Assembly: GCF_011634835.1 (NCBI RefSeq)
Contig: NZ_SIRP01000001.1
Coordinates: 3,546,768-3,601,230 of the forward strand
DNA length: 54,463 nucleotides
Reading direction: 5' to 3'
Source: Isoptericola sp. BMS4
Lineage (GTDB): Bacteria; Actinomycetota; Actinomycetes; Actinomycetales; Cellulomonadaceae
Shown piece by piece: positions 1-54,463 of the stretch. Every line of letters begins with the position of its first letter. The first letter of the stretch is position 1. The notes under the pieces are model-generated. The model was not told the origin of the DNA and did no database searches. It worked only from the letters and a program-made list of their open reading frames with translations. Both the position numbers and the translations under genes were made by a program.

Positions 1-10
1 CTGCACGACG

Positions 11-55
11 GAGCCCGCCGGGCCGCCCCTCGTCGGTGGGCGGCACGGCGGGCTC
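11..55 (-). terminator. Hairpin terminator downstream of the nucleotidyltransferase operon
   Basis: A 10-bp perfect outer stem (11-20 with 46-55) encloses a 6-bp inner stem (23-28 with 38-43). It begins 11 bases after the stop codon of the leftmost minus-strand gene. There is no T-tract. It probably ends the operon running from 3654 to 67. Confidence 0.55.
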
Positions 56-66
56 GGTACCCGTCG

Positions 67-759
67 TCAGAGCTCCTGGTTCGCGCGCTCCAGGTCCTCC
101 GCGAAGTCCACCTCGACCGCGTACAGGTCGGAGATGTCCACCGGCACGACCTTGAGGCCGTCGTTCTCGATCGCGAGCTCGACGCCGCGCTCGAAGTACG
201 CCTGGTCGTCGACCTCGGCCAACCGCTCGAGCAGCTTCGCCTTGTCCGCCGGCGCCACGTAGTTGATCCCGACGGCCTCGCCGAGGGCTCCCTGGACCGT
301 CTTCGACAGCTCGGCGATGTGCCCGTCGTCGTCGACCGTGTACTTGACCTCCTCGTCGCCCACCGACGACGTGTTGACGCACACGAACGAGCGCCCCTCG
401 TCGATCAGCGGCTGCACGCGGCGCAGCACGTCCGGGTGGAAGACGACGTCGCCGTTCATCCAGAGCACGCCCCGGTCACCCGTGACCCGCAGCGCCCGCA
501 TGAGGGACTTCGACGTGTTCGTCTGGTCGTACACCTCGTTGTAGGCGTACGTCACGTCGGGCGCCGCCTCGAGGATCATCTCGAGCTTGAAGCCCACGAC
601 GACCAGGACCTCGGCCTCGCGGCCGTACACCGAGCGCAGGTTCCCCAGCTGCTGGGCCAGGATCGTCCGCCCGTCGCGGAGCTCCGTGAGCGGCTTGGGG
701 TGCGGCCGGCCCAGCCGGGTCCCCATCCCCGCCGCCAGGATCACTGTCTGGATGCTCAT
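67..759 (-). CDS. LicC-like sugar/alditol-phosphate nucleotidyltransferase
   Basis: A 230-residue protein of the NTP-transferase fold. It opens with the signature LAAGMGTRLG near residues 8-17, followed by HPKPL, and has a WMNGDVV acidic motif for metal binding near the middle. The stretch YNEVYDQTNTSKSL resembles CTP:phosphocholine or aminoethylphosphonate cytidylyltransferases of the LicC type. It should activate a phosphorylated polyol or amino-alcohol as a CDP derivative in the cytoplasm; the substrate is not evident. The ATG at 759 overlaps the stop of the upstream TagF-like gene (ATGA), and a GAGAGG ribosome site precedes it. Coupling to a CDP-polyol transferase-like gene supports a role in phosphodiester-linked wall polymer synthesis. 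Confidence 0.75.
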   Translation of the reverse strand: MSIQTVILAAGMGTRLGRPHPKPLTELRDGRTILAQQLGNLRSVYGREAEVLVVVGFKLEMILEAAPDVTYAYNEVYDQTNTSKSLMRALRVTGDRGVLWMNGDVVFHPDVLRRVQPLIDEGRSFVCVNTSSVGDEEVKYTVDDDGHIAELSKTVQGALGEAVGINYVAPADKAKLLERLAEVDDQAYFERGVELAIENDGLKVVPVDISDLYAVEVDFAEDLERANQEL

Positions 760-2078
760 CGCATTCCTCTCTCTTTGTCCGTCGACCTGTCGGCCGGTCC
801 GCCGGACGTCGCTGCGCCTCCGGCCCGTTCCTCCGCGATGCGCGCGATCTCCCCGTCCCGGACCGCCATGAGGCGTTCGCAGGCGTCGATGAAGCGGCGC
901 GTCGACGCACCAGGCGTCGTGTCGCCAAGATAGTGCTCCCGCAGCCGGAGCCGTTCGTCCCGGGTCGGGTCCTCGCCCAGCTCGCGGTCGACCAGCGCCA
1001 CGACGGCGTCCACCGCGCCGGCCGGCAGCGCCGGCGCGAGCTCGAGCAGCGGGCTCGTCGCGATGACGGCCTCCGTGCTCGGCCGGGTGACGACGAGCGG
1101 CGCCCCCGTGGCCAGCCAGTCCATCGCCACGCCCGAGACGTCGCACACGAGCAGGTCGGCCGCCGCGAAGGCGGGGCCGACGTCCCGGTGCGTGTCCGTC
1201 CCGTGCGCCAGGCCCTCCGCCGGCGCCGGCGCGGAGGCCAGGTAGTCCCGGATCGCCGCGTCCGCGTCGCCGTACGCGGCGTCGCGCACCCCGGTCAGCG
1301 GGTGGGGCCGGTACAGCACGCGGTAACGGCCCGAGGACACGAGCGCGCGGACGACCGCCAGGCCGTGGGTGGCGACGGTGCCGTACTCCGCGGACGGCTG
1401 CCCGCCCTCCCAGGTGGGCGCGTACAGCACGGTCGGCAGCGGTCCGCGCGGGGTGTCCGCCCGCAGCCGCAGCTGGTCGTCGAGCTGCGGGCGTCCCACC
1501 GGCACGCAGCGGGCGTGCGCGTCGTACAGGGTGGAGAACCGCGCCATCCGCTCGACGGCGGCCTGCCCGGCGACGAACGAGAAGTCGTACGCCTTGGTCT
1601 GGTTGGAGACGGTCACGAGCTTGTCGCTGTCACCGTGCATCAACGAGGCGTGCACCAGGTCGCCGAAGCGCAGGCAGCTGAAGTTCTCCGGGTTGTGGTT
1701 GACGTACAGCGCGAGCTTCGTCGCCGAGCGGCCCAGCACGTCGTCGAGCGTCGTGTAGTGCGCGACGGTGCGCACGTCCAGGCCGCTGTCCCGGCGCAGC
1801 GCGCGGGCGGTGCGCGAGTCCTGCGCCACGACGACCACCCGGTGCTCGGCGTCCAGCGCCCGGAAGGTGTCGTACCACTGCTCGATCTGGTACAGCGCCT
1901 CGGGGGTGTCCGCGAAGTAGACGATCACCTCGTACGGCCAGGACGTCCCCAGCAGCGCGGCGTCCTCCCCCAGCCGGTCCGGCATCCCCCCGGGAAGGAG
2001 CCCCAGCCGGCGGATCACCCGCCCGCCGGCGGACCTGAGGCGGCGCCGCAACGTGGCGCCCCGGGGTGTGGCATGCAT
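756..2078 (-). CDS. CDP-glycerol glycerophosphotransferase-like (TagF-type) protein
   Basis: A 440-residue protein whose C-terminal half matches the glycerophosphotransferase (TagF/TarF) family: PTVLYAPTWEG, then YRPHP, then a DLLVCDVSGVAMDW segment, the usual CDP-binding region with the Ser/Asp pattern of the family. Such enzymes transfer polyol phosphate from CDP-polyol to a lipid-linked acceptor at the cytoplasmic membrane face. The start chosen is ATG 2078 with a GGAG upstream; the frame is open further upstream but there it overlaps the preceding gene. The stop overlaps the start of the nucleotidyltransferase. The exact polyol phosphate is unknown. Confidence 0.8.
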   Translation of the reverse strand: MHATPRGATLRRRLRSAGGRVIRRLGLLPGGMPDRLGEDAALLGTSWPYEVIVYFADTPEALYQIEQWYDTFRALDAEHRVVVVAQDSRTARALRRDSGLDVRTVAHYTTLDDVLGRSATKLALYVNHNPENFSCLRFGDLVHASLMHGDSDKLVTVSNQTKAYDFSFVAGQAAVERMARFSTLYDAHARCVPVGRPQLDDQLRLRADTPRGPLPTVLYAPTWEGGQPSAEYGTVATHGLAVVRALVSSGRYRVLYRPHPLTGVRDAAYGDADAAIRDYLASAPAPAEGLAHGTDTHRDVGPAFAAADLLVCDVSGVAMDWLATGAPLVVTRPSTEAVIATSPLLELAPALPAGAVDAVVALVDRELGEDPTRDERLRLREHYLGDTTPGASTRRFIDACERLMAVRDGEIARIAEERAGGAATSGGPADRSTDKERGMR

Positions 2079-2103
2079 GGGTCTCCAGAACGTCGTGGTC
2101 GCG

Positions 2104-3654
2104 TCAGCGGGGGGCGCGTCGCAGCATACCGGCCAGGCGCCGCAGGCCCTGCGGCGGGAGCGCGTCTGCCGGGGAGCGCGGCGCGGTGAGCGACGTCGCG
2201 CCCCGCCCCGCACCGCGCCGCGGGCGCCGCCGGGCGACGTCGGCCAGGACGTCGGCCCACCGGGCCACGACCGCGGCGTCCGAGTACCCCTGCGCCGTGG
2301 CGACCGCGGCCCGGCGCATCCGGCGCACGGCCTGGGCGTCGAGCCGGACGAAGCGTTCGATCGCCGCCGCGAGGGCGTCCACGTCGCCGTCGGGCACGAG
2401 GAACCCGTCGACGCCGTCCGTGATGATGTCGGCGGGCCCGTACCTGATGTCGTAGGCGATCGGGACGCAGCCGCGCGACATCGCCTCCGCGAAGACGAGC
2501 GGGAGCCCTTCCGCACGGCTCGTGAGGAGGAGGAACGACGCCTCGGCCAGCCGGTCCGCGGCGCCGCGGACGAAGCCGTGCAGCACCACGCCCGGGACCT
2601 TCGCGGCCTTCGCCTCCAGCCGCTCGCGGTTCGGGCCGTCGCCGAAGACGTCCAGGCCCACGTCCAGGCCCGTGGCCTCCCGCGCGCGGCGCACGGCGTC
2701 GATCGCGTGGGCGACGCGCTTGCGCCCGTTCAGGCTCGCGAGCACCGCTCCGCGGTGGCCCTCAGGGCGGTCGGGGGTCGGCCCGGCCGGGAGGTCCGTG
2801 CTGTTCGGCACGACGTACGTGTTGTCGCGCGGGCCGACGCGCTCCAGGACGTCCGCCCGCTGCCCCTGCGTGAGGAACACGACGCCGTCGAAGTCGTCGA
2901 CGTGCTCGACCATCGGCGTGCGGGCGACCGTGAGCGGGCCGTGGGCGTCGGTCGCGCGGGCGGCCAGGTGGGCCCCGTGCACCAGGTGCAGCACGGAGGT
3001 GTGCCTGCTCCGCAGCGCCGCGAAGAACTCCACCATCGTCTTGCTGTCCACGATCACGAAGCCCGGCCTGACCGGCAGCACGACGTCGACCCACGCGCGG
3101 TACAGCGCGAACGCCGACGTCCACGACCGTCCGGCGCGGCCGCCGCGCGTGTACGTCGTGATCCGCCGCACGAGCGCCCTGCGCTCGTCCGCGGCCGCGA
3201 GCGTGCCGTCCGCGCGGAAGTGCAGGATCCTGCGGGCGGAGGAGTCGCTCTCCCCCGCGTCCTCGTCCTCCGCCCCGGCACCGTCCTCGCCGTCGCCCTC
3301 CACGCGGACGATCTCGCCGGGGCCGGCGGACGGGAGGTCCAGGGCGACCGCGCCCGGCGGCGGCGCGATCTCGTCGTCGGACAGCGCCCGGACGTCCTCC
3401 CAGACGTTGTGCAGCGTCACGCCCGGCACGAGCTCGCCGCGCGCCTCGAGGTCGGAGCGGGCCGCCGCGACGTCCAGCAGGGGGTCGAAGGTCAGCACGC
3501 GCACGTCGACACCGGCCTCGCGGGCGAAGGCGCGCGACCGCCGCAGCAGGGCCGACGTCATCCCGCCGTAGGCCGCCGGGACGGTCCAGGTCGCGGCGGC
3601 GTGGGTCCCGGCAGGGAACGAGACCGTGGGGCGGTGTCCGGACGTCGTGGGCAC
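2104..3654 (-). CDS. Glycosyltransferase, GT4 family, possibly poly(polyol-phosphate) glycosyltransferase
   Basis: A 516-residue GT-B glycosyltransferase. The C-terminal half has the GT4 signature: GRKRVAHAIDAV, DVFGDGPNRERLE, then SRAEGLPLVFAEAMSRGCVPIAYDIRYGPADII. The wording SRAEGLPLVFAEAMS with YDIRYGP resembles TagE-type glucosyltransferases that decorate wall teichoic acid. The N-terminal half carries an acidic insertion (about residues 110-150). A leaderless promoter pattern immediately before GTG 3654 fixes the start; an upstream ATG at 3756 would add a poorly coding extension. First gene of a three-gene operon with the TagF-like and nucleotidyltransferase genes, 25 bases ahead of the former. 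Confidence 0.8.
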   Translation of the reverse strand: MPTTSGHRPTVSFPAGTHAAATWTVPAAYGGMTSALLRRSRAFAREAGVDVRVLTFDPLLDVAAARSDLEARGELVPGVTLHNVWEDVRALSDDEIAPPPGAVALDLPSAGPGEIVRVEGDGEDGAGAEDEDAGESDSSARRILHFRADGTLAAADERRALVRRITTYTRGGRAGRSWTSAFALYRAWVDVVLPVRPGFVIVDSKTMVEFFAALRSRHTSVLHLVHGAHLAARATDAHGPLTVARTPMVEHVDDFDGVVFLTQGQRADVLERVGPRDNTYVVPNSTDLPAGPTPDRPEGHRGAVLASLNGRKRVAHAIDAVRRAREATGLDVGLDVFGDGPNRERLEAKAAKVPGVVLHGFVRGAADRLAEASFLLLTSRAEGLPLVFAEAMSRGCVPIAYDIRYGPADIITDGVDGFLVPDGDVDALAAAIERFVRLDAQAVRRMRRAAVATAQGYSDAAVVARWADVLADVARRRPRRGAGRGATSLTAPRSPADALPPQGLRRLAGMLRRAPR

Positions 3655-3660
3655 CGTGCG

Positions 3661-3666
3661 ATCGTA
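3661..3666 (-). promoter_or_regulatory. Leaderless-type -10 (TACGAT) for the GT4 gene
   Basis: TACGAT on the minus strand lies 6 nt before GTG 3654, and there is no Shine-Dalgarno sequence. This is the -10/start spacing of leaderless actinobacterial mRNAs. Confidence 0.55.
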
Positions 3667-3794
3667 CCGAGCCACACCCGCGCGCTGCGGGAGGCCGCGG
3701 CACCGGCACGTGTTCACCGACCCGTCACCCAGGCGTCGTCCCCCCGTCGCCGGCACGTCGCCGCACCGCCCGACGCCGGTGCGAGCATGACGCC

Positions 3795-4841
3795 GTGACC
3801 AGGCCCACCGCGACCGCCGTCGTCGAGTCCCCGCTGCAGCTGCTGTGCGCCGTGGAGGCCCACGCCGCCGGGCACGGCGACGCGCGCACGCTGGTGCGTG
3901 CCCGTGCCGACGTGGCCACCCTCGCCGCGACGGTGTCGACCGTCGAGGCGCTCGGGCTCCCCGACGGGCTCGACGCGGTCGTCGGCCCGCCGCCCCGGCG
4001 GCTGCCGGACGGTGTCGTGACCGTCGGCGACGCGTTCTCGGGGGCCTTCCAGTCCGCGCTCGTCCGGGCGCCGCGCCCGCCGCGGCGGCTCGTCGTCGTC
4101 GACGACGGCCTCGCCACCCTCGACCTCGCCCGCCGCCTGGTCTCGTCCGCCCCCCTCGTGCGGCCGGGCACCCTGCCGGACCCCCTGCGCCTGGGGCTGG
4201 GCGCGCTGGCCGGGCGCCGCCTGCGCCGCCTGGCGCGCGGGGGCCGCGTGGTGCTGTGCACGACGCTGCCGCTGCCGGCCCCGCTGGTCACCGGCCTGCG
4301 CGCGCTCGGGGTGCACGTCGAGACGCACGGCTTCGAGTGGCTGCGGTCGCGTCCGCGCCCCGAGGCTCCCGCCGAGGACACGGTCGTGGTCGGCTCCGCG
4401 TTCGTCGCCGACGGGCTGGTGCACGCCGACCGGTACGCCGCGTGGATCCGCGGGATCGCCGCCGACGGCCCGGTGCGCTACCTGCCGCACCGCCGCCACG
4501 ACCCGCTGGTCACGGCGCTCCTGGAACGGCTGCCGGGCGTCACGGTCGACGCCCCGGGCGCCCCCGTGGAGGTCCGCCTGCGCGGCATGCGGGCCGGGCA
4601 GCGCGTCGTGTCGCTGCCGTCGACGTCCGCGATCACGCTGACGCGGCTCCTCGCCCCGGCGGGCGTGGGCGTCGTGCCGCACGCGGTCCCCGCCGAGTGG
4701 TGGACGGGGCGGGTCGACGACGCGCTGCGGGAGCACCTGGGCACGGCGCGCGACCTCGCGCTCCGCGCCCGCCCGGCCGCGCCCGCGCCGGCGCGCCTGG
4801 ACCCCGCGGGCGACGGCACGATGTCGCCGGCGCGCGCATGA
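3795..4841 (+). CDS. Polysialyltransferase/GT52-like glycosyltransferase
   Basis: A 348-residue protein starting at GTG 3795. The N-terminal motif VVESPLQLLCAVEA and the internal VVVDDGLAT are hallmarks of proteins related to sialyltransferase GT52 and polysialyltransferase families. A late PSTSAITLTRLL segment, usual in the donor-binding half, is also present. It probably transfers a CMP-activated sugar; the acceptor is unknown. The stop overlaps the next start (ATGA), so the two genes are coupled. The assignment rests on motif memory and is moderate. The nearby CMP-nonulosonate biosynthetic fusion supports it. Confidence 0.6.
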   Translation: MTRPTATAVVESPLQLLCAVEAHAAGHGDARTLVRARADVATLAATVSTVEALGLPDGLDAVVGPPPRRLPDGVVTVGDAFSGAFQSALVRAPRPPRRLVVVDDGLATLDLARRLVSSAPLVRPGTLPDPLRLGLGALAGRRLRRLARGGRVVLCTTLPLPAPLVTGLRALGVHVETHGFEWLRSRPRPEAPAEDTVVVGSAFVADGLVHADRYAAWIRGIAADGPVRYLPHRRHDPLVTALLERLPGVTVDAPGAPVEVRLRGMRAGQRVVSLPSTSAITLTRLLAPAGVGVVPHAVPAEWWTGRVDDALREHLGTARDLALRARPAAPAPARLDPAGDGTMSPARA

Positions 4842-6079
4842 GCGCCCCCCGGGTCCTGGCCGTCGCCGACTCGGACTCGTACCTGAAGTGGGCCGTGTGG
4901 ACGCTGGCCCGGCTGCGCGACGACGCCGCCGCGGGGCGGACGGACGTCCCGCAGGTGTCCGCCGTGGTGGTGCGCTCACCCATCGCCCCGACGCCCGAGC
5001 AGGCGGCGGCCGCGGTCACCGGCACCGGGCTGCCGCTGCCGCCCGTACTCTCACCCGCCGCGGTGCGGCGGCTGGCGCGCCGGGCGCGCCCGGACGTCGT
5101 GCTCGTCGCCGCGACCGGCCCGGTCGCCGAGCTGGTCGCGCGGCACGTCGTCGGCGCCACGGCGCCGCACCGGCCGGCCCTGGTGGCCGGCCTGCCCGGG
5201 ATGGCCCTGCCGGCCACGGAACCGGGCACCGGGTGGCGGCGGTGGTGCGACGCGTTCCTCGTGCACGCGAGGGTCGAGCGCGCGCCGTACGCCGCCGCGT
5301 TCGCGGCCCACGGGGCGACGCCCGAGCTGGCGCTCACCCGCCTGCCCTTCCTCGCCCGGGCACCGCACGGCGACGGTGAGCACGCCCCGGGGGCCGGGCT
5401 CCTGCCGGGCCTGCCCGGCGTCGGCGACCGCGCGCGCCCCGCCCCGAGGGTCCGGCGGGCCGTGCTCGCCGCCCAGGCCAAGGTGCCGTCGGCCTGGTCG
5501 GACCGCGTGCACCTGCTGGACGGGATTGCCCGCCTCTCGTCGGGCGGCCTCGACGTGGTCGTCAAGCTCCGCGCCCGCTCCGGGGAGCGGCAGACGCACA
5601 ACGAGGCCCACCCGCTCGACGCGCTGTGGGCCGCCGAGCACCGCCGCCTCGGCCACGCCGCGGGGACGCTGCGCTTCGCGACGGGTCCGATGAGCGGCTT
5701 CCTCACCCCGGGCACCGCGCTGCTCACGGTGAGCTCGACCGCCGCGCTCGAGTCCCTGGCGCTCAGCCTGCCCACGGTGTTCCTCGCGGACTTCGGCGTC
5801 GGGCCCGAGCTGCTGAACCCGCCGTTCGCCGGCTCGGGCTGCCTGCTGCACCTCGACGAGGTCGCGGCGTCGCTGCGGGCCGGGGGTCCGGTGCCGGACC
5901 CCGCCTGGTGCGCGGAGCACTACCTGCACGACGACGCGTCGCAGGTTCCCGCCGTCGTCGCCCGGCTGACCGAGCGCGCCCGTGCCGGCACCCTGCCCGA
6001 GCGCACGGTCTCCCCGTGGTCGTGGAAGCGGCACGGCTGGACGGTGCTGCGCTCCGCCGTCCCCGCCGCCCTCACCTGA
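4838..6079 (+). CDS. DUF6716-type putative glycosyltransferase
   Basis: A 413-residue protein that begins VLAVADSDSYLKWA, the opening I associate with the DUF6716 putative glycosyltransferase family found beside neuB-type genes in actinobacteria. The C-terminal part shows a GT-B-like donor site: VVVKLRAR, a NEAHPLDALW stretch and LTVSSTAALESLALSLPTVFL, where S-T-A-A-L resembles the nucleotide-sugar loop of polysialyl/GT52 relatives. ATG 4838 overlaps the preceding stop by 4 bases. Its likely role is to elongate or branch the nonulosonate polymer with the coupled upstream protein. The catalytic function is inferred. Confidence 0.65.
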   Translation: MSAPRVLAVADSDSYLKWAVWTLARLRDDAAAGRTDVPQVSAVVVRSPIAPTPEQAAAAVTGTGLPLPPVLSPAAVRRLARRARPDVVLVAATGPVAELVARHVVGATAPHRPALVAGLPGMALPATEPGTGWRRWCDAFLVHARVERAPYAAAFAAHGATPELALTRLPFLARAPHGDGEHAPGAGLLPGLPGVGDRARPAPRVRRAVLAAQAKVPSAWSDRVHLLDGIARLSSGGLDVVVKLRARSGERQTHNEAHPLDALWAAEHRRLGHAAGTLRFATGPMSGFLTPGTALLTVSSTAALESLALSLPTVFLADFGVGPELLNPPFAGSGCLLHLDEVAASLRAGGPVPDPAWCAEHYLHDDASQVPAVVARLTERARAGTLPERTVSPWSWKRHGWTVLRSAVPAALT

Positions 6080-6085
6080 ACCCGT

Positions 6086-6142
6086 TGTGGGTACGAAGAT
6101 GGCGTGGGATCCCTCGGATCCCACGCCATCTTCGTACCCACA
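6086..6142. terminator. 27-bp perfect hairpin, bidirectional terminator
   Basis: Bases 6086-6112 are the exact reverse complement of 6116-6142, with a 3-base loop. It fills the 80-bp gap between the convergent DUF6716 and GT2 genes. No T-tract follows on either strand. The position and perfect symmetry point to a two-way transcription stop. Confidence 0.7.
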
Positions 6143-6159
6143 GCGTTCGGGCAGGTCGG

Positions 6160-7287
6160 CTACGCGCGATGGTCGGCCACGGCGCGGGCGGTGAGGCCTC
6201 GCACGAACCCCGCGCCCCACGCCAGGTGCATGACGACGATCACCACCGGCAGCACCAGCGCCTCCCCCGGTGCGAGCGCCGGACGGCGGACGGCGGCGTG
6301 CGCCGTCGCCGCCAGGACGCCCAGCCCGTACAGGAGAGGAACGACCGCCCCGAGCAGCGCGAGCGCCGGCAGAGCCACCAGGAGGCCCGCCGCGACGGCG
6401 GCCGCCGAGGCCCCCAGTCCCAGGACCAGGGCGGGCGGGGCGAGGTAGCGCGCGCTCGCCGTCGTGCGGTCCCGGCGGATCACCTCCCGGCGCCACATGC
6501 CGGTGCGCCAGAACTGCTTGGCGACGGCGCGCAGCGTCCGCCGCGGGCGGTACGTCACGACGAGCGCGGGGTCGAACCAGAGCAGCCCGCCCGCCCGGCG
6601 CAGCCGCAGGCACAGCTCCCAGTCCTCGGCGCGCACCAGCGACGGGTCGTAGCCGCCGACGGCCTCGACGGCCCCGCGGCGGAACGCCCCGAGGTAGACC
6701 GTCTCGGACGGGCCGGCCTTGCCACCCACGTGGAACGACGCCGCGCCGATCCCCGCCGGGTGGCTCATCGCGCGCGCGACCGCCCGCTGCACCGGCGTCG
6801 TCCCGACCGGGTGCATGAGACCGCCGACGGCGACGGCGCCCGTGCGCTCCAGCGTCGCCACGCACCGGCGGACGTAGTCGGCCGGCAGCACCGTGTGCCC
6901 GTCGACGCGCAGGAGCACGTCCTCGCCGGCCGGCCCCGCCACCCCGGGGGCGCCGTCCCGCAGGGCGCCGGTGCGCTCGATCGCCAGGTTGAGACCGATC
7001 GACCGCGAGCCCGTGGGGTTGTCCACGACCACCACACGCTCGTCGGCGGCGGCCAGGCGCTCGGCCACCCGCGCGGTGCCGTCGTGCGAGGGCCCGACGG
7101 CGAGCACCAGCCGCAGCGGCCCGGTGTAGTCCTGCGCCAGCACGGACGCGACCGCCTCGGCGAGGTACGCCTCCTCGTCGCGCACGCACGCGACGACGAA
7201 GACGGCGACGCTCCGCTCCACCGCCCCGGTGCCGGGGGTGGGCCGCTCCCCCGTGCCCGTCCGCCGGCCGACCGTCGCCTCAGCCAC
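6160..7287 (-). CDS. Membrane-anchored GT2 glycosyltransferase
   Basis: A 375-residue GT2 enzyme. The nucleotide-binding half includes VACVRDEEAYLAEAVASVLAQ, a VDGHTVLP acidic motif in the DxD position, and a late RAEDWELCLRLRRAGG with the general-base ED. The C-terminal third (from about 290) is hydrophobic with about three membrane helices. The layout resembles ExoA-like succinoglycan glycosyltransferases. The start chosen is GTG 7287, with GGAGAG 9 nt upstream, overlapping the preceding stop by 8 bases. Last gene of the operon from the fusion gene at 11806; the 27-bp hairpin lies beyond its stop. Confidence 0.8.
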   Translation of the reverse strand: MAEATVGRRTGTGERPTPGTGAVERSVAVFVVACVRDEEAYLAEAVASVLAQDYTGPLRLVLAVGPSHDGTARVAERLAAADERVVVVDNPTGSRSIGLNLAIERTGALRDGAPGVAGPAGEDVLLRVDGHTVLPADYVRRCVATLERTGAVAVGGLMHPVGTTPVQRAVARAMSHPAGIGAASFHVGGKAGPSETVYLGAFRRGAVEAVGGYDPSLVRAEDWELCLRLRRAGGLLWFDPALVVTYRPRRTLRAVAKQFWRTGMWRREVIRRDRTTASARYLAPPALVLGLGASAAAVAAGLLVALPALALLGAVVPLLYGLGVLAATAHAAVRRPALAPGEALVLPVVIVVMHLAWGAGFVRGLTARAVADHRA

Positions 7288-8671
7288 GGCGGCTCTCCAC
7301 GGCCCCCATGGCGGCCCGCACGTCCTCCCCGGCACGGGCGTACCGGCCGCGGGCCAGGCGGCGCAGCGCGCCCCCGGTGCGGCGGTCCAGCCGGTCCGCG
7401 ACGGCCAGGAGCCGCGACGACCGCCACGGCGAGAGCCCGAAGCCGCCGGGCAGGCCCAGCGCGGTGAGCCGCCTGCGGCGGAACCACAGCCGCACCTCGG
7501 CGTCGTCGAGCTCGCCGAGCAGATCCTCCGTCGGCGCGCGGAACCGCGCCAGGTGGCGCGGCTGCTGGCAGTACGACACCGCGCGGACCAGCCGCTGCAG
7601 GCGCTCCGGGTCCCGCCACGGCCCGTCGGCCCGGTCGAGGGCGTCCACGACGACGGCCGGCACCCGGTTGCTGTTCTCGTACGGCTCCAGGCGGTCGAGG
7701 AGCATCGCCGTGCCGACGCTCGCCGTCGGCAGCCCGAAGACCGCGGACGCCGTCGCGAGCGCCGTCGAGAAGCAGGAGACCACGAGCCCGGGCGCCGCGG
7801 CCTCGAAGACCTGCTCGGCGAGGACGCCGGGCGGGGCCGTGCGCAGGGTCACGCCGAGCGTGCGGGCGTGCTCCGCGAGGTCCGCCGTGCCCTGACGCGG
7901 CGCCGACGGGTGCGGCTTGAGCACCACGTCCGTGAAGCCACGGTCGGCCGCGGTGCGCACCATGGTGCGGTGCAGCGCCGCCTCCTCCTCGGGGGTGACG
8001 AGGCCGATCGCCGACAGGTACTGCCCCAGGAGCAGGGCGTAGGAGCCCGGCCCGGGCAGGCGGGACACGAGCGGGTCGTCGTCGGCCGCGCCGAGGCCCG
8101 CCACGACCTTGCGGAACGCCTCGCCCGGCACGACCGCGGTCGGCACGTCCCACTCCGCGAGCAGGGACGGGCGCACGCCGGGCAGCAGGTCCAGGTGCAC
8201 CAGCCGCTCGATCCGGCCGCCGACCTCGAACGGCAGCCGGGACCGGGTGGGCCCGTAGACCATGAGCCCGTCCGCGTACACCGTCACCGCCGCGCCGGAG
8301 AAGATGCGCACCAGCGCCGACGTCGGGGACGTCGCGACGGACTCCCCGACCAGCTCCAGCGGCTCGTCGCCCAGGCCCCAGCGCTCGCGCAGCAGCCGCT
8401 GCCACAGCGGCACGTCCTGCTCGCGCGGCGACCACTGCTGGGGGTGGTACGGCGCCACCACGTCGTTCCACGCCACGACGTCGTCGAAGCGCGCGCGCAG
8501 CGGCGCGAAGCCCGGCCCGTCGGCGAACGCGGGGTGCGCCTCCGGCACGGGCACGTTGTTCTGCACCACCAGCAGCGTGCGCTCGCGCCGCGGCAGCACG
8601 CCCGCGTCCCACGCGGCCGCCACGGAGGCGGCCCCGAAGAGCGTCGAGGCGGTGATGATCTGGACCGTCAC
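7280..8671 (-). CDS. Polysialyltransferase-family (POLYST-like) glycosyltransferase
   Basis: A 463-residue protein. The N-terminus TVQIITASTLFGAASVAAAWDAG and VLVVQNN-type strands, a DLLPGVRPSLLAE segment, DVVLKPHPSAPR (the family HP motif) and LVVSCFSTALATASAVFGLPTAS match bacterial polysialyltransferases (PF07388). Members polymerise CMP-sialic acid. GTG 8671 overlaps the stop of the upstream GT2 (GTGA), with AGGGAG in front. Its place directly behind the CMP-nonulosonate fusion makes a nonulosonic acid (Kdn or similar) polymerase the best guess; donor and linkage are not visible in the sequence. Confidence 0.72.
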   Translation of the reverse strand: MTVQIITASTLFGAASVAAAWDAGVLPRRERTLLVVQNNVPVPEAHPAFADGPGFAPLRARFDDVVAWNDVVAPYHPQQWSPREQDVPLWQRLLRERWGLGDEPLELVGESVATSPTSALVRIFSGAAVTVYADGLMVYGPTRSRLPFEVGGRIERLVHLDLLPGVRPSLLAEWDVPTAVVPGEAFRKVVAGLGAADDDPLVSRLPGPGSYALLLGQYLSAIGLVTPEEEAALHRTMVRTAADRGFTDVVLKPHPSAPRQGTADLAEHARTLGVTLRTAPPGVLAEQVFEAAAPGLVVSCFSTALATASAVFGLPTASVGTAMLLDRLEPYENSNRVPAVVVDALDRADGPWRDPERLQRLVRAVSYCQQPRHLARFRAPTEDLLGELDDAEVRLWFRRRRLTALGLPGGFGLSPWRSSRLLAVADRLDRRTGGALRRLARGRYARAGEDVRAAMGAVESRRG

Positions 8672-9675
8672 AGGTGGACTCCCTGGCGTCGGACGGCGGC
8701 CGCCCGGTCGTGGCCGATCCGGGCGGCCTGGGCGACGACGACGTCCCGGTCGAACCGGGACACGAGCGCGTTGGCCCGTGTGACCATCTGCGCCCGCACG
8801 TCGTCCGGATAGGCGCCGCGACGCCGCACGTGATGGTGGAGCACCACCAGCACGTCGCGCAGGGCCTTGGGCTCGTACTCGGGCAGGCCGGCGGCACGCA
8901 GCCGGTCGAGGACGGCGTCGTACGCGGCGAGGAACCCGAGCTGCCGGGCGTCGCCGATGTCGGTGAGGGACCCGGCCACCTGCCGCCGGTACACGTACCC
9001 CGGGGAGTCGGCGACCGCGTACGCGCTGGTCCCGAGGAGCAGGCGCCACGCCCACTCCCGGTCCTCCGCCGTCGGCAGGTCCTCGTCGAAGACCGCCAGC
9101 CCGTCGTCCACGACCCGGCGGGACAGGAACCGGCTGGAGACCTGCACGTAGTTGACCAGCGTGCTGCGGGTGGTCGGCATGATGCCCGTGCGCGGGTCGA
9201 GCACCGCCTCGCGGCGCGGCTCGGGGGCCCGCACGACCCGCCGGTCCCTGCCCCGGGCCCGCACCTGGTCGCAGACGAGGAAGTCCACGCCGCCGGCGCT
9301 GCCCGCGTGCCGGTCCGCGCTGCGCAGCATGGCCGCGAGGTGGCCCGGGTAGAACCAGTCGTCGGGGTCGAGGAACGTCACCCACCGGCCGGTGGCGCGG
9401 CGCACCCCGTGGTTGCGCGCCGCGGAGACGCCGCGCGGCACGGGGTGCCGCGCGACGTCCAGCCGGGCCAGGCGGGAGCCGGCGTCCTCGAGCGCCTCGG
9501 CGGTGTCGTCCACCGAGCCGTCGTCGACGACGACGACCTCGAGGTCGTCACCGAGGTCGCCGCCCCCGGGGCCCTGGCGCGCCAGGCTGCCGAACGCGTC
9601 GGGCAGGTGCGCGGCCGCGTCCCGGGCGGGGACCACGACCGACACCGCCGGCCGCCTGGGTCGCCTGTCCAGCAT
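8668..9675 (-). CDS. GT2 family glycosyltransferase
   Basis: A 335-residue soluble GT2 enzyme: VSVVVPARDAAAHLPDAFGSL at the N-terminus, VVVDDGSVDDT, a VSAARNHGVRRATG segment and the metal-binding FLDPDDWFYP, with TAEDREWAWRLL supplying the candidate catalytic base. No membrane segments. It likely adds one sugar to a lipid-linked or polymer acceptor in the cytoplasm. ATG 9675 lies 10 bases after the fusion gene stop, and its own stop overlaps the polysialyltransferase-like gene, so it sits inside one operon. Donor sugar unknown. Confidence 0.8.
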   Translation of the reverse strand: MLDRRPRRPAVSVVVPARDAAAHLPDAFGSLARQGPGGGDLGDDLEVVVVDDGSVDDTAEALEDAGSRLARLDVARHPVPRGVSAARNHGVRRATGRWVTFLDPDDWFYPGHLAAMLRSADRHAGSAGGVDFLVCDQVRARGRDRRVVRAPEPRREAVLDPRTGIMPTTRSTLVNYVQVSSRFLSRRVVDDGLAVFDEDLPTAEDREWAWRLLLGTSAYAVADSPGYVYRRQVAGSLTDIGDARQLGFLAAYDAVLDRLRAAGLPEYEPKALRDVLVVLHHHVRRRGAYPDDVRAQMVTRANALVSRFDRDVVVAQAARIGHDRAAAVRRQGVHL

Positions 9676-9685
9676 CCGCGGTCCG

Positions 9686-11806
9686 TCAGGCGTCGACGCG
9701 GCGCAGGCGCGACATCGGCGCGAGCTCGCCCGGCATGACCCGCTTCTCGCCGTCGCCCAGGGCGTCCTGGAGGATCCGGATGTCGCGCACGAGGTTCGTC
9801 AGGCCCTTCGGCTCGAGCGAGGCGGCATGGTCGGAGCCCCACATCGCCCGGTCCAGGGTGATGTGGCGCTCGACGGCGACGGCGCCGAGCGCGACCGCGG
9901 CCAGCGAGATCTGCAGGCCCGTCTCGTGGCCCGAGTAGCCGACGGGCACGCCGTACCGCTCCTGCAGCGTGCCGATCGTGCGCAGGTTGGCCTCCTCGGG
10001 AGGCAGCGGGTACGTCGAGGTGGAGTGCAGGATCACCAGGTCGTCGGTGCCGAGGATCCCCACGGCCGCGTCGATCTGCTCCAGCGTCGACATGCCGGTC
10101 GACAGGATCATCGGCTTGCCGGTGTCCGCGAGCGCCCGCAGCAGCTCGTGGTCGGTCACCGACGCCGACGCGATCTTGTGCGTGGGCACGCCGAACTCCT
10201 CGAGGAACGCCACCGAGGGCGCGTCCCACGGGGACGCGAACCACTGGATGCCCCGGGACTTCGCGTACTGGTCGATCTCGGTGTACTGCTCGTGCTCGAA
10301 CTCGACCTTGTACTTGTACTCCAGGTAGGTCATCTCGCCCCAGGGCGTCTGGCGGATCTTGTCCCGCTGGTCCTTGGGGGTGCTGATCTCCGGGGTGCGC
10401 TTCTGGAACTTCACCGCCTGGCAGCCGGCCTCGGCCGCGACGTCGATGAGCTTCTTGGCGTTCTCGACGTCGCCGTTGTGGTTGATGCCGATCTCGCCGA
10501 TGACGTACACGGGCCGGCCGGCGCCGACCTCGTGGTCGCCGATCTGCACGGTCGCGGGGGTCTCGTTCGTCGCGGTCATGGGGATGTCCTTTCGGGTGAC
10601 GGGGCGTGCGGGCGGGCCCGCGGGGTCGGCGCGACGGGCCGCGAGGACGCGGTCGCACGCTTCTCGGACGGCGCCGTGGCCGCCCGGGCGGGCCAGGACG
10701 ACGCGCGCGGCGTCCTGCACCTGCGGGTGGGCGTCGGCGGTGGCCACGGGCCAGCCGACGAGGGTCAGGGCGGGAAGGTCGTTGACGTCGTTGCCGACGT
10801 ACGCCACCCGCGCGGGGTCGAGGTCGTTCTCGGCGCACCAGTCGCGCAGCGCGGTCGCCTTGTCGTCGACGCCGTGCCGCACGTCGACGCCGAGCTTGCG
10901 GCCGCGGGCCGCGACGACGGGGTTGGTCTCGGTCGACAGGATGAGCATCGGCACGCCGGCGCGGCGCAGCAGGGCCACGCCCATGCCGTCGCCGCGGTGC
11001 ACGCGCACGCTCTCCGTCCCGTCCTGGCTGACGTAGGCGGCGTCGTCGGTGTGCACGCCGTCGAAGTCGGTGACGAGGGCGTCGGCGTCGATCGGCGCGT
11101 CGGCCGCCGTCGTCGCCGCCGGACGCGCGAGCTCCTGGGCGAGCCACAGGTCGCGCGGCTCGTCGATCTCCAGCGCCCGGTCCGGGTCGACGGGCTGCAG
11201 CCCCACGGAGCCGAAGAACCGGGTACCGGCGTCCCGCAGCCCGGCCGTGCGCATCACGTAGAAGGCGCCGGTCTCGCGGAAGTGCGGGGCGCGGTCCTGG
11301 CGGCGGGGGCGGTGGTCGGTGGTGTGGCCGACGGGCGAGGGGACGTCGCCGTCGAGGCGCCACTGGAAGTCGTGGGTGGGCGCGACCGCGACGACGACGT
11401 CGTGCTCCCCGGCGGCCACGCGGCGCACGGCGGCGTCGAGGTCGTCCGGATCGATGAAGGGGGACGTCGCCTGCAGCAGCACGGTGACCGCCGGCTCGGG
11501 GCCGCCGTCGGCCACGGCGTCCACGGCGTGCAGGACGGCGGACTCCGAGCTGGCGGTGGCCCCGGCGATGGCGGCTGGCCGCTCGACGACGCGGGCGCCG
11601 GCCGCGGCGGCCTCGCCGGCGATGTCGGGGTGGTCCGTGGAGACCGCGACCTCGGTGACCGAGGGCGCGGCGAGCGCGGCGGCCACGGCGCGGGCCACGA
11701 GCGTGGTGCCCCCGACCCGCTGGAGGTTCTTGAGCGGGATCCCGGCGGAACCTCCGCGAGCGGGGATTACGACCAGCGCGCCACCACTCGAGTGGATGTC
11801 GTTCAT
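9686..11806 (-). CDS. NeuA-like CMP-nonulosonate synthetase / KdsC-like HAD phosphatase / NeuB-like synthase fusion
   Basis: One uninterrupted 706-codon frame with three enzymes. Residues 10-230 are a CMP-acylneuraminate synthetase (IPARGGSAGIPLKN, LQATSPFIDPDD, ETGAFYV). Residues 240-390 are a KdsC-like HAD phosphatase (TDFDGV with D247 and D249; VGNDVNDLPAL). Residues 410-706 are a NeuB-type synthase (VIGEIGINHNGD, AVKFQKR, ILSTGMSTL, GYSGHE, ERHITLD) without the C-terminal SAF domain. No stop separates them, but NeuB's first Met (10579) has an AAAGGA site 8 nt upstream, so it might also be made alone. Synthase, phosphatase and CMP-transferase together give a CMP-nonulosonate from a 6-phosphorylated sugar plus PEP. 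With manA divergent and no NeuC-like gene, Kdn is a better guess than Neu5Ac. Start ATG 11806 follows a leaderless -10. Confidence 0.85.
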   Translation of the reverse strand: MNDIHSSGGALVVIPARGGSAGIPLKNLQRVGGTTLVARAVAAALAAPSVTEVAVSTDHPDIAGEAAAAGARVVERPAAIAGATASSESAVLHAVDAVADGGPEPAVTVLLQATSPFIDPDDLDAAVRRVAAGEHDVVVAVAPTHDFQWRLDGDVPSPVGHTTDHRPRRQDRAPHFRETGAFYVMRTAGLRDAGTRFFGSVGLQPVDPDRALEIDEPRDLWLAQELARPAATTAADAPIDADALVTDFDGVHTDDAAYVSQDGTESVRVHRGDGMGVALLRRAGVPMLILSTETNPVVAARGRKLGVDVRHGVDDKATALRDWCAENDLDPARVAYVGNDVNDLPALTLVGWPVATADAHPQVQDAARVVLARPGGHGAVREACDRVLAARRADPAGPPARPVTRKDIPMTATNETPATVQIGDHEVGAGRPVYVIGEIGINHNGDVENAKKLIDVAAEAGCQAVKFQKRTPEISTPKDQRDKIRQTPWGEMTYLEYKYKVEFEHEQYTEIDQYAKSRGIQWFASPWDAPSVAFLEEFGVPTHKIASASVTDHELLRALADTGKPMILSTGMSTLEQIDAAVGILGTDDLVILHSTSTYPLPPEEANLRTIGTLQERYGVPVGYSGHETGLQISLAAVALGAVAVERHITLDRAMWGSDHAASLEPKGLTNLVRDIRILQDALGDGEKRVMPGELAPMSRLRRVDA

Positions 11807-12127
11807 GGGGCTGACACTAAGAGCCCGACACGACGAACCCGACGCCGTTGCGGTAACTGCGGGAGAACATTCGACTGCGGCCCGGTGAACATTCTTCGAC
11901 ACCCTCGCCGGATGGTCCCGTCGACCATTGTTCGTGCCCTTTGATGGTGCTGTCGGACGGTGCCGAACGCGCCGGACGGCGACCCCGACGACCCGCTCGA
12001 CCGGCCCGCACCCGACACCGTCGCCGCGCGCGACATGTCGTTCCGCTCCTCGCCGGAACCACTCTGACGAATGGCGCCCCCGGCCACACCGGAGTACACC
12101 GAGAAATGTCGACGACAAGGCGATGAC
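11807..12127. other. Divergent intergenic region with GAACATTC repeats
   Basis: This 321-bp gap separates the nonulosonate operon from manA. No gene is seen. It is less GC-rich than its flanks near 11850-11950. The octamer GAACATTC occurs at 11865-11872 and 11887-11894, 22 bp apart (about two helical turns), and once more at 12136-12143 inside the first codons of manA. These may be operator sites; the regulator is unknown. Confidence 0.4.
11814..11819 (-). promoter_or_regulatory. Leaderless-type -10 (TAGTGT) for the nonulosonate operon
   Basis: TAGTGT on the minus strand ends 7 nt before ATG 11806, and no ribosome site is visible. It probably drives the fusion gene, GT2, polysialyltransferase-like and second GT2 genes as one transcript. 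Confidence 0.5.
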
Positions 12128-13375
12128 ATGACGATGAACATTCGGCAAACTTCGCGCACGGGCCTGGTCCACCGGCTCGACAACCCGGTGCGCGACTACG
12201 ACTGGGGATCACCCACGCTCATCCCCGAGCTGCTCGGCCGCGCGCCCGACGGCCGACCGGCCGCGGAGCTGTGGCTCGGCGCCCACCCGGGCGCGCCGTC
12301 GGGGCTGCGGGGGGCCGGGGGGCGCTCGCTCGCCGAGCTCGTGCAGGCGGACCCCGGCACGGTGCTCGGCACCCGCGTGTCGGACCGGTTCGGCCCCCGC
12401 CTGCCGTTCCTGCTCAAGGTGCTCGCCGCGGAGCGGGCGCTGTCCCTGCAGGTGCACCCGCGCCCCCACCTGGCGCGCGCCGGGTACCACCGGGAGACGC
12501 GGGCCGGCCTGCCCGCCGGGGACCCCCGCCGCTCGTTCCACGACGAGCAGCACAAGCCGGAGATGATCGTCGCGCTGAGCACGTTCGAGGCGCTCGCCGG
12601 GTTCCGCAGCCCGCGGTCCGTGCGCGCCCTGCTCGACGGCCTCGGCGGCAGGCTCGTGGACGACCTCCGCACGATCCTGGACGGCACCTCGTCGACGGCG
12701 GGCGTGCGGGCCGCGACCGAGCGCCTGGTCGCCGCCCGCACCTCGCCCACCTGCGCCGCCGACGTCGCCGAGGCCGTCGCCTCGGTCGCCGCGCGGCACG
12801 CCGACCCGGCCCGGCCGGCCGCCACCGCGCGGGCCGACGCGACCGTGCTGACCCTCGCGGAGCAGCACCCCGGCGACCCCGGCGCGCTGGTCTCCCTGCT
12901 GCTCAACCGCGTCACGCTGGAGCCGGGCGAGGCGATGTTCGTCCCGGCGGGCGAGGTGCACGCCTACCTCTCCGGCCTCGGCGTCGAGATCATGGCGGCG
13001 TCGGACAACGTGCTGCGCGCCGGGCTGACCACCAAGCACGTCGACGCCGGCGCACTGCTGGAGTGCGCCTCGTTCGCGCCCCGCCCGCCCGCGCGGCCCG
13101 AGACGACCGTGACCGGCGCCGACAGCGTCGTGACCACCTACCGGGCCCCCGTCGACGAGTTCGCGCTGACGTTCGCCGACGTCGTCGACGGCGACCCTGT
13201 GGGGCTCGCCGCGAGCGGGCCGCGGATCGTCCTGGCCCTGGACGGCGAGGCGCGGCTGCTCACCGCCGCCGGGGACGTCACGCTGCGCCGCGGCGAGTCG
13301 TGCGTCGTCCCCGACGCCGCCGGGGCGCTGACGGTGGACGGCACCGCGCACGTCGTCTGCGCCTGGGTGCCCTGA
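12128..13375 (+). CDS. manA: Mannose-6-phosphate isomerase, class I (copy 1)
   Basis: A 415-residue type I phosphomannose isomerase that interconverts fructose 6-phosphate and mannose 6-phosphate. The expected zinc ligands are in place: Q108 and H110 (SLQVHP), E145 (HKPE) and H278 (GEVHAYL). The start ATG 12128 is preferred because AAGG lies upstream and the N-terminus matches the family; an in-frame ATG at 12071 would add 19 residues. It is divergent from the CMP-nonulosonate fusion, so it may feed mannose 6-phosphate to the NeuB-like domain. A second homologue is at 28352, where manB is also found. It converges with the dehydrogenase gene with only one base between the stops. Confidence 0.9.
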   Translation: MTMNIRQTSRTGLVHRLDNPVRDYDWGSPTLIPELLGRAPDGRPAAELWLGAHPGAPSGLRGAGGRSLAELVQADPGTVLGTRVSDRFGPRLPFLLKVLAAERALSLQVHPRPHLARAGYHRETRAGLPAGDPRRSFHDEQHKPEMIVALSTFEALAGFRSPRSVRALLDGLGGRLVDDLRTILDGTSSTAGVRAATERLVAARTSPTCAADVAEAVASVAARHADPARPAATARADATVLTLAEQHPGDPGALVSLLLNRVTLEPGEAMFVPAGEVHAYLSGLGVEIMAASDNVLRAGLTTKHVDAGALLECASFAPRPPARPETTVTGADSVVTTYRAPVDEFALTFADVVDGDPVGLAASGPRIVLALDGEARLLTAAGDVTLRRGESCVVPDAAGALTVDGTAHVVCAWVP

Positions 13376-13376
13376 G

Positions 13377-14483
13377 CTACGCGACCGGGACGGCCGTCGG
13401 CGCCGCGCCCGCCGGCGGTGCCACCGGTGCCGGGACTGCCGCGAGCCGGTCCGCGGCGAGACCGTCGGCCGCCTCCAGCGGGGTGACGCCCCGGCGCTCC
13501 GCGGCGTCGAAGACGCCGCGGACGGTGTCCCCGACGCCCGCGACGCGGGCCATGATCTCGTCGTGCGTGCCGAGGCGCTTCGACTCCAGGTCGAGGTAGA
13601 TGACACCGCCGGCGTTCACGACGAAGTCGGGGGCATAGAGGATCCCCCGGGCGGCGAGCCTGGCCGCGCCGTCGTGGTCCGCCAGCGGGTTGTTCGCCGG
13701 GCCGCACACCGCCGCGGCGGCGAGCGTGTCGATCACCTCTCCGGTGAGGACGCCGCCCACGCCGGCGGGGGCGAAGACGTCCGCGGGCACGAGGTGCTCC
13801 GTGCCGGGCTCCACCCAGGTCGCGCCGAGCTCGCGGGCGAGCCCCTGCTTCGCCGGGTCGATGTCCGTGACTGTCAGCCGGGCGCCCGCCCGGTGCAGCC
13901 GGGCCGCGAGCTGGCCGCCCACGTGCCCGAGGCCGGCGACCACGACGTGCCGGCCCGCCAGGTCCGGGGAGCCCGTGACGCGTTCGAGCGTGGCCCGGAT
14001 CGACTCGAGCACGCCGAGACTCGTGGCGCCCGAGGGGTCGCCCGCTCCCCCGGCGCCCGTCGGCAGGCCCACAACGTGCTCGGTGCGCTCCCGCACGACG
14101 AGCATGTCCGCCGTGCCGCTGCCGACGTCCTCCGCGGTGCGGTACAGCCCGCCCAGGAGGTCCACGGCGTCGCCGAGGTCGAGGAACGCGGCGCGCCGCC
14201 GGTCGCCGTCGAGCCGCGTGCCGGGCTCCAGCGCGATCACCGACTTGCCACCACCGGAGTCCAGCCCGGCGACCGCGTTCTTGCGCGTCATGGCGGCGGA
14301 GAGGCGCAGCGCGTCACCCAGGGCGTCGCCCCAGCGGGGATAGGTCCAGACCCGGGCGCCGCCGATCGCGGAGCCGAGGGCGGACGAGTGGAGCGCGACG
14401 ACGACGACCAGGCCGCTGCGCCGCCCCGTCACCACCTCCACGCGCTCGTGGTCGTATGCGGGCAGGGGCAGTGCGGTGGTCAT
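13377..14483 (-). CDS. Glu/Leu/Phe/Val dehydrogenase family protein (leucine/valine dehydrogenase type)
   Basis: A 368-residue NAD-dependent amino acid dehydrogenase. It has the catalytic lysine motif AVAGLDSGGGKSVI near residues 75-88 and a Rossmann domain with VVVAGLGHVGGQL. The length fits leucine/valine dehydrogenases rather than the longer glutamate enzymes. It would oxidatively deaminate branched-chain amino acids to 2-oxo acids, which actinobacteria use as branched fatty-acid primers. Start ATG 14483 has AGAGG 7 nt upstream; a TTG two codons earlier is less likely. It stands alone as a transcription unit, convergent with manA. Substrate preference cannot be read from sequence by eye. 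Confidence 0.85.
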   Translation of the reverse strand: MTTALPLPAYDHERVEVVTGRRSGLVVVVALHSSALGSAIGGARVWTYPRWGDALGDALRLSAAMTRKNAVAGLDSGGGKSVIALEPGTRLDGDRRRAAFLDLGDAVDLLGGLYRTAEDVGSGTADMLVVRERTEHVVGLPTGAGGAGDPSGATSLGVLESIRATLERVTGSPDLAGRHVVVAGLGHVGGQLAARLHRAGARLTVTDIDPAKQGLARELGATWVEPGTEHLVPADVFAPAGVGGVLTGEVIDTLAAAAVCGPANNPLADHDGAARLAARGILYAPDFVVNAGGVIYLDLESKRLGTHDEIMARVAGVGDTVRGVFDAAERRGVTPLEAADGLAADRLAAVPAPVAPPAGAAPTAVPVA

Positions 14484-14755
14484 CGTCAACCTCTTCGTCG
14501 GTGGCCTCGTGAGCCACGGGGACCGTGCCGGGCCGCGGGGTGAGCGGCCTCACGTCCCATCCTGCCCCCGACCGCGGCCGGCAGGCCCCCACACGTGCGG
14601 GGTGGCGCCGACACGCGCGGGGTCGTCCAGCGTTTGCACAGGTCACCCGGGGAGCCGTTACCGTACCGTGACCTTCCTCGATCGGCCGCCGCCCACCCCG
14701 GCACCGACCCGGCAGGACGGCGTCCCCGACCCCGGCACCGGATACGTGATCGCGC
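14484..14755. other. Divergent intergenic region before the acyltransferase
   Basis: The 272-bp gap holds no convincing gene. A TTGCAC (14633-14638) followed by TACCGT hexamers about 19 bases on could form a promoter for the acyltransferase, but the spacing is poor. A small inverted repeat around gtgagcggcctcac is present near 14540-14560. Confidence 0.3.
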
Positions 14756-16856
14756 ATGTCCTCCGTCTCCGCGGCGCCCCCCGGCGCACCGCCCCACCGA
14801 CGGCCAGCCGCGCGCACTCCGCGGCGAGATCCAGGCCCTGCGCGCGCTCGCCGTCGCGCTCGTGGTCCTCTTCCACCTCTGGCCCGGCCGCGTCCCGGGC
14901 GGCTACGTCGGCGTCGACGTCTTCTTCGTGATCTCCGGTTTCCTCATCACCGGCCACCTGCTGCGCGAGGCCGAGTCCACCGGCGGTGTCCGGCTCGGCC
15001 GGTTCTGGGCCCGGCGGGCCCGGCGGCTGCTGCCCGCCGCCTACCTCGTCGTCGCCGTCACGGTCGCCGCGACCCTGCTGGTCGCCCCGCCCGCCCTGTG
15101 GCAGCAGTGGTTCCGCGAGATCCTCGGCGCCACGCTCTACGCGGAGAACTGGGTGCTCGCCGCCGACGCCGTCGACTACCTGGCCGCCGAGGCCGACCCC
15201 TCGCCGGTGCAGCACTACTGGTCGCTGTCGACGGAGGAGCAGTTCTACCTGGTGTGGCCGCTGCTCGTGCTCGCCTCCGCCGCCGTCGCGGTCCGCGTCC
15301 GCCGCTCCACGCGCGCGACCACCGGCGTCGTCCTCGCGACGGCGACCCTCGCCTCGTTCGCGTACTCCCTGTGGCTCACGGTGGAGAACCCGGCGCCGGC
15401 GTACTTCGTGACGCCGACGCGCGCCTGGCAGTTCGGCGCGGGCGCGCTGCTCGCCCTCCTGCTCGCCCGCCCGGACCGCCGGCCGGTCCTCGGCGACGGC
15501 GTCCGCACGGCGGTGAGCTGGTCCGGCCTCACCGCGATCCTGGCGTGCGCGCTGCTCTACGACGCCGGCACGCCCTTCCCGGGCACGGCCGCGCTCGGTC
15601 CCGTGCTCGCCGCCGCGGCCGTGATCTGGGCGGGGACGCCGGCCGGACGCCTCTCCCCCGCGCCGCTGCTCGGGTGGCGACCTGTCCGGTACACGGCCGG
15701 CATCTCGTACTCGCTCTACCTGTGGCACTGGCCCGTCATCGTGTTCGCGCCCTTCGCGCTCGGCCATGATCCAGGCCTGGTCGAGCGGGTGCTCCTGCTC
15801 GCAGGCGCCGTCCTGCTGTCGGCGCTCACCAAGCGCTACGTCGAGGACCCGGTCCGCTTCGCCCGGCGCTGGGACCTGCACCGCACGCGCAGGGTGCTCG
15901 GCCTCACGGCCGCCAGCACCGTCGTCCTCGCCCTCGCCGCGGGCTGCGGCCTCGGCGTGGCGAAGCACCGGGTCGCGGAGCAGGAGCAGATCGCGCGGCA
16001 GGTCGCCACCGATCCGCCCGACTGCCTCGGCGCCGCCGCGATGGACCCCGAGGACCCCTGCCACAACCCCGACCTCGACGGCCTCCTCGTCCCCGCGCCG
16101 GAAGCGACCGAGGACGACGTCGCCGAGCACCCGGAGTGCTGGGTCGACGTCTACGAGAGCGACCTGCGCGACTGCAGCTTCGGCCCGGTCGACGATCCGG
16201 ACGTCCCGCACGTCGCCCTCGTGGGCGACTCCCACGCCCGCGCCATGCTGCCGGCGTTCCTCGAGCTCGCGCGGCAGGGCCGGATCAGCCTGACCGCGCA
16301 CCTCAAGTCGGGGTGCGCCTGGACGACCGGCGCGGTGAGCACCGGGGACGAGAAGCGCGCCGACACCTGCGAGGAGTGGAAGGGCCGGCTCCAGCCGTGG
16401 CTGGAGGAGCACACCGCTGACACCGACGTCGTCGTGACGACCGCCTACCTCAAGATGATCTCCGGCGACGCCGACCGGAAGACCGGCGAGATGGCCGCGG
16501 CCTGGCGCCCCGTCACCGAGGCCGGCGTGCCGGTCGTCGCGCTGTCCGACAACCCGTGGCACGACTTCCAGCCGTCCCGGTGCCTGGAGGAGGAGTCGTC
16601 CGTGCGGCCCGACAGCTGCGATGTCTCGACGGCCGAGGCCTTCCCCTTCGACGACACGTTCAAGGCGGCCGCCGAGGCCGTGGACGGCGCCACGTACGTG
16701 GACATGACGCGGTACTACTGCGCCGACGGCCGCTGCCCGTCGGTCATCGGCGGCGTCAACGTCTACCGGGACTCCAGCCACCTCACGACGACGTTCACCC
16801 GGACGCTGACCCCGTACCTCCTGCGCGAGCTGCGGACCGCGGGAGTCCTGGAGTGA
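14756..16856 (+). CDS. OafA/YrhL-type O-acyltransferase with C-terminal SGNH domain; apparent 5' frameshift
   Basis: From about 14815 to 16856 the sequence encodes an acyltransferase-3 protein (GEIQALRALAVALVVLFHLWPG, GGYVGVDVFFVISGFL, YWSLSTEEQFYLVWPLL, about ten membrane helices) followed by an SGNH-like domain (VALVGDSHARAM, late DSSHLT). Such proteins O-acetylate surface polysaccharide or peptidoglycan. In this frame the only start is a GTG at 14595, which gives an 86-residue unnatural leader. ATG 14756 is in another frame and runs MSSVSAAPP; dropping one C from the C6 run at 14777-14782 joins it to the rest as a normal 699-residue protein. This may be a sequencing error, a true lesion or phase variation. 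It converges with glf. Confidence 0.75.
14777..14782 (+). repeat. C6 homopolymer at the apparent frameshift
   Basis: Six consecutive cytosines between the ATG at 14756 and the coding body of the acyltransferase. One base fewer would restore the reading frame. The tract is short for classical slip-strand phase variation. Confidence 0.45.
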
Positions 16857-16865
16857 CCGTGCGGG

Positions 16866-18041
<1,176 letters not shown>

Positions 18042-19916
18042 TCAGTCGGGGACGTACCCGCCGCGCAGGCGGGTGAACGTGCGGTAGCCCACCTTGCGCA
18101 CCCGCTCGGGCACGACGCGGTAGCCCGCCCGCACCACGACGTTGCGCACCATCTGCGGCCCGGTGAGGAACCCCTCCGAGTGGAGGGTGCGCTGCAGCGC
18201 GAGCTCGGAGGCCAGGAGGCGGCGCCCGCCGCGGCGGGCGTACGCCCCCGCGCCCACCCGGTAGAGCACCAGGGGCTCGGTGACGTTCTCCGCCTCGGCA
18301 CCCGCGGCAATCATCCGGGCGAACAGGAGGTAGTCCTCCATGAGGTCGAGGTGCTCGTAGCCGCCCGCCCCGGCGACCGCCGAGCGGCGGTACACGACCG
18401 ACGGGTGGTTGAACGGGTCGCGGAACCGGGCCGCGGTGGCGATCTCCTCGCCCGTGGGCGGCACCCGCACCATGCCGGGGTCGGTCTCGTCGTCGTCGAA
18501 CTCCTGGATGGCCGAGCCCACGATGTCGTGCCCGGCCGCCACCAACGGCACCTGGACGGCGAACCGCTCCGGGCGCGAGATGTCGTCGGCGTCGGCACGG
18601 GCCACGATCTCGTGCTTGCACGCCTCCAGGCCGGCCTCGAGCGCGCGCGCCAGCCCGACGTTGCGCTCCAGCGGCACGAGCGTCACCGGCACGTCGGTGA
18701 GCTCGTGGAGGCGGGCGAGCACCGCGGCGACGTCGGTGCCGACGGGCCCGTCGCGCACCACCACGACCTCGTCGGGGCGCAGCGTCTGCTCGCGGGTGAC
18801 GGACAGGAAGCCGCGCTCGAGGTGCGCGGCGTCGTCCCCCGCGTACACGGGGAGCAGCACGGAGAAGCGGTGGTCGTCGAGGACGCCACCCGCCACACCC
18901 GCCCCGGCGGCCGGGGCCGGCCGGACGGCGGGGGCCGCGGCCGGAAGGTCGTGCCCGGTCTCCGTGCCGGTCTCCAGGCGCGCGACGCTCAGCGCGGCGG
19001 GGCCAACGCCGGCCAGCACCTCGGTGTCGGCGCGGGGGCGGCGCACGACGCCGTGCCACAGGCCACGGCCACCGGCCCGCAGCAGCGTGCCGCGGCCCTG
19101 CGAGCGCGCGAACGTGCGCACCCAGCGCCGCAGCGTCGACCCGCCGTAGAGCAGCCGCTCCCCGACGCCCAGCGCGTCCGAGCGCGTGAACGTCCAGACC
19201 TTGTTGCGCACCTCGTAGTAGAACCGCGGTCCCGGGTCGTGGTCGGTGCCCACGAGGCGGGCCGTGCGGTGCTCGACGACGCTGCCCGGCACGTAGAGGC
19301 CGGTCCCGCGGCGCAGCACACGGGTCGAGAACTCGAAGTCGTCGTTCCAGATGAAGAAGTCCGCCACGGGCAGGCCGAGGCGCCGCACCGCGCCGGCGTC
19401 CACCAGCATCGACACGAAGGACATGGAGCGCACGGGCACCGCGCCAGCGGCGCGCGCCCGGTGCAGCTCGGCGGGCGACGTGCCGGGCCGGGTCCGGGGC
19501 GTGTTCATCGGGTGGTCGCTGCCGTCGGTCCACACGACGCGGCTCGCCAGCGCCGTGACGTCGCCGTCGTAGGCGTCGCGGGCACCGAGCAGATGGGCGA
19601 GCGCCGTGGGCGTGGGCACGGTGTCGTCGTCCATGAGCCAGACCAGGTCGGCGCCGAGGTCGGCGACGGCAGTCGCCAGGCCGACGGCGAACCCGCCCGC
19701 CCCGCCGGTGTTGCGCTGGAGCGCGACGACCTCGGGGCCGCTCGGGTGCTCGCGCGCCACCGTGAGGGCGTCGTCGGTCGACGCGTTGTCGACCACGACG
19801 ACGCGGTCGACCGGCCGGGTCTGGGCGGCGAGCGCGTCGAGCGCCGCGCCGAGCAGCTCGGCCCGGTTGAACGACACGACGACGGCGACGACGGTGGGAG
19901 TGGACATCCCGCACAT
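18042..19916 (-). CDS. Two-domain GT2-GT2 glycosyltransferase, GlfT1-like N-terminal domain
   Basis: A 624-residue protein with two GT2 catalytic domains. Domain 1 (about 1-300) has VAVVVSFNRAELL, VVVVDNASTDD, RNTGGAGGFAVG, LVWLMDDDTVP and FFIWNDDFEFSTR, close to GlfT1 and rhamnosyltransferase types that start galactan. Domain 2 (about 350-600) has FSVLLPVYAGD, VVVVRDGP, NVGLARALEAGLEAC, ADADDISRPERF and LMEDYLLFARMI, like AmsE-type enzymes. An Ala/Pro-rich linker separates them. The start is ATG 19916, one base after the GlfT2 stop; ATG 19907 is also possible. It could add two successive residues to the linker that GlfT2 extends. Confidence 0.8.
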   Translation of the reverse strand: MCGMSTPTVVAVVVSFNRAELLGAALDALAAQTRPVDRVVVVDNASTDDALTVAREHPSGPEVVALQRNTGGAGGFAVGLATAVADLGADLVWLMDDDTVPTPTALAHLLGARDAYDGDVTALASRVVWTDGSDHPMNTPRTRPGTSPAELHRARAAGAVPVRSMSFVSMLVDAGAVRRLGLPVADFFIWNDDFEFSTRVLRRGTGLYVPGSVVEHRTARLVGTDHDPGPRFYYEVRNKVWTFTRSDALGVGERLLYGGSTLRRWVRTFARSQGRGTLLRAGGRGLWHGVVRRPRADTEVLAGVGPAALSVARLETGTETGHDLPAAAPAVRPAPAAGAGVAGGVLDDHRFSVLLPVYAGDDAAHLERGFLSVTREQTLRPDEVVVVRDGPVGTDVAAVLARLHELTDVPVTLVPLERNVGLARALEAGLEACKHEIVARADADDISRPERFAVQVPLVAAGHDIVGSAIQEFDDDETDPGMVRVPPTGEEIATAARFRDPFNHPSVVYRRSAVAGAGGYEHLDLMEDYLLFARMIAAGAEAENVTEPLVLYRVGAGAYARRGGRRLLASELALQRTLHSEGFLTGPQMVRNVVVRAGYRVVPERVRKVGYRTFTRLRGGYVPD

Positions 19917-19917
19917 C

Positions 19918-21789
19918 TTAGTGGCGTCCCGGGGCGCGGAAGGTCGCCCGCCAGGCCGACGGTGCGGCGAGACGCGGGGCGGCGCGGCGCCAGCGGCGCG
20001 AGACCGTCCGCCAGCTCACCGCGAGGCGCAGGTGTGCACCGACGGTGGCGACCGCCAGCCGCCGGAAGCGGCGCGGGTCGCGCCGCAGCCACAACCCCTG
20101 CCCACCGCCGGTGGCCAGGACCAGCACCGAGTCGTGCTCGGGGACCCGCCACCACGTCGCCTGCTCGCGTGTCAGCGTGGCCGCGGGCGCCGTCCCGCGG
20201 GGGGCGGGGCGCAGCTGGCGCAGCACGCCCCGCAGCGCGACGCGCGCCAGGTCGGCGGGCGACGACGGCCGCTCCCCCGCCTCGCCGTCCGCCGGCGGCG
20301 GGGCCGCGTCGAACACGGGGTCGCCCGGCCGGTGCACGACGGTCTCCGGGTGGCCGGCGCCGACCCCGCGGGCACCGGTCACGACCCGGTCCAGCCCGGC
20401 GTGCAGGTCCGCCGGGCCCGCCAGCAGCTCCCGCACTGCGCGCACGTGCAGGTCGACCGGGTAGTACCGCATGCCCAGCAGCAGCTTGAGGTCGGTGGCG
20501 AGCAGGCTCGCCAGGAGCAGGCCGCCGAGGGGCCGGCGGGCGTGCAGGAGCGCCGTGACGAGCCGGTTGCGCACGTGCAGGTACGCCTGCCACTCGACGG
20601 TGTCGTCCTTCTCCGTCCACGCCACGTGCCACAGCGCCGCGCCCGGCAGCGACACGGTCGTGTGCCCTGCGTCCCGGGCCCGCAGCCCGAACTCGGCGTC
20701 GTCCCACTTGAGGAACAGCGGCAGGGAGAGGCCGACGTCGCGCAGCACGGCGGTGGGCAGCAGGCACATCCACCACCCGTTGAAGTCGCTGCTCCCGGCG
20801 GGGTGCAGCCACGGCGTGTCGCGCAACGGACCGGCGGCGAGGTCGTGCCACTGCTGGTCCCGCGCCGGCGGCCCCCAGTTGAAGGTGCGCTCGTGCACGA
20901 CCTCGCGGAACGAGTTGAGGACCGTCGGCCGGTTCAGGTCGAGCATGTGCCCGCCGACGACCACGGGGGTGCGGGCGGCCCGGTGGAACCGGATCGCCCG
21001 CAGCAGCGCCTCGGGCTCCACCTCGACGTCGTCGTCGAGGATCAGCACGGCGTCGGCGTCGAGGTGCTCCGCGTGGCGGTCGAGGGTCTCGAGCATCCCC
21101 CGGGAGAACCCGCCGGACCCGCCCAGGTTGCGCTGCTCGACGACGGCGAGCTGGTCGCCGAGCGCGGCCGCGACCTCCGCGTAGTCCTCGTGGTCGACGA
21201 GCCGGTCCGTGCCCTGGTCCACGACGAAGACCGTCGACACCACCTCGCGCAGGGCGGCCGAGGCCGCGAGGCGCCGTAGGGTCGCGACCACGAACCCGGG
21301 CTTGTCCATCGTGGTGATCGACAGGCAGACGCCGCCGTCGCGCCGCGGCGCGACGTCGACCGACCAGTGGGCGTCCGTCAGCACCACGTCCCCGCCCGCG
21401 GCGGCGACCTCGAACCACAGCCATCCGCCGTCGACCATGCCGGCGACCTCGACGTCGACCGAGACGGCGGCCGGGCCGCCGGCGAGCTCCTCCGTCGCGA
21501 CCACGACGGCGTCCCCGCGCGCGTCCGAGCGGAGCACCCGCAGGGTGCCGGCGCCCTCCTGCCCCGCCTCGTGCACGATCACGTGCCCGATCTCCAGGCG
21601 AGCTGTCGTCGCCCCCGCCCACCGCGCCCACCAGGCCGCGGGGAACGCGTTGAAGTACGTGGCGAACCCCTGGCGGGTGCCGGCGGGGACGCGGACGCCG
21701 GCGTCCTCGAGGACGGCCGGGCCGTCCTCCAGGCTCAGGGCGCGCCGGTCGGGCTGGTCGAGGAGGACGAGCTGCTGGGCGAGGTGCAC
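19918..21789 (-). CDS. glfT2: GlfT2-like galactofuranosyltransferase
   Basis: A 623-residue protein close in length to mycobacterial GlfT2 (about 637). It has an N-terminal beta-rich domain, then a GT2 domain with VVEQRNLGGSGGFSRG, the metal-binding LILDDDVEVEPE (D252-D254), a WDDAEFG catalytic motif (D363, D364, E366) and an ALWHVAWTEKDD segment with H388, all at GlfT2-like positions. The family polymerises galactofuranose from UDP-Galf on a lipid carrier. Start GTG 21789 lies behind a leaderless promoter that overlaps the stop of the sulfotransferase-like gene. With the next gene and glf it makes a complete Galf module. Confidence 0.85.
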   Translation of the reverse strand: MHLAQQLVLLDQPDRRALSLEDGPAVLEDAGVRVPAGTRQGFATYFNAFPAAWWARWAGATTARLEIGHVIVHEAGQEGAGTLRVLRSDARGDAVVVATEELAGGPAAVSVDVEVAGMVDGGWLWFEVAAAGGDVVLTDAHWSVDVAPRRDGGVCLSITTMDKPGFVVATLRRLAASAALREVVSTVFVVDQGTDRLVDHEDYAEVAAALGDQLAVVEQRNLGGSGGFSRGMLETLDRHAEHLDADAVLILDDDVEVEPEALLRAIRFHRAARTPVVVGGHMLDLNRPTVLNSFREVVHERTFNWGPPARDQQWHDLAAGPLRDTPWLHPAGSSDFNGWWMCLLPTAVLRDVGLSLPLFLKWDDAEFGLRARDAGHTTVSLPGAALWHVAWTEKDDTVEWQAYLHVRNRLVTALLHARRPLGGLLLASLLATDLKLLLGMRYYPVDLHVRAVRELLAGPADLHAGLDRVVTGARGVGAGHPETVVHRPGDPVFDAAPPPADGEAGERPSSPADLARVALRGVLRQLRPAPRGTAPAATLTREQATWWRVPEHDSVLVLATGGGQGLWLRRDPRRFRRLAVATVGAHLRLAVSWRTVSRRWRRAAPRLAAPSAWRATFRAPGRH

Positions 21790-21796
21790 GCGCGCG

Positions 21797-21802
21797 AGCC
21801 TA
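21797..21802 (-). promoter_or_regulatory. Leaderless-type -10 (TAGGCT) for the glfT2 operon
   Basis: TAGGCT on the minus strand ends 7 nt before GTG 21789 and contains the TAG stop of the upstream gene. It suggests that the Galf module can be transcribed independently. Confidence 0.5.
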
Positions 21803-23026
21803 GCGACGGCCGAGACGCCGCTTGAGCCGTCCCCCGAGCTCGCGCGCGAGCTCGCGGCCGCTCACCGACTCCAGCGCCGGCACCGGCGACGCCGCGGCGC
21901 GCTCGACCGCCGAGGCGTTCGCCGACCGCTCCTTCAGCGCCTCCCGTGCCTTCGACAGCCGTGCCTCGTCGCGGCGCCCCTGTCTCATGACTCCCAGGAT
22001 CGCCTCGGCGGCCGCGTCGATCGGGACCGTCTCGGCGCTCAGCATGGGGTGGTCCACCGAGGGGACCTCTGCCGAGAGGAGCCCGAGGTCGCCCACGACC
22101 CGCACGCCCGAGGCCTCGATCTGCTCGACGTAGCCAACGGCGCGCTCGTGCGCTCGCTCGGCGGCCCAGGTCGGCAGCACGAAGCGTGTGTCGTGGTCGC
22201 CCAGTCTGCGCCGCTTGAGCAGCGTGTTCGCCCCGGCGTCTCGGAGCCACTTGCAGTACTCGTGCCACGTGAGCTGCTCGCGGAGCCGGTGGTTGAGGGC
22301 CCGCAGCAGCTCTGCCTCCTCCACGGACATCCCGCGGTTCGACGAGTTGCCGTCGAGCTTCGCCGTGCTCAAGAGCCCGTGCTCGAGGCCGAGCATCGAC
22401 TCGAAGGCGTCGAAGAGGAGCTCCGGCGTCGACTTGTCGACGACCACCACCGTGACGTTCTCCGGGCCGAACGCCTCTGCCCACCGCGCCACGACGTCGC
22501 CCTGGTCGTGGCGCTCCTTGTACGAGCGCAGCGCGTCCCCGGGGTCCTCGGACAGGATGGCCGTGAGCCACGAGTCGAAGGAGATGGTGCTGCCGTCCTT
22601 CATCTGCTGCTGCCACACCGACGGCAGGATCGACGCGTAGTTGCGCAGCGTGACGACGACCCGTGCGCGTTCGCCGAGCTCCGTGCGCCACCGGGCGGCG
22701 GTGGCGTCGTCCGCGTTCGCGACGAACTCGTGCCCGATCCAGATCCGGTTCTCGGTGTCGGCGTCGATCTCCGCCCGCAGCTTGGCCCACGCGCCGTGGA
22801 CGGGCGTCGTCCCCCAGCCCCAGGCGTGGCCCATGAAGTCGTTCATGGCGCTGCGATGGTTCTTGTGGCGTCCCGGATACCGAACTCCACGCTCCAGGAG
22901 CTCCGGGCGCAACGAGTACGCCGCGTTCTGCAGGCTCGTCGTCCCGGTCTTCATCAGCCCGATGTGCAGCAGCAGCCCCTGCTCGGGCAGCGGCTGCACC
23001 CCGGTCGTGCCCCCACTCGTCGACAT
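21800..23026 (-). CDS. Sulfotransferase-like P-loop protein
   Basis: A 408-residue protein. LLLHIGLMKTGTTSLQ near the N-terminus (K26-S31) is a PAPS 5'-phosphosulfate-binding loop, and VVVTLRNYASILPSVWQQQ resembles the 3'-phosphate-binding R-x-x-x-S region of sulfotransferases. A later VVVVDKSTPELLFDAFESMLGL segment is typical of the same fold. The C-terminal 80 residues are charged and probably helical. It may sulfate a surface polysaccharide; no PAPS synthesis genes are in the window. ATG 23026 has AAGGAG 7 nt upstream. Its codons are slightly less GC-extreme than its neighbours, which may hint at later acquisition. Confidence 0.7.
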   Translation of the reverse strand: MSTSGGTTGVQPLPEQGLLLHIGLMKTGTTSLQNAAYSLRPELLERGVRYPGRHKNHRSAMNDFMGHAWGWGTTPVHGAWAKLRAEIDADTENRIWIGHEFVANADDATAARWRTELGERARVVVTLRNYASILPSVWQQQMKDGSTISFDSWLTAILSEDPGDALRSYKERHDQGDVVARWAEAFGPENVTVVVVDKSTPELLFDAFESMLGLEHGLLSTAKLDGNSSNRGMSVEEAELLRALNHRLREQLTWHEYCKWLRDAGANTLLKRRRLGDHDTRFVLPTWAAERAHERAVGYVEQIEASGVRVVGDLGLLSAEVPSVDHPMLSAETVPIDAAAEAILGVMRQGRRDEARLSKAREALKERSANASAVERAAASPVPALESVSGRELARELGGRLKRRLGRR

Positions 23027-23040
23027 CCACGCTCCTTGCT

Positions 23041-23067
23041 CGTCAGGCCCGTCAGGCTCGTCAGGTC
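23041..23067. repeat. Three 9-bp tandem repeats, CGTCAGGYY
   Basis: The units cgtcaggcc, cgtcaggct and cgtcaggtc lie head to tail just upstream of the sulfotransferase-like start. They sit in the 120-bp gap before the amidase stop. This may be a binding-site array or simple slippage. Confidence 0.5.
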
Positions 23068-23146
23068 GGCGCCCCGCGACGCGACGGGGACGACTGTAGT
23101 AGACCGTCGTGACCTCGACGTGACCTGAACGACGACCCGGGCCGCG

Positions 23147-25153
23147 CTACCACCGGTGCAGGGCGATCCGACTGATCCGCACCCTGTCCCCGTCGAGCGC
23201 GCGCAGGGTCACGGTGCCGTCGACCCGTCGCGGCAGCCGCAACTCCAGGATGCGGTTCAGGTCTTTCGACCGGTCGAGGTCGAAGGTGCCGAAGGCCTCG
23301 CCGCTCACGAGAACCTGCAGCCGCCCGTCGCCCGGGCTGGTCGCGGCCCGCAGCACGACGCGCCTGACCTCGTTCGCGCTCTTCAGCCTGATGGTGGCGC
23401 CCCGGGTGCTGGTGCGGAACGCCTCGTCGCTGTGGAAGCGCCAGTTCGTCACGCGCGTCCAGTCGTCGGAGAACGTCCACGACTTCGGCAGGACCACCCG
23501 GGCGGTGCGCACGAGCGTGGTCATCGGGCCACGCTCGCCGTGGGGACCGACGGCCCGGACGGCGAGCTGACGCGCCTTTCCTCGCCACATCGTCATCGTG
23601 TAGGACGTCGAGGTCGTCCTGGCACGCAGCACACGCCAGTACGGCCGGCGCGGCATGTCCTCGTCCCAGTGCGCCTGGCGGTAGAGCACCTGGTAGAACG
23701 CGGCACCCGGTACCGGCTTCCAGCGATAGGTCGACGTCGGCTTCCACTGCACGGGCGCCTGGGCCGACGTGGGGGCGTCACGGTCGGGGCGGCCGACGGC
23801 CCACCGGATCGCCCCGTGCCGGTCGAGCGCGGTCTGTCGCCGCTTCTCGACGTTGAGCCGCAGGTCGTCCATCTCCGCGACGAGGTACCTGCCCGGGCAG
23901 GCCGTGCTGTTCGTCCGGCGGTGGCCCAGGACCCGCGGCACCGTGACCGTCGTGCCCGCACTCCACCGGGCGGTCCCCCCGCCCCCGGACGTCAGGGGCA
24001 CGCTCCCCTCGGCATCGATCTTGTACTGGTACGTCTTCCACGCGATGACCTTGGCCAGGCCGCGCATGAGGGCCCGCGTGGGTCGGGCGGTCTCGTAGTT
24101 CCCCATGGCCGAGACACCGATGGTGCCGGTGTTGAAACCGCCCGCCTGCGCCCCGATCGGGTTGTCGACGCGTGCGTAGTGCCGCCCCTGGAACATGTTC
24201 CCGAACTTGTCGACGAGGAACTGGTAGCCGATGTCCGGCCAGCCCCGGGACTTCGTGTGATAAGCGTAGATGCCGCGCACGAGGGCCGCCGACTGGCCCT
24301 CGGAGTAGCTGTTGGTGCCCGCCGTGTGGTGCACGTACACCGCCTTGAGCCTGCCCGAGACCTCCGGCCAGCTCGACCTCAGCGACTCGTCGGCACCCCA
24401 CTGCTTGCGGCTGAGCATCTTGTCCGGCCGGATCTCGAAGCCGGTGCCGGCGTTCGCCGACGACGCCGGGCCTGTGTCGGCGCCCACGTTCGCGTCGGCG
24501 GGCGACGTGCCGGGGTCCACCAGGTCGACCCGCAGGCCGGCGGGCGGACCGCCGTCCGCGGTGCGCACCCGCAGCTGGACGCCGTCGGCGCCGGTGGTCA
24601 TGAACGGCTCGGTGCCCGCCCGTGCGCCCTCGATCCCGGCGCCGGGATCGGCCTCGTCGCCGCCCCCGCCGTCGACGCCGAGGGACTGCCACTCCGTCCA
24701 CCGCCCGTCCTCGCGCACCCGCAGGGCGACCTCGGTGACCTCGACCGGCGTGCCGGCGTCCCACGTGACTCCGGCCACGAGGAACTCGTCGGTCGTCGTC
24801 CGCGCGTTCAGCGCCGCCAGGGCGCCCTCCCCGTGGCCGTCGTCCTGCTGCTGCGCCGAGCGCGCGGAACCGTCCGCCGCCCCCTCGGGGGCGTCGTGGC
24901 CGTGCCCCACCGCCTCGGCCAGGGCACCGGCCCGCGCCCTCGCCGCCCGGTCGACGCCGTGGACCTCCACGGCGTCGACGCGGGGCGGCACGGCCCGCGC
25001 CTCCGGCACGGGCAGTGCGACCGTCGGCAGGACCACCCCCGCGCCCGCGAGCGCGACGACCGTGCCGGCGGCCGCCGGCGGTCGCCAGGCCGTCCTCCTC
25101 CGTCTCCCGCCCGCCGTCCGCCGTTCGTCCGTCCGTCGTGTGGTTCGTCGCAC
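23147..25153 (-). CDS. Secreted N-acetylmuramoyl-L-alanine amidase (PGRP/amidase_2 type)
   Basis: A 668-residue exported protein. The N-terminus is Arg-rich followed by a hydrophobic stretch and an A-R-A cleavage site near residue 54; a Tat signal is possible. Residues 55-240 form an actinobacterial N-terminal domain (EFLVAGVTWD, WTEWQSL). Residues 245-430 form the PGRP/amidase domain with zinc ligands H275 or H276 (VYVHHTAG), H411 (LGHRR) and C419 (TACPGRYL). About 240 C-terminal residues follow, including an FN3-like segment and a beta-rich tail that may bind the wall. It cleaves the amide between muramic acid and the stem peptide. Start GTG 25153 has AGGGAG just upstream. Divergent from the SpoIID-like gene. 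Confidence 0.85.
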   Translation of the reverse strand: MRRTTRRTDERRTAGGRRRRTAWRPPAAAGTVVALAGAGVVLPTVALPVPEARAVPPRVDAVEVHGVDRAARARAGALAEAVGHGHDAPEGAADGSARSAQQQDDGHGEGALAALNARTTTDEFLVAGVTWDAGTPVEVTEVALRVREDGRWTEWQSLGVDGGGGDEADPGAGIEGARAGTEPFMTTGADGVQLRVRTADGGPPAGLRVDLVDPGTSPADANVGADTGPASSANAGTGFEIRPDKMLSRKQWGADESLRSSWPEVSGRLKAVYVHHTAGTNSYSEGQSAALVRGIYAYHTKSRGWPDIGYQFLVDKFGNMFQGRHYARVDNPIGAQAGGFNTGTIGVSAMGNYETARPTRALMRGLAKVIAWKTYQYKIDAEGSVPLTSGGGGTARWSAGTTVTVPRVLGHRRTNSTACPGRYLVAEMDDLRLNVEKRRQTALDRHGAIRWAVGRPDRDAPTSAQAPVQWKPTSTYRWKPVPGAAFYQVLYRQAHWDEDMPRRPYWRVLRARTTSTSYTMTMWRGKARQLAVRAVGPHGERGPMTTLVRTARVVLPKSWTFSDDWTRVTNWRFHSDEAFRTSTRGATIRLKSANEVRRVVLRAATSPGDGRLQVLVSGEAFGTFDLDRSKDLNRILELRLPRRVDGTVTLRALDGDRVRISRIALHRW

Positions 25154-25286
25154 CGTGATCTCCCTGCGTCCGCTCCCCGCGACGGTAGGCGCAACCGGCC
25201 GCCCTCGACACCGGAGCGCATCCCGGGGGCGGCCGGCGGGGCCGAGGATGCTGGGCCGCACGCCGTGGGGCACAGTGGCTGGCAGG

Positions 25287-25313
25287 GGGTACGACATGCA
25301 GGGGGACGACATG
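25287..25313 (+). promoter_or_regulatory. Duplicated ribosome site and start for the SpoIID gene
   Basis: The pattern cagggggNNcgacatg occurs twice in a row, giving in-frame ATGs at 25296 and 25311, each behind a purine-rich ribosome site. Either could be used. I prefer the second, which places the signal peptide close to the N-terminus. Confidence 0.55.
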
Positions 25314-26651
25314 AACGACAGCACGCACGACACCACCCGCCCGCGGCGGAACTTCACCCGCGGACCGCTCGCCTGGCTCGTCGCCGGACTGCTCGCGGTG
25401 AGCGGCGCGACGGGCGCCGCCGCACCGGCGCAGGCCGCCGACGTCCCGAAGAAGTTCGTCCTGCACGGCTCCGGCTACGGGCACGGCGTGGGGATGCCGC
25501 AGTACGGCGCCTACCAGCTGTCCCGCGAGGGCGCGACGGGCCGGGGCATCCTGAAGTACTACTACTCCGGCGCGTCGGCGGCCTACCGCACCACGCCCCG
25601 CACCATGCTGGTGCAGGTCCACGGGCCGGACCCGTACTCGTCGCCGAGCATGGGCGACACCCGCACGACCACGAAGGTGACGGTGCGCGGCGGTGACTGG
25701 CGCCTGCGCAGCGCCGAGCCGAAGACGCTCGCCAAGGGGTCGGGCCCCGTGACGTTCACGGTGGCCACCACCAAGGCGGGGCGCGCCAAGATCACGGTCG
25801 AGGGCAAGACGTACTACGGCAAGCTGCTGCGTATCCACTGGTCCGGCACCCGCTACTTCAAGCGCTCCGGGTCGCCCGCCGTCGCCTCCGTCCAGGGGGC
25901 GCACGGCACGTACCGGCACGGCCGGCTCGCCGTCACCGCCCGCGAGGGCGTCCCGAACATCACCAACGACGTGCTGCTCAACACCGAGTACCTGTACGGC
26001 ATCGCCGAGATGCCGTCGTCGTGGGGGCTGAACGGCGGGCGCGGCGCGCTCAGCGCGCAGGCGATCACCGCCCGCTCCTACGCCATGACGAAGGACTTCA
26101 AGTCGTCGTGCCGGTGCCACCTGGTCGACGACGTCCGCGACCAGAACTACACGGGCTGGGAGAAGGAGTCGGAGGGCGCCGACGGCCGGTACGGCGCCGT
26201 GTGGAAGCGCTCGGTGAAGGCGACCGTGCGCGGACCGCGGGAGGCGCGCGTGCTCACCTACGACGGCGACCCCGTCGCCGCCTACTACTACTCGTCCAGC
26301 GGCGGCCGCACCGCCGACTCGGAGGACGTGTGGTCGTCGGCCGTGCCGTACCTGCGGTCCGTGAAGGACCCGCACAGCCTGGACGCCCCCGGCAACTCCT
26401 ACGCGTCCTGGACCCGGACCATCACCCAGGAGAAGGCCCGCGAGCTCTCCGGGCTGAAGAACGTGAAGTCGCTGTGGGTGACGTCGCGCTGGCCGAGCGG
26501 CCAGGTCCGGGAGGTCACCGCGACCAGCCCCGCCGGCAAGAAGGTCGTCATCAAGGGCAAGGCCGACAGGATGCGCAGCATGCTCGGGCGCGCGACGACG
26601 GACGGGTCGATGCCGGCCGCGTGGGTCACCAAGGTCCGCCGGCACTGGTGA
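25311..26651 (+). CDS. Secreted SpoIID/LytB-domain protein
   Basis: A 446-residue exported protein (451 from the alternative ATG at 25296). The signal peptide has an RR pair, a hydrophobic core and A-Q-A near residue 40. The mature start KKFVLHGSGYGHGVGMPQYGAYQ is the usual SpoIID/LytB opening. Core motifs follow: YLYGIAEMPSSWG, AQAITARSYAM and AAYYYSSSGGRT. SpoIID enzymes are lytic transglycosylases on denuded glycans, and actinobacterial LytB-domain proteins act in wall remodelling. It is adjacent to and divergent from the amidase, so peptide removal and glycan cleavage may work together. Alone in its transcription unit, convergent with the Trm112-like gene. Confidence 0.85.
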   Translation: MNDSTHDTTRPRRNFTRGPLAWLVAGLLAVSGATGAAAPAQAADVPKKFVLHGSGYGHGVGMPQYGAYQLSREGATGRGILKYYYSGASAAYRTTPRTMLVQVHGPDPYSSPSMGDTRTTTKVTVRGGDWRLRSAEPKTLAKGSGPVTFTVATTKAGRAKITVEGKTYYGKLLRIHWSGTRYFKRSGSPAVASVQGAHGTYRHGRLAVTAREGVPNITNDVLLNTEYLYGIAEMPSSWGLNGGRGALSAQAITARSYAMTKDFKSSCRCHLVDDVRDQNYTGWEKESEGADGRYGAVWKRSVKATVRGPREARVLTYDGDPVAAYYYSSSGGRTADSEDVWSSAVPYLRSVKDPHSLDAPGNSYASWTRTITQEKARELSGLKNVKSLWVTSRWPSGQVREVTATSPAGKKVVIKGKADRMRSMLGRATTDGSMPAAWVTKVRRHW

Positions 26652-26667
26652 CCGTGGCGGCCGCGGC

Positions 26668-26865
26668 CTACGGCTCGCGCGCCTCCGACTCCAGCAGCAC
26701 CGGCACGCCGTCGCGCACCGGGTAGGCCAGCGGGCGGTCCGGGTCGGTCGACCGCAGCTCCGGCTCGCCGTCCGGGCCGACGGCGTCGACCAGCTCGGCG
26801 CCGGTGACCGGGCACCGCAGGATGCTGCGCACCCACGGGTCGAGCCCCGTGTCCTGCTGGTTCAT
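26668..26865 (-). CDS. Trm112/UPF0434-like small protein
   Basis: A 65-residue protein with the Trm112 signature: WVRSILRCPVTGAELV at the N-terminus and AYPVRDGVPVLLESEA at the C-terminus. The second cysteine pair of the zinc-binding forms is missing. Trm112-type proteins partner methyltransferases in eukaryotes; the bacterial role is unclear. ATG 26865 overlaps the manB stop (ATGA) and has AGGAGG 7 nt upstream, so it is translated with manB. Confidence 0.85.
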   Translation of the reverse strand: MNQQDTGLDPWVRSILRCPVTGAELVDAVGPDGEPELRSTDPDRPLAYPVRDGVPVLLESEAREP

Positions 26866-28307
26866 GCTGTCTCCTCCTGGCGCACGAGCGACAGCACGTC
26901 GTCGCGCACCTTGATCATGATGTCCTCGTCCGCCGCCTCGACGTTGAGCCGCAGCAGCGGTTCGGTGTTCGAGGCGCGCAGGTTGAACCACCACTGCGGG
27001 TGGGCGTCGTCCCAGTGCGCGACGGTCAGCCCGTCGAGCTCGTCGACGTCGGCGTCCGGGTACGCGCTCGTGTACGCCTCGCGCACGCGCGCCGTCGCGG
27101 CCGCGGCGTCGGCGACCCGCGAGTTGAGCTCCCCCGACGCCACGTACGGCGAGTACATCTCCGCGAGCGCCGACAGGGGGTGCGGCTGGCCGCCCAGCGC
27201 GGCGAGCACGTGCAGGGCGGCGAGCATGCCGGTGTCGGCGAAGAAGAAGTCGCGGAAGTAGTAGTGCGCCGAGTGCTCGCCGCCGAAGACGGCGTCGGCC
27301 TCGGCCATCCGCGCCTTGATGAACGAGTGCCCGACACGGGTGCGCACCGCCGTCGCGCCGGCCGCCGTGAGGAGGTCCGGCACGGCGCGGGAGGTGATGA
27401 GGTTGTGGATCACGGTGGGCGTGCGACCGGCCTCGAGCTCCTTGGCGACCTCCCGCAGCCCCACCAGCGCGGTGACCGCGGACGGCGACACGGGCTCGCC
27501 GCGCTCGTCGACGACGAAGCAGCGGTCGGCGTCGCCGTCGAACGCGAGGCCGAGGTCGGCGCCGTGCTCCACGACCGCAGCCTGGAGGTCGCGCAGGTTG
27601 GCGGGCTCCAGCGGGTTCGCCTCGTGGTTCGGGAAGGTGCCGTCGAGCTCGAAGTACAGGTCCACGACGTCGAGCGGCAGGACGGGGAGCCCGGCGCCGG
27701 TGCCGAGCACCGCGGGGACGGTGTGCCCGGCCATGCCGTTGCCGGCGTCGACCACGACCTTGAGGGGCCGGATGCCGGAGAGGTCGACGAGGCCGCGCAG
27801 GAACGCCGCGTAGTCGGCGAGCGTGTCGCGCGCGGTGACGACGCCCGGCCTCGCCGCGGGCGAGGGCTCGGCGCCGTCGAGGATGCGCTGCGCGAGGTCG
27901 CGGACCTCCGCGAGGCCCGTCTCCTGACCGACGGGGCGGGCCCCGGCGCGGCACAGCTTGATGCCGTTGTACTCCGCCGGGTTGTGCGACGCGGTGAACA
28001 TGGCACCCGGGGCGTCCAGCGCCCCCGACGCGTGGTACAGCCCGTCGGTGGAGCACAGGCCGATGGTCACGACGTCGACGCCCGCCCGGGTGACCCCCTC
28101 GGCGAACGCGGCGGCGAGCGCCGGGCCGGAGTCGCGCATGTCGTGCCCGACGACGACCCGGGGCGCGGCCGGCCGGGTCCCGCCGCCGAGGACGACGACC
28201 TGGGCGAACGCGGAGCCGATGGCGCGGGCGACGTCCGGCGAGAGCTGGTCCGGCACCGTGCCGCGCACGTCGTACGCCTTGATGATCCGCGTCAGGTCGA
28301 TCGTCAC
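26862..28307 (-). CDS. manB: Phosphomannomutase/phosphoglucomutase
   Basis: A 481-residue alpha-D-phosphohexomutase that links mannose 6-phosphate and mannose 1-phosphate. The phosphoserine loop TASHNPAEYNG has S107; the metal loop DGDADR spans D257-D261; GGEHSAHYYF is the sugar-specificity loop of PMM/PGM enzymes. A leaderless -10 hexamer ends 6 nt before GTG 28307, favouring that start over GTG 28313. It is divergent from manA copy 2 across 44 bp. Together they give fructose 6-phosphate to mannose 1-phosphate for GDP-mannose. In mycobacteria the homologue Rv3257c lies in the same gene neighbourhood. Confidence 0.92.
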   Translation of the reverse strand: MTIDLTRIIKAYDVRGTVPDQLSPDVARAIGSAFAQVVVLGGGTRPAAPRVVVGHDMRDSGPALAAAFAEGVTRAGVDVVTIGLCSTDGLYHASGALDAPGAMFTASHNPAEYNGIKLCRAGARPVGQETGLAEVRDLAQRILDGAEPSPAARPGVVTARDTLADYAAFLRGLVDLSGIRPLKVVVDAGNGMAGHTVPAVLGTGAGLPVLPLDVVDLYFELDGTFPNHEANPLEPANLRDLQAAVVEHGADLGLAFDGDADRCFVVDERGEPVSPSAVTALVGLREVAKELEAGRTPTVIHNLITSRAVPDLLTAAGATAVRTRVGHSFIKARMAEADAVFGGEHSAHYYFRDFFFADTGMLAALHVLAALGGQPHPLSALAEMYSPYVASGELNSRVADAAAATARVREAYTSAYPDADVDELDGLTVAHWDDAHPQWWFNLRASNTEPLLRLNVEAADEDIMIKVRDDVLSLVRQEETA

Positions 28308-28313
28308 GCTCAC

Positions 28314-28319
28314 AGGGTA
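28314..28319 (-). promoter_or_regulatory. Leaderless-type -10 (TACCCT) for manB
   Basis: TACCCT on the minus strand ends 6 nt before GTG 28307. It occupies the short divergent gap with manA copy 2. Confidence 0.5.
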
Positions 28320-28351
28320 CGTGCCCGCGCCGGTGTGGAAGGCTGTCACTC

Positions 28352-29575
28352 GTGCCGGAGCTGTACCCGCTGGAGAACACCGTCCAGCACTACGACTGGG
28401 GTTCCACCACGCGGCTGCACGACCTGCTCGGCACCACGCCGGACGGCGACCCGGCCGCGGAGCTCTGGCTGGGCGCCCACCCGAACGCGCCGAGCCGGGT
28501 GGCGGGCCCCGGCGCGACGACCCCGACCTCGCTGCTCGACCTGGTACGGCGTGCCCCGGAGGAGATGCTCGGGCGCCGGGTGGCCGACGACTACGGGCCC
28601 CGGCTGCCGTACCTGCTCAAGGTGCTGGCGGCCCGGCGGGCGCTGTCGTTGCAGGTGCACCCCCGGCCGCACGCGGCGCGCGCGGGGTTCAACCGCGAGA
28701 ACCTGCTCGGCCTGGCGCCGACCGACCCGCGGCGGTCGTTCCACGACGACCAGCACAAGCCCGAGATGGTGGTCGCGCTCACCGAGTTCGACGGCCTGGC
28801 GGGGTTCCGCACGCCGCGCACGGTGCTCGACCTGCTGGACGACCTCGACGGGCCGCTCGTCGCGCGGGTGCGCGACACCCTGCGCTCGGACCGGTCCTCG
28901 CGGGGGGTGCGGGAGGCGTTCTCGCGCCTCGTCGCGGCCCGGCGCGCCCCGGGCACGCCCGACGCGGTGGCGACGACGGTGGCGTCGGTGGCCGCGCGCC
29001 TCGCGGACGGGTCGGCCACCGCGCGGGCGGACGCCACCGCCGTGCTCCTCGCCGAGCAGCACCCGGGCGACCCGGGCGCGATCGCGTCGTTCCTGCTCAA
29101 CCGGGTCACGCTCGACCCCGGCGAGGCGCTCTTCCTGCCGTCGGGCGAGGTGCACGCCTACCTCGCCGGCGTCGGCGTCGAGGTGATGGCGTCCTCGGAC
29201 AACGTGCTCCGGGCGGGCCTGACCACCAAGCGCGTCGACGAGGAGGCACTCGTCGAGTGCGCGTCGTTCGTGCCCCGCCCGCCGGCGGTGCCGGAGGTGC
29301 GGACGACCGGGGACCGCGGCCAGGTGCGCACCTACCGGGCACCCGTGGCCGAGTTCGCGCTGACGGCGGCGGACGTCGAGCCCGGCGAGGAGGTCGACCT
29401 GCCCGGAGCCGGGCCGCGGATCGTCCTGTGCCTCGACGGCGACGTCACGGTGGCCGCGTCCCGCTGCGCCGCCGGCGCGGCGCTGCGCCGGGGACGCTCG
29501 GTGTTCGTGCCCGACGCCGCCGGCGCGCTGCGCCTGTCCGGCACCGGGCACGTCGTCTGCGCCTGGGTGCCCTGA
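28352..29575 (+). CDS. manA: Mannose-6-phosphate isomerase, class I (copy 2)
   Basis: A 407-residue phosphomannose isomerase, clearly paralogous to the copy at 12128. It shares YDWGS near the N-terminus, SLQVHPRPHAARAG, HKPEMVVAL, PGEALFLPSGEVHAYL with the zinc-binding residues, and the same C-terminal HVVCAWVP. GTG 28352 with GGAAGG 11 nt upstream is the start. Its partner across the divergent promoter is manB, so this is probably the housekeeping copy for GDP-mannose supply. A short hairpin follows its stop. Confidence 0.92.
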   Translation: MPELYPLENTVQHYDWGSTTRLHDLLGTTPDGDPAAELWLGAHPNAPSRVAGPGATTPTSLLDLVRRAPEEMLGRRVADDYGPRLPYLLKVLAARRALSLQVHPRPHAARAGFNRENLLGLAPTDPRRSFHDDQHKPEMVVALTEFDGLAGFRTPRTVLDLLDDLDGPLVARVRDTLRSDRSSRGVREAFSRLVAARRAPGTPDAVATTVASVAARLADGSATARADATAVLLAEQHPGDPGAIASFLLNRVTLDPGEALFLPSGEVHAYLAGVGVEVMASSDNVLRAGLTTKRVDEEALVECASFVPRPPAVPEVRTTGDRGQVRTYRAPVAEFALTAADVEPGEEVDLPGAGPRIVLCLDGDVTVAASRCAAGAALRRGRSVFVPDAAGALRLSGTGHVVCAWVP

Positions 29576-29584
29576 GGCCCCGAG

Positions 29585-29606
29585 CCGCAGCCCCTGGCGG
29601 CTGCGG
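29585..29606. terminator. Short hairpin between convergent manA and DUF3499 genes
   Basis: An 8-bp GC stem (29585-29592 with 29599-29606) with a 6-base loop lies 10 bases after the manA stop and just before the DUF3499 stop on the other strand. It is likely a shared terminator. Confidence 0.55.
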
Positions 29607-29609
29607 GGG

Positions 29610-29969
29610 TCAGTCGCCCTCGGCCCGCAGCACGCGCAGGTGCCCGCGGCGCGCGGTCTCGGTGACGTTCGACGGCTCCCCCTGCGGCGCGGGCCGCGCA
29701 CGCCCCGCCTCGCGGACGGCGTCGGCGAGGGCGTTGAGGTCGTCGGGCGACGGGCCGGCCTCCTCGAAGGCCGGCATGAGGCGCACGACCTCCCAGCCGC
29801 GCGGCGCCGTGAGCCGCTCCGCGTGGTCGGCGCACAGGTCGTAGCTGTGCGGCTCGGCGTGCTGCGCGAGCGGACCGAGCACGGCCGTCGAGTCCGCGTA
29901 CACGTACGTGAGGGTCGCGACCGCGGCATGGGTGCATGCCGTCCGCGAGCACTGCCTGACCGATCTCAC
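29610..29969 (-). CDS. DUF3499 family protein
   Basis: A 119-residue protein of the actinobacterial DUF3499 family (Rv3258c type). It starts VRSVRQCSRTACTHAAVATLTYVYADSTAVLGPLA and has a later SYDLCADHAERLTAP, so Cys/His residues C7, C12 and a second CxxH could bind metal. Function unknown. GTG 29969 follows a leaderless -10. It is divergent from the metallopeptidase-like gene across about 95 bp. The association with manB and whiB is the same as in mycobacteria. Confidence 0.85.
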   Translation of the reverse strand: MRSVRQCSRTACTHAAVATLTYVYADSTAVLGPLAQHAEPHSYDLCADHAERLTAPRGWEVVRLMPAFEEAGPSPDDLNALADAVREAGRARPAPQGEPSNVTETARRGHLRVLRAEGD

Positions 29970-29975
29970 CTGGGG

Positions 29976-29981
29976 AGGATA
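29976..29981 (-). promoter_or_regulatory. Leaderless-type -10 (TATCCT) for DUF3499
   Basis: TATCCT on the minus strand ends 6 nt before GTG 29969. There is no ribosome site. Confidence 0.5.
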
Positions 29982-30052
29982 CGCCGAACGGCCCCTCACC
30001 TGCTGCGCGGCTCGCCGAGGGGACCTGTCGTGACCGGTCCGCCGGGCGCGTA

Positions 30053-30058
30053 TACGCT
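30053..30058 (+). promoter_or_regulatory. Leaderless-type -10 (TACGCT) for the metallopeptidase-like gene
   Basis: TACGCT ends 6 nt before GTG 30065. With the site at 29976 it makes a compact pair of divergent leaderless promoters. Confidence 0.5.
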
Positions 30059-30064
30059 CGACGG

Positions 30065-30493
30065 GTGCAGTCCTCCCACCCGCCGGTCCGGCGCCGCGAC
30101 CGCCGCGGCCGTGGGCTCCGCGGGCCTCTGCTGCCCCCGGGGTCGCCCGGGCACCGGACCCGCGCCGAGCGCTTCGACGACCTGGTGCTCGACGTCGTCG
30201 AGCTCGTGGAGCGGCGATGGTCCGGCCCGCTCGCCGGGACGGAGTTCGCCGTCGAGGAGGTGCCGCCGTCCGACCCGGCCCCCTGGGAGGACGACGGGGT
30301 CCCGCTCGGGCGGTGCTTCCCCGCCGAGGCCGGCCAGCCGGCGCGCGTCGTCGTGTACCGCCGCCCGGTGGAGCTGCGCTCCCTCGACGACGCCGACCGG
30401 GCCGAGCTCGTGCGCGACGTCGTGGTGGAGCAGGTGGCCCACCTGCTGGCACGCACGCCCGAGGAGATCGACCCGCACTACGAGGGCCGCTGA
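30065..30493 (+). CDS. Metallopeptidase-family (zincin-like, PF06262) protein with degenerate active site
   Basis: A 142-residue protein matching the zincin-like metallopeptidase family found next to DUF3499 and whiB in actinobacteria (Rv3259 type). It shows RFDDLVLDVVELVERRW, FAVEEVPP and a C-terminal DVVVEQVAHLLARTPEEID. The HExxH zinc motif is replaced by EQVAH (residues 122-126): the first His and the Glu are gone and only the last His remains. Peptidase activity is therefore doubtful; it could be a regulatory or binding relative. The N-terminal 30 residues are basic and low-complexity. Confidence 0.75.
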   Translation: MQSSHPPVRRRDRRGRGLRGPLLPPGSPGHRTRAERFDDLVLDVVELVERRWSGPLAGTEFAVEEVPPSDPAPWEDDGVPLGRCFPAEAGQPARVVVYRRPVELRSLDDADRAELVRDVVVEQVAHLLARTPEEIDPHYEGR

Positions 30494-30544
30494 CCGGCGG
30501 CACGCCGCCGTCGCAACGACACGGCGGCAGGGAAGGAGACGATC

Positions 30545-31213
30545 GTGACGTCGCTCGAGCCCACCACCGAGCTCACCGTCTGGGGCCACGCCGGCCTACG
30601 CCTGGAGCGACGGGGCCGGCGGCTCGCCGTCGACCCGGGGTCGTTCACGGACGACCGGGTGCTCGACGGGGCGACGGCGGTCCTGGTCACGCACGAGCAC
30701 GCCGACCACGTCGAGCCGGACGCGCTCGCCGCCGTCCTGGCCGAGCGCCCGGAGCTCGAGGCGTGGGCGCCCGCCCCGGTCGCCCAGGCCCTGCGCGGCG
30801 CGGACGCCCCCGCCGGGCGCGTGCACACCGCGTCCCCCGGGGACACGATCGCGACGGCCGGGTTCGAGGTGCGGGTCCTCGGCGGCCGGCACGCCGTCAT
30901 CCACCCCTCCCTGCCGCCGGTGACGAACGTGGCCTACCTGGTCGACGGGGCCGTGCTGCACCCGGGCGACTCCTTCACCCTGCCGCCCGAGGGCACGCGG
31001 GTGGAGGTGCTGGCTCTGCCGGTCGGCGGACCCTGGACGAAGGTCGCCGAGGCGGCGGACTACGCCGCGGCGGTCGCGCCCGTCACGGCGGTGCCGATCC
31101 ACGACGCCGTCCTGTCCGACGCCGGGAGGGCTGCCACCGACCGCCTGCTGGACGCCCTCACGGGCGACGTCGCCTACCGCAGGCTCGCCCCGGGCGAGCC
31201 GCTGGCCGTCTGA
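30545..31213 (+). CDS. MBL-fold metallo-hydrolase
   Basis: A 222-residue metallo-beta-lactamase-fold protein, similar to UlaG-type small hydrolases. It has the metal motif THEHADH, preceded by LAVDPGSFTD, then HPGDSF and a late VPIHDAV, which supply the other ligands. Substrate unknown. GTG 30545 has GGAAGGAGA upstream. It lies 51 bases after the metallopeptidase-like gene on the same strand, so co-transcription is likely, and it converges with the DUF5719 gene. Confidence 0.85.
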   Translation: MTSLEPTTELTVWGHAGLRLERRGRRLAVDPGSFTDDRVLDGATAVLVTHEHADHVEPDALAAVLAERPELEAWAPAPVAQALRGADAPAGRVHTASPGDTIATAGFEVRVLGGRHAVIHPSLPPVTNVAYLVDGAVLHPGDSFTLPPEGTRVEVLALPVGGPWTKVAEAADYAAAVAPVTAVPIHDAVLSDAGRAATDRLLDALTGDVAYRRLAPGEPLAV

Positions 31214-31247
31214 GCGCCGGGCGCGACGCCGCGAGCCGGGACCGCGG

Positions 31248-32891
31248 TCAGCGGCCCGCGTCGATGCCGCGCACGGCGACGTCGCCCGCCGCGGCGGTCG
31301 CGGGCGTCGGCGCCAGCACCGAGACCAGGGTGCCGCCCTCGGCCGTGCCGTCGTCGGCCGTGAGCACGACGCCCCACACGACGCCCTGCCCCGAGCCCTG
31401 CCCCGACCCGTCGTCGGCGCGGTCGACGCGCACCGCGACGGGCACCTCGCCGTCGCCGCCGGTCAGGTCGGCGACCGGCAGCCCGGTCGTGGCGCCCGCC
31501 GCCACCTCCACGTCCCGCGACGCCACCTCGGCGCCCCGCGCGTCGTACGCCCGCACGGTGACCGTCGCGGTGCCCCGCGGGTCGACGTCCGGGTCCCGCT
31601 CGTCCGGCACCCCCGCCAGGGAGACCTCGGCCCGCGCGTCGCCGGGCAGCGCCACCATCCCGAGCGCCGCGCCCTCCGCCCCGGCGGACGGCGCCGGCTG
31701 GGCGTGCGCCCACGCCACGTCGTACGGGGTCCCCGACACGACGGAATCCTCCGGCAACGCACCCGGCCGGTCGAACCGCGCCGCCCCCGTGACCGGCACG
31801 TCGGCGTCGACCGCCACCGCGTAGGTGCCGGCGGGCAGCCCGCCCAGCGGCACGTCGGTCACCGTGCCCGCCTCCAGCTCGACCGTGGACGCGCCGCGCA
31901 GGACGACACGTCCCTCGGGGCCGTAGACGCTGATCCGCGCGGTCCCGTCCCCGTCCCCCGGGGCCAGCAGCCGGAGCCGCGGCGCGTGCTTGTCGTCCAG
32001 CTCCTCCCCGCGGCTGACGACGCCCGCGACGGTGAGCGCGCGGCGCGGCGCGACCCCGGCACCCACCAGGTCCACGCCCACCGGCAGGAGCCCGTCGATC
32101 GCCTGGCTCTGCAGGGACGCCGTCACCCGCGCGCCGGCGGACGAGACGTGCACGGCGAGGCGGTCCTGCTCGGGCGCCACCGACTCCATGCGGGTGGTGA
32201 CCTGCTCGTGCGCCCCGACGGTGAAGGTGCCCCCGCCGCCCAGCGCGACGGAGCCGCCCGGCCCGTACACGTCCAGGGTGATCGTCGCGGGCCGGTCGCT
32301 CGGGTTCTGCACGACCAGCGTCGACGTCGCCCCGACGGCCGTGCTGCCGCCGACCAGCCAGTGCGACGTCCCCGGCACGGCGCACTCCCCCGCCGCGAGG
32401 CCCCGGAGGTCCCCCTGCGTGGTGAGCGAGGCGAGCGTGCCCGCCGCGAGGAACGTCTGCCCGGCCACCGGCGTGGCCCGCAGGGTGCGCACGCCGTCGG
32501 CCTCCGCCCGCGCGGCAGCCGCGTCGCCGCCCTGGTCGTCCAGCGCCGCCGCGCGCCCGCCGCCGAGCCCGGTCGTGCGCGGCGGGCGGACGTCGTCCCC
32601 GGTGCCGGCGGCACCGAGCACCGCGGCGTCCAGCGTCGTGGCGGTCCGCACGGGCGCGGCCTCGAACTGCGAGTCGCCGACGTCGGCGCCCTCGGGCAGG
32701 GAGGCCGGCGCCGGGCACACGAGCGTCTCCTCGCCCGGCGGCACCGCGACGGTGCGGGTCCCGGCCGCGACGGCGCGCTGCTCGGCGCCCGTCCACTCCT
32801 GCACCCACTGGTCCCCCACGGTGGCGACCGCGGCCAGGAGGGCGGCGGCCGCCGCGCCCGTCACGACGGCCGTCACGGTCCGCGCGCTCAT
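31248..32891 (-). CDS. DUF5719 family membrane-anchored protein
   Basis: A 547-residue exported protein. A single N-terminal membrane helix (about 5-26) is followed by a large extracytoplasmic Ala/Gly/Val-rich beta domain with repeated strands (STLVVQNPSDRPATITLDVYGPGG, then ARISVYGPEGRVVL). This matches DUF5719, whose genes follow the whiB-linked giant glycosyltransferase in many actinobacteria. Function unknown; it may fold over or assist the glycosyltransferase product outside the membrane. ATG 32891 overlaps the preceding stop (ATGA) with a GGAGGAGG site, so expression is coupled. Confidence 0.8.
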   Translation of the reverse strand: MSARTVTAVVTGAAAAALLAAVATVGDQWVQEWTGAEQRAVAAGTRTVAVPPGEETLVCPAPASLPEGADVGDSQFEAAPVRTATTLDAAVLGAAGTGDDVRPPRTTGLGGGRAAALDDQGGDAAAARAEADGVRTLRATPVAGQTFLAAGTLASLTTQGDLRGLAAGECAVPGTSHWLVGGSTAVGATSTLVVQNPSDRPATITLDVYGPGGSVALGGGGTFTVGAHEQVTTRMESVAPEQDRLAVHVSSAGARVTASLQSQAIDGLLPVGVDLVGAGVAPRRALTVAGVVSRGEELDDKHAPRLRLLAPGDGDGTARISVYGPEGRVVLRGASTVELEAGTVTDVPLGGLPAGTYAVAVDADVPVTGAARFDRPGALPEDSVVSGTPYDVAWAHAQPAPSAGAEGAALGMVALPGDARAEVSLAGVPDERDPDVDPRGTATVTVRAYDARGAEVASRDVEVAAGATTGLPVADLTGGDGEVPVAVRVDRADDGSGQGSGQGVVWGVVLTADDGTAEGGTLVSVLAPTPATAAAGDVAVRGIDAGR

Positions 32892-35800
32892 CGCCCCCTC
32901 CTCCGGCCGACCGGCAGCGCCAGCAGCGCGTACACCAGCAGCACGCCGCCGGCGAGCACGAGCCAGGCGGTGCGGTGCGGCGACACGTACTCCACGTGCA
33001 GGTGCCCGGCCTCGGGGCCGACCACGAACGCCTGCGTCCCGCCGGCGTCCACGCCGAGCAGCCGGCGCCCGTCGAGCGTCGCCCGCCACCCGCCGTCGTG
33101 CGCGGCCGCGATCCGCAGCGAGCGCTCCTCGGCCCCGTCGGGCACGTCGCCCGAGGCGCGCATGCCGGTTGCGTCGAGGGTCCGCCCGGCGTCCCGCGGG
33201 GCGAACGTCGCGGCGTCGGCCAGCTCGCCCCCGGTCGCGGTGCCCGGCTCACGGTCGGGAGCCTCGTCCGGGGAGGTGCGCACCACGGTGGCCCAGGCGG
33301 GCGCGGGGCCGTCGGTCGTCACCCGCCACACCAGCGTGCCGCCCTCGGTCACGCGGGAGAGGCCCGGCACGAGGTCGAGGGTCGTCACCAGCTCGGGGTC
33401 CCCACCCGCGGGCACCTGCACGGCGCCGACGCCCAGCGACGCGAGCCGCGCGGCGGCGTCGGCCGCCGGGCCGGTCGCCACGTCGGCCACGAGGTCGTCC
33501 AGCAGGGTGACGTCGTCGCGCGCGTCGCCCGGCAGCAGCCCGGCGGCACGGGCCGCGACGACGCTCGACGCGTCCTGCAGGCGCGACCCGTCGGCGTGCA
33601 GCAGCGTGTAGTCGACGACCGGGGCGACGTCGCCGCCGGCCTCCTGGCCGGCGGGCGCGCCGGGCTCCACCCTGTCGATCTGCAGCACAGACGCCGCCCG
33701 CGGCGGTGCCTGCATCTGCTGCCCGACGGCGGGGACGACCGGGGTCCCGCTCGCCCGCAGGGCGCCCACGTGGTCACCGGCGGTCGACCCGACGGTCCAC
33801 GACGCGAGCTGCGCTGCCGGCAGGAGGAGCGCCACGACGCCGACGGCCGCCAGCCCGGCGGCCGGCAGCCGGCGGAGGCCCGCGTGCCGGTGCCACCCCG
33901 CCAGCGGCCGGTCGGGCAGCGCCAGCACCGCGGCGGCGCCGAGGCCGAGGAGCAGCACCGACAGGCCGGCGCCGGGCCAGCCCGTGACCGGGGCGTCCCG
34001 GCCGTCCGCCGTCGTCCCGCTCGCGACCGCCGTGGCCGCCGCGAGGACCGCCGTCGCGAGACCGGCCGCCGCGCCGAGCCAGGCCAGGCGCACGCCGCGC
34101 AGCGCCGTGGGACGTGCGAGCGCGACGAGGGCGAGCAGCAGCACCACCGCGCCGAGAAGGGCGGGACCGGCCCTGCCGAGCAGCCCGGGCGCGCCGTCCC
34201 CGTCCAGCCCGAACCACGTGACGTCGCCCGGCAGGCCGAGCAGCAGCTCCAGGCCGGTCGGCGCGCCCGCGGCGACGACGGGCCCGCCCGGCTCGGCCAG
34301 CAGGAGCCGCCAGCCGCCCGCGGACCAGTCGCCCGTGACCTGGACCCAGTACGGCAGCGGCAGCACGACGGCGGGCAGGAGCACGAGCAGGATCCGGCGC
34401 CAGGCCCGCCGCGCCAGCACCGCCGCCGCGCCCAGCACGACGGCCGCGACCGGCAGGAGCACCGGCGCGGCGCACACGGCCACGGCCAGCAGCAGGCCCG
34501 CCGCGCCGGCGGCGCCCAGGGAGCCGCGCCGACGCCGGCCGGTCCGCGCACCGGGCACGTCCACCCGGTCCCGGGCGTGCGCGCCGACGGCCCGCAGCAC
34601 CGCCACCAGCACCCACGGGAGGACCAGATGGACGACGAGGGCGCCGAGCCGGCCGGAGGCCAGCGTGGCGAGGAAGGCGGGGGCGGCGGCCCACGCGAGC
34701 GCGCCGGCGGCACGCACGCCCACGGCGCGCGTCAGGGCCCCGGTGCCCGCCCAGCCGGCCAGCGCGGCCAGCGGGAGCGCGAGCAGGACCAGCGTGTTCA
34801 CTCCGGTCTGCGCCCCGCCGCCCACCAGGCCCGCGAGCGCGGCGAGCGGCAGCCACAGCGGGTCGGCGGCGGCGCGGGCACCCAGCCCGTCGCGCACCCA
34901 CCCCGACGTGGCGGCCTCCCAGACGTCGCCGACCGTGCCCGGCGCGGGCAGCAGGGCGCCGCCGACGATCCGGCCGCCGTCGGCGAGCACGCCCTGCCAC
35001 GGGCCGAACAGCACGAGGTCGAGCGCGACCACGGCCACCAGCACGGCGCCCAGCACCGCGTGCCGGGTGCGGGCCAGCCGGCGCAGCTCGGCCCGCTCGA
35101 GCTCGCCGGGCGCCCAGCGGACCCGGTGCGCCTCGGCGCGGGACAGGCGGGCGTCGCGGCGTCCGGCCGCCACCTCGCGCCACGTGCCGCGCAGCGGGCG
35201 CAGCACGCGGCGGGGCAGCCGGCGGGTGCGCGCCGCGCGGCGCCGGGCCCGGTACAGCGGGACGAGCCGCAGCGCCGTGACGGCCGCCGCGACGAGCTCG
35301 TCGCGCGCGTGCGCCGGACGCTTCAGCGCGAGCCGGTACATGGCGGCGAACGGCGCCCACACCAGCATCGCCGCCCACACCACCGGCAGCAGCGGCAGCG
35401 ACGTCCACACGAGGCGGAGGAAGAGCTGGCTGCGCCGCCGGGCGTACCGCGAGGCCTCGACGTCCGCGGGAGCGTCCGGCTCCTCGCGCCGGCCCAGCAG
35501 CGACGCCTGCGCGTGGCGCACCACGGCGTCGGGCACGACGACGACGCGGTGCCCGGCGAGCCGGGCGCGCCGGCACAGGTCGAGGCCGTCGCCGAACGGG
35601 CCCACCTCCGGTTCCGTACCGCCGAGCGCGGTCCACACCGCGCCGCGCACGAGGGCGCCGGCGAGCCCGACCGCGAGCACGTCCTCGCGGCCGTCGTGCT
35701 GGCCCTGGTCGATCTCGGACTCGTCGACGCCCGTCATGCGGCGGCCCAGCGGGGAGACGGTGTGGCCGACCTCGATCAGCACGCCGGTGCCGTCAGGCGC

Positions 35801-36334
35801 CCGGTCGGCCGCTGCGCCGGACACGTCGTCGGGCGCCTCGTCGGGCACCTCGTCGGGCACGGTGTCCCAGCGGCGCTGCTTGCAGCCGGCGACGCCGACG
35901 GCGCTCGAGTGCTCGACCGCGCGCAGGAGCCGCGCGAGAGCGTCCGGCTCGGGCGCGGAGTCGTCGTGCAGGATCCACAGCCAGCCGTCCTCGGGCACCC
36001 CGACCGCCTGGATCCCCCGGTCCACCGCCTCGCCCAACCCGCGGACGCCGGCGGCGGCGACGTAGCGCATCTCCCCGAGCCGCAGGTCCGGGTGGCGGGA
36101 CGTCGACTCCGCGGCACCGACGTCCACGACCACGACCTCGTCCGGCGCACGGTCCTGCGCGGCGAGGGCTTCCAGCGTCGCGGGCAGGAACGGCGTCCGG
36201 CCGCGCGTGACCACGACGGCGGTCACGGCGACGACGAGCGGGGCCGCACCCGTCGTCGTCACCGAGGACTCGGGCGCGGCCTCGCCGCTCGGGCGGGCGC
36301 GGGTCGTGTGCGGAGCAGTCATCCTGCTCGCCAT
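32888..36334 (-). CDS. Giant GT2 glycosyltransferase with multi-pass membrane domain
   Basis: A protein of 1148 residues (1144 if ATG 36322 is used). The first 300 residues are a GT2 domain: VTAVVVTRGRTPFLPATLEALAAQ, VVVDVGA, DGWLWILHDDSAPEPDAL and DGLDLCRRARLAGH. Some ten or more membrane helices follow (about 300-900), then an extracytoplasmic region and one final helix near the C-terminus with an Arg-rich tail. Proteins with this plan sit beside whiB in many actinobacteria and are thought to act on wall polysaccharide. The stop overlaps the DUF5719 start. The acceptor and sugar are unknown. Confidence 0.8.
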   Translation of the reverse strand: MASRMTAPHTTRARPSGEAAPESSVTTTGAAPLVVAVTAVVVTRGRTPFLPATLEALAAQDRAPDEVVVVDVGAAESTSRHPDLRLGEMRYVAAAGVRGLGEAVDRGIQAVGVPEDGWLWILHDDSAPEPDALARLLRAVEHSSAVGVAGCKQRRWDTVPDEVPDEAPDDVSGAAADRAPDGTGVLIEVGHTVSPLGRRMTGVDESEIDQGQHDGREDVLAVGLAGALVRGAVWTALGGTEPEVGPFGDGLDLCRRARLAGHRVVVVPDAVVRHAQASLLGRREEPDAPADVEASRYARRRSQLFLRLVWTSLPLLPVVWAAMLVWAPFAAMYRLALKRPAHARDELVAAAVTALRLVPLYRARRRAARTRRLPRRVLRPLRGTWREVAAGRRDARLSRAEAHRVRWAPGELERAELRRLARTRHAVLGAVLVAVVALDLVLFGPWQGVLADGGRIVGGALLPAPGTVGDVWEAATSGWVRDGLGARAAADPLWLPLAALAGLVGGGAQTGVNTLVLLALPLAALAGWAGTGALTRAVGVRAAGALAWAAAPAFLATLASGRLGALVVHLVLPWVLVAVLRAVGAHARDRVDVPGARTGRRRRGSLGAAGAAGLLLAVAVCAAPVLLPVAAVVLGAAAVLARRAWRRILLVLLPAVVLPLPYWVQVTGDWSAGGWRLLLAEPGGPVVAAGAPTGLELLLGLPGDVTWFGLDGDGAPGLLGRAGPALLGAVVLLLALVALARPTALRGVRLAWLGAAAGLATAVLAAATAVASGTTADGRDAPVTGWPGAGLSVLLLGLGAAAVLALPDRPLAGWHRHAGLRRLPAAGLAAVGVVALLLPAAQLASWTVGSTAGDHVGALRASGTPVVPAVGQQMQAPPRAASVLQIDRVEPGAPAGQEAGGDVAPVVDYTLLHADGSRLQDASSVVAARAAGLLPGDARDDVTLLDDLVADVATGPAADAAARLASLGVGAVQVPAGGDPELVTTLDLVPGLSRVTEGGTLVWRVTTDGPAPAWATVVRTSPDEAPDREPGTATGGELADAATFAPRDAGRTLDATGMRASGDVPDGAEERSLRIAAAHDGGWRATLDGRRLLGVDAGGTQAFVVGPEAGHLHVEYVSPHRTAWLVLAGGVLLVYALLALPVGRRRGR

Positions 36335-36401
36335 GATGCGGCGCCCGTCCCCGGCAGCGTGGGATATCCGACCGTGCGTGTCGGCGTGCCGGGGCGCGCC
36401 G

Positions 36402-36734
36402 TCAGACGGCGCGTCGCTTCAGCTTGCGCCGCTCCCTCTCGGACAGACCGCCCCAGATACCGAACCGCTCGTCGTGCTCCAGGGCGTACTCCAGGCACTC
36501 GGCCCGGACCTCGCAGGAGCCGCAGACCTTCTTGGCCTCACGGGTCGACCCGCCCTTCTCCGGGAAGAAGGCCTCCGGGTCCGTCTGGGCGCACAGCGCC
36601 CGCTCCTGCCACCCCAGCAGCGTGTCGTCGTCGTCCACCTCCCCGAAGAGCGGCAGCACCGGCGCGACGCGCTCCGGCTCGCGGTCGGCGTCTGACGGGA
36701 AGCCCCCCCGGTCCCCATCCAGCAAGTTCCACAT
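36402..36734 (-). CDS. whiB: WhiB-family iron-sulfur transcription factor (WhiB2/WhmD type)
   Basis: A 110-residue WhiB protein. Four cluster-binding cysteines are present at C48, C71, C74 and C80 (CX22CX2CX5C), followed by GIWGG at 92-96 and the basic tail RRKLKRRAV. These coordinate a 4Fe-4S cluster and contact sigma factor and DNA. The gene context matches WhiB2/WhmD, which governs division and septation in mycobacteria. The start chosen is ATG 36734 because GGAGGGG lies 8 nt upstream; ATG 36749 is less well placed. It has its own SigA-like promoter. Confidence 0.93.
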   Translation of the reverse strand: MWNLLDGDRGGFPSDADREPERVAPVLPLFGEVDDDDTLLGWQERALCAQTDPEAFFPEKGGSTREAKKVCGSCEVRAECLEYALEHDERFGIWGGLSERERRKLKRRAV

Positions 36735-36778
36735 GGCGTGCCCCTCCATGCCCTTATTGGGGAAACTGCATACCTGGA

Positions 36779-36807
36779 ATTACACGCGTGTCCTTCGGGG
36801 TCGTCAA
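36779..36807 (-). promoter_or_regulatory. SigA-type promoter of whiB
   Basis: On the minus strand TTGACG (36802-36807) and TGTAAT (36779-36784) are 17 bases apart. Transcription would start near 36771, leaving a leader of about 37 nt that carries the whiB ribosome site. This is the best -35/-10 pair I see in the window. Confidence 0.7.
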
Positions 36808-36915
36808 GTCGAAATGTGCTAGGGATCGCGATCTGCACGCGCTTTTCACTCGCGCGGCCGCCGCCCGCACGTCCCGCACCCTCCGGCCCGTCCGCCACGC
36901 CGGCCGCCATGCTCC

Positions 36916-36921
36916 TAGGCT
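36916..36921 (+). promoter_or_regulatory. Leaderless-type -10 (TAGGCT) for the TIGR03089 gene
   Basis: TAGGCT ends 7 nt before GTG 36929, and there is no ribosome site. Confidence 0.55.
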
Positions 36922-36928
36922 GACCGGC

Positions 36929-37723
36929 GTGAACCCTGGACGTCCGCTCCCCGACCTGTCCCGCCTGCTCGACCTCCTGGTCGCCGACCCGGGCCGGCCA
37001 CGGCTCACCTGGTACGGCGACGACGGCGAGCGCGTCGAGCTGTCCGGCGCCGTGCTCGCCAACTGGGTCGCCAAGACCGTGAACCTGCTCGTGTCCGAGC
37101 TGGACGCCGGGCCCGGCAGCATCGTGGTGGTCGACCTGCCCCCGCACTGGCGGTCGGTCACGTGGACCCTGGCCGCCTGGCGGGCGGGGGCGACGGTCGT
37201 CGTGCCGCCCACGGAGGCCGGGCCGGACGAGGGCCCCGACGACGGGCTCGCCCGCCGCGCCGACGTCGTCGTCACGTCGCGGCCGGGCTCCTGGTCCGTC
37301 GCGCGCGACCGCGGGGCCGACCTCGTGGCCGTCGCGCTGCCGGCGCTCGCCCGCCGGTTCGACGGCGAGCTGCCCGCGGGCGCGATCGACGCCGCGGCCG
37401 CCGTCATGACCTACGGGGACGCGATCGGCTGGGCGCCGCCGACGGAGCCGGACGAGACCGCGCTGGAGTCCCCCGACGGCGCCGTGACCTTCGCCGACCT
37501 CCTCGGCCCCTGGGTCGGCGACCGCGAGCAGGAGCCGCGCGCGCGTGTGCTCGTCGCCGGCGACCGCTCCGCGGCCGCCGTGCTGCACGACCTGCTGGCC
37601 GCGTGGTCCGCGGACGGGTCCGTCGTCCTCGCGTCGGCCGCCACCGCCGCGGAGCTGCGCGACGACACGGCACGGCAGGACCGCGTCCGGGACACCGAAC
37701 GGGTCACCGCGGGCGCGCTCTGA
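36929..37723 (+). CDS. TIGR03089 family protein
   Basis: A 264-residue protein of the actinobacterial TIGR03089 family, which resembles the N-terminal part of AMP-binding acyl-CoA synthetases. It has PRLTWYGDDGERVELSG, LANWVAKTVNLL, the acyl-CoA-synthetase-like GSIVVVDLPPHWRSVTWTLAAWRAGATVVV and a late ARVLVAGDR. The ATP-binding P-loop and C-terminal domain of active enzymes are absent, so it is probably not a full ligase. Function unknown. GTG 36929 follows a leaderless -10. Divergent from whiB; convergent with the methyltransferase. Confidence 0.8.
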   Translation: MNPGRPLPDLSRLLDLLVADPGRPRLTWYGDDGERVELSGAVLANWVAKTVNLLVSELDAGPGSIVVVDLPPHWRSVTWTLAAWRAGATVVVPPTEAGPDEGPDDGLARRADVVVTSRPGSWSVARDRGADLVAVALPALARRFDGELPAGAIDAAAAVMTYGDAIGWAPPTEPDETALESPDGAVTFADLLGPWVGDREQEPRARVLVAGDRSAAAVLHDLLAAWSADGSVVLASAATAAELRDDTARQDRVRDTERVTAGAL

Positions 37724-37756
37724 CCCACCACGCCCCCGGCTGGTCAGACCGCGCGC
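37713..37756. terminator. Possible bidirectional hairpin spanning convergent stop codons
   Basis: TCTGACC (37719-37725) pairs with GGTCAGA (37742-37748), and GCGCGC blocks outside extend the stem with a small bulge. Both genes' TGA codons lie in the stem. The loop is 16 bases. Confidence 0.4.
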
Positions 37757-38520
37757 CCCCAGGCGACCAGGCCGGTCCCGGTGCGGGGGAACGCCCGCTG
37801 CACCTGCCGGAACGGCCAGGTCGCGACCTGCACGAGCCGCCCCTGCACCGCGGTGGTCGGCTGGAACAGCCGGCCGCTGCGGGCCGTGCGCTGCGCCGTG
37901 GTGATCTCGGCGGTGCCGCCCTCGTCCCCCAGACCGGGGCGGCGCCGAGCCACCTGGTTGCGCACCGCCTCGAGGGCGTAGCCGAGAGGCATCCCGTACA
38001 GCCGCAGGCCGACGTCACGCAGGCCCGCGCGCTCCATCAAGCTCCGCAGGGCGTCCGGGTCGTAGCGGCGGAAGTGGCCGACGGCCGCGTCCATCGGCCC
38101 GAACCGCCACCGCCACGCCGGCGTGGACAGCACGACCCGCCCGCCCGGCGCGAGGCGGCCGACCCACTCCCGCAGCGCCGCCGCGTCGTCGTCGATGTGC
38201 TCGATCACCTCGAACGCGCACACCAGGTCGAACCGCTCGTCGTCCTCCAGCGCGTCCAGGCCGCCGTGCAGGACGCGCCCGCCCGTGCCCGCGGCGACGA
38301 GCCGGTCGGCCGCCGTGCGCGCGGACGACGCGTCGAGCTCCACGCCGGTGTACGCCGCCGCGCGGGCCGCGAGCCGCACCGCGACGGCGCCCTGGCCGCA
38401 CCCCACCTCGAGCACGCGCGCGCCGGCGGCCGGCAGCAGCGGCTCGACGACGTCCCACCGCAGCGAGCCGTAGAGGGTGAGGGGCGGCGCGCCGGGCGCG
38501 GCGTCCGTGGTGCTCCGCAT
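37744..38520 (-). CDS. Class I SAM-dependent methyltransferase
   Basis: A 258-residue methyltransferase. Motif I is VLEVGCGQGAVAVRLA; an acidic residue ends strand 2 (YTGVELD); FDLVCAFEVIEHIDDD and LAPGGRVVLSTPAW are the usual post-I and motif III regions. This is the UbiG/Coq3-like type common in polysaccharide clusters. The substrate is unknown, perhaps a sugar or lipid intermediate. ATG 38520 has GGAAGGAG upstream. It is last in a run of minus-strand genes from 43474, but 69 bases separate it from the membrane protein. Confidence 0.85.
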   Translation of the reverse strand: MRSTTDAAPGAPPLTLYGSLRWDVVEPLLPAAGARVLEVGCGQGAVAVRLAARAAAYTGVELDASSARTAADRLVAAGTGGRVLHGGLDALEDDERFDLVCAFEVIEHIDDDAAALREWVGRLAPGGRVVLSTPAWRWRFGPMDAAVGHFRRYDPDALRSLMERAGLRDVGLRLYGMPLGYALEAVRNQVARRRPGLGDEGGTAEITTAQRTARSGRLFQPTTAVQGRLVQVATWPFRQVQRAFPRTGTGLVAWGRAV

Positions 38521-38589
38521 GGGTCGCTCCTTCCGGGAGATCGGCCGTCCGTGGCCGCCGCCAGCCTGCCAGGCACGGCGCCCCGCACG

Positions 38590-39528
38590 TCAGCGGCGCG
38601 CCCGGGCGAGCGCGCCGGCCGCCGCGAACCCGAGATCCACCACGGTCACCAGCACCCGGCTGACGAGGACCACGAGCAGCACCTCGGCGTGCGGCAGGGT
38701 CCCGGCGAGCACGGCCAGGAGCACCAGCTCCCGCGCGCCCGCTCCCGCGGGCATCACCACCACGAGGAACCCGACGACCCACGCCAGCGCGTAGCCGCCC
38801 ACGGCGAGCGCGGCGCCCCGGGGGTCCGCCGGCATCCCGAGGCCGACGGCGAGCACCCAGACCTGCAGCCCGGCGCACAGCCAGCCCGTGACCGACCAGG
38901 CCGTCGCCGCGCCGAGCCCCCGCCAGGTCAGCGGTCGTTCCAGGGGCTCGCGCCGCGCGACGCGCAGTGCCCGGGCGACGAGCGCGTTGAGGACCGGCGG
39001 CGCCAGCACCACGGCGACGGCGGGCAGCGCCCACAGGACGCGCGCCGCGGGCCCGAGCTCGTCCACCGCGACGACGGGCAGCGCCACCAGCCCCACGACA
39101 GCCCCGGACACCACGCCGACGAGCGTGGCGACCGCCGTCGTCGTCACGGAGCGCCGGCGCGGGATCCCGTGGTCGGCCCCGATCTCGGCGGCGGCCACCA
39201 CGTTCCACACCCCGCCCGGCACGTACTTGCCGAGCTGGCTGAGCCCGAAGACGGCGACCGCGGGCCGCAGCCCGACCGGCGAGCCCAGGTCCGCCAGGAC
39301 GGCGCGCCACGCGCCGAACGTGCACGCGACGAACGCTCCCGACGCCACGAGCGCGGCGAGCAGCCGGCCCGCCGTCAGCGCCGCGGCCGCCTCTGCGAGG
39401 CCGTCGCGGGCGGCGACCACGGCGTAGACCGCGAGCCCGACGGCCGCGAGGAGGAACCCCCACCGCACCCACGGCGAGCGCAGCACGGCCAGCGCCCGCG
39501 CCACGGCTCCCCCCGCACCACCGCTCAC
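38590..39528 (-). CDS. Lysylphosphatidylglycerol synthase-type (UPF0104) membrane protein
   Basis: A 312-residue polytopic membrane protein with about eight helices. The QLGKYVPGGVWNVVAAAEIG segment and PAGAGARELVLLAVL near the C-terminus are the marks of the LPG_synthase_TM (UPF0104) family. Relatives without the synthetase domain often lie in polysaccharide clusters and may move lipid-linked intermediates (inference). GTG 39528 overlaps the stop of the upstream glycosyltransferase (GTGA), so the genes are coupled. Confidence 0.82.
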   Translation of the reverse strand: MSGGAGGAVARALAVLRSPWVRWGFLLAAVGLAVYAVVAARDGLAEAAAALTAGRLLAALVASGAFVACTFGAWRAVLADLGSPVGLRPAVAVFGLSQLGKYVPGGVWNVVAAAEIGADHGIPRRRSVTTTAVATLVGVVSGAVVGLVALPVVAVDELGPAARVLWALPAVAVVLAPPVLNALVARALRVARREPLERPLTWRGLGAATAWSVTGWLCAGLQVWVLAVGLGMPADPRGAALAVGGYALAWVVGFLVVVMPAGAGARELVLLAVLAGTLPHAEVLLVVLVSRVLVTVVDLGFAAAGALARARR

Positions 39529-40694
39529 GGCGTCACGCCCCGCGCGGCGAGCGCCGTCGCCAAGGGCTCCGTGACGGCGCCCGGGCGCACCCGGGCGCGG
39601 CCCGCGGCGGCACGCCGGCGCGCTCCGGCCAGCGCCTCCGGGTCGGTCAGCGCGAAGAGGCGGTCCGCGAGCGCCGCCGCGTCCCCGGGGGGTACGAGCT
39701 CCAGGTGGTCGCCGAGGAGCCGGCGCTGCGGCGGCGTGTCGGACGTCAGCACGACGCACCCGGCCGCGAGCCCCTGGAACACCTTGTTCGGCACGACCCT
39801 GGTCCCCTTGCCGGTGGCGGCGAAGATGCCCAGGCACACGTCGTGGGCCGCCACGAGCGCGGGGAGGTCGGCGGCGTCGACCCAGTCGTGCCAGGTGAGG
39901 CCGGCCACCCCCGCGAGCCGGTCCCGGACGGCGGGCAGGTCCTGACCCGCGCCGGCCAGGGTCACCTCGATCGGCCGTCCGGCCGCGGCGGCCCGCGGCA
40001 GGGCGTCTGCGAGGGCGTCGGCGAGCACGCGGGTGCCCTGCAGCGGGGTGAACAGCCCGAAGAACACGACCCGCAGGGGGCCGGCGACAACCTCGCCGCC
40101 GTCACCGGGGCCGGTGACGGCCTCCAGGTGGTGCTCGGCCTGCTCCCCGGCCCGCTCCCAGGCGCCGGAGGCGCCCACGGGGACGACGACGCCGCGCCGG
40201 GCACGGCGGGGCGCGAGCGCGCGCAGCATCGCGGCGTGCTCCGCCGTGTCGAGCACGACGACGTCGGCGCACGCCGTCGCGAGCCGGTCCAGGCCCCGCA
40301 GGAGTCGGACCCGCAGGCCGCGCACCCCACGGTCGGCGGCGGTGTCGGCGGCGAAGACGAGGTGGTCCAGGACCACGGGCGTGCGCGGGAACAGCAGCCG
40401 CGCCAGCACCACGTCGAAGTGCCCCAGGTAGCCGACGAGCACCGCCTCGGGCGCCCCGTGCCGACGGCGGTGTGCCCACGCGTCGCGCACCAGCCCCGCC
40501 CAGCACGCCAGCAGGCGCAGCGCGAGACCGCCGAGGTGCCACGGCTCACGCAGCATCCGGACCCGCTGCGCCGTGCTCAGGCCCAGCGGGCGGTCCAGCT
40601 CGTGCACCGCGTACCCGTGCGCGCGCAGGCCGTCCACGAGGACGGCGACGCGCGGGTGACGGGAGGCGTCGTAGGTACCGAACGCGACGATCAC
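39525..40694 (-). CDS. GT4-like glycosyltransferase
   Basis: A 389-residue GT-B enzyme. N-terminal FGTYDASRHPRVAVLVDGLRAHG, a middle LRVVFFGLFTPLQGTRVLADAL, and a C-terminal LGIFAATGKGTRVVPNKVFQGLAAGCVVLTSDT match group-1 glycosyltransferases that use nucleotide sugars. No membrane helix. GTG 40694 overlaps the preceding stop (GTGA), so it is in the middle of a four-gene chain: GT2, GT4, UPF0104, then methyltransferase. Donor unknown. Confidence 0.82.
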   Translation of the reverse strand: MIVAFGTYDASRHPRVAVLVDGLRAHGYAVHELDRPLGLSTAQRVRMLREPWHLGGLALRLLACWAGLVRDAWAHRRRHGAPEAVLVGYLGHFDVVLARLLFPRTPVVLDHLVFAADTAADRGVRGLRVRLLRGLDRLATACADVVVLDTAEHAAMLRALAPRRARRGVVVPVGASGAWERAGEQAEHHLEAVTGPGDGGEVVAGPLRVVFFGLFTPLQGTRVLADALADALPRAAAAGRPIEVTLAGAGQDLPAVRDRLAGVAGLTWHDWVDAADLPALVAAHDVCLGIFAATGKGTRVVPNKVFQGLAAGCVVLTSDTPPQRRLLGDHLELVPPGDAAALADRLFALTDPEALAGARRRAAAGRARVRPGAVTEPLATALAARGVTP

Positions 40695-41749
40695 GGCCGG
40701 GCGTCCCCGGGCGTCCCCTCGGCGCCGTCCTCGGCGCTCCCGGCGGTGTCGGCGGCGTCGGCGGTCTCGACCGCGCGGACCGGGAGGTCGGGCGGCGGAG
40801 CCTGTGCGGCGGCGCCGTACTGGATCGCGCGCACACGCTCCAGCGTCTCCTCCACCAGCGTGCGGTTGGTGCGCTGCAGGTCCGCGATGACCAGCAGCGC
40901 CAGGCACAGGAGCGACCCGACGAGCATCGCCGCCGCGAAGACGAGCGACTGCACGTGGCCGCCCGGGTCGCCCGACGCCCAGAAGACGAGGAACCGGACC
41001 GCGGGGACCGCCGCCGCCACGAAGAAGACCGCCGCCAGGGTGAGGAACACCAGGTGCGGGCGGAACATGATCCAGCTGCGCACGATCGCACGCCCCGAGC
41101 GGGCCATGTGCTGCCAGATGTTGCGGAAGAGGCGCGACTCGCGCGTCTTCGGGTTGGTCGTGATCGGCAGGCCGGCGATCCGCAGGCGCTTGTTGCCCGC
41201 CTGGATGATCGTCTCCATGGTGTAGCTGAACTGCGTGACGACGTTGAGGCGCAGCAGCGCGGCGCGGGAGTAGGCGCGGAACCCGCTCGCGGCGTCGGGC
41301 AGCGACGTGCCGGCGGCCGCGCTGACCACCCGGCTGCCGAGCCGCTGCATGCGCTTCTTGAACGGCGAGAAGTGCTCGATGGTCGCGGTCTGCCGGTCGG
41401 CGACGACGATGTCGGCGTCCCCCGCGAGGATCGGCGCCACGAGGTCGCCGATGCGCTCGGAGGGGTACTGGTTGTCGCCGTCGGTGTTGACGACGACGTC
41501 GGCCCCGTGCGCGAGGGCGTAGTCCACGCCGTCGCGGAACGTGCGCGCCAGGCCCATCGTCGCCGTGTGCCGCACGACGTGCCGCACGCCGAGGCGGCGC
41601 GCGACCTCCGCGGTGCCGTCGGTGGAGCCGTCGTCGATCACGAGGACCTCCACCGCCTCGAAGCCCGGCACCTGCCGCGGGATGCCCGCCAGCACGAGCG
41701 GCAGCGTGGTGGCCTCGTCGAGGCACGGGATCTGCACGAAGAGCTTCAT
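40691..41749 (-). CDS. DPM1/GT2-type glycosyltransferase with C-terminal membrane anchor
   Basis: A 352-residue enzyme. KLFVQIPCLDEATTLPLVL, VLVIDDGSTDGT, VVVNTDGDNQYP (the metal site), an SGFRAYSRAALLRLNVV segment and two C-terminal membrane helices (about 235-300) resemble polyprenol-phosphate sugar synthases. It would load a sugar onto a lipid carrier for later use by extracytoplasmic transferases such as the DUF2142 protein upstream. Start ATG 41749 has GGAAGG 6 nt upstream; GTG 41755 is too close to that site. The C-terminal tail is acidic and disordered. Confidence 0.83.
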   Translation of the reverse strand: MKLFVQIPCLDEATTLPLVLAGIPRQVPGFEAVEVLVIDDGSTDGTAEVARRLGVRHVVRHTATMGLARTFRDGVDYALAHGADVVVNTDGDNQYPSERIGDLVAPILAGDADIVVADRQTATIEHFSPFKKRMQRLGSRVVSAAAGTSLPDAASGFRAYSRAALLRLNVVTQFSYTMETIIQAGNKRLRIAGLPITTNPKTRESRLFRNIWQHMARSGRAIVRSWIMFRPHLVFLTLAAVFFVAAAVPAVRFLVFWASGDPGGHVQSLVFAAAMLVGSLLCLALLVIADLQRTNRTLVEETLERVRAIQYGAAAQAPPPDLPVRAVETADAADTAGSAEDGAEGTPGDARP

Positions 41750-41788
41750 CGACACCTTCCGGGTGCGGCCACGGGCGACGCCGCGAGT

Positions 41789-43474
41789 CTACGAGTCGGC
41801 GCCCGCGCCGTCGGCGCCGGTCCGCCGGGCCGCCCGTGCCGCCCGGGTCGTGAGGGGCCACGGGACGGCGACGGCGAGCGCCGCCACCAGGGCGAGGGCG
41901 GCCAGGACCACGACGGCGGCCAGGGCGGGCGGCTCGAGCGGGCTCCACGCGAGCCACCGGTCGACGGCGTCGCCGACGCTCTCGCCCGGGCCCCGGTAGA
42001 AGGCACCGAACGCCCACCGCAGACCGGCGACGGCCGTGACGAGGGCCAGGGTCACCACGACGGGGACGGCGACGGCCAGGCGCCGCTCCGCCCGGCGCGC
42101 GAGCTGCCACAGCGCGATCGCGACGACGCCGGCGAGCGCCGCCACCCCGGCGAACAGGTAGCGGCCCTGGACCGCCGCGAGCCGGCCCGTCTCGGCGTGG
42201 AAGTCCCAGGCGTTGAACGCGACCCCGGCCGCCAGCCCGGCGGGGAACAGCAGCAGCACCACGGCCGCGCGCCGCGCCCCGGGCAGCGCGACCGCGACGA
42301 GCGCCGCGACCCCCAGGGCGACCGACCCGGCGACCACCCACCGGCCGTCGAGGCGGATCTCCAGCCAGGACAGGTTCCCGAAGAACGCCTGCGCCAGCTT
42401 CTCGGTGATGAGGGACGCGACGTCGCCGTCCGCCACCGGCGCCATCGTGTCGAGGTCGCGCGGGCGCCCCACGGGCTGCACGGCGCCGAGCGTGAGGACG
42501 TTGCGCACCCACCACCAGCCGCCGACGACGCCCGCCGCGACCGTCGCCACGGCCAGCCGCCCGAGCCGGGCCGGCAGCGCCGGCACCGGGCGGCCGCGCG
42601 CCAGCAGGTAGGCGACGCCCACCATCGGCAGGGCGAAGGCCAGCATCACCTTGCCGAGCAGCCCGAGGCCGACGACCGCGCCGAGCGCGACCGCCACCCG
42701 CCAGCGCAGGTCGCCCGTCACGACCCGCGCCGCGAGGTACGTGGCCCCGGCCCCGGCCAGCACCACGAACGCGTCGTTGTTGACGGACCCCATGATGTGG
42801 CCCAGCTGGGGCAGGAACAGCGGGAAGGCCGCCGCGACCAGACCCGCCGACGCCGAGCCCGTCACCCGGCGGGCGGTCCCCGCCGCCAGCGGCACCACGA
42901 GCGCCAGCAGCACGACGTCCAGCAGCCGCAGGGCCAGCATCGCCTGGTCCCACCGCGCGTCGGCGAGCCCCGTCACCCGCAGCACCGCCGCCCCGAGCGC
43001 GTAGTACGCCGGCGGGTGCTGCGTCATCTGGTCGATCTCGGTGCCGGACGACGCGTCGCCGACGGCGTTCGTCTCCCCGATGCGGGTCCGGTCCTCGCGC
43101 GGGACGGGCTCGACGTCGACGAGCTGGCGCTCGTCCGGCCGGTGCACCCAGCGTCCGGGCGGGTCGGCCGGGTAGGCGGCCTCGTCCACGGCGTCGGCGA
43201 CCGCGGGGGCCACCCAGGCGTCGCCCGGCGCGGGCCACCCGCCCCCGTACGCGATCCGCAGCACGCTGTCGAGGTGGGTCTGCTCGTCCGGCGCACGGAA
43301 CGCCGGCGTGGTGACCGACCACAGGACGCCCCAGGCGGCGACGGCGAGCGTCAGCACCGCGACGGCGCGGCGGTACGCACGGGAGCCACGTCGTGCCGCG
43401 CGTGTCCCGGACACGGGGACGACGGCGCCCGAGGCCGCGGGTCCTGGCCGGACGTGTGGCGTCGTGTCCGTCAC
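41789..43474 (-). CDS. DUF2142 multi-pass membrane protein, probable lipid-sugar-dependent glycosyltransferase
   Basis: A 561-residue membrane protein with about eleven helices. The first extracytoplasmic loop has TTPAFRAPDEQTHLDSVLR, where the D-E-x-x-H resembles the catalytic acid region of GT-C enzymes. TQHPPAYYALGAAVL and a late AVQGRYLFAGVAAL are typical of the DUF2142 family. It may transfer sugars from polyprenyl-phosphate donors made by the next gene downstream. GTG 43474 is chosen; GTG 43516 is possible. Divergent from the first LCP gene. Confidence 0.75.
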   Translation of the reverse strand: MTDTTPHVRPGPAASGAVVPVSGTRAARRGSRAYRRAVAVLTLAVAAWGVLWSVTTPAFRAPDEQTHLDSVLRIAYGGGWPAPGDAWVAPAVADAVDEAAYPADPPGRWVHRPDERQLVDVEPVPREDRTRIGETNAVGDASSGTEIDQMTQHPPAYYALGAAVLRVTGLADARWDQAMLALRLLDVVLLALVVPLAAGTARRVTGSASAGLVAAAFPLFLPQLGHIMGSVNNDAFVVLAGAGATYLAARVVTGDLRWRVAVALGAVVGLGLLGKVMLAFALPMVGVAYLLARGRPVPALPARLGRLAVATVAAGVVGGWWWVRNVLTLGAVQPVGRPRDLDTMAPVADGDVASLITEKLAQAFFGNLSWLEIRLDGRWVVAGSVALGVAALVAVALPGARRAAVVLLLFPAGLAAGVAFNAWDFHAETGRLAAVQGRYLFAGVAALAGVVAIALWQLARRAERRLAVAVPVVVTLALVTAVAGLRWAFGAFYRGPGESVGDAVDRWLAWSPLEPPALAAVVVLAALALVAALAVAVPWPLTTRAARAARRTGADGAGADS

Positions 43475-43572
43475 GATCCCAGTCTTCCAGACGCCCTCGC
43501 CCGAGGCTTGACCCACACATTCCCTTCACCGGTCCGGACCTGCGGCATCTCCGGCCCGAGACATCAACCCTT

Positions 43573-43578
43573 TATGCT
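43573..43578 (+). promoter_or_regulatory. Leaderless-type -10 (TATGCT) for LCP gene 1
   Basis: TATGCT ends 8 nt before GTG 43587, and there is no ribosome site. Confidence 0.5.
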
Positions 43579-43586
43579 CACTTCCC

Positions 43587-44957
43587 GTGACTCGCCAGCC
43601 TGCCCGCCACGTGGCCGCCCGACCGGAGACGGTCCGCGGCCCGTCGCACGCTCGCACGCTGCGCAGCCACTCCGTCCTGCGGGGCGTCGGCATGGCCGTC
43701 GTCGCGGTGCTCGCGTTCGCCACCGCCGGCGGCGCGACGGCCGCCCTGCAGCTCACCGGCAACATCGAGTCGGTCGACACCGATGCCATCCTCGGCACCG
43801 ACCGGCCCGAGAAGGTGCTCCCGAAGGACCCGAACGCCGACGAGCCGCTCAACATCGTGCTCATGGGCTCGGACAGCCGGGCCGGCGAGAACGCCGACAT
43901 CGTGGGCGACGGCACGCAGGGCGCCCGCTCGGACACGACGATGATCATGCACATCTCGTCCGACCGGACCCGCGTCGAGATGCTGTCGATCCCCCGCGAC
44001 ACGACCGTCGACGTGCCGTCCTGCCCGACGGCGTCGGGCGCGGAGTCGAGCCCGCTGTACAGCACCAAGTTCAACGCCGCCTTCGCCCAGGGTGTGCTCA
44101 CCGGCGGCGACGTCGCCTCGGGCGCCCTGTGCACGATGCACACCATCGAGACGCTCTCCGACGTGACGATGGACGGCTTCGTCGTCGTCGACTTCGCCGG
44201 CTTCGAGAAGATGATCGACGCGGTCGGCGGCGTCGAGATGTGCATCCCGGAGGACATCGACTCGCCCAAGGCGGACCACCTGGTGCTCGACGCGGGCGTG
44301 CAGGAGCTGGACGGCCCCACCGCGCTGAAGTTCGCACGCGCCCGCTACGGCGTCGGCGACGGGTCGGACCTCAGCCGCATCGGCCGGCAGCAGCAGCTCC
44401 TCGCCGCACTCGCCCGCGAGGTGCTCAGCGCCGGCACGCTCGCCGACCCGAGCAAGTCGCTGAAGTTCCTCAACGCCGTGACCAGCTCGATGACGATGAG
44501 CAGCAACTTCGCGTCCGTCCAGGGACTCGCCGGGCTGGCATACAGCGCCCGCAACGTGCGCCCTGGGACCATCGCGTTCATGACCGTCCCCTACGTGGCC
44601 GACCCGAACAACCCGGCCAACGTCCTCCTCGGTCCGGAAGCCGACGACGTGTGGGACAACTTGGAGCACGATCGCCCGCTCAGCGACGCGATCGCGGGCA
44701 AGGACAAGCAGGACGAGTCCGGGTCCGGCGACGGGTCCGGCGACGGGTCCGGCGACGGGTCCGGCGAGGAGGCCGCCGACACGTCGGGCAGCACCGACGG
44801 GTCCGCCGGGGGGGCGGACGCCGACGACGCGACGCCGGTGGCGGACGACGACCCGGACGCCGAGCAGGACACCGAGTCCTCGCCGGAGCCGACGCGGACC
44901 CGTGAGGCCGGCAAGGAGGCGTTCACCGGCGCCGACGTGACGTCGGTGTGCGGCTGA
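43587..44957 (+). CDS. LytR-CpsA-Psr (LCP) family protein 1
   Basis: A 456-residue LCP protein. One N-terminal membrane helix (about 34-54) anchors an extracytoplasmic catalytic domain: LNIVLMGSDSRAGE, ARSDTTMIMHI, VEMLSIPRDTTVDVPS, FNAAFAQG, VDFAGFEKMIDAVGGVEMCIP and ALKFARARY with RIGRQQQ. These conserved Asp/Arg residues bind polyprenyl pyrophosphate. LCP enzymes attach glycopolymers to peptidoglycan. The C-terminal 80 residues are acidic, with a GSGD repeat array, and the protein ends ADVTSVCG. Followed 20 bases later by a second LCP gene. It could tether the polymers made in this window. Confidence 0.9.
   Translation: MTRQPARHVAARPETVRGPSHARTLRSHSVLRGVGMAVVAVLAFATAGGATAALQLTGNIESVDTDAILGTDRPEKVLPKDPNADEPLNIVLMGSDSRAGENADIVGDGTQGARSDTTMIMHISSDRTRVEMLSIPRDTTVDVPSCPTASGAESSPLYSTKFNAAFAQGVLTGGDVASGALCTMHTIETLSDVTMDGFVVVDFAGFEKMIDAVGGVEMCIPEDIDSPKADHLVLDAGVQELDGPTALKFARARYGVGDGSDLSRIGRQQQLLAALAREVLSAGTLADPSKSLKFLNAVTSSMTMSSNFASVQGLAGLAYSARNVRPGTIAFMTVPYVADPNNPANVLLGPEADDVWDNLEHDRPLSDAIAGKDKQDESGSGDGSGDGSGDGSGEEAADTSGSTDGSAGGADADDATPVADDDPDAEQDTESSPEPTRTREAGKEAFTGADVTSVCG
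44722..44768 (+). repeat. 12-bp tandem repeat (gggtccggcgac)n within LCP gene 1
   Basis: Three perfect units and a nearly complete fourth encode a Gly-Ser-Gly-Asp run in the C-terminal tail. Copy number is likely to vary between strains. The tail is outside the catalytic domain. Confidence 0.8.
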
Positions 44958-44977
44958 GCGCAGGGGGCAGACGAGGC

Positions 44978-46330
44978 ATGAGCAACGACGACCAGCGGAT
45001 CCCGCCGAGCTTCACGCCGTCGGGCGGACGCTCCGGGCGCCCGGAGCCGACCGGCGACGCGATCTCCGTGGGGGGCACCAGCCGACCGGCGCCGCGGCCC
45101 ACGGGCGGCCGGGTCGGTCGTCGCGACGACGCCGCCCCGCTCGAGCCGCGGGTGCGGCGGCAGTCGTCCCGCGAGATCCCGACGACGCCGCCCGAGCGCC
45201 GCGGCTCCGGCCAGCGCGGCGCGCCGCGCTCGTACCCCCCGCGCGGGTCGCGCGCCGCGGCACCGCAGGCCGCCCAGGCCCGGACCACCCCGGCGCAGCC
45301 GCGGCCGTCGACGGCGCGGCGCAGCGGCCCGCCCGCCGGGGGTGCCGCGGTGGCCGCCTCCGCCGGCGGGCGCGGCGGCCTCCGGGTGCGCAAGGGTCGC
45401 GTGGCGGTCCTGATCCTGGTGCTCCTGCTCGTGCTGCTGCTGGCCTGGCCGATCGGGCTGATCCTGTGGGCCAACGGCAAGATCCAGCACGTCGACGCCC
45501 TCTCCGGGGCCGAGAACACCCCGGGCACCACCTACCTGCTCGCGGGGTCCGACGCGCGCGGCACCGGGTCGGTCGCCGACGACGGCACGGAGGGTGCGCG
45601 CACGGACACGATCATGGTGCTGCAGAAACCGTCCAGCGGCCCTGTGTCCCTCATCTCCATCCCTCGCGACACGTACACCGAGATCCCCGGGCACGACCCG
45701 AACAAGATCAACGCGGCCTACGCGTTCGGCGGGGCCCCGCTGCTGGTGCAGACGGTCGAGGGGCTCACCGGGCTGACCGTCGACCACTACGCGGAGGTCG
45801 GCTTCGGCAGCGTCGAGGAGATCGTGGACGCCGTCGGCGGCGTCGAGCTCTGCTACGACGACGACGTCGACGACAAGAAGAGCGGCCTGGAGTGGGAGGC
45901 CGGCTGCCACATGGCCGACGGCGAGACGGCGCTGGCGTTCTCACGGATGCGCTACTCGGACCCCAAGGGCGACATCGGGCGCGCGGAGCGGCAGCAGCAG
46001 GTGATCGCCGCCGCCGCCGCGAAGGTCGTCAAGCCCAGCGTGCTGCTCAACCCGGTCAACCAAGTCCAGCTCGTCAACGCCGGCACGGACGCCCTCGCCG
46101 TCGACCAGAGCACCGGCATGATCGACCTCGGCCGCCTCGCCCTCGCCTTCAAGGCGGCGACCGGACCCGACGGCGTCACCGGCACCCCGCCGATCGCCGA
46201 CCCGGGCTACGACCCGGGCACCGGCGTCGGGTCCACCGTGCTCCTGTCGGACGACGCCGCGCAGTTCTGGGCCGACGTCCGGGACGGCAACCTCGAGGCC
46301 GGCAGCACCGTGGGGGGCATGCCCGGCTGA
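44978..46330 (+). CDS. LytR-CpsA-Psr (LCP) family protein 2
   Basis: A 450-residue LCP protein with a 140-residue Pro/Arg/Ser/Gly-rich cytoplasmic head, one strong membrane helix (about 152-172) and an LCP domain: TYLLAGSDARGTG, ARTDTIMVLQ, VSLISIPRDTYTEIPG, KINAAYAFGG, SVEEIVDAVGGVELC, and ALAFSRMRYSDPKGDIGRAERQQQ. The basic disordered head resembles those thought to be phosphorylated or to bind partners. ATG 44978 with GAGGC upstream. It is 20 bases behind LCP 1 and presumably cotranscribed. A 29-bp hairpin closes the unit. Confidence 0.9.
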   Translation: MSNDDQRIPPSFTPSGGRSGRPEPTGDAISVGGTSRPAPRPTGGRVGRRDDAAPLEPRVRRQSSREIPTTPPERRGSGQRGAPRSYPPRGSRAAAPQAAQARTTPAQPRPSTARRSGPPAGGAAVAASAGGRGGLRVRKGRVAVLILVLLLVLLLAWPIGLILWANGKIQHVDALSGAENTPGTTYLLAGSDARGTGSVADDGTEGARTDTIMVLQKPSSGPVSLISIPRDTYTEIPGHDPNKINAAYAFGGAPLLVQTVEGLTGLTVDHYAEVGFGSVEEIVDAVGGVELCYDDDVDDKKSGLEWEAGCHMADGETALAFSRMRYSDPKGDIGRAERQQQVIAAAAAKVVKPSVLLNPVNQVQLVNAGTDALAVDQSTGMIDLGRLALAFKAATGPDGVTGTPPIADPGYDPGTGVGSTVLLSDDAAQFWADVRDGNLEAGSTVGGMPG

Positions 46331-46353
46331 CCGGCGCCCGAGAACACGGCTCG

Positions 46354-46411
46354 CCGAGAACGACGTGGCCGCCGTCATCCCCGGGGATGACGGCGGCCAC
46401 GTCGTTCTCGG
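46354..46411. terminator. 29-bp perfect hairpin, bidirectional terminator
   Basis: Bases 46354-46382 are the exact reverse complement of 46383-46411, centred on CCCCGGGG. It lies in the 91-bp gap between convergent LCP 2 and purE. No T-tract is present. Confidence 0.7.
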
Positions 46412-46421
46412 AGCAGGTCTC

Positions 46422-46952
46422 TCAGAAGCCGGGGCGCTGCTGCCGGGCCGCCCGGAGCTTGTCGCCCTTGGCGCGGGCGACGTCGCCCAGCTCCGCCTGG
46501 AAGGCGACCATGCGGCCCCGCAGCGCCAGCGACTCGGCGTCGGTCCCCGCGGCGAGGATGCGGGCGGCCAGGAGCCCGGCGTTGCGGGCGCCGCCGATCG
46601 ACACGGTCGCGACGGGCACCCCGGCGGGCATCTGCACGATGGAGAGCAGCGAGTCCATGCCGTCGAGGTAGCGCAGCGGCACGGGGACGCCGATCACGGG
46701 CAGGGGCGTGACGGCCGCCAGCATGCCGGGAAGGTGCGCGGCTCCCCCGGCCCCGGCCACGATCGCCCGCAGGCCGCGGTCGGACGCGGAGCGCCCGTAC
46801 TCGATCATCTCCGTCGGCATCCGGTGCGCCGAGACCACGTCGACCTCGACGCCGACCCCGAGCTCGGCGAGCGCGTCGGCCGCCGCCTCCATGACGGGCC
46901 AGTCGGAGTCCGACCCCATGACGATGCCGACGGCGGGCTGCTGGTCGCTCAT
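46422..46952 (-). CDS. purE: N5-carboxyaminoimidazole ribonucleotide mutase
   Basis: A 176-residue class I PurE, which converts N5-CAIR to CAIR in purine synthesis. [22 protein letters not shown] and [19 protein letters not shown] mark the substrate-binding loops, with the catalytic His in [33 protein letters not shown] is a standard late motif. ATG 46952 overlaps the purK stop (ATGA). Together with purK it forms a two-gene operon, and the 29-bp hairpin lies just downstream. Confidence 0.95.
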
Positions 46953-48232
46953 GCGTGCTCCGTGCTCTCGGTGGTGGTGGCCTGCCCGCGCAGCAGCGCG
47001 GCGGCCTCGACGGCGCGGCGGCGGACCTCGGCGAGGTCGGCGCCGCTGACGTTGACGTGCCCGAGCTTGCGGCCCGGCCGGATGCCCTTGCCGTACAGGT
47101 TGACCCGCGCCTCGGGGAACCGCGCCAGCACCTCGGGCAGGGCGTCGGTGAGGGCGTCCAGCCCGGAGCCCAGCACGTTCGCCATGACGGTCCAGGGGGC
47201 GCGGGCGGCGGTGTCCCCGAGCGGCAGATCGAGCACGGCCCGCAGGTGCTGCTCGAACTGGCTCGTGACCGCCCCGTCGATGGTCCAGTGGCCGGAGTTG
47301 TGCGGCCGCATCGCGAGCTCGTTGACCAGCACCCGCACGGTGCCGTCGGCGTCGCGCGTCTCGAACAGCTCGACCGCGAGGACGCCGGTGACGTCCAGGC
47401 CCTCGGCGACGGCGACGGCGATCTCGCGGGACCGCGCGTCGGCCTCGGGCGCCAGGTCGGGGGCCGGGGCGACCACCTCGCTGCAGACGCCGTCGCGCTG
47501 GATCGACTCGACGACGGGCCACGTGCGCACCTCGCCCGAGGGGCGGCGGGCCACGAGGGCGGCGAGCTCGCGGACGAACGGCACCTTCTCCTCGACGAGC
47601 AGCGGCGGGCCGCCCGCGGCGACGCCCTCGAACCAGTCGGCGACGGCGTCCGGGGACGACACGACGCGCACGCCCTTGCCGTCGTAGCCGCCGCGCGACG
47701 TCTTCACGACGGCCTCGCCGCCGACCTCGTCGAGGAACTCCGCCAGCGCGGCCCGGCCGGCTCCCGGCTCCTCGGGCAGCGCGGCCCAGCGGGGGCACGG
47801 CAGACCCAGCTCGGTCAGCCGGCGGCGCATCACGATCTTGTCCTGGGCCTGCACCAGGGCGTGCGGGCCGGGGTGCACGGGCGTGCCGTGGGAGATGAGG
47901 TCGGTCAGCAGCGCGTTCGGCACGTGCTCGTGCTCGAACGTGAGCACCGTCGCGGCGGGGCGGCCGTCGCCGGGGGCGATGAGGTCACGGATCGCCGCGT
48001 CGTCCGACGCCGCGCCGACCGGCGCGTCGGAGACGACCTGCGCCGCGGACGACGCGGGGTCCTCGACCAGGATGCGGAGGCCGACGCCGAGCTCGGACGC
48101 CGCGGGCGCCATCATCCGGGCGAGCTGGCCGCCGCCGACGACGGCGACGGTCACGGGCGCGTCCAGGGGCACGGGGGCGTCCGTCGAGGTGGTCGGGGTG
48201 ACGGGCTGCGGTGCTGAGGTGGGTCCGGTCAC
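46949..48232 (-). CDS. purK: N5-carboxyaminoimidazole ribonucleotide synthase
   Basis: A 427-residue ATP-grasp enzyme that makes N5-CAIR from AIR, ATP and bicarbonate. [21 protein letters not shown] begins the first domain; [17 protein letters not shown] is the ATP-binding loop; [37 protein letters not shown] carries the metal and substrate residues. Start GTG 48232 follows a leaderless -10; the first 15 residues are a Thr/Pro-rich extension. Coupled to purE. Confidence 0.93.
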
Positions 48233-48240
48233 GGTGCAGA

Positions 48241-48246
48241 ACGATA
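48241..48246 (-). promoter_or_regulatory. Leaderless-type -10 (TATCGT) for purK-purE
   Basis: TATCGT on the minus strand ends 8 nt before GTG 48232. Confidence 0.5.
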
Positions 48247-48254
48247 CCGGCCGC

Positions 48255-49598
48255 TCACTGGTCGTGGTGCAGCCATCCGCGCCGGCGCCCGCGCGACGAG
48301 ATCGTCGTCCCCGGCGGCAGGACGATCTTCGGGTCCAGGGTGCGCGGCACCCCGGCGAGGAACAGCGCGAACACGGGCGGCCGGCGCTGCGCGAGCGACA
48401 GGCGCCCGCCGTCGGCCGCGGCGAGATCCTGCGCCAGCGCGAGCCCGAGGCCCGTGCTGCCGCCCGTCGTGGTGCCGCGCTCGAAGATGGTGGGGGCGAT
48501 CTCGTCGTCGACGCCGGGGCCCTCGTCGGTGACCTCGAGCACGACTGCGCCCTTCGGGCCGGAGGGGCGGGACCGGACCGTCGTCGTCCCGTCGCCGTAC
48601 TTGAGGGAGTTCTCCAGGAGCGTCGCGATGATCTGCGCCAGCGCGCCCGGGGTGGCGAGGACCTGGTGGTCCGCCGGGACGTCGACCACCAGCGGCCTGC
48701 CGGCCCGCTCGAACGTCGGGCCCCACTCCTCCTCCTGCTGATGCACGACGACCGCCAGGCTCACGGCCTCCGTGGTGCCGCCCTGGGACCGGCGCGAGGC
48801 CGCGAGGAGGTCGTCGACCACCGCGACCAGGCGCTCCACCTGCTGAAGGCTGATGCGCGCCTCCTCGACGACCTCCGGGTCGTCCGAGGCGAGGGTGATC
48901 TCCTCCAGCCGCATCGTCAGCGCCGTCAGCGGGGTGCGCAGCTGGTGGGAGGCGTCCTGCGTGAACTGCCGCTCGGCCGCGAGCCGGCCGGCGAGCCGGT
49001 CGGCGCTGCGGACCAGCTCCGCCGCGACGAGGTCGATCTCCTCGATGCCCGACGGCTCCAGCCGCGGCCGCACCTGCCCGGAACCCACCTGCTCGGCCGA
49101 CGCCGCCAGGTACACCAGCGGCGCGGAGAGGCGGTTCGCCTGCCAGACCGCGACCGCCACGCCCGCCGCCACCGCGACGATGCCGGCGATGACGACGAGC
49201 AGCACGGTCTGCGCCGACTTCACGTACGCGCCCACCGCCGAGACGGTGAACGAGACCGTGGCGCGCTCGTCGGTCAGCTTCGCCTTCTCGATCACCGGCC
49301 CGTCCACCGGCTCGCCGGCCGTGAGCTGGGTGCCGTCGGGCAGCGTGACGACCACGGACGCGGGCAGGTCGCCGTCACCGCTGCCCTGGCTCGCCCGCTC
49401 CATCGCCTCCGGCGTGACGTCGTCCTCGCCGGCGAGCGCCCGGTCCACGCTGCGGGAGAACTGGTCCACCCGGTCGACGACACGCTGCGACTCGTTGGCC
49501 AGCACGTACCGCGCGCCGAGGATGCCCAGCGGGACGCCGAGGAGCAGCACCGCCACGGCGACCGCGGAGATGGTCGCCAGCAGGACGCGACGACGCAC
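48255..49598 (-). CDS. Sensor histidine kinase (HAMP, HisKA type)
   Basis: A 447-residue kinase. It has an N-terminal membrane helix (6-27), an extracytoplasmic loop of about 115 residues, a second helix (about 125-150), a HAMP linker (NRLSAPLVYLAASAEQVG), a phosphoacceptor motif FTQDASHQLRTPLTAL, and an ATPase domain with N-box TLLENSLKYG, VTDEGPGVDDE and GSTGLGLALAQDLAAADGG. The signal is not evident. Start GTG 49598. It lies 27 bases after the OmpR-type regulator and is its partner. It resembles envelope-stress kinases of the CseC class in layout, but that is only a loose comparison. Confidence 0.88.
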   Translation of the reverse strand: MRRRVLLATISAVAVAVLLLGVPLGILGARYVLANESQRVVDRVDQFSRSVDRALAGEDDVTPEAMERASQGSGDGDLPASVVVTLPDGTQLTAGEPVDGPVIEKAKLTDERATVSFTVSAVGAYVKSAQTVLLVVIAGIVAVAAGVAVAVWQANRLSAPLVYLAASAEQVGSGQVRPRLEPSGIEEIDLVAAELVRSADRLAGRLAAERQFTQDASHQLRTPLTALTMRLEEITLASDDPEVVEEARISLQQVERLVAVVDDLLAASRRSQGGTTEAVSLAVVVHQQEEEWGPTFERAGRPLVVDVPADHQVLATPGALAQIIATLLENSLKYGDGTTTVRSRPSGPKGAVVLEVTDEGPGVDDEIAPTIFERGTTTGGSTGLGLALAQDLAAADGGRLSLAQRRPPVFALFLAGVPRTLDPKIVLPPGTTISSRGRRRGWLHHDQ

Positions 49599-49625
49599 TG
49601 GCGCTGCCCCCCGTCCGCCGCGCCG

Positions 49626-50309
49626 TCAGCTGGCGCCGAGCTCAAAGCGGAAGCCGAGCCCCCGCACCGTCGACACGTACCGCGGGGCGTTCGCGTCGTC
49701 GCCGAGCTTGCGGCGCAGCCAGGAGACGTGCATGTCGAGCGTCTTGGTGGACCCGACCGGGTCGGACCCCCACACGTCGCGCATCAGGGTGTCGCGCACG
49801 ACCACGGAGCCGGCGTTGGCCACCAGCACCTTGAGCAGGTCGAACTCCTTGGTGGTCAGGTGCAGCTCGCGCTCGCCCTGGAACGCCCGGTGCGCGGAGA
49901 CGTCGACGCGCACGTCCTGCGCGCGCAGCTCCTCCTCGTCCCCGACCTCGCCGTGGGTGCGGCGCAGCAGCGCCCGCACCCGCGCGAGCAGCTCGGCGAG
50001 GCGGAAGGGCTTGGTCACGTAGTCGTCGGCACCCGCGTCCAGGCCGACCACGAGGTCGACCTCGTCGGCGCGGGCGGTCAGGACCAGGACCGGGACGGTC
50101 AGGCCGGCGCCGCGGATCTCCCGCGCGACGTCCAGCCCGTCCTTGTCCGGCAGGCCGAGATCGAGGACCACGATGTCCGCGCTCCCGGCGTGGTCGACGG
50201 CTCCTTGACCTGTTCCTTGCACGATGACGTCGTAACCCTCACGTGAGAGAGCCCGCGCCAAAGGCTCGGCAATAGCCGGGTCGTCCTCGGCCAGCAGTAC
50301 GTGGGTCAT
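49626..50309 (-). CDS. OmpR/PhoB-type response regulator
   Basis: A 227-residue regulator. The receiver domain has the acidic pair in LLAEDDPAI, phosphoacceptor D50 (IVVLDLGLPDKDG), VLTAR and the late Lys in DDYVTKPF. The C-terminal winged helix includes ELHLTTKEFDLLKVL, MRDVWG, KTLDMHVSWLRRKLGDD and RYVSTVRGLGFRF. It should bind direct-repeat operators after phosphorylation by the kinase gene that follows it. ATG 50309 follows a leaderless -10. Divergent from the second two-component pair. Confidence 0.92.
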   Translation of the reverse strand: MTHVLLAEDDPAIAEPLARALSREGYDVIVQGTGQGAVDHAGSADIVVLDLGLPDKDGLDVAREIRGAGLTVPVLVLTARADEVDLVVGLDAGADDYVTKPFRLAELLARVRALLRRTHGEVGDEEELRAQDVRVDVSAHRAFQGERELHLTTKEFDLLKVLVANAGSVVVRDTLMRDVWGSDPVGSTKTLDMHVSWLRRKLGDDANAPRYVSTVRGLGFRFELGAS

Positions 50310-50315
50310 TCCCTC

Positions 50316-50321
50316 ATGCTA
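50316..50321 (-). promoter_or_regulatory. Leaderless-type -10 (TAGCAT) for the OmpR-type regulator
   Basis: TAGCAT on the minus strand ends 6 nt before ATG 50309; the interval reads GAGGGA, too close to the start for a normal ribosome site. Confidence 0.5.
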
Positions 50322-50475
50322 GCGGCATCACCCCTGGTCCCGAGCACCCCCGGCCGCCGCGTCGCTGTGACGTGCGCGCCCCGGCGCGCCACACCGCCCG
50401 CCGTCCGACCACGGGACGGGACGGCGGCCCGGCGCGTCCGCCCACGGACGGACGCGCACCCGCCCGCCCCCGGCC

Positions 50476-50481
50476 TACCCT
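50476..50481 (+). promoter_or_regulatory. Leaderless-type -10 (TACCCT) for the DesK-type kinase
   Basis: TACCCT ends 7 nt before ATG 50489, and there is no ribosome site. Confidence 0.55.
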
Positions 50482-50488
50482 GGCGGCC

Positions 50489-51799
50489 ATGACGTGGTAC
50501 GAGCGGACGGGCCGGTGGCTGGAGGCGCACCGGTTCGTCGTCGACCTCACGACGACGGTGCTGCTCGGAGCGTTCCTGGCGACCTCGGCGACCGACCTGT
50601 ACGAGACCGGCGCCTACGGCGGCTCGCGCGCCGACGTCATCGCCTGGTCCCTCGCCACGGCGGCCCCGCTGCCGTGGCGCCGGGTGCGGCCGGTGGCCTC
50701 GGCCGTCGCGATCTACGCCGTCGCGCTCGGCCACATGGTCGTCGGATTCCCGATGGTCATGCCGTCCGACCTGCTGGTGCTGGTCGCGCTGTTCTCGGTC
50801 ACCGTCTACGGGCCCACCTGGGCGCACGTCACGGCGATCTCGTCGGCCGCGACGGGGTGCCTGGTCGCGTTCCCGATCGCCGCCGGACTGGCCGTGGGCG
50901 ACACCGCGAGCATCGTGCACATGGTGCCCGTCGGCCTCTTCTGCCTGGTCACCGCGCTCGCCGTGTGGGCGTTCGCGCTCACCCGCCGGTCCCGCCGCGT
51001 CACCCTCGAGGTGCTGCGCGACCGCGCCCACCGGCTCGAGATCGAACGCGACCAGCAGGCGCAGATCGCGGCGTCCGCCGAGCGCGCGCGGATCGCCCGC
51101 GAGATGCACGACATCGTGGCGCACTCCCTGTCGATCGTCGTCGCCCAGGCCGACGGCGGGCGGTACGTCGCGGCGTCCGACCCGGCCGCCGCCGCCCGCG
51201 TCCTCGGCACCATCAGCGAGACGGGGCGCACAGCCCTGACCGAGATGCGTCGCCTCCTCGGCGTCCTGCGCGAGGACGACGACCCGGCCGCACGCCCCGA
51301 GCTCAGCGCACCGCGCTCCCCGGCGCCGCAGCCCGGTGTCGAGGAGCTCGACGACCTCGTCGACCAGGCGCGCGGGGCAGGGCTGCGGGTCGCCTACACC
51401 CGCCTCGGGGAGCCCCGACCGCTGACCGCCGGCATGGGGCTCACCCTGTACCGCGTGTGCCAGGAGTCGCTCAGCAACGTGCGCAAGCACGCCGGCCCCG
51501 ACCCCGCCGTCACCGTCGCGCTGCACTGGACCCCCGACGAGGTCGAACTCGAGGTGCTCGACGACGGGCGCGGCGCGGCCGCCGCCGAGGAGTCGGAGCC
51601 CGGCTTCGGGCTGCGCGGGATGCACGAGCGCGCCAGTCTGTACGGCGGCACCCTGACGAGCGGCCCGCGCTCGGGCGGCGGGTACCGGGTGCACCTCGCC
51701 CTGCCCCTGCCGGGGTCGGCGCCCGTGCCCGGTGGCCACGACGCCGGCGGCACCGGCAGCCCAGACATCCCCGACAGCCCAGACCTGGAGACCGCATGA
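50489..51799 (+). CDS. Sensor histidine kinase, HisKA_3 (NarX/DesK) type
   Basis: A 436-residue kinase. About five N-terminal membrane helices (residues 15-165) form the sensor; a short coiled linker follows; the dimerisation/phosphoacceptor motif is ERARIAREMHDIVAHSLSIVV; the HATPase region has YRVCQESLSNVRKHAG, LEVLDDGRG and GFGLRGMHERASLYGG. It should phosphorylate the LuxR-type regulator whose start overlaps its stop (ATGA). Actinobacteria have many such pairs; the signal is unknown. The C-terminal tail is Gly/Pro-rich. Confidence 0.92.
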   Translation: MTWYERTGRWLEAHRFVVDLTTTVLLGAFLATSATDLYETGAYGGSRADVIAWSLATAAPLPWRRVRPVASAVAIYAVALGHMVVGFPMVMPSDLLVLVALFSVTVYGPTWAHVTAISSAATGCLVAFPIAAGLAVGDTASIVHMVPVGLFCLVTALAVWAFALTRRSRRVTLEVLRDRAHRLEIERDQQAQIAASAERARIAREMHDIVAHSLSIVVAQADGGRYVAASDPAAAARVLGTISETGRTALTEMRRLLGVLREDDDPAARPELSAPRSPAPQPGVEELDDLVDQARGAGLRVAYTRLGEPRPLTAGMGLTLYRVCQESLSNVRKHAGPDPAVTVALHWTPDEVELEVLDDGRGAAAAEESEPGFGLRGMHERASLYGGTLTSGPRSGGGYRVHLALPLPGSAPVPGGHDAGGTGSPDIPDSPDLETA

Positions 51800-52491
51800 C
51801 CGTCCCGCCCACCGACCCGTCGGGCGCGCCCGTGCGCGTGGCCCTGGTCGACGACCAGCAGCTCGTGCGCGCGGGCTTCCGCATGGTCATCGACTCGCAG
51901 CCCGACCTCGAGGTCGCGCTGGAGGCCGGCGACGGGGCCCAGGCGCTCCGGCTGCTCGCCGACCACCGCGTCGACGTCGTCCTCATGGACGTGCGCATGC
52001 CGCACCTCGACGGGCTCACCGCGACGGCCCGCCTCACCGCAGGCGCCGACGCGCCGCGCGTCATCGTGCTCACCACGTTCGACCTGGACGAGTACGTGCT
52101 CGAGGCGATCCGCAGCGGAGCCTCCGGGTTCCTGCTCAAGGACGCCCCGCCCGAGGAGATGCTCACCGCGATCCGCACCGTGCACCGCGGGGACGCCGTC
52201 ATCGCGCCGTCGTCCACCCGGCGTCTGCTCGAGCACCTGGTCACGACGCTGCCCGCGGACCAGCCCGCACCCCAGCACGACGCCCTCGCCGCGCTGACCG
52301 AGCGGGAGCGAGAGGTGCTGGGCCTCATGGCCCGCGGACGGTCCAACACCGAGATCGCCGCGGACCTGTACGTCGCCGAGGCGACCGTCAAGACGCACGT
52401 CGGGCGGGTCCTCGCCAAGCTCGGCGCCCGCGACCGCGTGCAGGCCGTCGTCATCGCCTACGAGACGGGGCTGGTGCGGCCCGGGTCGTGA
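51796..52491 (+). CDS. NarL/LuxR-type response regulator
   Basis: A 231-residue regulator. The receiver domain has VALVDDQQLVRAGF, phosphoacceptor D65 (VVLMDVRMPHLDG), VIVLTTF and the conserved Lys in GFLLKDAPPEEM. The C-terminal LuxR-type helix-turn-helix reads LTEREREVLGLMARGRSNTEIAADLYVAEATVKTHVGRVLAKL. It works with the kinase encoded just before it; the targets are unknown. Confidence 0.94.
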   Translation: MTVPPTDPSGAPVRVALVDDQQLVRAGFRMVIDSQPDLEVALEAGDGAQALRLLADHRVDVVLMDVRMPHLDGLTATARLTAGADAPRVIVLTTFDLDEYVLEAIRSGASGFLLKDAPPEEMLTAIRTVHRGDAVIAPSSTRRLLEHLVTTLPADQPAPQHDALAALTEREREVLGLMARGRSNTEIAADLYVAEATVKTHVGRVLAKLGARDRVQAVVIAYETGLVRPGS

Positions 52492-52523
52492 CCGGGGGCC
52501 GGGGCGCTCTCCCGCCGCTCCCC

Positions 52524-52529
52524 TACCCT
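52524..52529 (+). promoter_or_regulatory. Leaderless-type -10 (TACCCT) for the small membrane protein gene
   Basis: TACCCT ends 6 nt before GTG 52536. It supports GTG 52536 over the GTG at 52531. Confidence 0.5.
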
Positions 52530-52535
52530 GGTGCG

Positions 52536-53222
52536 GTGCGTCGCGACCGTCCGGATCCCGCCGAGGGCACGCCCGTGGCCGCGGTCGGGTGCGACGAGCC
52601 GGACGGGGCCGGCAGGGCAGGTCGCGAGGAACGGTGGGCGCGACGGTTCGCCTGGCCGGTGCTGGTCGCGGCGCTCGTGTCCGTCCCCGCCGTCTGGCTG
52701 ACGCTGCTGTCCGAGCCGTACCGGACGGTCGGTACCGTCGGCAGCCTGCTCACCGGCGCGGTCCTGCTCGCCGAGACGGTCGTGCTGTTCGTCGCCTCGG
52801 ACGACAAGCGGGCCTGGGTGCGGCGGAACCGGTGGCTGGTCGTCGTCACGCTGGCGATCGCCGTCTCGGTGGTGCTGGCGGTCGGTCCCACCCAGCTGCT
52901 GCGGCTGATCCGCGCCGTCGGCGCCCTGCGGCTGCTGCGCGCCCGCCACATCGTGCGCGCCGGCCGGCGGGTCATGGGCCAGGCCTCCCTCACCACGGCG
53001 TGGGAGCGGGTGCTGACCGGCGTCGTCGTCACGGTGGTCGCCGCGTTCGTCGCCGTCGTGCTGGCCGACCCGACGTCGCGCAGCCGGGTGCTGATCGAGG
53101 ACCTGGTGGGCGGCCCCGCGTACGTCTGGATGGTGGTGCTCGCCGGCCTGGTCCTCAGCGCCGCGGTCTTCGTGCTCGTGCGCTCGCGTGGCCGCCGCCG
53201 CGACGACGAGTTGTCAGGGTGA
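52536..53222 (+). CDS. Four-helix membrane protein with S4-like Arg-rich segment
   Basis: A 228-residue protein with four predicted membrane helices. The segment LLRLIRAVGALRLLRARHIVRAG has Arg at roughly every third or fourth position and recalls the S4 helix of voltage sensors, but no pore loop is seen after it. Function not recognised. Leaderless start at GTG 52536. The last residues (ELSG) and the TGA stop are encoded by the first 15 bases of a 50-bp palindromic repeat, so the gene end was set by the repeat. Confidence 0.65.
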   Translation: MRRDRPDPAEGTPVAAVGCDEPDGAGRAGREERWARRFAWPVLVAALVSVPAVWLTLLSEPYRTVGTVGSLLTGAVLLAETVVLFVASDDKRAWVRRNRWLVVVTLAIAVSVVLAVGPTQLLRLIRAVGALRLLRARHIVRAGRRVMGQASLTTAWERVLTGVVVTVVAAFVAVVLADPTSRSRVLIEDLVGGPAYVWMVVLAGLVLSAAVFVLVRSRGRRRDDELSG

Positions 53223-53257
53223 GAGCGGCGTTTCCCTCGCGCACGGTCTGACAGCTC
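53208..53257. repeat. 50-bp imperfect palindrome, copy 1
   Basis: Arms GAGTTGTCAG and CTGACAGCTC (one mismatch) enclose a GC-rich core. It overlaps the end of the membrane protein gene. It starts 61 bp before copy 2. Confidence 0.8.
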
Positions 53258-53268
53258 ACGCGTACGGC

Positions 53269-53318
53269 GAGTTGTCAGACCGAGCGCGGCGTATACCTCG
53301 CGCAGGGTCTGACAACTC
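53269..53318. repeat. 50-bp palindrome, copy 2
   Basis: This is the most symmetric copy: 13-bp perfect arms (53269-53281 with 53306-53318) around a core that is itself nearly symmetric about GTATAC. It ends 7 bases before the stop codon of the nuclease-like gene. Confidence 0.85.
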
Positions 53319-53325
53319 GCGCGGC

Positions 53326-54258
53326 TCATGCGACGAGGTGGCGGCGCACGATCGCGACGACGCGCCCCGGCTCGTACCGGGCCGCCATCGCGGGCAGCCG
53401 GATCCGCACGGTCCGCGCGTCGGCCCCGATCTCGGCGTCACGCAGCAGGTCGTCGTACCACCGGTCGCGCTCCATGTGCCCGACGCCGTCGACCTCGACG
53501 ACGAACCGCCGCCCGCCGGCCAGCAGCCACTCGACGTCGAGGAACCGCCGTCGGCCCCGCGCGTCGCGGCGCACCGCCTGCCGCGTCGGCTCGGGCAGCC
53601 CGGCGGCGCGACAGAGCCGCGCGAGGTCGATCTCGGCGAGCGAGTCCGCCCCGCCGACGACGTCCGCGAGCGCCAGCCGCATGACCTTGCGGTGCCGCAC
53701 CCGGCCCACCTCGTCGAGCATGGTGAACAGGTCGTCCGTCGTCGCCGACCGCTGCTGCACGACGGCGGCCATCAGCCCCGACGCGGTGCGCCAGGATCGC
53801 TGCCACGCCGCGGCGTCGACTGCGGCTCTGGCCACCGTGTGCACCGGGAGCCCGGCGGCCTCGACGACGTGGTCGTCCCGCAGCCGGCGCGATTCGTGGA
53901 CCGTCAACCACCGGTGCCGGTCGGGCTCGGCCCCACGGGGCACCACCAGGTGGACCGACTCCCGGTACCAGCCGGTGATCCCGTGCACCTCGAGTGCGGT
54001 CCACGCACCGATCACGCTGCGCGCGGGGCTACCGAGCACCGCCGCCCACCGCTGCGCCTCGCAGGTGAGCGGGCCGCGGTGCGTCACGACGACGGTCGGG
54101 CTCAGCTCGCGCCAACGCAGCGCGCGGAGGTGGCAGGCGACCTCGTCCCTGCCGACGTCGAGCGCAGCCAGCTGAGCGCGGGTGACGACCCGATGCTGCC
54201 GGCGGATGAGGCCGACGAGCCCGGGGACTGTCTCGTACACGCTCCTGGTTCCTGTCAT
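53326..54258 (-). CDS. AbiEi/DUF559-like protein with PD-(D/E)XK-type nuclease region
   Basis: A 310-residue protein. The N-terminal part (GLVGLIRRQHRVVTRAQLAAL, ACHLRALRWRELSPTVVVTHRG) looks like the AbiEi-type winged-helix domain of type IV toxin-antitoxin proteins. The C-terminal part, RRFLDVEWLLAGGRRFVVEVDGVGHMERDRWYDDLLRDAEI, has the D...EVDG...H layout of Vsr/DUF559 endonuclease-like domains. Such proteins are common and variable in Cellulomonadaceae; their role is unproven, possibly defence or stress. ATG 54258 has no good ribosome site. Repeat copies 2 and 3 lie on either side of the gene. Confidence 0.65.
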   Translation of the reverse strand: MTGTRSVYETVPGLVGLIRRQHRVVTRAQLAALDVGRDEVACHLRALRWRELSPTVVVTHRGPLTCEAQRWAAVLGSPARSVIGAWTALEVHGITGWYRESVHLVVPRGAEPDRHRWLTVHESRRLRDDHVVEAAGLPVHTVARAAVDAAAWQRSWRTASGLMAAVVQQRSATTDDLFTMLDEVGRVRHRKVMRLALADVVGGADSLAEIDLARLCRAAGLPEPTRQAVRRDARGRRRFLDVEWLLAGGRRFVVEVDGVGHMERDRWYDDLLRDAEIGADARTVRIRLPAMAARYEPGRVVAIVRRHLVA

Positions 54259-54463
54259 CACGGCAGGGTGGTGCGGGCGAAGGCTGCGCGACCGACAGCC
54301 GGAGCGATCTGTGCGTCGCGTGGCCCTGTGGGCACGGTCCCGCCGAGTTGTCAGGGTGTGCGCGACGTCTACGTCGCGCAGGGTCTGACAACTCACACGC
54401 AGGCGGGTTCAAGCGGTCGTCGCAACACGCGTCGTCAGGCTGTCAAGAGTAGGCGGTTGAGTG
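54259..54463. other. Right-end intergenic region
   Basis: No gene is seen from the nuclease start to the window end. It contains repeat copy 3. A gene may begin beyond the edge. Confidence 0.5.
54345..54394. repeat. 50-bp palindrome, copy 3
   Basis: The 10-bp arms GAGTTGTCAG and CTGACAACTC are perfect, and the length equals that of the other copies. The core differs mainly in the first half. It lies 86 bp upstream of the nuclease-like start. Confidence 0.85.

Follow-up and report, generated by a model that had tools for sequence, protein, structure and literature searches.

A NeuA-HAD phosphatase-NeuB fusion gene in Isoptericola sp. BMS4, probably a three-enzyme chain for CMP-Kdn synthesis

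The stretch of DNA analysed here (the window, 54,463 nucleotides) comes from Isoptericola sp. BMS4, a soil-type actinobacterium, and carries on its minus strand a frame of 706 aa that runs from an ATG at 11806 to a stop at 9686 and joins three enzyme domains in one chain with a computed mass of 75.0 kDa. The gene and its parts are the following:

9686..11806, minus strand: fused gene NeuA-HAD phosphatase-NeuB (frame, Pfam/NCBIfam, structure model)
11117..11779, minus strand: NeuA-type cytidylyltransferase domain, about residues 10-230, best PDB match 9t4z
10634..11080, minus strand: KdsC-like HAD phosphatase domain, residues 243-391, by family and structure matches
9689..10561, minus strand: NeuB-type synthase domain, apparently without SAF domain, residues 416-706
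10562..10627, minus strand: disordered linker (pLDDT under 50) that forms the fusion junction, residues 394-415
10587..10593, minus strand: internal Shine-Dalgarno-like GAAAGGA (clade forms GRAAGGA or GAGAGGA)
10577..10579, minus strand: internal in-frame ATG, residue 410, a possible start of a 297-aa, 32.5-kDa NeuB

Around it lie these genes and repeats:

11851..11890, minus strand: PHO-box-like 11-bp direct repeats upstream of the fused gene (GTTCACC, a degenerate unit, GTTCTCC, GTTACCG)
12125..13375, plus strand: ManA, mannose-6-phosphate isomerase, divergent neighbour (family match, PF20511)
28352..29575, plus strand: second ManA copy (family match)
26862..28349, minus strand: phosphoglucomutase/phosphomannomutase beside the second ManA (family match)
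8668..9675, minus strand: GT2 glycosyltransferase, next downstream of the fusion (family match)
7280..8530, minus strand: polysialyltransferase-family protein (PF07388, 68.5 bits), start approximate
6160..7335, minus strand: GT2 glycosyltransferase, start approximate
4838..6079, plus strand: putative glycosyltransferase DUF6716 (PF20471), its start taken from the reading frame
3795..4841, plus strand: GT-B protein with no family name, best structural match a bacterial polysialyltransferase

The original prediction, a stop-free frame through NeuA, a KdsC-like phosphatase and NeuB, agrees with both the translation and the Pfam/NCBIfam matches, and its mass of 73 kDa has to be raised to the computed value; it named no strand. 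The NeuA-like match covers residues 12-224 and belongs to PF02348 (70.6 bits, gathering score 22.6); the NeuB match, the sole one in the whole genome, covers residues 433-698 and the complete profile of PF03102 (positions 1-241 of 241; 280 bits, gathering score 22.1). No equivalog cut-off among the NCBIfam models is reached by the fused protein: its score is 271.7 bits against a cut-off of 399.65 for N-acetylneuraminate synthase (TIGR03569), 97 bits for the HAD domain against 180 for Kdn-9-phosphate phosphatase (NF058599). The KdsC model gives 104 bits with 208 needed, and KdsC-type structures are clear matches of the HAD domain although the cut-off of the KdsC-type subfamily TIGR01670 is missed (81.8 bits, cut-off 106.95). 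The NeuB domain covers positions 1-273 of the 329 of TIGR03569, and the predicted structure stops with the barrel; the unmatched end of TIGR03569 is presumably the C-terminal SAF (antifreeze-like) domain, which the fused protein thus appears to lack. The AlphaFold2 model, whose alignment held 112 rows (the window protein and 111 of 136 listed homologue stretches), has three confident domains with a mean pLDDT of 88.9, and its low-pLDDT stretches are the linker and the short residues 1-6 and 230-234; with a pTM of only 0.46, it does not give the relative placement of the domains.

Re-reading of the DNA at the junction yielded the codons GTC ACC CGA AAG GAC ATC CCC ATG, in line with the junction and ribosome site reported from a codon-by-codon reading, with GAAAGGA 7 nt ahead of the in-frame ATG. 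With no stop in between, translation from the first ATG necessarily yields the whole chain. At 76% GC an open linker of 40 codons has a probability of 0.60 by chance alone, so that a single genome proves little. The genus was searched (18 genomes; fusions called by reading the junctions in the DNA; anchors fixed on either side of the linker for the length and GC counts), and 13 genomes, which make up the window's clade, hold the full-length gene in one stop-free frame. In a further genome (G005) the NeuA-HAD and NeuB genes are split and lie in different frames, and the remaining four lack the full gene, two having no match and two weak HAD matches only. The 13 linkers have seven different lengths, every one divisible by 3, and their GC at codon positions 1, 2 and 3 is 0.69, 0.61 and 0.93; the corresponding stretch of nine split Promicromonospora loci, partly coding there too, gives 0.69, 0.60 and 0.67. 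The combination of linker lengths that are all multiples of 3 with a GC3 of 0.93 makes the linker look translated, with its frame kept. It could be argued that an assembly or sequencing artefact deleted a stop, but the 13 clade genomes agree without exception, three of them as single-contig assemblies (G003, G006 and G009), and these independent assemblies already refute an artefact, the probability of which is practically nil. The fusion is genuine, not a slip of the assembly.

A second reading of the junction concerns the ribosome site within it. One of the two clade forms of the site stands 7 nt before a start codon in all 13 clade genomes (ATG, but GTG in Krasilnikoviella), and this site and start resemble the start of the split Promicromonospora neuB genes. 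In the clade, neuA-HAD and neuB were probably joined when the stop codon separating them was lost, and the former neuB ribosome site stayed in place. The internal start was also considered as exceptional for its Shine-Dalgarno duplex energy, an idea that was rejected: the energies in the clade are unremarkable, being matched at roughly 4-20% of in-gene positions, and conservation alone marks the site. A nested NeuB product is accordingly proposed because the site is conserved, not because it is strong; in the window's clade, a separate 32.5-kDa NeuB may be made besides the full chain, and the room that the original prediction saw for such a product is a real possibility. Taken further, the fusion could be a mere by-product of stop loss at high GC, in which the internally started NeuB is what matters, whereas the NeuB part carried by the long chain is of little importance or is cleaved away. 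The chance-open linker and the unbroken retention of the neuB ribosome site and start would fit this, but the frame-preserving linker lengths with coding-type GC3, the ordinary duplex energy of the site and the recurrence of fusions elsewhere, including 14 genomes of the Microbispora-containing family with no Met at the junction, argue against it, and we regard it as unlikely. Linkers of that family are rich in Ala and Pro and lack Met within the 28 codons inspected in the 14 fused genomes; they have GTG codons, at one of which the duplex energy is passable in 7 of 17 loci, so an internal start via GTG is just conceivable there. An in-frame ATG is also present in eight fused loci of Cellulomonas and Cellulosimicrobium type, with a duplex energy of -4 or better in seven.

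The three-domain architecture recurs in Cellulomonas, Cellulosimicrobium and the Microbispora-containing family and is fixed in the window's clade. In a scan of named genomes, from which the best 80 of 309 loci were kept, it was found in 22 of these 80. In a draw of 200 genomes from the family, 18 have one full-length stop-free match, and two Cellulosimicrobium-type genomes matched in two pieces (G048 and G091) are also fused, their coordinates being those of loci L066 and L076. A class-wide draw of 394 genomes gave 115 with a match at E 1e-30 and 16 with one full-length stop-free match, namely two from the window's genus and 14 from the family (f24, with 20 matched genomes in all) in which Microbispora was placed by identical NeuB sequences. 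A survey of homologues for the same junction, which had been proposed as a check, thus returned the fusion in frame in 13 of 13 clade genomes and further fusions in other lineages. On a NeuB tree of 104 rows, the three-domain state changes five times, and at least four of the changes are forced by well-supported branches (quick method with likelihood-ratio support only; nine rows with identical NeuB dropped, the long branches L081, L086 and L148 kept); these at least four changes may be gains or losses.

Other joins occur among the best 80 of the 309 loci. Ten, all from Mucilaginibacter (L100, L115, L116, L120-L125 and L127), have a HAD-NeuB fusion only, with no adjoining NeuA match, and form one clade on the NeuB tree; this would be another way of joining enzymes of the pathway. 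In one locus, that of Sediminivirga luteola (L092, 10001-11560), NeuA is joined straight to NeuB with no HAD between, and in locus L109 NeuA and NeuB are adjacent and split, the HAD being likewise absent between them.

The identity of the product is approached through the NeuA domain, the phosphatase and the supply of the hexose. The best PDB match of the NeuA domain is PpNeuA, titled CMP-Kdn synthetase (9t4z, 99 bits; murine and Neisseria enzymes 82), which is also its best fold match in the structure search. The usual source of ManNAc is an epimerase of PF02350 (UDP-GlcNAc 2-epimerase family). No member of PF02350 was found in the whole 4.43-Mb, 99.99%-complete genome, and no NanE match over the cut-off either (best 21.7 bits, cut-off 27). 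The lack of a UDP-GlcNAc epimerase that the original prediction read from the window extends to the whole genome. Across the 51 strong-homologue genomes of the family draw, PF02350 is absent from 20 and present in 31; it is absent from 8 of the 18 fused ones, and also from the Cellulosimicrobium-type genomes G048 and G091. The presence of a HAD phosphatase domain implies a phosphorylated nonulosonate intermediate, and Bacteroides thetaiotaomicron and Prymnesium parvum make Kdn by way of such an intermediate (PMC6200933).

The neighbouring mannose-6-phosphate isomerase, likewise part of the original prediction, was found as ManA at 12125..13375, and its counterpart sits 0.25-2.9 kb from the fused gene in all 13 clade genomes. 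Two ManA copies are present in 11 of the 13, compared with a single copy in each of five other genus members (two of these five assemblies being incomplete) and, in 22 genomes of other genera, one copy in 21 and none in one. These counts were taken with PF20511; PF01238 was rejected as a detector, having missed both ManA genes of the genome itself and matched only 2 of 14 controls. ManA was not found beside the fusion in the fused genomes of Cellulomonas type or of the Microbispora-containing family that were examined, and it lies beside split genes in Myceligenerans (L088) and in G053, probably one genome. The argument that isomerase and missing 2-epimerase favour Kdn thus holds in this genome and in relatives, with the isomerase link confined to the window's clade.

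The same chain could instead make CMP-Neu5Ac, with a synthase that uses ManNAc-6-P as in animals. The NeuB and CMAS-type domains also match Neu5Ac enzymes, and the PF02350 gene of 31 homologue-bearing genomes could provide for this route; against it stand the fused genomes devoid of that gene, the window's included, the NanE score under the cut-off, the tie between ManA and the fusion within the clade and the CMP-Kdn synthetase as nearest NeuA structure. We consider CMP-Neu5Ac distinctly unlikely, even with the precedent of Leptospira, in which a synthase (N-terminal) and a phosphatase (C-terminal), but no cytidylyltransferase, share one chain that was assigned to Neu5Ac and for which the authors infer phosphorylated intermediates (PMC3438082). 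A different nonulosonate, be it legionaminic, pseudaminic or a C9 acid from another hexose phosphate, is very unlikely: with no equivalog cut-off reached the substrate is formally open, and the protein scores 226 bits with PseI and 82 bits with PseF, but the respective cut-offs are 340 and 206 bits. Legionaminic and pseudaminic routes moreover begin with UDP-sugars and are not known to involve a HAD phosphatase, a domain that is present here. Among the nonulosonates, Kdn is in our judgement the probable product, and the evidence best supports a single chain of three enzymes that leads from a phosphorylated sugar to a CMP-sugar, in all likelihood CMP-Kdn.

Nonulosonate genes and polymer glycosyltransferases lie together at the locus, as in a teichulosonic-acid cluster, and the end product is likely a teichulosonic-acid-type wall polymer; in several related bacterial groups, too, the fusion stands next to genes resembling those for wall polymers. 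Four of the 13 clade genomes, and all three of Cellulomonas type, have no PF07388 gene close to the fusion; a second, stronger PF07388 match (112 bits) lies in the same genome about 18 kb ahead of the window start (G000:C1:3527665-3528615). The protein of 3795..4841 has no family match in Pfam or NCBIfam, and its gene is conserved with the cluster; Foldseek ranks a C-glycosyltransferase first and sialyl- or polysialyltransferases second to fifth, and a second look at these candidates with VIA-align puts polysialyltransferase first, which makes it a candidate for a new nonulosonate transferase family. Elsewhere in the window, 16866-21789 encodes a UDP-galactopyranose mutase and a pair of GT proteins, of which one has GlfT2-type domains; by its gene content this is a galactofuran-type module, and Isoptericola relatives retain it next to the fusion. 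At the cluster edge (756-2516) there is a teichoic-acid polymerase-like PF04464 match (29 bits, cut-off 22), and phosphate-containing and phosphate-free wall polymers may therefore be encoded together. By the cluster, 14595-16856 encodes an acyltransferase-3/SGNH protein that possibly modifies the polymer. In a relative (L053, 7245-9786), two or three sulfotransferase-like frames were seen by eye between ManA and the fused gene; a frame of the window at 21800-23026 looks similar to these and has no Pfam match.

The PHO-box-like repeats upstream of the fused gene were evaluated in 55 of 60 loci against control tiles taken from the locus itself. In the window they are weak (p 0.06), and relatives have stronger ones: p is 0.02 or less in 8 of 11 loci of the window's clade (window included), 8 of 9 of Cellulomonas type, 7 of 17 of Microbacteriaceae type, and none of 13 of Promicromonospora type or of 5 of Microbispora. 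An earlier test with single-base shuffles, in which 24 of the 60 loci reached p 0.05 or less, was replaced by this control. Over the window as a whole, GTTCACC repeats are about as frequent as chance would have it, with 6 matches against 3.5 expected and as many in 12 of 100 shuffles.

The individual reactions are already known. B. thetaiotaomicron and P. parvum make Kdn through the reactions from Man-6-P that are predicted here, with synthase and CMP-Kdn synthetase as separate proteins instead of one chain, and in P. parvum no phosphatase homologue was found (PMC6200933). The murine CMP-sialic acid synthetase (1qwj, 3ewi) has NeuA followed by HAD in the same order as here, but no NeuB domain. 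NeuB of the Neisseria type (1xuu, 4ipi) shares the TIM-barrel catalytic domain, whereas its SAF domain appears to be absent here; the Neisseria enzyme takes unphosphorylated ManNAc (PMC6200933). The main wall polymer of Streptomyces coelicolor is a Gal-Kdn teichulosonic acid (PMC7831098), and its wall-polymer cluster SCO4873-SCO4882 has sialic-acid-synthase and GT2 genes, as the present locus does (PMC13011467, PMC7831098, PMC8269224). That cluster is under PhoP control, to which the PHO-box-like repeats of several relatives, weak in the window, may be compared (PMC13011467). Four near-full-length genomes of a family that is probably Streptomyces (f26, assignment inferred) have stops between the genes, unlike the window's fusion. 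For a single chain from sugar phosphate to activated nonulosonic acid, no precedent was found among the matches listed from the open-licence literature. The architecture occurs in more than this one genome, and part-fusions exist in Leptospira and Mucilaginibacter. A report of Kdn in walls of the window's genus was likewise not among the matches listed in the literature search.

Taken together, it is likely that one polypeptide leads from Man-6-P to CMP-Kdn and feeds a Kdn-containing wall polymer. ManA next door would supply Man-6-P, which the NeuB domain would condense with PEP to Kdn-9-phosphate; the HAD domain would dephosphorylate this to Kdn, and the NeuA domain would activate Kdn with CTP. 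The resulting CMP-Kdn would pass to the neighbouring polysialyltransferase-like and GT2 enzymes for a teichulosonic-acid-type polymer. A bolder and rather doubtful extension holds that this trifunctional CMP-Kdn synthase, of repeated stop-loss origin, channels Kdn-9-P and Kdn, comes with an extra nested NeuB and is induced by PhoP, so that phosphate-starved cells would swap teichoic acid for a phosphate-free Kdn polymer.

If the main proposal is true, one chain would span the way from a central sugar phosphate to an activated nonulosonic acid and could be put to direct use in the preparation of CMP-Kdn. The recurrent fusions, some of which retain an internal start while others do not, would form a natural series on when and why pathway enzymes fuse, and the fused gene would allow actinobacteria that have Kdn wall polymers to be recognised by sequence.
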